Assembly: GCA_026983735.1 (NCBI GenBank)
Contig: JALSTN010000252.1
Span: 1 to 37,056 of the forward strand
DNA: 37,056 bases
Origin: Saprospiraceae bacterium
GTDB lineage: Bacteria > Bacteroidota > Bacteroidia > Chitinophagales > Saprospiraceae
Direction: 5' to 3'
Under the pieces are notes generated by a model that saw only the letters and a program-made list of their open reading frames with translations, was not told the origin of the DNA and ran no database searches. Positions 1-37,056 of this stretch are shown here, in pieces. Made by a program: the position numbers and the translations under genes. How positions within the stretch are numbered: position 1 is the stretch's first letter; each line of letters starts with the position of its first letter.

Positions 1-3000
1 ACCTTAGGTGGCACGATGACACATACATTCCCAAGTGAGACAAGTACTTTAAAATATACAGCGATAGATAGTGCGGGGAATATGAGCATGTGCACATGGA
101 GAGTAACAGTAGTAGACGATGAAGATCCGATGATAACCTGTCCAGCAGATATAACAGTAATGACGAGTGCGGGCGGTACGGGAGATTGTTCGGGACATGC
201 AAGTTGGACAAATCCGACCCCGACAGACAACTGTATGGTTGATACGATGAATTTGGTTATAACCTATCCGGATAATAGCGTAGAGTTGCGTCCAAATGTA
301 ACAGCCGGCGGAGCGGAGATGGGAGATTTTCCGAAGGGAGTGAGCAATTTGAAATACACGGTGTGGGATACGACAGGTAATATGAGTATGTGTACCTGGA
401 AGATAACCGTTCAGGACGATGAGGACCCGGTTGTGACTTGTCATGTAGATGTTACCTTGCCAATGGACCCAGGGGTTTGTGAAGTGCTTTTAGGAACAGA
501 TAGTTTAGATGCAGGATATTCAGACAATTGCCCAGACAGCACAATTGCCCATGATTGGCCTTTTGCTCCACAGACACATACATTATATGGTGCTACATTT
601 GGTCCCGGGGTTCATGTTGTGACATGGACCGCAACAGATGAATCAGGTAATACAGCAACTTGCCAAACAACTATTACTATTGTGGATGAGCAGGCTCCGG
701 TATTTTTGAATTGCCCGGATAGTAATTGGATTATCCCAAATGATCTTGGTTGGTGTGGTGCAATAGCTAATTTCCCTCAGCTCATAGCAGAAGATAATTG
801 TACAAGTGAAGCTGATATGAAATATGAGTATAGTCTTGATATGGGGGCTACTTGGACAATGGGCCAAGCCTCTAGCTTATATTATCCTGTTGGGACTACG
901 CCGGTATGGCATAGAGCAACTGATACGGTTGGCAATATAAGTGATACTTGTATGTTTAATGTTATAGTGCTTGACAAGGAGTTTCCCGATGCAGTTTGTA
1001 CACCGGTTACAGTATATATGAGTGCTACATGTGAAGGATTTGTTACAGCAGAACAAATTGGCGGATTATCCACAGATAATTGTGACAGTACCCAGTTGTT
1101 AATTGGGCGTGATACCATTACCTTGATGGATACCATTTTCTTTAATATGGGAGATTTGGATACATCTCCGGTTGTTGTTCATTTAAGAGTATGTGATAGT
1201 GTAGGTAATTGTAGTTGGTGTTCAACTAATGTACATTTAAAGGATACCATACCTCCTGGAATTGTCTGCCCACCAGATTTTACAATGGATGTAGTTGATA
1301 ATGCTTGTTACATTGAATTGCCAGATATTGGAGCAATGTCATTTACAGATAATTGTAATATTTATAGTATAGTTCAGACTCCTGCCCCAGGGACAAATGT
1401 AGGTTCAAGACATGGAGAAGTAGTGAAAGTTACTTTAGTAATAACCGATAACGAAGGGAATACAGATACATGTATGGTCAATATAACTCTCAATGATGCT
1501 ACACCTCCCGAGCTTGCTTGCCCAGCAAATGTCACTATTGGAACTTCTGCAGGGGGAACCGGTGACTGTGAAGGGGTGCATAATTGGAGTCACCCGCTTC
1601 CAATTGACAATTGTCATATTGATTCGTTGAATGTTAAATATACATTCCCAGATGGAAGTATGGAAGTGGATAATAATGTTTCGCATGGAGATACGACTTC
1701 CAAATCTTTCCCATTGGGAACAACACAGATTAAATATACGACTTTAGATAGTGCTGGCAATTCTACCATGTGCTTTTGGATGGTCACTGTGGTAGATGAT
1801 GAAGCACCAATTATTACTTGTCCAGCGGATGTGCGTGGATTAGTTTGTGGGGATATTCCACCTGCTGGGGCATCCGATAAAATGAGTTTTGAGGCACTGG
1901 GTGGGACAATAATGGATAACTGTACTGTTAATGCATTTACTGTAACATATGTTGATGTCTCCAATGGATTAAGCACTTGTAATTTTGATGATAGTCTTGT
2001 TATTACAAGAACTTATACAGTCACAGATAGCTCAGGAAATTATACTACTTGTGTACAAAAGTTTATCTATGATGAAGACGTAACGGCTCCGGTAATCAGC
2101 GGTGTTCCCAATGACACATTAGTGTCTTGTGCTGAGCAAGTTCCAGCTGTACCAATTGTCACAGCTATGGATAATTGTATGAATAATGAACCGATAAATC
2201 TTGACTTTAATGAGGTCGTCACTAATGATAGTTGCCATGACAAGTTTGTTCTTACAAGAACATGGACAGCCTATGACAATTGTAATAATAGTGCATCAGC
2301 CTCTTATACAATTACTGTACGTGATACCATAGCTCCTGAACTTCATAATGTGCCAGCAGATACTTTAGTGCTTTGCCAAGAGGAAATTCCGGCAGTCCCA
2401 TCGAATGTATTTGCTACAGATAATTGTGGACAGTTGATTAATATTGAATTCAATGAAGTGACTGTTCCTAGAGGTTGTGATGATCAATACGATGTTGTCA
2501 GAACATGGAAAGCGACCGACGCTTGCGGAAATGTAATGGATAGTTCACAAACTATATTAATTAGAGATACGATTCCGCCAGTTATAACAGGTGGATCAGA
2601 CTTTGAGATTCTGTGTGATCAATCTAATGCCAATAATGATGATGAGTTGATAAGTTGGTTAAATAATAATGCAGGAGCTGTAGCGATAGATAATTGTAGT
2701 CAAGTAACATGGACCAATAATTATAACATTCTTAACTGGGTAGATGGTTGTGGTGACACGCGTTATGTCGATGTAACATTCTATGCTACTGATGAATGCG
2801 ATAATGTGGATTCGGTTATATTTAGATTTGGGACGATTGATACGATTCCTCCAGTTTTCCAAAATTGCCCCCGTTTGCCTATAGTTGAAAATGCAGAGAC
2901 AGGTCATTGCGATGCATACGTCAATTTCTCTGCTCCTTATGCTTTAGACAATTGTACGGATAGTGTAATAATCTTGCAGATAGATAGCACAGGATTACAT

Positions 3001-6000
3001 TCTGGAAGTCGATTCCCGGTAGGCACAACCATTTTGATTTTTGAAGCAACGGATGGTTGTGGAAATTCAGACACCTGTGAATATAAAATAATAGTAAATG
3101 ATTATTGGGAGGCTCCAATTTTGGCTTGTCCTAGTGTAGACACAATTGATAATGATCCTGGAAAATGCGGTGCAACTGTGTTTAATTTGAAGCCTGGTGT
3201 GCGGGACAGTTGTATTGATCATGTGGCGGTTACTTATTTTATTATTGATTCTAGCGGGTCAATAATAAAAGAAGGTGTGGAAGATGCCAGTGGCGAATTC
3301 TTCCCGGTTGGGGAGAATAAGTTAACATATGTTGCACAAGATCAACCTATTGTGTTGATTACGGAAGTGAGTCAAATGTTGGGTGCTCCTGTAGGTGCAA
3401 CAAGCCCTATTCCCCCTCATTTTGATGGTGATTTAACTAATGGAGATTATGTGGAAATAACCAATTTTGGTCCTACAACCATGGATTTAACCTGTTTGAC
3501 TTTGGAAATCGTCGATGCTGGAGGAAGTGTATGTTCTCGGACATTGCCTAACGGAACGATGTTGGCAGTTGGTGGTACCTTGGTCTTCCATGTGGGAATG
3601 GGAATAGACAATCCCACCAATAGCTATTTCTCTATGAATTGTGTTGAAGCAGCTAATTCAGATCCAAGAGGCTATATTATTAGTTTATATGATCATGTCC
3701 TTGATGTCGTTGCAACCAATGGCTTTGATCCTGTTGGAGCTGGTAGTCTAGCTGTGGTAGAAGCAGATGATTGGTCAGGAGTATCTCCGAATATGGACTG
3801 TCATGCAAGTTATTATAGAGATAGAATTCACGATCATAATGATGATACCGATTGGTTACTGGCAGAGAGTTGTGCACCGGCTACTCTTGGCAGTTTAAAC
3901 CCCAATCTACCTATTTTAACAGACAATGGCACTATTGCCTCATTACAAAGTACAGATCCGGGAGTGGATACTTGTATGTTACCCGTTTTGGTAAGAGATG
4001 TTGAAATTCCGACATGCGTAGAATATGATACGTTAGTTTATTCTATGGCTACTAACTTAAATGTTGACATCAATGTGGGAGAATGTTATACCTCTGTAAT
4101 TAATTATCCTTTTAATGCATTTATCGGAGACGTTAATATACTCAATTTAAATGGAATATCCGGGGATATTAATGGATTGGAGGTGACTCTCATTAGTCCT
4201 GAAGGAACAGAGGTTGTATTGTTTGAAGGTGTTTGTAGTAGCGGTGATACAGATTTTGATTTTAGCTTGATAGACGATGATGCAGCGAATAATATTAATT
4301 CAGTTGGCTGCAACCCCCTTGGAGGAGGAGGTGCTTCACAACCGATGGAAGCACTCAAGAAGTTTTATCTAGAGAATGCGGTGGGTGATTGGACTTTGCA
4401 AATAGCCAACAATTCTTGTGTCCCCAATGTTGGAGTCACTCAACTGCAAAATTGGGAATTGCAGATTCTTTCAATTGATCCATATAGTCAGGGAGATACG
4501 ATCTTCTGTAATGACACCTTGATGTGTGGTGGTAAGTTTATGTGGACTCATCCTATATTGGAGGATAATTGTTGTATAGGTGACATTTATGTGGAATACA
4601 GCTCAAATGACCCAATCGTTGTACCTCCTAATGGCCCAGTTGATGGAGGCCAAGTAACAATGGAATTCTTTGAAGTAGGGACTACCACGGTACGGTATAT
4701 ACTAACCGATAAGGCGGGTAATAAATCAAGTTGTTCCTTTAATGTTACCGTCAAAGACTGTGAGGATCCGATAATCGTTAATTGCCCTGCTGATATTACA
4801 CTTCAAGCCAATCCGGGGGAATGTGAAGTATTCTGGAGTTATGGTTATATTGCAACAGATAATTGTGGAATTGATACGATTGAAGTAACGCCACCTGATG
4901 GTACATATCTCAAGATTGGTAAGCATGAAATAGTTGTTGTTGCTAAAGACTCTGCAGGAAATACAGATACATGTAAGTACTTTGCCACTGTTCGTGAATT
5001 CTTGCCAGCAACAAGTGTAATGGATTGTAATGATCAGACCCAGTTAAGTTTGGATGAGACGTGTACAGCTACTCTTACCGCAGATATGGTCTTATCAGGT
5101 GAAATATACTATTGCTATGAATCTTATGGGCTGGAAGTGACTGAAGGTTGTGGCAACAAGACAGGCGCTCCCCATTCAACTACTTTCACATTGGATGATG
5201 TTGGAAAGTGTTTTACTGTCCGTGTAATTGAGCCAAATACAGGTAATAGTTGTTGGGGATGTGTATGTATTGAAGATAAATTGGCCCCTGTTATCGAATG
5301 TCCGCCCGATACTGCTGTACCTTGCGCTGTTGCATTTGATCCGGTAAATACAGGTAGGCCTACAATATTGAGTTGTGTGCGCAATCCTCAGATGACTTAT
5401 CACGATAAGGTTACAGATAATGGCAGATGTCAGACATATCGACTTACTATTGAAAGAAAATGGACTGTTAAGGATGGTTCAGGAAATGCTGTTACATGTA
5501 CCCAAATGATTCATGTAAAGGAATTTGATTTAGACGATGTAGAATTTCCTGCTGATGTAGATGATTTGTCTGCGCCGGGTTTAGCTTGTGATAAATTTTT
5601 CGATGAGACACTGGATAATAAAATAGATCCTACGAAGGAGTTTATTAGGCCGGGTACACCTAATCCACATTTCATACCACATGCAGTGGATTTATCAACA
5701 GGATGTTCGATAGGATGTGTGGATGATTACTTATTGGATACTGTAATTTATAATGCGAGTGGATGCAGAATTAGAGTTCCTAGAAGTTTGGGCTGGAATG
5801 TGATAAAAAATGGTGTAAATGCCGGTCATCCAAGTCCTTTTCCAATTTATTATAGAAGTCATTGGCAATGGGTAAGGACAAATGGACGTAGGTGTTTTGG
5901 TGGATATCCGACGAATGATCCAAATGCCTTATCACCATATGTGAAATGGACAGGTACAGGAGTTCCTACAATTGGTGGCAAGTCTGTATTCGATAAGCAT

Positions 6001-9000
6001 AAGTATTGTAATTATTCTTATAAGTATGAGGATGAAGTTTATGATGCTTGTGAGGGCGAATTAGAAATTCATAGACATTGGAAGGTGGTGAGTAAATGTT
6101 TGCCTTTAATCCCCGGCGTAAATCCTGCAGAGCATACCCAGGTTATTCGTGTCATAGATCGCGAAGGTCCGAAGATTACATTCCCTGAAGAAGTTACAGT
6201 CAATATGACAGCTACGAGCTGTTTTGGAACTTGGATTGTGCCTGAGCCATGGTTTGAAGATAATTGTTCTGAATCGATATCTTATAAGGTATTAACATGG
6301 ACAGGTAGAGTGGTCAAGCTGCCTAGTGGTCAGTGGATTATTTATGGATTAGCTGAGGGAGATCATAAAGCTATTATTGAGGCTGAAGATGCTTGTGGTA
6401 ATGTAAGTCAGCTTGAGGTTACAATGCATGTAGTAGACAATATTCCTCCAACTCCTGTTTGTAAAACAAAGACAACAGTTAGTTTAGTTAGTTCTAATGA
6501 TCCTGGAACTGATTATGTTACAGTTACGGCTGAATCCTTTGATAATGGTTCTTTTGATAATTGTAAGGAGGTATGGTTTAAGGTGATTCGTATGGAGGAG
6601 TTGCTCGGCAAAACACATGGAAGTAAATCTAACAATACTGTGGCTTGTAATGGACTAAATGGAGATGATGACTTAAGTATAAGTGGCAATCAAGTGTACT
6701 TCGATGATGAGACTTCATTCTGCTGTTTAGATGTCGGACAAAGTGTAATGGTTGTATTTAGAGTCTTTGATATAGATCCAGGAGCAGGACCTATTTCACC
6801 ACAGATTATGGAAAAAGGAAGATTGAAGGGGCACTTCTCGGATTGTATGGTAGAGGTCGATGTTCAGAATAAGGCTTTACCTGTTGTCCATGCACCTGAT
6901 GATGTAGTAGTAAGTTGTCAATATTGGTTTGATGATAGTGAGGCGGCTTTGACTGACCCTGATAATCCAACATTTGGTAGAGTGGTAACAGCAGCAACTT
7001 TAAGACAGAAGCTAAAGACTACTGATGTGGTTTGCCCAAGATGGTGTGAGGATATTGATCTGCACTATCTTAAGTGGTTCCCAAATGGTAAGGCTCCACA
7101 AACAGTGCCGATTCCTTTAGTTTCTGCTAAAGCTTGTCAATTTGCGCAGAATTACTACAATCCAACTCATCCGGATAATAAGTATACCTTGGTCTGGGGA
7201 TGGGACGGATACGTTTCCAGAACATGTGGAGTTACTCCTACCATTACGGTACAGGATAATAGAGAATGTGGACAAGGTGTGATAGTGCGTACGATAACTG
7301 TGACATTAAATGGCGTGAGATATCAGGATAAACAGGAGATTTGGGTTGTTAATTGTGATCCATTCTACATTGATCCGATCGTTTGTACTTCTAATACAGA
7401 TGATATTGAATGGCCCAATGGTTGTAGAGAATCTATTGAGCTCGAAGGGTGTGGAGCAGACCTTGATCCATCTAATCCACAACTTGGTAAGCCTGAAGTA
7501 GTTGGTGATGCTGATAATCAGTGTGCTAATGTTGCTATTAACTATACAGATGATACGATAACGATAGAAAGGGATGCATGCTTCAAGGTAATCAGAGATT
7601 GGAGTGTCATTGATTGGTGTCAGTGGGACATTGATAAAATTGCTGTGGATGATCAAGGACGGCCTTATGGTTATAGTCATCCTCACCCTGGCGAGTGGCA
7701 CTTTAGACAGATTATTCTAGTAAAAGATCAGAATGACCCAGTCGTCACTTGTAGTAAAGGAGATTGTGAACCCAATACATATCGTGATACTATTATTGAT
7801 GGTGTCAAGTATTGTATTGGCCATATTAATCTAAGCGTATCAGCTACTGATGAGTGTACAAAGGATGAATGGTTAAGCTATGATTACAAGATTGATTTAT
7901 ACAATGATGGAGCAGGGAAATATGGCACTTATGATGTGTATGTAGGTCGTGCTCACCTAGGGGAAAAGGCTGTAGATTATTATAACCCTTGGGCTGATAA
8001 TGAACTAGATCCAAGTTCAGCAAGTGGTACCTATCCAATAGGAGAGCATATGCTGCAATACTATGTAGAGGATGGTTGTGGGAATGTCGGTGTATGTAAT
8101 TTATTATTTGAAGTGAAGGACTGCAAAAAACCTACTCCATATTGTGAAGATGGAGCGGTTACCGTTATTATGCCATCTAGTGGTCAAATCACTATCTGGG
8201 CAACAGATCTTGATGCAGGAAGTTATGATAATTGCACAGATACATCAGACTTGAAGTTCTATTTCAATGGAGATCCAAACCAAACAGGTTATACCGTTAA
8301 TTGTGATACATTTACAGCACATGGAGCTACGGTTGAAGTGACCCTTGAAGTTGAAGTTTGGGTAGAAGATGAGGCTGGAAATACTGACTTCTGCAAGACG
8401 CTTATTGTTGTTCAAGATAATAATAATGTTTGTGGTAATAACACCAGTATCGCGGGTAAAGTTATTGATCGTAAAGATCAAGTGCTTCAATCTGTTTTGG
8501 TAAGATTAATGGATAAGGATAGTACAATTGTCAAGACTAAGAAGACAAGAGGTGAGTTTGTTGTTACCGTTCCGGAAAAAGCTGAGTATATAGATATATT
8601 CAAAAATGATGGATGGTTAAATGGAGTTAATACAAAGGATCTTGTTTTCATTCAATTTTACTTGCTCGGTAAACGTTCATTTGGAGATGCTTACCAATAC
8701 TTAGCTGCTGATGCCAATAACAACCATTCGGTATCAACTGGTGATATTGCAATTCTTAGAAAGTTAATTCTTGGTAAAATTGATAATCTGGATCGATGGA
8801 AGCAAACTTCTTGGCGCTTTGTTCCTAAAGATTTCATATTCAACAATTATATGGATCCATGGAAGCATCCTGAGCGTCTACCTATTCAATCTCTTATAGA
8901 GGCAGAGTTAGATGCAGATTTTAGAGCTATTAAAGTAGGGGATGTGGATGCTTCTGCGAAACCTAATTTTACTCAAAAGGCTCAAGTGAGATCTGATAAG

Positions 9001-9675
9001 AAAATTGAATTGATTGTGCCAGAGACAAAGGTTCAGGTCGGTAAACGTATTGAGTTACCTGTGACTGCGAAGAACTTTAGGAATATTGTTGGTATGCAAT
9101 TTAGCCTTGAGTTTGAGCAGGACCAATTGATGTTTGAATCTATTGAACCAGGGAAATTGGATATTGTACCAGGGAACTATGGGGCAAGGCTTACACCAAA
9201 TGGAATTCTAACGTTTAGTTGGAATGCCGAGAGTTCTGGTCAGACTATTAAGGAAGAGGAAGTTTTATTTACTCTTGTATTCAAAGGTCTAACTGAAACA
9301 ATCAATCCGAGGATGATAGTCAGTTCAGTGTTTACACCGGCTGAGGGATATGATGCACAAGGTAGAGATTATGAAATTCATATGAGATATGAAGGTAAAT
9401 ACGCAAAACAACCTGTATTCAGATTGTATCAGAATGAGCCGAATCCATACAAGGATAAAACAGAAATTAGATTTGACCTTCCTAAGGATATGTTAGTAGA
9501 ATTGACATTCTACACAGAGCATGGTAAGATTTTGAAAAAGCTCCCAATGAAAGGATTGGCAGGCGAGAATAGAATAGTAGTAAGTGCTAAAGAGCTAGGC
9601 GAAGTAGGAATAATCTTCTATCAATTAGATTCAGAAGATTACACGGCCACTAGAAAGATGGTTATTGTAAAGTAA
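1..9675 (+). CDS. Giant secreted multidomain HYR-repeat protein with T9SS type A C-terminal sorting domain (5'-truncated by window edge)
   Basis: Frame is open from base 1 (ACC TTA GGT GGC ACG ATG), so the ATG at 16 is probably internal. Many HYR-like repeats (TWTATDxxGNxxTCxxTxTVxDxxxPxxxCPxD, DNC). C-terminus FRLYQNEPNPY...IIFYQLDSEDYTATRKMVIVK matches a T9SS type A CTD. Confidence 0.93.
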   Translation, partial: TLGGTMTHTFPSETSTLKYTAIDSAGNMSMCTWRVTVVDDEDPMITCPADITVMTSAGGTGDCSGHASWTNPTPTDNCMVDTMNLVITYPDNSVELRPNVTAGGAEMGDFPKGVSNLKYTVWDTTGNMSMCTWKITVQDDEDPVVTCHVDVTLPMDPGVCEVLLGTDSLDAGYSDNCPDSTIAHDWPFAPQTHTLYGATFGPGVHVVTWTATDESGNTATCQTTITIVDEQAPVFLNCPDSNWIIPNDLGWCGAIANFPQLIAEDNCTSEADMKYEYSLDMGATWTMGQASSLYYPVGTTPVWHRATDTVGNISDTCMFNVIVLDKEFPDAVCTPVTVYMSATCEGFVTAEQIGGLSTDNCDSTQLLIGRDTITLMDTIFFNMGDLDTSPVVVHLRVCDSVGNCSWCSTNVHLKDTIPPGIVCPPDFTMDVVDNACYIELPDIGAMSFTDNCNIYSIVQTPAPGTNVGSRHGEVVKVTLVITDNEGNTDTCMVNITLNDATPPELACPANVTIGTSAGGTGDCEGVHNWSHPLPIDNCHIDSLNVKYTFPDGSMEVDNNVSHGDTTSKSFPLGTTQIKYTTLDSAGNSTMCFWMVTVVDDEAPIITCPADVRGLVCGDIPPAGASDKMSFEALGGTIMDNCTVNAFTVTYVDVSNGLSTCNFDDSLVITRTYTVTDSSGNYTTCVQKFIYDEDVTAPVISGVPNDTLVSCAEQVPAVPIVTAMDNCMNNEPINLDFNEVVTNDSCHDKFVLTRTWTAYDNCNNSASASYTITVRDTIAPELHNVPADTLVLCQEEIPAVPSNVFATDNCGQLINIEFNEVTVPRGCDDQYDVVRTWKATDACGNVMDSSQTILIRDTIPPVITGGSDFEILCDQSNANNDDELISWLNNNAGAVAIDNCSQVTWTNNYNILNWVDGCGDTRYVDVTFYATDECDNVDSVIFRFGTIDTIPPVFQNCPRLPIVENAETGHCDAYVNFSAPYALDNCTDSVIILQIDSTGLHSGSRFPVGTTILIFEATDGCGNSDTCEYKIIVNDYWEAPILACPSVDTIDNDPGKCGATVFNLKPGVRDSCIDHVAVTYFIIDSSGSIIKEGVEDASGEFFPVGENKLTYVAQDQPIVLITEVSQMLGAPVGATSPIPPHFDGDLTNGDYVEITNFGPTTMDLTCLTLEIVDAGGSVCSRTLPNGTMLAVGGTLVFHVGMGIDNPTNSYFSMNCVEAANSDPRGYIISLYDHVLDVVATNGFDPVGAGSLAVVEADDWSGVSPNMDCHASYYRDRIHDHNDDTDWLLAESCAPATLGSLNPNLPILTDNGTIASLQSTDPGVDTCMLPVLVRDVEIPTCVEYDTLVYSMATNLNVDINVGECYTSVINYPFNAFIGDVNILNLNGISGDINGLEVTLISPEGTEVVLFEGVCSSGDTDFDFSLIDDDAANNINSVGCNPLGGGGASQPMEALKKFYLENAVGDWTLQIANNSCVPNVGVTQLQNWELQILSIDPYSQGDTIFCNDTLMCGGKFMWTHPILEDNCCIGDIYVEYSSNDPIVVPPNGPVDGGQVTMEFFEVGTTTVRYILTDKAGNKSSCSFNVTVKDCEDPIIVNCPADITLQANPGECEVFWSYGYIATDNCGIDTIEVTPPDGTYLKIGKHEIVVVAKDSAGNTDTCKYFATVREFLPATSVMDCNDQTQLSLDETCTATLTADMVLSGEIYYCYESYGLEVTEGCGNKTGAPHSTTFTLDDVGKCFTVRVIEPNTGNSCWGCVCIEDKLAPVIECPPDTAVPCAVAFDPVNTGRPTILSCVRNPQMTYHDKVTDNGRCQTYRLTIERKWTVKDGSGNAVTCTQMIHVKEFDLDDVEFPADVDDLSAPGLACDKFFDETLDNKIDPTKEFIRPGTPNPHFIPHAVDLSTGCSIGCVDDYLLDTVIYNASGCRIRVPRSLGWNVIKNGVNAGHPSPFPIYYRSHWQWVRTNGRRCFGGYPTNDPNALSPYVKWTGTGVPTIGGKSVFDKHKYCNYSYKYEDEVYDACEGELEIHRHWKVVSKCLPLIPGVNPAEHTQVIRVIDREGPKITFPEEVTVNMTATSCFGTWIVPEPWFEDNCSESISYKVLTWTGRVVKLPSGQWIIYGLAEGDHKAIIEAEDACGNVSQLEVTMHVVDNIPPTPVCKTKTTVSLVSSNDPGTDYVTVTAESFDNGSFDNCKEVWFKVIRMEELLGKTHGSKSNNTVACNGLNGDDDLSISGNQVYFDDETSFCCLDVGQSVMVVFRVFDIDPGAGPISPQIMEKGRLKGHFSDCMVEVDVQNKALPVVHAPDDVVVSCQYWFDDSEAALTDPDNPTFGRVVTAATLRQKLKTTDVVCPRWCEDIDLHYLKWFPNGKAPQTVPIPLVSAKACQFAQNYYNPTHPDNKYTLVWGWDGYVSRTCGVTPTITVQDNRECGQGVIVRTITVTLNGVRYQDKQEIWVVNCDPFYIDPIVCTSNTDDIEWPNGCRESIELEGCGADLDPSNPQLGKPEVVGDADNQCANVAINYTDDTITIERDACFKVIRDWSVIDWCQWDIDKIAVDDQGRPYGYSHPHPGEWHFRQIILVKDQNDPVVTCSKGDCEPNTYRDTIIDGVKYCIGHINLSVSATDECTKDEWLSYDYKIDLYNDGAGKYGTYDVYVGRAHLGEKAVDYYNPWADNELDPSSASGTYPIGEHMLQYYVEDGCGNVGVCNLLFEVKDCKKPTPYCEDGAVTVIMPSSGQITIWATDLDAGSYDNCTDTSDLKFYFNGDPNQTGYTVNCDTFTAHGATVEVTLEVEVWVEDEAGNTDFCKTLIVVQDNNNVCGNNTSIAGKVIDRKDQVLQSVLVRLMDKDSTIVKTKKTRGEFVVTVPEKAEYIDIFKNDGWLNGVNTKDLVFIQFYLLGKRSFGDAYQYLAADANNNHSVSTGDIAILRKLILGKIDNLDRWKQTSWRFVPKDFIFNNYMDPWKHPERLPIQSLIEAELDADFRAIKVGDVDASAKPNFTQKAQVRSDKKIELIVPETKVQVGKRIELPVTAKNFRNIVGMQFSLEFEQDQLMFESIEPGKLDIVPGNYGARLTPNGILTFSWNAESSGQTIKEEEVLFTLVFKGLTETINPRMIVSSVFTPAEGYDAQGRDYEIHMRYEGKYAKQPVFRLYQNEPNPYKDKTEIRFDLPKDMLVELTFYTEHGKILKKLPMKGLAGENRIVVSAKELGEVGIIFYQLDSEDYTATRKMVIVK
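3342..3910 (+). other. Lamin-tail-like domain (LTD) within the giant protein
   Basis: IVLITEVSQMLGAPVG...NGDYVEITNFGPTTMDLTCLTLEIVDAGGS...LAVGGTLVFHVG resembles the LTD pattern (I.EV......g..DyVEi.N.g....dLsg..l). Confidence 0.6.
4056..4500 (+). other. Proprotein-convertase P-domain-like module within the giant protein
   Basis: FIGDVNILNLNGISGDINGLEVTLISPEGTEVVLFEGVCSSGDTDFDFSLIDDDA...PMEALKKFYLENAVGDWTLQIANNS...LQNWELQI fits the P-domain pattern (SPsGT..L, a.GtWtL.v.D, L..W.L.I). Confidence 0.7.
8700..8970 (+). other. Dockerin-like Ca-binding motifs (two half repeats separated by an insert)
   Basis: LAADANNNHSVSTGDIAILRKLILGKIDNL, then IKVGDVDASAKPNF about 60 aa later. Confidence 0.6.
9000..9390 (+). 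other. Cohesin-like beta-sandwich domain in the giant protein
   Basis: VQVGKRIELPVTAKNFRNIVGMQFSLEFEQDQLMFESIEPGKL...GILTFSWNAESSGQTIKEEEVLFTLVFKG is cohesin-like. Confidence 0.55.
9418..9672 (+). other. T9SS type A C-terminal sorting domain
   Basis: FRLYQNEPNPYKDKTEIRFDLPKDMLVELTFYTEHGKILKK...GIIFYQLDSEDYTATRKMVIVK. Confidence 0.85.
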
Positions 9676-9712
9676 TATTTAGTTCTTTAGTGGGTATTTC
9701 TGCCCCTGTAAG

Positions 9713-9750
9713 AAGCAAAGACTCTTTATTTCAATAAAGAGTCTTTGCTT
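9713..9750 (+). terminator. Rho-independent-type terminator after the giant gene
   Basis: Perfect 18-bp inverted repeat AAGCAAAGACTCTTTATT-TC-AATAAAGAGTCTTTGCTT followed by TTCT; the A-rich 5' arm could also serve the other strand. Confidence 0.85.
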
Positions 9751-9916
9751 TTCTAGGAGCCAATGGTTAATCACTCTGAAATCTTACAATTGTTCTTGAA
9801 TTACTACCATTAGGAGAGCAATGACTGTAAATATGTTAGCACTCATTCAATTGAGTGGAGGTGAGTTTATCCTACTTTGTTATCATAGTTCATGTTGAAA
9901 TAAATCTTGAAGAAAA

Positions 9917-11023
9917 TTGAGAGAAAAAGTTTATGTGACAAGGCCTTCATTACCTGGTTTGGAAGAGGTACTTCCATATCTTGAAAGGATTTGGACAAGT
10001 AGAACGGTTACTAATAATGGACCTTTAGTTATAGAACTAGAGCGACAACTTGCGGAATATTTGGAAGTTCCCTATATCTCTCTTTTTAATAATGGAACTA
10101 TAGCATTAGTGGCTGCTCTACAGGCTTTAGATGTTCAAGGCGAAGTAATTACAACGCCTTATAGCTTTGTTGCTTCTACACACGCCCTTTGGTGGCATAG
10201 AGCTGAACCTGTATTTGTAGATATTGATCCTTTTACTAATAATTTGGATCCGCAAAAAATCCAAGATGCCATAACTTCACGGACAACAGCCATCTTACCT
10301 GTACATGTCTATGGCCAACCTTGCGACGTTTATCAAATCGAACAGCTAAGTAAAACTTATGACCTCAAGATAATTTATGATGCAGCGCATGCATTTGGAG
10401 TTAAACAGAGGGGCACATCAATATTAACCCATGGTGATCTTAGTATATTAAGTTTTCACGCCACAAAAGTATTTAATACGATAGAAGGTGGCGCGATTGT
10501 ATCTAGTTCAAAGGAGCTTAAGGAGAAAATTGATCGTCTTCGAAATTTTGGATTTGTGGATGAAACAACTGTTGTTTTGCCTGGAATAAACGGCAAGATG
10601 AATGAAATACAAGCTAGTATCGGGTTATTAAATTTAAAGAGTATAGATGAAGAAATCCAGCGTAGGAAAGAGATATATCAATTGTATCAAACCTTGTTGC
10701 AAGGAGTGGTAGGTCTTAGAATTATGCCATTGATGGAGGATGTGGAATACAATTATTCATATTTGCCGATTTTTATTGAAGAAGATGAATTTGGCGCTTC
10801 AAGAGATGATCTCTATTATCGATTGAAGAATTATGAAATATATTGTAGAAGATATTTTTATCCACTTATAAGTACTTTTGCTCCATATTCTTCACTTCCA
10901 TCCTCAAAAAGAGGCAATCTAAAAAATGCATATAAAGTCGCACAGCAAGTAATTTGTCTTCCCATTTATCCTGAACTGTCTAATCAAATGATTGAGTATA
11001 TTTGTAAATGTATATCTGAATGA
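9917..11023 (+). CDS. DegT/DnrJ/EryC1/StrS family PLP-dependent aminotransferase
   Basis: ITTPYSFVASTHALWWHRAEPVFVDIDPFTNNLDP, PVHVYGQPCDVYQIE, DAAHAFGV, SFHATKVFNTIEGGAIV (PLP lysine region). TTG start in the ORF track. Confidence 0.92.
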   Translation: MREKVYVTRPSLPGLEEVLPYLERIWTSRTVTNNGPLVIELERQLAEYLEVPYISLFNNGTIALVAALQALDVQGEVITTPYSFVASTHALWWHRAEPVFVDIDPFTNNLDPQKIQDAITSRTTAILPVHVYGQPCDVYQIEQLSKTYDLKIIYDAAHAFGVKQRGTSILTHGDLSILSFHATKVFNTIEGGAIVSSSKELKEKIDRLRNFGFVDETTVVLPGINGKMNEIQASIGLLNLKSIDEEIQRRKEIYQLYQTLLQGVVGLRIMPLMEDVEYNYSYLPIFIEEDEFGASRDDLYYRLKNYEIYCRRYFYPLISTFAPYSSLPSSKRGNLKNAYKVAQQVICLPIYPELSNQMIEYICKCISE

Positions 11024-11745
11024 ATAGACCATTAAGTATGGCAGTTATGCAGCCCTATGTTTTCCCTTACTTAGGATATTTTCGACTGATTAATGCTGTT
11101 GACAAGTTTGTGTTTTTTGATGACGTCAATTATATAAAGAGAGGATGGATCAATCGTAATAGAATTTTACTTGCAAATAAACCTTTCCTTTTTACTGTTC
11201 CGGTTTCTAGACCCTCTCAGAATAGGAGAATTAATGAGACTTTAATAAATGGTGACCTAAGAGGGATATTGCGTACCATTCATCACGCTTATGCAAAGGC
11301 ACCATATTACAATTGTGTTTATCCGGTATTAAAGCATATTTTTGAGCAAGATTGGGAGGGAGTTCCGATCTCAATGTTAGCCGAGAAAAGTATCATCTCC
11401 ATTTGTCATTATTTGGGCATTCAACGGGTATTTGAAAGGACTTCAAAGGATTATAAATGGTCTATTGATTTAAAGGGCCAAGATAGGATCTTAGAAATAC
11501 TCCATGTTAATCAAGCTACTAAGTATATAAATGCGGAAGGTGGAAAAGAGTTGTATAATCCGTCTGAGTTTAGGAAACGGAGGATTCAATTGTTCTTTCT
11601 GAAAAATTCAAATATAGTTTATAAGCAATACAATGATAGGTTTGTTTCTAATTTGTCCATTATTGACGTGCTGATGTTTAATGATAAACAGCAAGTGAAT
11701 AACTTTATTATGAATAATTATGAACTTTTAGAGAAGAATGAATAA
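11020..11745 (+). CDS. WbqC-like family protein
   Basis: MAVMQPYVFPYLGYFRLINAVDKFVFFDDVNYIKRGWINRNRIL is characteristic of the WbqC family. ATGA overlap with the upstream gene. Confidence 0.88.
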   Translation: MNRPLSMAVMQPYVFPYLGYFRLINAVDKFVFFDDVNYIKRGWINRNRILLANKPFLFTVPVSRPSQNRRINETLINGDLRGILRTIHHAYAKAPYYNCVYPVLKHIFEQDWEGVPISMLAEKSIISICHYLGIQRVFERTSKDYKWSIDLKGQDRILEILHVNQATKYINAEGGKELYNPSEFRKRRIQLFFLKNSNIVYKQYNDRFVSNLSIIDVLMFNDKQQVNNFIMNNYELLEKNE

Positions 11746-12184
11746 GTTAAATCTCCAATTCAAATTGAATAGATCAAGTGCTTCAGAGATAGAGGAACAT
11801 TTGGAAAGGAACAACCACTCTTTTTTTCCAGTTTTAAGTGACCAGGTGGATATTCATCAATATGCAGTAAAACTTTACAAAAATGCATATCGATTTGAAC
11901 TTTGGGATAAAGCATCTATGGTGGGGTTAGTAGCATGTTACCTCAACGATAAAATAACGGGCATAGCGTTTATTACCAATGTTAGTGTTGATAGAGAATG
12001 GCAGTCTCTTGGAATTGCTACTTTTCTGTTGAAAAAGTGTCTAAACCATGCCAAGAAATTGGGATTTGAAATGATTAAGTTGGAAGTAAATAAAAAGAAC
12101 ACAGCCAAGAGGCTATACGTTAGAATGGGCTTCCTTTTAGATGAAGTTAGTAAAGATAAACTTATCATGTCGTTAAAATTTTAG
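11738..12184 (+). CDS. GNAT family N-acetyltransferase
   Basis: ITNVSVDREWQSLGIATFLLKKCLNHAKKLGFEMIKLEVNKKNTAKRLYVRMGF: GNAT motif A (here QSLGIA) and motif B. Confidence 0.85.
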   Translation: MNKLNLQFKLNRSSASEIEEHLERNNHSFFPVLSDQVDIHQYAVKLYKNAYRFELWDKASMVGLVACYLNDKITGIAFITNVSVDREWQSLGIATFLLKKCLNHAKKLGFEMIKLEVNKKNTAKRLYVRMGFLLDEVSKDKLIMSLKF

Positions 12185-12186
12185 CT

Positions 12187-13407
12187 TTGATGAAAAATAA
12201 GCACAATCTGCTCTTTTCTGAAATTACGTTTATTTCTCCTCGAGATGTGAGGAAGAATAGATCAGATGTAGTGCATATTATGAGAACTTGTTCCGGTTTT
12301 GTGAAGAACGGAATGAAGGTGATGCTTCTTACCCCAAGAGTTCAGCGTGAGGGTAATATCCAATCCAAAAAGGAAGTTAAAAGTTATTATGCTCTGGATA
12401 GTACATTTTTTAAGTTAATAGAATCAGATTATTGTATAAAAGAAAATCATTTAGGGGAGACTTCATTTGTGAAACTGGTTTTGTTAAAACTCTTTTTGAC
12501 TTTCAAACATTTTCTTGGGAATCGCAATGACTATAAAAGTAAGAATCACATAATTATTAGTAAGTGTATAATCTCATGTGTGCCAATTATTCTATTGAAA
12601 AAAATTAATTTAATAAGCTCGCCGTTGACTTTAGAACTTATTCATGCCAAAAAAAGTTTTCTCTATGGTTTTGTAGTTCGCCATGCGGACTTTATTATTA
12701 GTCACAGTCCTTTTGTTACATATTACCTGTCTAATTTTTTAAAAAAGGCTCCACATAGGATTGTTCAGCCTCCAATGATAACACAAAGTAAAGAATTCAA
12801 GGAACATATTAAATTGCAAAAGGAGGATTATAAAGAGCTTTTGGGGTTTTGTTCCAACCAACGATTAGTTATGTATGCAGGCAAGGTATTTGTAGGTTCA
12901 AAAGAGATACAATATATATATGAGGCCGCGAAGCAATTGCCAGATATTCGATTTGCAATTGTCGGTGCGAGTCCGACGGCAATGAGATACTATGAAGAAT
13001 ATTTCAAGGGAGTCAGGAATATAACATTATACCCCTTTCAATCAATTCATAAGTATTATGAATTTGTGAAGAGTGCCGATATTCTAATTGCTTATTATCC
13101 TAGGTCGAATCATTATATGTACCACCTTGATCCGGGTAAAATCGGGGTATATTTGGCAAGTGGAAATCCCGTAATATTGTCTGATTTAATAGGGCTGAGG
13201 TTGAGGTTTAAAGAGTGGATGGTCAAATTTGTTCCTCCTGATGATGTTAGTCAACTAGTAGCATCCATTCAAACCATATTGTCAGATTATGATCGATTTT
13301 CTAGAGATGCGGAGAGAACTAGGTTATATGTTGAATCGTTTGATTATGAGTATTATACTGCTTGTGTTCTTCGTGATATTAATAAATGTATAGCACAATG
13401 GGATTAA
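12187..13407 (+). CDS. Glycosyltransferase (GT-B, GT4-like)
   Basis: N-terminal Rossmann-like region; RLVMYAGKVFVGSKEIQYIYEAAKQLPDIRFAIVGASP...SADILIAYYPRS...DPGKIGVYLASGNPVILSD. Confidence 0.75.
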   Translation: MMKNKHNLLFSEITFISPRDVRKNRSDVVHIMRTCSGFVKNGMKVMLLTPRVQREGNIQSKKEVKSYYALDSTFFKLIESDYCIKENHLGETSFVKLVLLKLFLTFKHFLGNRNDYKSKNHIIISKCIISCVPIILLKKINLISSPLTLELIHAKKSFLYGFVVRHADFIISHSPFVTYYLSNFLKKAPHRIVQPPMITQSKEFKEHIKLQKEDYKELLGFCSNQRLVMYAGKVFVGSKEIQYIYEAAKQLPDIRFAIVGASPTAMRYYEEYFKGVRNITLYPFQSIHKYYEFVKSADILIAYYPRSNHYMYHLDPGKIGVYLASGNPVILSDLIGLRLRFKEWMVKFVPPDDVSQLVASIQTILSDYDRFSRDAERTRLYVESFDYEYYTACVLRDINKCIAQWD

Positions 13408-13445
13408 TTGCTATGTATTTTGAATAGAAATGAATTTATACTATT

Positions 13446-14858
13446 TTGGATATAAAAAAAACATTGATAAGAGGTGGTGTTTATGTGGCAGGGGCCAATG
13501 TCATTGGGCAGATTGTTGCTGTAGGTGTTAATGTTTTACTGGCTAGATTATTGTTGCCGGAAGATTTTGGTCTAATCGCTTTAGCAAGTACTTACATTGG
13601 ATTTATTTCTTTGTTTAGTGCAGTGGGGTTTGGGTCATCAATCATATACTTTAAGGAGTTGGATAATAAACAATTATCCTCATTGTATTGGTTGAATTGG
13701 GTTTTTGCAGCCTTCACTTATTTACTTGTTGTATCGACATCCAGTTGGATATCAACGTTCTATGGCCAATCTGAATTGAGAGGTATTGTGATTCTTTCAG
13801 GAGTTAGTATATTAATTTCACCCTTATTTTCATTGCATTACAAGCTCTTAGAACGGGAATTAAAATTTAAAATACTTTCTATTTGGAATTTAGTTTGTAC
13901 AGTTTTAGGAGGTAGTGCTGGCATTATTGCAGCGTTATTAGGATTGGGGGTGTATTCCTTAGTTTTGCAGACCTTGGTGACCATTTTGGCTAAGAGTATA
14001 GTCTATTTGAGGATAATTAGATGGCGTCCTATTATTTATTTTGATTATAATGGGGTTAAGGCGATGATTTGGTATGCTGTAAAATATAAGATGTCAAACT
14101 CAGTCTTATACATCGAGCGCAATCTTGATTATTTGGTTTTGGGTAAGCAATTTCCTTCCAAGGTGATAGGGTATTATTCGTTTGCTTATAATATAATGTA
14201 TGCTCCTGTAAAGAGAGTATCCTATTTATTTAGTAATATGCTTTTTCCTGCACTTTCTACTATTAAGGATGATCATTCTAGATTGATTCATATGTTCTTT
14301 AAGTCTGTCAGTTTAATTGCCATGGTTTCATTTCCTGCTATGGCAATTCTTTCATTTAACGCCAATTTTCTGATTCCATTTGTTTTTGGAGCCCAATGGA
14401 ATTCGGCAATACCCATAGTCCAAGTTTTATGTTTTGCAGGAGCTATACAAAGTGTTTCACAACCTGGCGCGGTTGTATTTCCGGCTTTAGGAAAGCCTGA
14501 AATATCCATTTATCTTTCTATTATTAGAACGTTATTAACTGTTGGTGCCATCTTAATAGGTGCACGGTATGGAATTTTGGTGGTCGCATATGGACTTGTG
14601 GTGGCTAAATTTTCATCTTTTGTTCTTACTATCATAGTAATGAGGTTGCAAATTGAATTTAATATACTTCAAATGTTAGGCTATATGCTTGGGTCTACTG
14701 TCACAGTTGGGGCTCTGGTCGTACTACAATCTTGTTGTAAGTCTATGGAACCGATTTATTTATTATCGCTGATGATTTTTATTGCAGTTGTTATGATAAC
14801 TATATTTTATCATGGCACTATTCGTAGGGTAATAAGTGTTCTTTGGCAAAAACAATAA
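13446..14858 (+). CDS. Wzx-like oligosaccharide flippase (MOP superfamily)
   Basis: GGVYVAGANVIGQIVAVGVNVLLARLLLPEDFGLIALASTYIGFISLFSAVGFGSSIIY; many TM helices. TTG start. Confidence 0.9.
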   Translation: MDIKKTLIRGGVYVAGANVIGQIVAVGVNVLLARLLLPEDFGLIALASTYIGFISLFSAVGFGSSIIYFKELDNKQLSSLYWLNWVFAAFTYLLVVSTSSWISTFYGQSELRGIVILSGVSILISPLFSLHYKLLERELKFKILSIWNLVCTVLGGSAGIIAALLGLGVYSLVLQTLVTILAKSIVYLRIIRWRPIIYFDYNGVKAMIWYAVKYKMSNSVLYIERNLDYLVLGKQFPSKVIGYYSFAYNIMYAPVKRVSYLFSNMLFPALSTIKDDHSRLIHMFFKSVSLIAMVSFPAMAILSFNANFLIPFVFGAQWNSAIPIVQVLCFAGAIQSVSQPGAVVFPALGKPEISIYLSIIRTLLTVGAILIGARYGILVVAYGLVVAKFSSFVLTIIVMRLQIEFNILQMLGYMLGSTVTVGALVVLQSCCKSMEPIYLLSLMIFIAVVMITIFYHGTIRRVISVLWQKQ

Positions 14859-14869
14859 AAATTCATCTA

Positions 14870-15706
14870 ATGAAAGGAACAATTTTTATTCCGGAGATAA
14901 AGTCTGAAGAAGAGATTATTTTGAATATAAGACTCATGATTGATAAAGAGTATCAAAAGCTATTTCAAGCTGTAATCGTGCATGGAAGCTTTGCTACAGA
15001 TGATCGAACGTTATTTAGTGATTTTGATGGTTTGTTGATCGTTCATGACAAATATATGAAACATAAGGAGTTGAATCATTTCATATCAAAGTCACTAGAA
15101 GAAATCTATCGATTTGATCCTTTGCAACATCACGGGTGGTTTGTGATATCGGTATCATCGTTATTGCAATACCCTGAGGAATACTTACCTATCGCTGTTT
15201 TGAAAGAAGCAAAATGTATCTATCCTATTGAAGGATGTGAGTTACGTTATGTTCAAAAGACGAGAATCAACTATTTGAAGATAGCAGATAAATATATTGA
15301 AGCTTTAATAAAGAGAGTTAATCGCCCATGGCAGCCTAGAAATATATATCAACTAAAAAGTTTTTTGAGTCAAGTAATGTTATTACCTTCACTGCTTTAT
15401 GCTGCGATTAATAATCGCGGAATATACAAAAGAGATAGTTTTGTCCCTATTCAAGCTTTGTTTACTGAGCAAGAATGGTCACCCATTGTTATTGCAAGTC
15501 ATATTCGTGAGAATTGGGATTATTCGCTTAATGTATTTCAGCGATATATGATGAAACGTCCGGGTAGGGTATTTCGTAAAATGACTCAACATTGGATTGC
15601 ACCCTCGATTGACCCTAAGACCAAATTGTTGCTAAATGATGAGTTCTATTACAATTTATCCATACTGCTTAACAAATCAAAAGCTCTTTTACATGATATA
15701 ATGTAA
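14870..15706 (+). CDS. Nucleotidyltransferase-fold (pol-beta superfamily) protein
   Basis: VIVHGSFATDDRTLFSDFDGLLIV = hG[SG]...Dh[DE]h motif. The ORF track starts at TTG 14843 inside the flippase ORF; ATG at 14870 is the more likely start. Confidence 0.7.
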   Translation: MKGTIFIPEIKSEEEIILNIRLMIDKEYQKLFQAVIVHGSFATDDRTLFSDFDGLLIVHDKYMKHKELNHFISKSLEEIYRFDPLQHHGWFVISVSSLLQYPEEYLPIAVLKEAKCIYPIEGCELRYVQKTRINYLKIADKYIEALIKRVNRPWQPRNIYQLKSFLSQVMLLPSLLYAAINNRGIYKRDSFVPIQALFTEQEWSPIVIASHIRENWDYSLNVFQRYMMKRPGRVFRKMTQHWIAPSIDPKTKLLLNDEFYYNLSILLNKSKALLHDIM

Positions 15707-15794
15707 TGAGAATCTGTCTAATAAATTTATTCGCGTAAAAATATATCCTTTATTACAGTGCTTTTCAAGCGTGAAGTAAAAATAGAATAAAACT

Positions 15795-16817
15795 ATGAAG
15801 TATCAAATAACTCAAATCCCTCAATATATCCCTAGGCAGGATTATATGGATTTGGTAGATAGAATTGTAAGCCAATTTTCTGAAATGCCGGAAGTCGATT
15901 CTATCTATCAGGTTGGTTCTATTAAGAATCCCGGTATTTCAGATTTGGATATAATTGTAGTATTTAAGGATAATGAGGCGGTTAAGTTAAATTATAGAGC
16001 TAGTATTTCTGAGTATGAAAAACAAATCTTGACGCATGGATTATTTGGTACTTCGGTAAGTCTTTTTCAAGAAAGTATGACTTATAGTGTGTTCTCTAAT
16101 TATAATAAATTATATTCGAGTAAAAAATCGTCTTTGGACAAAATGCCAGCTCTGCGAATATCAGCAGAAAATAAAATTCAGATTGCGATGGAATATCTCC
16201 TTAGGATGTGGATAACTTTAGTTGTTCAAAAATCATTTATGGTGTTTAAGTTAAGATCATTGCTTTTGGAGATTAAGGCCTTGAGTTATGACTTGGAGTT
16301 GCTTGGTGTGAAGGGAGGTAAATTGTATGAAATGGTCAATGAAATAATAGATTTACGGAATCAATGGTTTAGACAGAGTTGGGGCCCTGACCGTATATGT
16401 ATTTGGCTAGAGAGCTTTATTCGCGTATTGAGAGAGGAGCTTCAAGGGTATTTTAAGAAATTTAGATTTGTAATTCCTTATGATCATTTCAAAATTGCAA
16501 GAAATATTATAATTCGGGAAGGCAATGAACTTGAATATAAGGTAAAAGGGGTCTCCCAATTAAGTCATTTTTACAATATATTAGGATCAAAATATTTTAG
16601 CCTAATGAATCGATTAAATACCTTTCAATTTTATGTTCCTTCTGAAATAGTTTTACCCCGAAGTAGTCAATACAAGCGATTTTGCTATTTACATAAACAT
16701 CTCATATACAATAAAATGTATTTACCACATTTTGGGATACTGGGAACGAGTCTAAGGATGGATGATGGGCTTTTAAGAATGGAGACAAGCCGTCCTAAGG
16801 TTCCGCCCTCTTTTTAG
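15795..16817 (+). CDS. Second nucleotidyltransferase-fold (pol-beta superfamily) protein
   Basis: VDSIYQVGSIKNPGISDLDIIVVFKDN: GS...SDLDIIVV motif; alpha-helical C-terminal region. Confidence 0.65.
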   Translation: MKYQITQIPQYIPRQDYMDLVDRIVSQFSEMPEVDSIYQVGSIKNPGISDLDIIVVFKDNEAVKLNYRASISEYEKQILTHGLFGTSVSLFQESMTYSVFSNYNKLYSSKKSSLDKMPALRISAENKIQIAMEYLLRMWITLVVQKSFMVFKLRSLLLEIKALSYDLELLGVKGGKLYEMVNEIIDLRNQWFRQSWGPDRICIWLESFIRVLREELQGYFKKFRFVIPYDHFKIARNIIIREGNELEYKVKGVSQLSHFYNILGSKYFSLMNRLNTFQFYVPSEIVLPRSSQYKRFCYLHKHLIYNKMYLPHFGILGTSLRMDDGLLRMETSRPKVPPSF

Positions 16818-17021
16818 TATCCAAGCTGGGAAAAGAATGGTGGAAAATTTATTTAATTATAATACTTTTTGTCGATAAATTACAAGGAGTTTTTTTTTCT
16901 GAAGATGATTCTATGATTATATCGAGTTTCTTAATTTGTAGATCTTGTTTAGTATTATTTAAGTTTTATTAAAAGCATTCGTGCCTTGAATGTTGAAAGG
17001 ATAACATCGTCTTTAAAGTGA

Positions 17022-18179
17022 ATGAATATGAATACAAATAAACCTAGACTAATTGTTGTTCCTTCATTATTCCCTAAAGATCAAGATGATATACGGGGAA
17101 TTTTTGTGGTGGATTGGATAAGGGTAGTTGAACTATATTATTCCGTTGAAGTGATATGTTATGAGTTTTCTAATGAAATTGATCCAGGGATATATCAGGA
17201 GGAAATACATGGAATTATAGTGCATAGATTAGTCCTGAAAGGTAGAAAGGGGAGTTTTGGTAAAATTGTACAGTATTGGAATTTGTATCGTCTTTTTATT
17301 CAGTATTTTAAAAGGAAATTGTGTAGTGCAAGAATCATACATGTACATGGTGCCTCGTTACCTGGTTTTATGGTGGTCAGGGCTATAACTGGGGTCAATG
17401 TCCCTATTCTTATTACAGAGCACACAGGTCCCTTCAATAAAATATCCAATAGTTTTTTTCTCCGCAACATGGCTAGGTATGCTTTGAGAAGATCTGATGT
17501 TTTTTTACCTGTGAGTAAGGACTTGTATAAACAAGTTATTGATGCGGGAATCAGCCACCCTAATACTATTGTACTTGGAAATCCTGTTGATACTTCATTA
17601 TTTGAACCGGACGGAGATTTGAAGAGGGAAAAGGCAATTCTTTTCGTTGGGCGGCTTGAGTCCTATAAAGGTGCTATGAAATTGTTGAAATCCTTCCATG
17701 CTTTATCCTTAGATAAGTGGAAACTTTGGATTATTGGTGAAGGACCTGAATATGACGACCTAAAAGCATTTGTCGAGACAAATCAATTGGATCGACGGGT
17801 ACTTTTATTTGGTAAATTGTCCAAGAGAGATATTTCCATGTATATGAAGAGAGCCTCTTTTCTTGCTTTTCCAAGTGAGCATGAGACCTTTGGCCTTGTC
17901 GTAGTTGAAGCTTTGGCATCCGGTTTGCCTGTTTTAGTGTCAGAGGGTACAGTTTTTGTAGAATATGTCGATGAATCCAATGGAATTTTGGTAGATCTCA
18001 ATAAAGAAAGGGCAATAGAACAAGGACTACTGTCATTAATTGAAAACTTATCAAGCTACAATAGCATTGAGATACGCTCACACGTTGTTCAAAGGTTTTC
18101 TTTCGAAAATTTTGGTGGCATACTCCGACAAATTTATAGTGATGTAATTAATAAAGTGGAAATTAGCCAAAAGAGATAA
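17022..18179 (+). CDS. Glycosyltransferase family 4 protein
   Basis: RIIHVHGASLPGFM...LFVGRLESYKGAMKLLKSFHAL...LWIIGEGPEYDDLKA...FPSEHETFGLVVVEALASGLPVLVSE. Confidence 0.92.
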   Translation: MNMNTNKPRLIVVPSLFPKDQDDIRGIFVVDWIRVVELYYSVEVICYEFSNEIDPGIYQEEIHGIIVHRLVLKGRKGSFGKIVQYWNLYRLFIQYFKRKLCSARIIHVHGASLPGFMVVRAITGVNVPILITEHTGPFNKISNSFFLRNMARYALRRSDVFLPVSKDLYKQVIDAGISHPNTIVLGNPVDTSLFEPDGDLKREKAILFVGRLESYKGAMKLLKSFHALSLDKWKLWIIGEGPEYDDLKAFVETNQLDRRVLLFGKLSKRDISMYMKRASFLAFPSEHETFGLVVVEALASGLPVLVSEGTVFVEYVDESNGILVDLNKERAIEQGLLSLIENLSSYNSIEIRSHVVQRFSFENFGGILRQIYSDVINKVEISQKR

Positions 18180-18182
18180 ATT

Positions 18183-20123
18183 ATGTGTGGAGTTTTTGGG
18201 GTTATAGATACTAGAGGAGTAAATGTTCAGGGGTTAATTAGCATGTCTCGTACTCTTGCTCATCGTGGGCCGGACGATGAGGGGTTTTTGCTTTGTCAAT
18301 TAGACGGAGGGACATCAGAGTTTGTGGGAGAGGATTCAATGGATATTTTACGCTTTAATATGAAGAGAATTGAAGAGTATGGTAGTGAAAACTTTATTGT
18401 TGGTTTAGGGCATAGAAGGCTATCTATAATTGATTTAAGCTATATGGGGCATCAGCCAATGAGTTATGCAGAAAGGTTTACCATTTCATATAATGGAGAA
18501 ATTTATAATTATAAAGAGATTCGATCTACTTTGATGCAGAAGGGGTATATGTTCGATAGTAAAACGGATACCGAAGTGATTCTCAAGGCATATGATTGTT
18601 GGGGGGAAGAGATGGTACACCGATTTATTGGTATGTGGGTTATAGTGATTTGTGATCTACAAAAAAAAGTTTTGTTTATATCAAGAGATAGGTTTGGTAT
18701 AAAACCTTTTTATTATAATTTAAGTAGAGGACGATTGGTCTTTGCCTCAGAGATCAAAGCATTGTTCAATTATCCTGGAGTCGAGAAAAGAGTCCAGGAT
18801 GAATATTTGATACAATTTATTGTCAATGGGGTTGAACCGCTTAATGGTAAGACCGTTTTTGAAGGTGTTGAGGAGTTGTCTCCGGGGTGCAATATGACCA
18901 TTTCATACTCATCACTTGATTACAAGATAAAGAGATACTATCAATTAGAACACCAAATCGATCAATGCCGGAGAGAAAATCTAACTGAGAAGGAATCTGT
19001 TGAAAAGTTTGAGTGTTTATTTGAGAATAGTATTGCGCTACAAATGCGGTCAGATGTTGAAGTAGGCAGCTGTTTGAGTGGTGGATTGGATTCGTCAGCG
19101 ATTACTACTTTTGCGGTGAATCAGATTGGATCTGACGCTTCATTTAATACTTTTACTGCCGCTTACAATGAACCAGAAATTGATGAGTCGAACTATGCTC
19201 GTTCTGTAGTGAAGTACTTGCAAAATGTGAAAGGAAGTTATATTTTCCCAAGTTCTAAAAATTTTTTTGAAGATTTTGGCAAGTTGGCCTACCAGCAGGA
19301 TTTACCTGTCGGTTCGTCATCAATTTATGCACAATGGGAGGTTATGAAATTAGCAAAGGCCAACGGTATCAAAGTGTTGCTAGATGGACAAGGTGCTGAT
19401 GAAATACTTGGAGGATATGGTTATTTTAGTGGAGTTTATTTATTAGATTTATTGAAGAAGGGTAAATGGAGGAGCTTCTCAATAGCGGCAAAAGCATTGA
19501 AAAAGAATAGGGGTATTTCTGTTTTGCGAGAACTAGGGCGAGCAGTCTTCCCTCAATTGCCGCTTAATTTGCAAAAGTTGGTGAGAAAGGAAAGGCGATT
19601 AGGCTACCATTTCATAACACCTCAATATAGAAATACTGTTCTTCAAACACAGGTAGATAAATATCACAATACATTTGAAGGACGGTCAATATGGGCTGTA
19701 AATAATAGCTTGAAAAGACTGTTGAGATATGAGGATAGGAATTCTATGGCATTTTCTATTGAAGCTCGTGTTCCATACTTAGATCATAGACTTGTGGAGT
19801 ATGCGATTGCTATTCCCGCTGAATACAAGATAAATAACGGATGGACAAAGTATATTTTGAGGAAAACCATTGATTCTAGGTTACCAAGCAATATTACGTG
19901 GAGGCGGGACAAAAAAGGGTTCGAAACGCCACAATCCAAATGGAAAGAAGAATTAGAAGTGAAAGTTATCGATTTTGTAGGGGGGGCAAGATGGCCGGAT
20001 TATATCGATAGTGAAGCGATAATGAAATTTTGTGCTTTGCCATTGAATTCATCATCTTCTTTGAGTGAATTCTGGAGGATAATATCTGTCTTGCAATGGA
20101 TGGAGCAATATAAATTAGTTTAG
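18183..20123 (+). CDS. asnB: Asparagine synthase (glutamine-hydrolysing)-type amidotransferase
   Basis: N-terminal MCGVFGVID with Cys2; RTLAHRGPDDEGF; SYNGEIYNYKEIR; ATP-PPase loop SCLSGGLDSSAI; DGQGADEILGGY; EARVPYLDHRLVEYA. Confidence 0.94.
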   Translation: MCGVFGVIDTRGVNVQGLISMSRTLAHRGPDDEGFLLCQLDGGTSEFVGEDSMDILRFNMKRIEEYGSENFIVGLGHRRLSIIDLSYMGHQPMSYAERFTISYNGEIYNYKEIRSTLMQKGYMFDSKTDTEVILKAYDCWGEEMVHRFIGMWVIVICDLQKKVLFISRDRFGIKPFYYNLSRGRLVFASEIKALFNYPGVEKRVQDEYLIQFIVNGVEPLNGKTVFEGVEELSPGCNMTISYSSLDYKIKRYYQLEHQIDQCRRENLTEKESVEKFECLFENSIALQMRSDVEVGSCLSGGLDSSAITTFAVNQIGSDASFNTFTAAYNEPEIDESNYARSVVKYLQNVKGSYIFPSSKNFFEDFGKLAYQQDLPVGSSSIYAQWEVMKLAKANGIKVLLDGQGADEILGGYGYFSGVYLLDLLKKGKWRSFSIAAKALKKNRGISVLRELGRAVFPQLPLNLQKLVRKERRLGYHFITPQYRNTVLQTQVDKYHNTFEGRSIWAVNNSLKRLLRYEDRNSMAFSIEARVPYLDHRLVEYAIAIPAEYKINNGWTKYILRKTIDSRLPSNITWRRDKKGFETPQSKWKEELEVKVIDFVGGARWPDYIDSEAIMKFCALPLNSSSSLSEFWRIISVLQWMEQYKLV

Positions 20124-20157
20124 ATTAGTTCGCTTTTTAATATATAATTATTTTCAG

Positions 20158-21354
20158 ATGAAAATCGCAATTGTTGCAGGTCATTTTATGCCCTCCATTG
20201 GATATCAAGAGGTGTATTTGGCACGTGCTTACTCCAGATTAGGGCATACTGTACAAGTGATTACGTCTTGCTTAGCATCGCCATCCGCACAAAATATTAA
20301 AATGGATAGGTTTGTGCCGGGGGAGTTTCCCTCTTTTGATAATGACTACACTATACTTCGGTTACCTTCTCTTTTTGCATTTCGATCAAATGTTTTACCT
20401 ATAGGGTTAAATAGGGCTATTGACGTTTTTCGACCTGATATAATCATGGTTGTAGGTGTGGGAAAGTTATTTCCATATCGAGTCTTTAATAAATCTTTTC
20501 ATAATAAGTATTCAATTGTTACATTACTGGGAAACAATACGGACATGAGTACTTGGGGAAAGGTGACTTGGAAAACGATCATTGTCCAAAAGTGGTTGAA
20601 GGGATGGATTTATGCATTGGCAGTAAAATGGAGTTCCCGAATTGTCCTATATACTCCATCTACTTTGGAGATTATTGAGTATCTAATACCTAAGCAGCAG
20701 TATAGGAAGCTTCATCAAAAGATGAAAATATCTAGTTTAGGTTTTGACCCGAAGGTTTTTTATTTTGATAATAGTACCCGTGATGATATGCGCAAGTCAC
20801 TGGGGATTTCATCTGATGATCTGGTTTTTATAACAGTTACGCGGTTAACTCCGCGCAAGCAAATCGAGGTTTTTATTGATGCTGTAGTTGCGGCACAAGA
20901 AAAATTTAAAGATATAAGTATTTATTATTTGATTATTGGTGGATTAAACGATTCTTATGAAAAGAGTCTAAAGCTGAAGGTTAAGCAGTCAAAATGCAAA
21001 GCCAGGGTAATAATCCGCCCTTTTTCAGACCATAACTTGACGAGAGCATATTATTGTGCTGCCGATATAGGTTTGTGGTTCAATGCTGCAATAACAATTC
21101 AGGAATCGATGGGGACAGGCTTATATGTTGTTTTGAAGAATAAACTCACTGTTAATCACCTTATTCTCCCTAATAAGAATGGTTATTTATATGAAGGGAG
21201 TGTGTTGGTAGGATTGATGACATTACTTGAGAATAGACTAGAGGAAATTCTTGATGTATCTAAGAGAGAAAAGCGTATAGAAATAAATAGTAGCTTATTA
21301 TCATATGAAAGGATAGCGGAGGATATGATTAGTGGATTGATTAAAATATCATAG
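20158..21354 (+). CDS. Glycosyltransferase (GT4-like)
   Basis: MKIAIVAGHFMPSIGYQEVYLARAYSRLGHTVQVITS; LVFITVTRLTPRKQIEVFIDAVVAAQEK; IQESMGTGLYVVLKN. Confidence 0.85.
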   Translation: MKIAIVAGHFMPSIGYQEVYLARAYSRLGHTVQVITSCLASPSAQNIKMDRFVPGEFPSFDNDYTILRLPSLFAFRSNVLPIGLNRAIDVFRPDIIMVVGVGKLFPYRVFNKSFHNKYSIVTLLGNNTDMSTWGKVTWKTIIVQKWLKGWIYALAVKWSSRIVLYTPSTLEIIEYLIPKQQYRKLHQKMKISSLGFDPKVFYFDNSTRDDMRKSLGISSDDLVFITVTRLTPRKQIEVFIDAVVAAQEKFKDISIYYLIIGGLNDSYEKSLKLKVKQSKCKARVIIRPFSDHNLTRAYYCAADIGLWFNAAITIQESMGTGLYVVLKNKLTVNHLILPNKNGYLYEGSVLVGLMTLLENRLEEILDVSKREKRIEINSSLLSYERIAEDMISGLIKIS

Positions 21355-21359
21355 TTTAA

Positions 21360-22640
21360 ATGAGGGCGTATATAGAAAGATGGAGAAGTTGGTTTAATGC
21401 TCAGCCTTGGTCATACCGATGGATATTAATAATTGTGTTGGTTAGACCTTTTATAGATTTACTATGGTTTACCAAAAGATATGGAATTCTTTCACCTTTG
21501 CAAATAACCGGGGCACTCACAATTTTATTGTCCATAATATATGCATTAAGAATTAAGATTGGTCAACAAAAGTTACTTCCATTCTCATTCCTTATATTTG
21601 CTTTATTACTTTTACTTAATCAAATGCTAGTATTAATAGAGGGAACATCAGTTCAGGGGGTGGGTTTTTTCCTAAGGACGATAATGCCTGTTATTTTATT
21701 TGTTTATCTCACTAGGGTGGTTAATACATATGATCGATTTCGGGGTTTTTTAGATACTTTTCTCGTGGCATCAATTTTCCCTATAGGTATGTTATTATAT
21801 GAGTCAGTGATAAGTCCGATAAGTTATGTCCCTCTAGCTGAAAGCAGGGGAGGAGGATATCGTTTAACCGGATTCTACGCAGATTTGTTTAGTTATATGT
21901 CCTATGTGATTGGAGATTTATTGATATTCGGGTATTTAGGCGTCAAAGCGATAGTACATCATCGCCGTAGAGTAGGATATATTTCTATAGTAGCTGTTTT
22001 AGGCATAGGGGTTATAGCATTATTCGGGTTAAAACATCAAGCTTCGTGGGGAGTATTTATTTTTTTGATAAGTAATTTTTTATTTTATATTAAGGGGAAA
22101 AAGAAGGGAGCGCCATATGTTGTTTTAATAATGTTATTCATGCTTGTGTCATCTCCATTTATCTTTAATACTCAACTAAGAGCGTTATTCTCAAAAGAGA
22201 TATCTGTTTATGAGAATAAAGTAGCCACTGAATCTGCCTTAAATGGTAGAATTAGAAGATGGGAGCGATATTTTAAGACTTGGAGTAAGACCCCAAATGT
22301 AACTAAGCTGTTTGGTGTTGGTTTATCTAACTTGAGTCATAGGGACAAGGTTATAATGAGTAGTGGTGGAATGCATAGTGATTACGTGAGGTTTTTGTTT
22401 GGGACAGGGGTTGTAGGCCTCTCTTCGTTGTTGATATTTTATGCAGTAGTGTTTTTCAAAAGTATGTCCTTGAGAAAAGCCGAACGATTCTTTGTTGTTT
22501 CAGCAGGTGTTATTATGTTGATGTATGGGATAACATCGAATCCCTTTGGTTCATCCGGATCATTGCTAATTCTTGTCATGGCAGGATTTTCAATGGCTTT
22601 AGCTAAAAAAACTGAAATTTCAAGAAAGAAATCTGCCTAG
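21360..22640 (+). CDS. Wzy/O-antigen polymerase-ligase-like integral membrane protein
   Basis: Multiple TM segments; large loop then LFGVGLSNLSHRDKVIMSSGGMHSDYVRFLFGTGVVGLSSLLIFY (HSDYxR motif typical of Wzy/WaaL). Confidence 0.82.
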   Translation: MRAYIERWRSWFNAQPWSYRWILIIVLVRPFIDLLWFTKRYGILSPLQITGALTILLSIIYALRIKIGQQKLLPFSFLIFALLLLLNQMLVLIEGTSVQGVGFFLRTIMPVILFVYLTRVVNTYDRFRGFLDTFLVASIFPIGMLLYESVISPISYVPLAESRGGGYRLTGFYADLFSYMSYVIGDLLIFGYLGVKAIVHHRRRVGYISIVAVLGIGVIALFGLKHQASWGVFIFLISNFLFYIKGKKKGAPYVVLIMLFMLVSSPFIFNTQLRALFSKEISVYENKVATESALNGRIRRWERYFKTWSKTPNVTKLFGVGLSNLSHRDKVIMSSGGMHSDYVRFLFGTGVVGLSSLLIFYAVVFFKSMSLRKAERFFVVSAGVIMLMYGITSNPFGSSGSLLILVMAGFSMALAKKTEISRKKSA

Positions 22641-22683
22641 ATTAAAGCAGGATTATATTGACGCTGTAAAATAATAGAAGTAA

Positions 22684-23784
22684 ATGGGATTTGATAAAAA
22701 AAGAATACTGTTAGTAGGAAAGTTGCCCCCCCCATATATGGGGCCCGCCATTGCCACAGATATTTTGTTAAATTCATCCTTAAAAGAAGACTTTGAATTG
22801 CTTCATTTTAATAATACAATTAATACAACTATAGAAACACAAGGCAAATGGGGATTGAAGAAAATATTCAGAATAATTCGGCTAAATTTTCGATTTTATT
22901 TAATGTTAAAGCAAAAACATCCAGATTTGATTTTATATCCAATTAGCCAATCTTCAATGGGATTTCTAAAGGATGCTCCCTTTTTGTGGCTTTCTTGGAA
23001 AAGTAGAGCATTTTTAGTTGTACAATTAAGAGGGAGTAATTTACAGAATTGGCTACAAGGGGCAGGTAGATTAATTAACTTTCTTTTTGCGGAAGTTATG
23101 AAGCACGCTGCTGGTGCTATTGTGTTAGGGGAAAAGCTGAGATATTTATTTGAACCATATTTGCCTTTGGATCGAATATATTCAATTCCCAATGGAGGGA
23201 ATTATACCTTTCCAAACTTACCAAAAGAGGAAGGGGTAATAAATATATTATATTTTGCTAATTTATATGAATCTAAAGGGGTAGGAGATGTGGTAGATGC
23301 TTGTGCTTTTATCAATGAGGATATAACCTGTAAATTGAGATTAGTCGGCGGTTGGAGGGGAATGGATGGTTTTAGAAAGAAGTTAGAGGAAAAAGTGAAA
23401 AGCGCCACAGTAAAAATCGAGATACATCCTCCAGTATCCGGAGAACCGAAATGGACTTTTTTTGCCCAAGCTGATATTTTTGTATTTCCACCCCGTGAGC
23501 CAGAAGGTCATCCCTGGGTTATTGTAGAAGCGCTTGCTGCCGGACTTCCGATAATCACTACAGATCAAGGTGCCATTACAGAATCTGTTATGGATGGATG
23601 GAATGGATTTGTGGTTCCTAGTCGAAGTCCTCGTAGCATTGCAGAAAAAATTAACCAACTCAGTTACGACATTGAATTACAAAAGAAAATGGGAAGTAGA
23701 AGTAGAGTAAAGTATGAAACTTTTTTTACAGAGGAGAAAATGGCACAGAAGTATAAGAGTGTTTTTAACCAAATCATCAGTTAA
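22684..23784 (+). CDS. Glycosyltransferase family 4 protein
   Basis: LLVGKLPPPYMGPAIATDILLNS; INILYFANLYESKGVGDVVDACAFI; FVFPPREPEGHPWVIVEALAAGLPIITTDQGAITESV. Confidence 0.92.
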   Translation: MGFDKKRILLVGKLPPPYMGPAIATDILLNSSLKEDFELLHFNNTINTTIETQGKWGLKKIFRIIRLNFRFYLMLKQKHPDLILYPISQSSMGFLKDAPFLWLSWKSRAFLVVQLRGSNLQNWLQGAGRLINFLFAEVMKHAAGAIVLGEKLRYLFEPYLPLDRIYSIPNGGNYTFPNLPKEEGVINILYFANLYESKGVGDVVDACAFINEDITCKLRLVGGWRGMDGFRKKLEEKVKSATVKIEIHPPVSGEPKWTFFAQADIFVFPPREPEGHPWVIVEALAAGLPIITTDQGAITESVMDGWNGFVVPSRSPRSIAEKINQLSYDIELQKKMGSRSRVKYETFFTEEKMAQKYKSVFNQIIS

Positions 23785-23787
23785 TTG

Positions 23788-23795
23788 TATCTTTG
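23788..23795 (+). promoter_or_regulatory. Candidate Bacteroidota -7 promoter element TATCTTTG
   Basis: Exact TAnnTTTG match 33 bp upstream of the 23829 ATG, in the 44-bp intergenic gap; no clear -33 element. Confidence 0.4.
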
Positions 23796-23828
23796 CCAGA
23801 TTAGGGTAAAGAAAGACTATTTCAGCAT

Positions 23829-25988
23829 ATGAAGCAATTGACGCAGCAACTTAAATCAGGGAAAATGCAAGTTCTTGAAGTTCCCTTCCCTATATTAAAG
23901 ACAGGAAACTTACTTGTGAGAACTCATTTTTCTGTGATTAGTTCGGGTACTGAAGGGAAGACCGTAAAGGATGCTCGTAAGGGGTATATCGCAAAAGCCA
24001 AAAGCAGACAAAAGGAAGTTAAACAAGTTTTTGATACAGCCAAAAAAATAGGTGTGCGCGCCACCTATAAGCTCGTAATGAACAAACTAGAGTCTTTTTC
24101 ATCTCTGGGATATAGTGCTGCCGGACAGGTTATTGGAGTGGGAGAAGATGTTACAGAGTTTGAAGTGGGTGACTTTGTAGCTTGTGGTGGTCCAAGTGCA
24201 GGACATGCTGAAGTTATATCCGTTCCAAAGCGACTTTGTGTCAAAATACCATCTGGAGTAGATCTTATAGAGGCTTCTTTTACAACACTCGCTAGTATTG
24301 CGATCCAGGGTATTCGACAGGCAGACCTTAGATTTGGGGAGACATGTGTTATTATTGGAATGGGACTCATTGGCCAATTGACCTATAAAATTCTGGAGAG
24401 TTCCGGAATGTTTCCCATTGGTATAGATATATCAAAGGAGTCAATAGAATTTTGTAGAAAAATGGAGATGAGCCGAGTTTATCATAGATATGACGAAGGT
24501 TTGGATAAAGTTATTTTAGGTTATACACGAGGACGTGGAGTTGATGTTGCAATCATTGCAGCAGGAACATCATCTTTAGATCCGGTAGAGTTTGCTGGTG
24601 AGATTGTTAGGAAGAAGGGGAAAGTTATCATTGTAGGTAGCGTACCTACTGGTTTTTCACGGCAAAATTATTATAAGAAGGAATTGGAGTTGAAGATGTC
24701 TTGTTCTTATGGACCAGGACGATATGATCTCCAATATGAAGAGAAAGGCATTGATTATCCTTATGCTTATACACGTTGGACAGAGCAAAGAAATATGGAG
24801 AGTTTTGTTGACCTGTTAAGGGAAAAGAGATTAAGTATAAAATCTTTGGTTACTCATAGCTATAGCCTTGATGATGCACCGAAGGCCTATGATATGATTT
24901 TGTCGTCTAATGAGTATTTTTCAGGCATAATAATTAAGTATTCAATTGATACGGAAATCAAGGCATCCATCCGGCTTAAGTCTGAAATAAAGATTGTGCC
25001 CAATACTCCTACAATTGGATTTGTCGGTGCCGGTTCTTTTGCTAAGGGAACCTTGTTGCCGGTTATTAATAAGCATTTGGTTCAGTTTGTTGGTGTAGTG
25101 AATTCTAGTGGTAATAGCTCGCGATTTGTAGCAGAAAAATATGGATTTAGTTATTGCGCTTCTACTGTTAGTGATATTTTTTCAGATGATCATATTAATA
25201 CTGTTTTTATTACAACAAGACATGATTTACATGCTAAGATGGTAGTAAAAGCCATTCAGAATGGAAAGAATATATATGTTGAGAAGCCTCTGGCGATGTC
25301 ATTTTTAGAGTTGGATACCATTTTGAAGCATTATTCTGATTTTTCTAATTCTAAAGAGGAGTGTGCTAAACAACCCAAGCTTATGGTTGGCTTCAACCGG
25401 CGATTTGCACCATCTGTTCATGCCTTATATGAAAAAATGAATGATGAGCTTCCCAAATCAATTCTAATTCGCGTAAATGCAGGTGCTCTTCCTGCTGATC
25501 ATTGGGTAAACGACCCCGAGATAGGGGGTGGACGCATTATAGGTGAAGTTTGTCATTTTGTTGATTTAGTTACGTTTTTATCAAAGAGTAAAGTGAAGAC
25601 TCTTTATGCTGAATCCATGACTGAACCTCTTGATCAAATGGATACAATAAACATTAATCTGAAAATGGAAAATGGCTCTATTGCAAATATATCTTACTTT
25701 TCGAACGGTTGTAGTCGGCTACCCAAGGAGTATATCGAAGTATTCCAGGCAGGAAAAGTATATCAAATAGATGATTATAAGAGATTGACGATTTTTCATT
25801 CAAGCGGAGTTAAGAATAAGCGATTCAAAGGGATGGTTAAAGGACATAAAGAAAGTGTTCATGCCTTTTTGACATCAATTATTGAAGGAAAGCCGTCTCC
25901 TATTCCTTTTGAGGAAAGTTATCATAGTACATTGGTTACACTTAAAATATTAGAAAGTCTTCGAATGAAATGTGTTCAGTTTTTATAA
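23829..25988 (+). CDS. Bi-domain oxidoreductase: zinc-type alcohol dehydrogenase-like fused to Gfo/Idh/MocA-like
   Basis: N-terminal MDR-like GYSAAGQVIGVGEDVTEFEVGDFVACGG...VIIGMGLIGQLTYKI; C-terminal Gfo/Idh TIGFVGAGSFAKGTLLPVI...KNIYVEKPLAMS. Confidence 0.92.
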   Translation: MKQLTQQLKSGKMQVLEVPFPILKTGNLLVRTHFSVISSGTEGKTVKDARKGYIAKAKSRQKEVKQVFDTAKKIGVRATYKLVMNKLESFSSLGYSAAGQVIGVGEDVTEFEVGDFVACGGPSAGHAEVISVPKRLCVKIPSGVDLIEASFTTLASIAIQGIRQADLRFGETCVIIGMGLIGQLTYKILESSGMFPIGIDISKESIEFCRKMEMSRVYHRYDEGLDKVILGYTRGRGVDVAIIAAGTSSLDPVEFAGEIVRKKGKVIIVGSVPTGFSRQNYYKKELELKMSCSYGPGRYDLQYEEKGIDYPYAYTRWTEQRNMESFVDLLREKRLSIKSLVTHSYSLDDAPKAYDMILSSNEYFSGIIIKYSIDTEIKASIRLKSEIKIVPNTPTIGFVGAGSFAKGTLLPVINKHLVQFVGVVNSSGNSSRFVAEKYGFSYCASTVSDIFSDDHINTVFITTRHDLHAKMVVKAIQNGKNIYVEKPLAMSFLELDTILKHYSDFSNSKEECAKQPKLMVGFNRRFAPSVHALYEKMNDELPKSILIRVNAGALPADHWVNDPEIGGGRIIGEVCHFVDLVTFLSKSKVKTLYAESMTEPLDQMDTININLKMENGSIANISYFSNGCSRLPKEYIEVFQAGKVYQIDDYKRLTIFHSSGVKNKRFKGMVKGHKESVHAFLTSIIEGKPSPIPFEESYHSTLVTLKILESLRMKCVQFL

Positions 25989-25997
25989 TTAGTTGCT

Positions 25998-27170
25998 ATG
26001 AAAGAATTGGGCCAAAAGGATCTAATTTCTATGATAATTGATTTGGATCAATACCTAATTAAAGATTCCTTCAGTGGATGGGATCCTTATGATACAATTT
26101 TATCTAAAAGAATTCCATTTAGAAAATTAGGACGTTGGTTTTCAGTCTTGGCTACTCAGGCACAAAAGCGCAATCCCATTAATATTAGAAATCTAATCGG
26201 AGTGCCTAAAGGTATTAACCCAAAGGCAATGGGGTTATTCTTGCATGCATATTCTATTCTGTATAAAAAGACAAATGAAAGAAGATTTCTAGAACGTGCA
26301 CATTATTTTTATCATTGGCTGGTTGAGCATCCAAGTAAAGGATATCAAGGTATTAGTTGGGGCTATAATTTTCCTTGGGTTAGTCCTTTGAAGTCTCTTG
26401 AAGCATATACTCCTTCTTCCGTCGTAACCGGATTTATAGTTAGAGCGATGATCGAATATTTACCTATTTCACAAGAAAAGCAAAATGTAAAAAACACTAT
26501 ATTAGGAGCATCTCAATTTGTTTACAATGAACTGAAAAGGACTAGATTTAGTCAAGGATTGGCAATAAGTTATACCCCTATTAAAAGAGACGTTTGCTAT
26601 AATGCGAGTTTGTTAGCTGCTGAAATCTTAGCTTTTTCTTGTCAACTTAACCAAGTGAAGGAATTTGAAGAGATAGCAATAAAGTCTGTTGAATTTGTCA
26701 TCTCTCGTCAATTTTCCAATGGGAGATGGAACTACAGTTATGATCTGACGAAAGAGATTGAGCGGGAGCAGGTTGATTTTCATCAGGGATATATTTTAGA
26801 AAGCATTTACAACATTAGGCAATGTCTTAAAGTAAAGGATAAGAGGTGGGAAGAAGCCATTGAAAAAGGGATAAAATTTTATTTAGGTCAGCAATTTCAT
26901 AAGTCAGGGTGGGGTTATAGGCGATTGCCAAGAAAATACCCTGTTGATATACACAATCAATCTCAAGGTATTATTACAAGTAAGAGATTAGTCAATTATC
27001 ATGATGATGGATTGGTATACCACAATAGAATCTTGGAGTGGACTCTCCTTAATATGTACGACCAAAGAGGATATTTTTATTATCAAAAACATCGGCTTTA
27101 TACCATTAGAATACCATATGTCAGGTGGAATAATGCATGGATGATGTTAGCCTTAAGTACAAGTTTATAG
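25998..27170 (+). CDS. Uncharacterised protein, probable alpha/alpha-toroid fold, in glycan locus
   Basis: Repeated helical segments with WGYNFPW, SNGRWNYSYD, DFHQGYILESIYNI, KSGWGYRRLPRKYPVDIHNQSQGI, resembling (alpha/alpha)6 toroid carbohydrate-active or cyclase-like proteins. Confidence 0.55.
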   Translation: MKELGQKDLISMIIDLDQYLIKDSFSGWDPYDTILSKRIPFRKLGRWFSVLATQAQKRNPINIRNLIGVPKGINPKAMGLFLHAYSILYKKTNERRFLERAHYFYHWLVEHPSKGYQGISWGYNFPWVSPLKSLEAYTPSSVVTGFIVRAMIEYLPISQEKQNVKNTILGASQFVYNELKRTRFSQGLAISYTPIKRDVCYNASLLAAEILAFSCQLNQVKEFEEIAIKSVEFVISRQFSNGRWNYSYDLTKEIEREQVDFHQGYILESIYNIRQCLKVKDKRWEEAIEKGIKFYLGQQFHKSGWGYRRLPRKYPVDIHNQSQGIITSKRLVNYHDDGLVYHNRILEWTLLNMYDQRGYFYYQKHRLYTIRIPYVRWNNAWMMLALSTSL

Positions 27171-27171
27171 A

Positions 27172-28260
27172 ATGAGTAAAATTTTGTTTCATCTGGGGCA
27201 TCCTGCACATTTCCATTTGTTTAAGTTTGTTATAAGGCAGCTAGAGCTAGATGGTGTTCCGTTTGTAATAGTTATTAAGAAAAAGGACGTACTTGAGGCA
27301 CTAGTTCAATCTGAAGGATGGGATTATTACAACGTATTGCCAGAGGGAAGAGCAAATTCTATATTGGGGTTGATAAAAGGACAATTACTTCAGAATTATC
27401 GACTCTATAAAATTTGTCGAAAGGAAAAACCAACGCTACTAATCGGGACGTCAGTCGCGATTTCACATATCGGTAAATTACTACAGATACCTTCATATAA
27501 CGTCAATGAGGATGACATTGAAGTAGTTCCACTTTATGGTAAATTAGCCTATCCCTGGGCTACAAGAATCATAGCTCCCTCGTGTTGTCGTGTTGGCAAA
27601 TATCAATATAAAAAAATTAGTTATAATGGATACCATGAGTTAGCATATTTACATCCTGATCGATACCATCCGAACATCAATATTAAGGAGAAATACCTAG
27701 GAGGTATCGACAGATACTTTCTCATAAGGTTTTCTAGTCTGAATGCACATCATGATTCTGGTGTCTCAGGAATTGATAACGCAACAGCACAGCAGTTAAT
27801 ATCTGTTTTGGAACCCTATGGCCATGTATTTATAACATCTGAAAGACCACTTTCTCCAGACTTAGAACCCTTTCGTCTTGCTATTCACCCGATAGATATG
27901 CACGATGTATTAGCATTTAGCGGTTTGTTTATTGGTGATAGCCAAACGATGTGTGCTGAGGCTGGCGTGCTAGGTATCCCATTTATTAGGTATAATGATT
28001 TTGTAGGCAAAATTAGTTATTTAGAGGAATTAGAAGTGGAGTATGATTTGGGGAAAGGTATTTTACCGCCGAATAATAGGGAATTGCTTGACTTGGCAGC
28101 GAATTGGGTGCAAGACGAAAATTTGTTGATTAAAAAGCGACATAACCGAGATAAAATGCTCAAATCCAAGATAGATACGAGCTCATTTTTGTATGAAATT
28201 ATTAATGATTTTATCGCAAATTCAAATTTTGATAAAGCTTTTGGTGGTAGAATACCCTGA
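27172..28260 (+). CDS. DUF354 domain-containing (GT-B-like) protein
   Basis: MSKILFHLGHPAHFHLFKFVIRQLELDGVPFVIVIKKKDVLEALVQSEGW; LLIGTSVAISHIGKLLQIPSYNVNEDD; LFIGDSQTMCAEAGVLGIPFIRYNDF. Confidence 0.88.
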   Translation: MSKILFHLGHPAHFHLFKFVIRQLELDGVPFVIVIKKKDVLEALVQSEGWDYYNVLPEGRANSILGLIKGQLLQNYRLYKICRKEKPTLLIGTSVAISHIGKLLQIPSYNVNEDDIEVVPLYGKLAYPWATRIIAPSCCRVGKYQYKKISYNGYHELAYLHPDRYHPNINIKEKYLGGIDRYFLIRFSSLNAHHDSGVSGIDNATAQQLISVLEPYGHVFITSERPLSPDLEPFRLAIHPIDMHDVLAFSGLFIGDSQTMCAEAGVLGIPFIRYNDFVGKISYLEELEVEYDLGKGILPPNNRELLDLAANWVQDENLLIKKRHNRDKMLKSKIDTSSFLYEIINDFIANSNFDKAFGGRIP

Positions 28261-29832
28261 ATGCCAATATTCAATAATATAAACACCTTTTTGAAAAGAT
28301 GATATATCGACTGTTATTTTTGACTTGTTTTTTGTTTCCTCTTTATAAATGCATTTACCCTGAATATTTCGAATACTTACCTTTGCGGAATCATTTTCCC
28401 TTGGTAAGTATATAGTAAGTCGATTGTTGGCTGGATTAGGTGTCAACTGAATGGTTTTTATGTAGAGATTTTCATTAGAATTGTAAAGAGGGATAGCGTT
28501 TTTGGAATAAACAGTGTCCCGCAAAAAAGTGTCTTTCGAATAGGCAAAGAGCTTAAACCAAAGGCTATCTTTTTCCTTGATAAGGTCAGGATCAAAATTG
28601 TAAAAAGTATCTGTCTGCGTTCGTTGAATCAATTGAAACTGGCTAGCTTTTGATTCTTTGTAATATAAATCATAATATAGATTTACACCGTCGTTTGGAT
28701 TGGTAATACTCCATTTTATGGGCTCAAAGGTATTCCAAACTGTATCTGGATTTAATAAGACAATTTGAGGGTTTACATATTGTTGAAGTAATTCTGCAAA
28801 CCCAATGCCATTCACTGCTTTTCCGTCTATAATTCCCCGAGCATCCAATGTTCCTTCATAAAAGAAAAAAGGGTTTCTAACTTCACTAATCTTGTTAGGA
28901 GTGCTCAAAGTTAAGTCAATATTAAGCTGATTGCAAGTCAAATGCCATTCTGATGCATATATGTTTCCCATTCTTGGGAGTTTTTGGAATTTGGTCCTCT
29001 CAAGAGTAAAATCACTCGTAGTCGTGGATTCATGTTCATTAATGTAAGCCGATAAAAGTTTATATTTAGGAGAGGCTGGAACCTTGTTTCTTGGAGTAAA
29101 AATATTCCACAAATTAAAATCCATACCATTGGATAGACGAATGCTAAACCATTCGTATTTTTCTCCGATATATGGATTAAAATCTCCATATTGCCGGTCA
29201 ATCCAGCCCATACCTTCGATCTCTTCAGATGTTCCTAAAAAGCTAAAGCTGCCTGAAATTTTTACTCCTGTTTGTGAATAGTAATAAGTATAATTCTCTT
29301 TGCCTTGATAAAAAAAGCCACTATCCGCTAATATTAAGGGAGGTTTAGTCATGGTAAGATGAACATCGAGGGTGCCGCGCTTTGTCAATGCATGAATATC
29401 GTATTCAAAAGGAATTAATTTACCGGTTGAATCAAGGCTTGTCCTCCAATACTCCTGATGTGTAGTAAATACTTGAGCTTCTATGTTTAATGCTGAAGTG
29501 TCTAGTTTGAGATATACTACTGGCTTGGTGTCATCAAAAAATCGATGCGTAGTCTCATTAGAAAAGTTGAGGATTCTAAACCCTGGAAGTGTGCCGTAAT
29601 TTTGAATAAAATAAGTCAACATGACAGTGTATTCTTGTCCTGTGGTTTTACCTCTTAGGTGCATAGTCGTATACCACCATTCTTGAGGTTCACCTGGGTG
29701 CCTTCCTTCATCTCGGGGAAAACTAATCAAGCTTTTTGGGGGCGTATATGGATAAGTCTTCCAGAACTGTGCATTTAAAAATGTTGAGAAAAGAAAATAA
29801 CATACTATAAAGAGAGATGTGATGTGTTTCAT
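28222..29832 (-). CDS. Secreted CrtC/AttH (lipocalin-like) domain protein with T9SS C-terminal sorting domain
   Basis: Signal-like N-terminus MKHITSLFIVCYFLFSTFLNA; FPRDEGRHPGEPQEWWYTTMHLRG and GMGWIDRQYGDF motifs; C-terminus IQLTPNPANNRLTIYLPRE...GVYIIEYWHSGYSTTKSFIKI. Confidence 0.83.
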   Translation of the reverse strand: MKHITSLFIVCYFLFSTFLNAQFWKTYPYTPPKSLISFPRDEGRHPGEPQEWWYTTMHLRGKTTGQEYTVMLTYFIQNYGTLPGFRILNFSNETTHRFFDDTKPVVYLKLDTSALNIEAQVFTTHQEYWRTSLDSTGKLIPFEYDIHALTKRGTLDVHLTMTKPPLILADSGFFYQGKENYTYYYSQTGVKISGSFSFLGTSEEIEGMGWIDRQYGDFNPYIGEKYEWFSIRLSNGMDFNLWNIFTPRNKVPASPKYKLLSAYINEHESTTTSDFTLERTKFQKLPRMGNIYASEWHLTCNQLNIDLTLSTPNKISEVRNPFFFYEGTLDARGIIDGKAVNGIGFAELLQQYVNPQIVLLNPDTVWNTFEPIKWSITNPNDGVNLYYDLYYKESKASQFQLIQRTQTDTFYNFDPDLIKEKDSLWFKLFAYSKDTFLRDTVYSKNAIPLYNSNENLYIKTIQLTPNPANNRLTIYLPRENDSAKVSIRNIQGKCIYKEETKNKSKITVDISSFQKGVYIIEYWHSGYSTTKSFIKI

Positions 29833-29996
29833 GTCGCAAAAATTGGGTTAGATATTGAAAATATTCTATTAATGTATTTTGCTAAGAAATTCAAACTGAC
29901 AAGTAGAGACAAAATTTAAGGCCTATGGGAAGAATTTAGCGTTTGTTCCTATCCCAATGGACCTCAATCCTTTTGTTTGAACCGATCTATCTAGAA

Positions 29997-30452
29997 TTAC
30001 CATCTGAAGATTGATTTCCATATAGATTTCTTTTGAATAAAATGGTTTTTACTATTTATAATTTCATGCCCTAAAATCTTTTGTCCAATGACACCCCATT
30101 CCGGTAATCCACCAAAATTCCTATCATCTATGAAGATATCAGCATGTATTTTGCGTGTAGAATAGGGCTTTTTTTCTTCGGGGTGACTTTTGTTGATTGC
30201 ATAAAAATTAAGTCCCTTCATTTGACAAAAGCTAATAGCTTCCTCAAGTTGTTTGCCTTCTCGATAGGTCCATAAAATTAATCTATGTCCCACATCTTGA
30301 AATAACTTCAGGGTCTCAAAAGCAAAGGTTCGAGGTGCCCCAATCTTGGGGTATTTATCTTCCACTATTGTGCCATCAAAATCTATGGCAATAGTCAATT
30401 TTCTCGTTTTAAATGTTAATTTTACGTTTGGTTTGTTAGTCATGCTTTTCAC
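29997..30452 (-). CDS. HAD-superfamily phosphatase/hydrolase (BT0820-like)
   Basis: TIAIDFDGTIVEDKYPKIG (DxDGT), HRLILWTYREGKQLEEAISFC, HADIFIDDRNFGG. GTG start at 30452 in the ORF track; ATG at 30443 is an alternative. Confidence 0.85.
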   Translation of the reverse strand: MKSMTNKPNVKLTFKTRKLTIAIDFDGTIVEDKYPKIGAPRTFAFETLKLFQDVGHRLILWTYREGKQLEEAISFCQMKGLNFYAINKSHPEEKKPYSTRKIHADIFIDDRNFGGLPEWGVIGQKILGHEIINSKNHFIQKKSIWKSIFRW

Positions 30453-30470
30453 TCAAATTTGACATTCCCA

Positions 30471-30478
30471 CAAAGATA
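30471..30478 (-). promoter_or_regulatory. Candidate Bacteroidota -7 element (TATCTTTG on minus strand) for the HAD gene
   Basis: CAAAGATA on + strand = TATCTTTG on - strand, about 20-30 bp upstream of the candidate start codons. Confidence 0.5.
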
Positions 30479-30823
30479 GGGTTTTCGTTCGATGTAATCA
30501 TTAGTGTCCGTCGATTATATGTACTTTCTAAGTAGAATGGTTACATTTATGACTAGTGTGTGTAAGTGATTTCCCACTTCACCGTAATTCTTGAAAGGAG
30601 GAATGATGGAACATTCTCAAAACTGTATTTTTACCTTGTAATATGAGATATTTTTGTAGCGTTTGGATCTGTTATGCTGTACTATTTTAGGTTAGTTTTA
30701 CTAGGACTCTCGATAGAGTTAAATTCTAATTCAATTGAACATGTAAGAATTTGTTGCGTTAGAAATGGGAGTATAAGATTCTCCTTATTCTTGAGGGGAG
30801 CGTGTATATAATCGATATAAAAA

Positions 30824-31924
30824 ATGAATAAAGGGTTACTTGAATTCTCAATTGGGAATACAATTAAATTAGAACAGGATATTGAGGATGTAAGCTATAA
30901 TCTCATTCCCAAAAGGCTTGGATTGTATTTGAAAGAATGTATACCTGATTTTGATACTAAGTTCATCTCAGGTAGTGTAATCCAATCCTCAGAAAAAATG
31001 GATTTGGAGCAACTACAGACACCCATTAAATTGTTGATTAATACAGCTAAGGTCAATAATGTCCGGTATATTAATAAGTTTTTTGAGAGTTTAAATTCTA
31101 AGTTGGAAGATCAGGGGATTTATGTTGGTTGTGTTGAGACCTATAATGCTTATCAACATAAGCACTGGATTAGCAGATTTAAGCTAATAAGTATGATCTA
31201 CTTTTTTCTTGTTTTTATAATGAAAAGAGTGTTACCTAAGATCAGAGGTGTTAATAAATTATATTTTTTTCTAACCAAAGGACGTGGGAGAATGGTTACT
31301 AAAGCGGAGGTGCTGGGGAGGCTAGTTAGTTGTGGATTTGAGATAAAAAACTATCGAACTATAGATGGGCTTTTGCATTTTGTAGTTATGAAGAGTAGAA
31401 TGCCGTATTACGATGAAAGTCCTAGTTATGGCCCGCTATATAGTATGCCGAGGATTGGCAAGGATGGAAGGGAGATACGCGTTTATAAACTTAGAACCAT
31501 GCATCCTTATGCTGAGTATTTGCATGATTATATTCTAAGTCAAAACGGATATGCTTCAACAGGAAAACCAGCTAATGACTTTAGGGTAGCTCCATGGGGT
31601 AAATTTTTTCGAAAATATTGGATAGATGAAATGCCTCAAATTATAAATGTATTGAAGGGAGAGATGAAATTGGTAGGTGTACGTCCTGTGGGACGAAGGT
31701 ATTACGAAGACATTCCTGAGGAATACCGGAGTATTCGATTTAAGTATAAACCCGGATGTATACCCCCATATGTTTCATTAGGTATGTCAGGGGACGTAGA
31801 GAATGTGTTGAAAGCGGAGCAGATTTATCTAAACGAATATAAGGATAATCCAATTATTACGGATATTAAATATTTTTTTATGGCTATTTTTAATATTTTA
31901 TTTCGAGGAAAAAGAAGTGCATGA
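30824..31924 (+). CDS. Sugar transferase (monotopic phosphoglycosyl transferase-like, divergent)
   Basis: RIGKDGREIRVYKLRTMHPYAEY; DFRVAPWGKFFRKYWIDEMPQIINVLKGEMKLVGVRPVGRRYY (catalytic Asp-Glu); RFKYKPGCIPPY. Confidence 0.87.
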   Translation: MNKGLLEFSIGNTIKLEQDIEDVSYNLIPKRLGLYLKECIPDFDTKFISGSVIQSSEKMDLEQLQTPIKLLINTAKVNNVRYINKFFESLNSKLEDQGIYVGCVETYNAYQHKHWISRFKLISMIYFFLVFIMKRVLPKIRGVNKLYFFLTKGRGRMVTKAEVLGRLVSCGFEIKNYRTIDGLLHFVVMKSRMPYYDESPSYGPLYSMPRIGKDGREIRVYKLRTMHPYAEYLHDYILSQNGYASTGKPANDFRVAPWGKFFRKYWIDEMPQIINVLKGEMKLVGVRPVGRRYYEDIPEEYRSIRFKYKPGCIPPYVSLGMSGDVENVLKAEQIYLNEYKDNPIITDIKYFFMAIFNILFRGKRSA

Positions 31925-32016
31925 TGTTCTCTTACAGGTTATGAAATGGCTCAATTTTTGTGTATTTAGGATATATGTTTTAGTACTATTAAATGATTGT
32001 TAATTTATAGATTAAC

Positions 32017-32030
32017 TAAAGTATACTTTA
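32017..32030. promoter_or_regulatory. 14-bp perfect palindrome TAAAGTATACTTTA, candidate operator
   Basis: Self-complementary; 73 bp upstream of the Wza-like gene in an otherwise noncoding gap. Confidence 0.35.
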
Positions 32031-32102
32031 ATCGTAAGGATTTTGAAATTATGGTTAATTCTAAGAGGTTTGCAATTCAATTAATTTAGAAGGAAGATTT
32101 GG

Positions 32103-32873
32103 ATGAGAGTTAGTGCGTTAAACTGTAAATGTTGGTTTGTACTTTTTGGGGTGAATATGTTGTTGGGCTGTATTTCAGAGAAAAGTACAGTTTACTTTAA
32201 TGAGCGCTCAGATAGTACTAGAGTGGTTTCTAAGCCGCCTATTCCGGTAATTTTGCCCGGCGATATACTCAGCCTTCAAATCGTAGCAGCAGATCAATCT
32301 TCACTCAGTCCTTTTCTAACTCCACCTCAGAGTGCTACTGGGGCGAAAGCTAATCAAGGACCAACTAGTGAGTATTTGGTTTCCGAAGATAGTACGATTC
32401 TGATTCCGATTATTGGACGTGTTAAGTTAGGGGGATACAATACCATAGAGGCCTCTATTCTTCTTGAGAATCAATTAAGAAAATATGTCCATTTCCCGAA
32501 AGTTATGGTTAGGATTATTAACTTCAAAGTATCTGTTTTAGGCGAAGTTAAGAACCCAGGAATTTACTCGATCCCGGAAGGTCGGGTTACCATACTTCAG
32601 TTGATTGCAATGGCAGGAGACTTGACAATTTATGGGAAAAGGGTTGATATCACGGTGGTTCGTACTATAAATGGAGTGAAAAAATATTATGAAGTAAATT
32701 TGACAAATGATGATTTTTATGACTCGGATGTTTATTATCTTCGACAAAATGACCTCGTATACGTAAGACCAAATAAAGCACAACTCAGTAAAGCATCTTA
32801 TACTCCACTAATTACGGTGATTGTATCATTGACTACTCTGGTAATTACATTACTCAATATTTTAATACGCTAA
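32103..32873 (+). CDS. Wza-like polysaccharide export lipoprotein (Poly_export/SLBB)
   Basis: Lipobox VNMLLGC; ILPGDILSLQIVAADQSSL; LVSEDSTILIPIIGRVKLGGYNTIEASILLENQL; VSVLGEVKNPGIYSIPEGRVTILQLIAMAGDLTIYGKR. Confidence 0.93.
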   Translation: MRVSALNCKCWFVLFGVNMLLGCISEKSTVYFNERSDSTRVVSKPPIPVILPGDILSLQIVAADQSSLSPFLTPPQSATGAKANQGPTSEYLVSEDSTILIPIIGRVKLGGYNTIEASILLENQLRKYVHFPKVMVRIINFKVSVLGEVKNPGIYSIPEGRVTILQLIAMAGDLTIYGKRVDITVVRTINGVKKYYEVNLTNDDFYDSDVYYLRQNDLVYVRPNKAQLSKASYTPLITVIVSLTTLVITLLNILIR

Positions 32874-32876
32874 CAT

Positions 32877-35249
32877 ATGAGTTTTTATTTCCCAGAAGAT
32901 AACCATCAGATGACTGTAATTCAAGATGATAATATTAATGTTCGTGAAGCATTTGAAAAATATTTGTCGAAGTGGTATATCTTTCTCATTTCAATTTTGA
33001 TTTTCTTTTCATTGGCATTTCTCTATCTTAGGTATACAAGACCAAAGTTTATTATCAAAAGTACACTTATTCTAAAAGATGACAAGGCCCGTGGATCATC
33101 AGAATTGTCTGCATTTCAAGACATAGGTTTATTGGATAATTATGTAGATAATGTTGAAAATGAAATACAAGTTTTGAAGTCAAGGAGTCTTATGAGTAAG
33201 GTTGTCCAATCTTTGAATTTAAATATTATGTATTTTGATTTAGGGAAATTCCGTAAATTTTTGACTTTAGATGAAAGAGAACTATATAATAAATCTCCAC
33301 TTTTATTGAATATATATTCAAATAACCGAATTCTAAAAGGAGATACGGTATTTTTTGTTTCAATTATTTCAAGAAATACGATTGATTTGCATCAGGAAAA
33401 AGGTTCAAAGGGACAAAAATTTGGACTGGGGCAAATTATTCACCTTTCAATTGGAGATGTGACCTTTACCCCGACAGATAATATCATGCACTACATCGGA
33501 AAAGAGATTAAAGTAGTCATTCGTCCTGTAAATATTGTGGCAAGGCAATTGGTCAACAATCTTTCTGTTCAACCATTAAACTCCAATACGAGTGTATTGG
33601 AGCTTGCATTTATTACCTCGTTACCCAACAAAGGAAAACTTTTACTAGAGAGATTAATGCAGCAATACAATCAAGATGCCATCGAATATAAAAAAGCATC
33701 CGCTAAAAGTACTTTGGAGTTTATTAATGAGCGACTGGGAATAATATCAAAAGAACTTTCTTCAGTGGAGTATCAGGTTGAAAAGTTTAAATCAAAAAAT
33801 AAACTTACGGATATTGCAGAGGATGCAGGACTCTTTAGGGGATGGGTAAGTGAAACACGACAAAAATTATCTGATATCAACACCCAATTAAAGCTTGTTG
33901 AATATCTTAAAGATTATTTGAGTTCAAACAGAGGGCCGAAGGAATTACTCCCTTCCAATTTGGGCTTTAATTATCCCTCTCTAACTAGGTTGATTGAGAA
34001 TTACAATAAGATTGTTTTAGAGAGAAATAGGCTATTGAAGGGGTCTAGCTCATTGAATCCCGTAGTGACTAACCTAGAACAACAGATTGTACAGCTCAAA
34101 AATAATTTGGGTAATAGTTTGGATAATGTACATTCTTCTCTTACTATCCAACTCAATGCATTAAGAGAGCAGGAAGATGAGTTGAATAATAAAATATCTT
34201 CCATTCCGTCTCAGGAAAGGAAGTATAGGTCCATTGAACGGAGACAGTCAATTAATGAGGGGTTATATCTTTATCTGTTAAAGAAACGAGAGGAGATCGC
34301 TATTTCCAACGCGGTTAAGGTCCTCAATGCAGAGGTACTTGATTTGCCATCTAATGCAGGACCATTAGGTTCTGAGCCAATGAAGGTTTATTCTCTAGCT
34401 TTTCTTTTGAGTCTGATTCTACCCATAAGTGGAATCTATTTGCGAGATTTATTGGATACCAAAATACATAATGTTCAGGATATTTATGATTTGAAACTGC
34501 CGGTAATCGGTGAAATCCCTAGGGCAAAGAAGTCTTTACTGAGTTTTTCTTTTGAAGATAACCAATCCAGTTTAGCTGAAGCCTTTAGATTAGTTAGGAC
34601 AAATGTAGAGTTTGAATTGAGGTCATCCCAACAAATAGGGAAGATTTTGATGGTCTCTTCTACTATCAACAAAGAGGGCAAGACATTTGTAGCTATAAAT
34701 CTTGCAAAATCTTTAGTGAGTATAAATAAAAAAGTACTTTTACTCGGCGCTGATCTGCGTGCTCCTAAAATTCTATCTTATCTAGGAATGGAACGAAGGA
34801 AGGGGCTTTCTGAATATTTAGCTTTTGACGATTATAATTTATCAGAGCTGATTATTAGAATTTCAGATGTCGATGAGCTCTATCTCCTTCCATCCGGCTC
34901 GATACCACCAAATCCTGCAGAGCTTCTACTTAGTGATAAACTGCCAAGCATGCTGGAGTCTCTAAAAAAGCATTTTGATTATATTATTATTGATACTGCT
35001 CCGGTTGCAATGGTAACAGACACACTCTTATTGAATGAATATGCACAATTGCTAATCTATGTCGTTCGTGCAGAATACATTGACAAACGCCAACTTCAAA
35101 TTGTTGATCACTTAAAACGGGAAAGGCGATTTAATAATATTTACTTGCTGTTGAATGATACTCGACCCAAAATGGGGTATGGATATGGCTATGGATATGG
35201 CTATGGATATGGTAATAGAAGGAAAAAATGGTGGCAATGGAAAGCTTAA
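32877..35249 (+). CDS. Wzc-like polysaccharide co-polymerase / BY-kinase
   Basis: Wzz-like N-terminal TM region; coiled coil; GSEPMKVYSLAFLLSLILPISGIYLRD; kinase domain ILMVSSTINKEGKTFVAINLAKSL, VLLLGADLRAPKI, FDYIIIDTAPVAMVTD; Tyr-rich C-terminus. Confidence 0.93.
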   Translation: MSFYFPEDNHQMTVIQDDNINVREAFEKYLSKWYIFLISILIFFSLAFLYLRYTRPKFIIKSTLILKDDKARGSSELSAFQDIGLLDNYVDNVENEIQVLKSRSLMSKVVQSLNLNIMYFDLGKFRKFLTLDERELYNKSPLLLNIYSNNRILKGDTVFFVSIISRNTIDLHQEKGSKGQKFGLGQIIHLSIGDVTFTPTDNIMHYIGKEIKVVIRPVNIVARQLVNNLSVQPLNSNTSVLELAFITSLPNKGKLLLERLMQQYNQDAIEYKKASAKSTLEFINERLGIISKELSSVEYQVEKFKSKNKLTDIAEDAGLFRGWVSETRQKLSDINTQLKLVEYLKDYLSSNRGPKELLPSNLGFNYPSLTRLIENYNKIVLERNRLLKGSSSLNPVVTNLEQQIVQLKNNLGNSLDNVHSSLTIQLNALREQEDELNNKISSIPSQERKYRSIERRQSINEGLYLYLLKKREEIAISNAVKVLNAEVLDLPSNAGPLGSEPMKVYSLAFLLSLILPISGIYLRDLLDTKIHNVQDIYDLKLPVIGEIPRAKKSLLSFSFEDNQSSLAEAFRLVRTNVEFELRSSQQIGKILMVSSTINKEGKTFVAINLAKSLVSINKKVLLLGADLRAPKILSYLGMERRKGLSEYLAFDDYNLSELIIRISDVDELYLLPSGSIPPNPAELLLSDKLPSMLESLKKHFDYIIIDTAPVAMVTDTLLLNEYAQLLIYVVRAEYIDKRQLQIVDHLKRERRFNNIYLLLNDTRPKMGYGYGYGYGYGYGNRRKKWWQWKA
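35175..35210 (+). repeat. In-frame GGNTAT tandem repeat encoding (GY)6
   Basis: GGG TAT GGA TAT GGC TAT GGA TAT GGC TAT GGA TAT, with a near-perfect 12-bp period (GGATATGGCTAT). Confidence 0.95.
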
Positions 35250-35300
35250 AGAATTCAAGAAAATACCGGAGAATTATAGTTCATAATAGTACCCATTCTA

Positions 35301-35340
35301 CCCTAAGCCTTCTAACTAAGAATGCTATTGAGGCTTAGGG
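35301..35340 (+). terminator. Possible terminator hairpin after the Wzc-like gene (weak, no T tract)
   Basis: CCCTAAGCCT ... AGGCTTAGGG perfect 10-bp inverted repeat with 20-nt loop. Confidence 0.4.
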
Positions 35341-35391
35341 GTAAACGAGGAGTAAGTCAGTGTAGTTTTTTCCACCTTACTCAAGATTTAC

Positions 35392-35399
35392 TATCTTTG
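35392..35399 (+). promoter_or_regulatory. Candidate Bacteroidota -7 promoter element TATCTTTG for the LptF/G-type gene
   Basis: TAnnTTTG exact match about 100 bp upstream of the 35502 GTG start. Confidence 0.5.
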
Positions 35400-35501
35400 T
35401 CGCGGTGTTCTTCCTTGCTTGCTGATCGAGGAGACAGAAGGACACCTCGATATAATATCACAGTGCTGTCGTAACGTTTAAGAGTCCTAAATACCTCTAG
35501 A

Positions 35502-37013
35502 GTGAAAATCCTCGACAAATACCTTGTCAAAAGTTTTGTGCCGCCGTTTCTGTTGGCAACATTTATTGCATTGTTTGTATTGATAATGCAGACATTGTGG
35601 CTGTATATAGATGATATCTTAGGCAAAGGAGCAGACTTGTTGGTCGTCCTGCAGTTATTGTTTTACTTGTCTATGTCTTTAGTGCCTATGTCCCTCCCGA
35701 TCGGAGTACTCTTGAGTTCTGTTATGTTGTTTGGAAATTTGTCCGAGAGGTTTGAGTTGTCTAGTATGAAATCTATTGGACTTTCGATGCTCCGTATAAT
35801 GCGCCCATTGATCGTAGTGGCAATGGGTATAAGTGTTTTTTCCTATGTGTTTTACGATTCTATCATTCCGTACTCCAATCTGAAATTTAAATCGCGGCTC
35901 TATGATCTCAGTCGCCAAAAACCTACCCTAAATCTCGAGGAACAAGCTTTTAATGATGATTTCAAGGGGTTTAATATTTATTTCAAGAAAAAAGATGCAG
36001 ATGGACGGCATATCCATGACGTTATTATCTATCAAAGCAAGAAGAGAGGCGGTAGTAAAAAACTCAATGTCATTACAGCAGCTTCGGGCGAGATGTTCAA
36101 TTCTCATAAAGGCAACTATTTCATACTGAAACTTTACAATGGCCATATCTATCGGGATATGTCTAAGGATAGAAGCTTGACAGAGGGAAGTCATCCCTTC
36201 GTCAGAACACATTTTAAAGAGTGGATGAAGGTGTTTGATTTATCTGAATTTGATTTGGACCGGACAAATGAAGAGCTCTTCAAGTCTCATCAGACAATGA
36301 AAAATAGCTTTACGCTTCGTCGAGATATCGATTCGTTTAAAAATAAAGTAATCTATTATGAAAAGCAACAGATAAGAGAGCTAACTCGATTAAAACACGA
36401 CACTTCAAGTGCAACTTCCAAGCCAGCCAAAACGAAGAGAAAGGTTAAGTCCGCCCTTGCCAATTATAAGCAGTTGGACTCTATCCGATGGGATACAGTT
36501 CGGGCATTTGCACAGACCTTCCCTAAAGAGGAACAAGTTATATTAGCAAGGAAGCTCATCCAATCGGTCAATAGAAAACACGAGCGCTTAAAGAGCTATC
36601 GGCAGTCTAGGCGTCGGTTGTGGGATAAAATCAAATCACATACTTATGAGCTCAACATCAAGTATAGCTTTTCGTTAGCTTGTCTTATTTTCTTGTTTAT
36701 CGGTGCGCCGATGGGCGCCATTATCCGAAAGGGGGGATTCGGATATCCTATCTTGATCTCAGTATCGTTTTTCGTGATTTTTATACTCTCGACCATCTTG
36801 TGTAAAAAACTTATGGAGAGTAATGCTATCACTGCTTTTTGGGCTGCATGGATTCCTTTGCTGGTCTTAGTACCTATCGGTGGAATGCTGACCTATCAGG
36901 CTATGTTGGATGCGCGTTTTGAATGGTTGAGGCGCTTTGCCCTGTTCGTTAACCCAAAGCGTGCAATAGAATTCGTAACGAGGCGCAATTGGACAAAAAA
37001 AGCAAGTGTTTAG
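35502..37013 (+). CDS. LptF/LptG (YjgP/YjgQ) family permease
   Basis: MKILDKYLVKSFVPPFLLATFIALFVLIMQTLWLYIDDILGKGAD; SMSLVPMSLPIGVLLSSVMLFGNLSERFELSSMKSIG; C-terminal TMs FLFIGAPMGAIIRKGGFGYPILISV. GTG start. Confidence 0.92.
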   Translation: MKILDKYLVKSFVPPFLLATFIALFVLIMQTLWLYIDDILGKGADLLVVLQLLFYLSMSLVPMSLPIGVLLSSVMLFGNLSERFELSSMKSIGLSMLRIMRPLIVVAMGISVFSYVFYDSIIPYSNLKFKSRLYDLSRQKPTLNLEEQAFNDDFKGFNIYFKKKDADGRHIHDVIIYQSKKRGGSKKLNVITAASGEMFNSHKGNYFILKLYNGHIYRDMSKDRSLTEGSHPFVRTHFKEWMKVFDLSEFDLDRTNEELFKSHQTMKNSFTLRRDIDSFKNKVIYYEKQQIRELTRLKHDTSSATSKPAKTKRKVKSALANYKQLDSIRWDTVRAFAQTFPKEEQVILARKLIQSVNRKHERLKSYRQSRRRLWDKIKSHTYELNIKYSFSLACLIFLFIGAPMGAIIRKGGFGYPILISVSFFVIFILSTILCKKLMESNAITAFWAAWIPLLVLVPIGGMLTYQAMLDARFEWLRRFALFVNPKRAIEFVTRRNWTKKASV

Positions 37014-37056
37014 CTGAGGAGGCATAGCGAGCTATGGCGACGAGGGTAAATGCTTG

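Follow-up and report, generated by a model that had tools for sequence, protein, structure and literature searches.

What could two adjacent nucleotidyltransferase (NTase)-like genes be doing in the midst of a glycan locus? The question is raised by a contig of a Saprospiraceae bacterium (JALSTN010000252.1, assembly GCA_026983735.1), of which the whole stretch analysed, hereafter the window, measures 37,056 nucleotides. The two genes, called here A and B, are consecutive open reading frames with NTase signatures, and reside between a Wzx-like flippase gene and glycosyltransferase genes, as reported in the preliminary description of this DNA. Both frames were confirmed at the positions given there, with the motifs it quotes; the arrangement is as follows:

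13446-14858, plus strand: Wzx-type flippase (PF13440, 241 bits), context; overlaps the TTG start of A
14843-15706, plus strand: gene A, predicted NTase-fold protein; ORF of 287 aa from TTG 14843, 277 aa from ATG 14873
15795-16817, plus strand: gene B, putative paralogous NTase-fold partner; ORF of 340 aa
17022-22640, plus strand: in this order 3' of B, GT4 glycosyltransferase, AsnB-type amidotransferase, second GT4 and Wzy-like polymerase, context; relatives have these genes around A-B too

The start codon of A is ambiguous, the ORF opening with TTG 14843 and the internal ATG at 14873 being favoured by relatives. Wza and Wzc are encoded in the same locus, as is a bacterial sugar transferase (PF02397). 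Ahead of it, at 1-9675, lies an ORF of >3200 aa, open at the window start; a long ORF of ~1985 aa is found immediately ahead of the A-B locus L006 as well. At 23829-25988 the window encodes a fused zinc alcohol dehydrogenase/Gfo-Idh-MocA oxidoreductase, present also in the A-B loci L072, L074, L081 and L082, and followed both in the window and in L082 by a 390-aa protein. On the opposite strand, 28222-29832 code for a protein that combines a CrtC-like lipocalin domain and a Por secretion tail, and this gene overlaps the end of a DUF354 gene by ~39 bases.

The fold of the two proteins had to be sought in structure prediction, because Pfam matches to NTase families are sub-threshold for both. 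A reaches 17.6 bits where PF18765 demands 26.9, and 16.7 bits where PF01909 demands 21; B also remains below these NTP_transf_2/Polbeta cut-offs, with 16.6 bits for PF01909 and a second match of 12.9 bits. AlphaFold models built from a four-row alignment have mean pLDDT values of 84.1 (A) and 79.4 (B). In Foldseek comparisons with the PDB, AAD(9), ANT(3'')(9) and AadA came on top for A (E 3.6e-4, probability 1.00), and ANT(6)-Ib, LinB and AAD(9) for B (E 2.4e-4, probability 0.98). TM-scores over the whole chains are modest, reaching 0.43-0.50 in the top matches of A and less in those of B; placement is therefore secure only for the NTase domain, and weaker for the helical one. The models support the notion, put forward in the preliminary description, that A and B have a pol-beta-type nucleotidyltransferase fold, with sugar-antibiotic adenylyltransferases as the nearest matches of both. 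A sequence search of the PDB yielded weak NTase-motif matches for A and nothing significant for B. Similarly, hhalign of either protein against AadA aligned little outside the NTase motif, and homology to AadA over the whole length is therefore not claimed from sequence. A falls far under the NCBIfam cut-off of the ANT(9) family, no curated family in Pfam, NCBIfam, PHROGs or PADLOC covers A or B, and searches of NCBIfam, PHROGs and phage and plasmid collections retrieved no relative or family for either. Profiles of RmlA/GlmU-type pyrophosphorylases (PF00483, PF12804), from which the pair had been set apart from the beginning, matched neither protein. A match in G018 was discarded as spurious, as it resides within an unrelated gene.

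A and B had also been described as otherwise unlike each other, a view that needs correction. Plain BLAST of A against B of the window gives almost nothing; hhalign aligns B with A over 187 columns (probability 80%, E 1.3e-5), and by this profile comparison the two appear to be diverged, distant paralogues. Relatives were found in three Bacteroidota contigs, one genome with a fused copy and six virus contigs. A single set of 395 genomes from the class was then searched with an enlarged profile of A and, separately, with one of B; either search matched 16 genomes, and these, which span several families, are identical. Chance agreement of two such sets would be ~1e-28 assuming independent genomes, kinship making the true figure less extreme. 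A comes first, on the same strand as B, in 24 of the 24 unfused loci, and the ends of the two genes overlap or abut (gap <=1 base) in 14 of them; in some unfused loci a methyltransferase, a sulfotransferase or another gene is interposed. In genome G229 (locus L033) A and B are fused into a single polypeptide of 1141 aa, with a C-terminal TPR-like part. Pairwise distances among A and among B sequences are correlated (Mantel r 0.86, 0/2000 permutations; 0.85 within Bacteroidota alone), and in the A tree as in the B tree phage copies make up one supported group, the window and L006 copies another. The coupling of A and B is well supported, and the case is strong that they behave as one unit, not as two unrelated proteins.

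The unit recurs with glycan genes in Bacteroidota. Seventeen other capsule-type Bacteroidota loci exhibit a recurring core of Wza/Wzc/Wzx/Wzy, AsnB and GT4 genes, joined in several of them by the fused alcohol-dehydrogenase/Gfo-Idh-MocA protein; L079 and L086, short or divergent, are the only ones devoid of any Wza/Wzc/Wzx/Wzy gene. Unclassified neighbours of A-B are chiefly glycosyltransferases, methyltransferases, sulfotransferases and acetyltransferases. In L033 the fused A-B-TPR gene is followed by large glycosyltransferase genes and then by flagellin (9019-18487), an arrangement which suggests a flagellin glycosylation island. On the virus contigs, three of which out of six carry a terminase, A-B is surrounded by GT2, NeuB and CMP-sugar-type cytidylyltransferase genes. 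What all these contexts have in common is the assembly of glycans, rather than any one sugar or a lipid carrier. Because the pair is found also beside flagellin and in phages, the idea that the substrate could be a lipid carrier is weakened. The link of A-B to glycan assembly is well supported, yet linkage to glycan genes is by itself no proof of a glycan substrate.

Individual loci display further peculiarities. In L008, L082 and L085 sulfotransferase genes immediately adjoin A or separate it from B. Glycerol-3-phosphate dehydrogenase and methyltransferase genes lie directly upstream of A in L076, L078 and L080, and L076 additionally hosts a LicD gene. In the virus contig L018 a methyltransferase-like domain is fused in front of A (2972-4996). 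Two proteins with no Pfam family recur in viral loci, one of ~390-400 aa carrying the motif VDTEGPIGG downstream of B (L012-L015, L018); the gene for the other, of ~350-375 aa, immediately precedes A in L012-L015 and L019.

Residue conservation was monitored in 25 A and 25 B sequences, A being numbered from the TTG:

14984-14989, plus strand: A motif 1, Gly48-Ser49; 25/25 homologues
15017-15028, plus strand: A motif 1, Ser59-Asp60-Phe61-Asp62 (putative metal dyad); S59, D60 and D62 25/25
15116-15136, plus strand: A motif 2, Asp92-Pro-Leu-Gln-His96-His97-Gly98; H96, H97 and G98 25/25, D92 24/25
15356-15358, plus strand: A Lys172; 24/25
15428-15430, plus strand: A Lys196, aligned with AadA Lys205 in a joint alignment; 25/25
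15506-15508, plus strand: A Arg222; 25/25
15930-15950, plus strand: B motif 1, Pro46-Gly-Ile-Ser49-Asp50-Leu-Asp52; G47, S49, D50 and D52 25/25, P46 24/25
16191-16193, plus strand: B Glu133, 23/25; outside motif 1, B has no further acid that is strongly conserved

In A, P116 is also invariant (25/25), and H47 and P182 are conserved in 24/25 sequences. Bacterial copies of the two proteins average ~30% identity, and the persistence at this mean identity of GS and SDxD in the A homologues, and of SDxD in the B homologues, indicates that the motifs are not there by chance. In B, Y17 and G41 are invariant (25/25), and R154, K161 and R188 are mostly retained; the GS serine, which should follow G41, is kept in only 6/25 sequences. 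The catalytic signatures thus hold up in orthologues as far as D-x-D is concerned for both proteins and GS for A, while the GS serine is mostly absent in B.

A third carboxylate on the following strand is usual, though not universal, in the pol-beta NTase superfamily. The preliminary description could locate none with confidence, and the families bear this out: in A the strand that should carry it showed no such residue, an invariant His-His-Gly (25/25) preceded by Asp92 (24/25) occupying the corresponding segment, and the 25 B sequences revealed no conserved acid at this place, Glu133 lying further on. An attempt to equate B Glu133 with KNTase Glu145 failed, the alignment not being trustworthy. 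In AadA, Glu87 is the proven catalytic base (PMC6065190), and Lys205 contacts the ATP phosphates (PMC6065190, PMC4631478). In a joint alignment the AadA Glu87 column corresponds to G98 of A (G88 from ATG 14873), beside the two histidines; a second alignment places the gaps differently, and the match of Glu87 with the HHG segment varies accordingly. Within the limits of a twilight-zone alignment, K196 of A pairs with Lys205, and no firm counterpart of the ATP-binding Arg192 is seen. A looks competent for nucleotide and metal binding, whereas most B copies lack the GS serine. That a catalytic base is provided in trans is a suggestion.

How might the two proteins work together? We tentatively favor, as possible rather than probable, a two-subunit glycan nucleotidyl/phosphodiester transferase, in which A would be active, and B its partner or a second site. 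According to this model A would rely on GS/SDxD, together with basic residues in its helical domain, to bind NTP and metal, as aminoglycoside adenylyltransferases do. It would pass a nucleoside monophosphate, or some derived phosphodiester group, on to a hydroxyl on one of the sugars of the glycan during the cytoplasmic assembly of the latter, ahead of export or attachment. The diverged paralogue B would complete the active site or hold the acceptor, like the second subunit of dimeric KNTase (ANT(4')-Ia) and LinB, whose active site is formed by both subunits (PMC4631478). The heterodimer, the NTP donor, the hydroxyl acceptor and the replacement of the catalytic carboxylate by His-His are all putative elements of the model. 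AadA, ANT(3'')(9) and AAD(9) offer the closest parallel, because they feature, like A, an NTase and a helical domain and GS and SDxD motifs, a basic residue of A can be aligned with AadA Lys205, and the known family acts on sugar-like acceptors. Unlike these enzymes, A has an obligate paralogous partner, resides in a glycan locus, and carries the invariant HHG, no equivalent of Glu87 having been found. KNTase and LinB share the NTase fold with A-B, but are homodimers, whereas A and B are diverged paralogues encoded by two genes or by one fused gene.

The main rival to transfer of a nucleoside monophosphate is transfer of a phospho-X group (glycerol, ribitol, choline or an amino acid) to the glycan from a CDP-activated donor, in the manner of LicD/FKRP enzymes; in a variant of this scheme the paralogues would divide the work, CDP-X being synthesised by one of them and phospho-X transferred by its partner. 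LicD-family enzymes belong to the NTase superfamily and take part, as A-B may do, in capsule assembly, and one of them, Cps7C, is a proven capsule transferase (PMC11666461). In Clostridioides difficile, flagellin carries a phosphodiester-linked N-methyl-threonine, and the pathway proposed for it combines the action of a nucleotidyltransferase with that of a phosphotransferase and with methylation (PMC10714395). Methyltransferases adjoin A-B in several loci, phage L018 joins A to a methyltransferase-like domain in one protein, and three related loci have a glycerol-3-phosphate dehydrogenase gene at the second position upstream of A. Yet Pfam gave no match of either protein to LicD (PF04991), and hhalign of A against one LicD protein was null, with no profile similarity, so that membership of either in this family is unsupported. 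No CDP-alditol or CDP-choline synthase was recognised near A-B in the window, and the conserved basic residues of A would suit a triphosphate donor. As for the flagellin type A pathway, nucleotidyl and phosphodiester chemistry is combined there with methylation on a surface glycan, but its enzymes are a GDP-mannose-pyrophosphorylase-type protein, CD0242, and the TagF-like CD0244 (PMC10714395), instead of the pol-beta folds of A-B. On balance phospho-X transfer is an unlikely account.

Alternatively, the pair could act on a phosphorylated metabolite and turn it into a new donor, NDP- or CMP-linked. Enzymes with a pol-beta fold are capable of such chemistry, as exemplified by Tam41, which makes CDP-diacylglycerol and is a weak entry among the fold matches of B, and A-B always adjoins glycosyltransferases. 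Against the proposal, the phage clusters already have their own CMP-sugar-type cytidylyltransferase, and sugar genes vary among loci while A-B is constant, hence no single precursor is implied. We regard this as quite improbable.

Slightly less credit is due to a regulatory role, in which A would AMPylate or UMPylate a glycosyltransferase, Wzc or B, and so control polymer output, like GlnE or MNT-HEPN systems. NTase-fold enzymes often modify proteins, both MNT antitoxins and GlnE are among the Foldseek matches of A, and the two-gene layout, with an NTase-fold member, is reminiscent of MNT-HEPN modules. B is however an NTase paralogue, not a HEPN protein, as the preliminary description had sensed in keeping the two kinds of pair separate, and the glycan context is constant; moreover, no protein target shared by capsule loci, the flagellin island and phages could be recognised. 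Least credible of all is a catalytically dead scaffold or acceptor-binding pair, which would account for the third carboxylate found in neither protein and for the GS serine missing from most B copies, but not for the invariance of GS, SDxD, K196 and R222 in A and of S-D-x-D in B across 25 sequences (~30% mean identity), which selection for a scaffold would hardly preserve. A reading in terms of defence or toxin-antitoxin systems was rejected, since PADLOC returned short NTase-domain matches only (best PDC-S09, E 8e-7, 27 bits) and the context is glycan.

Neither a fold foreign to NTases, nor unconserved residues, nor lack of linkage to glycan genes, any of which would have told against the preliminary description, was encountered outright. 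Descriptions of the A-B pair were not found in the open-access literature searched, whose coverage is incomplete; as far as found, the fold is known, and what is apparently undescribed is the His-His-Gly site, the obligate pairing of the paralogues and their linkage to glycan genes. A broader proposal, which we consider somewhat unlikely as a whole, sees in A-B a heteromer of pol-beta fold whose active site would be split and would have an invariant His-His-Gly in place of the third carboxylate; this enzyme would add nucleotidyl or phosphodiester groups to capsules, flagellin glycans and phage-encoded glycans, and thus represent an unrecognised class of decoration. Known bacterial glycan nucleotidyl chemistry mostly yields sugar donors, and direct phosphodiester decoration by pol-beta-fold enzymes has, to our knowledge, been seen mainly with LicD-type enzymes. 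An NTase module that is strictly paired, fused in nature and carried by phages provides a genetic handle, and its presence predicts a chemical feature of the glycan to look for. If the proposal is true, folds like those of the antibiotic adenylyltransferases would be given a place in ordinary cell-surface biology.
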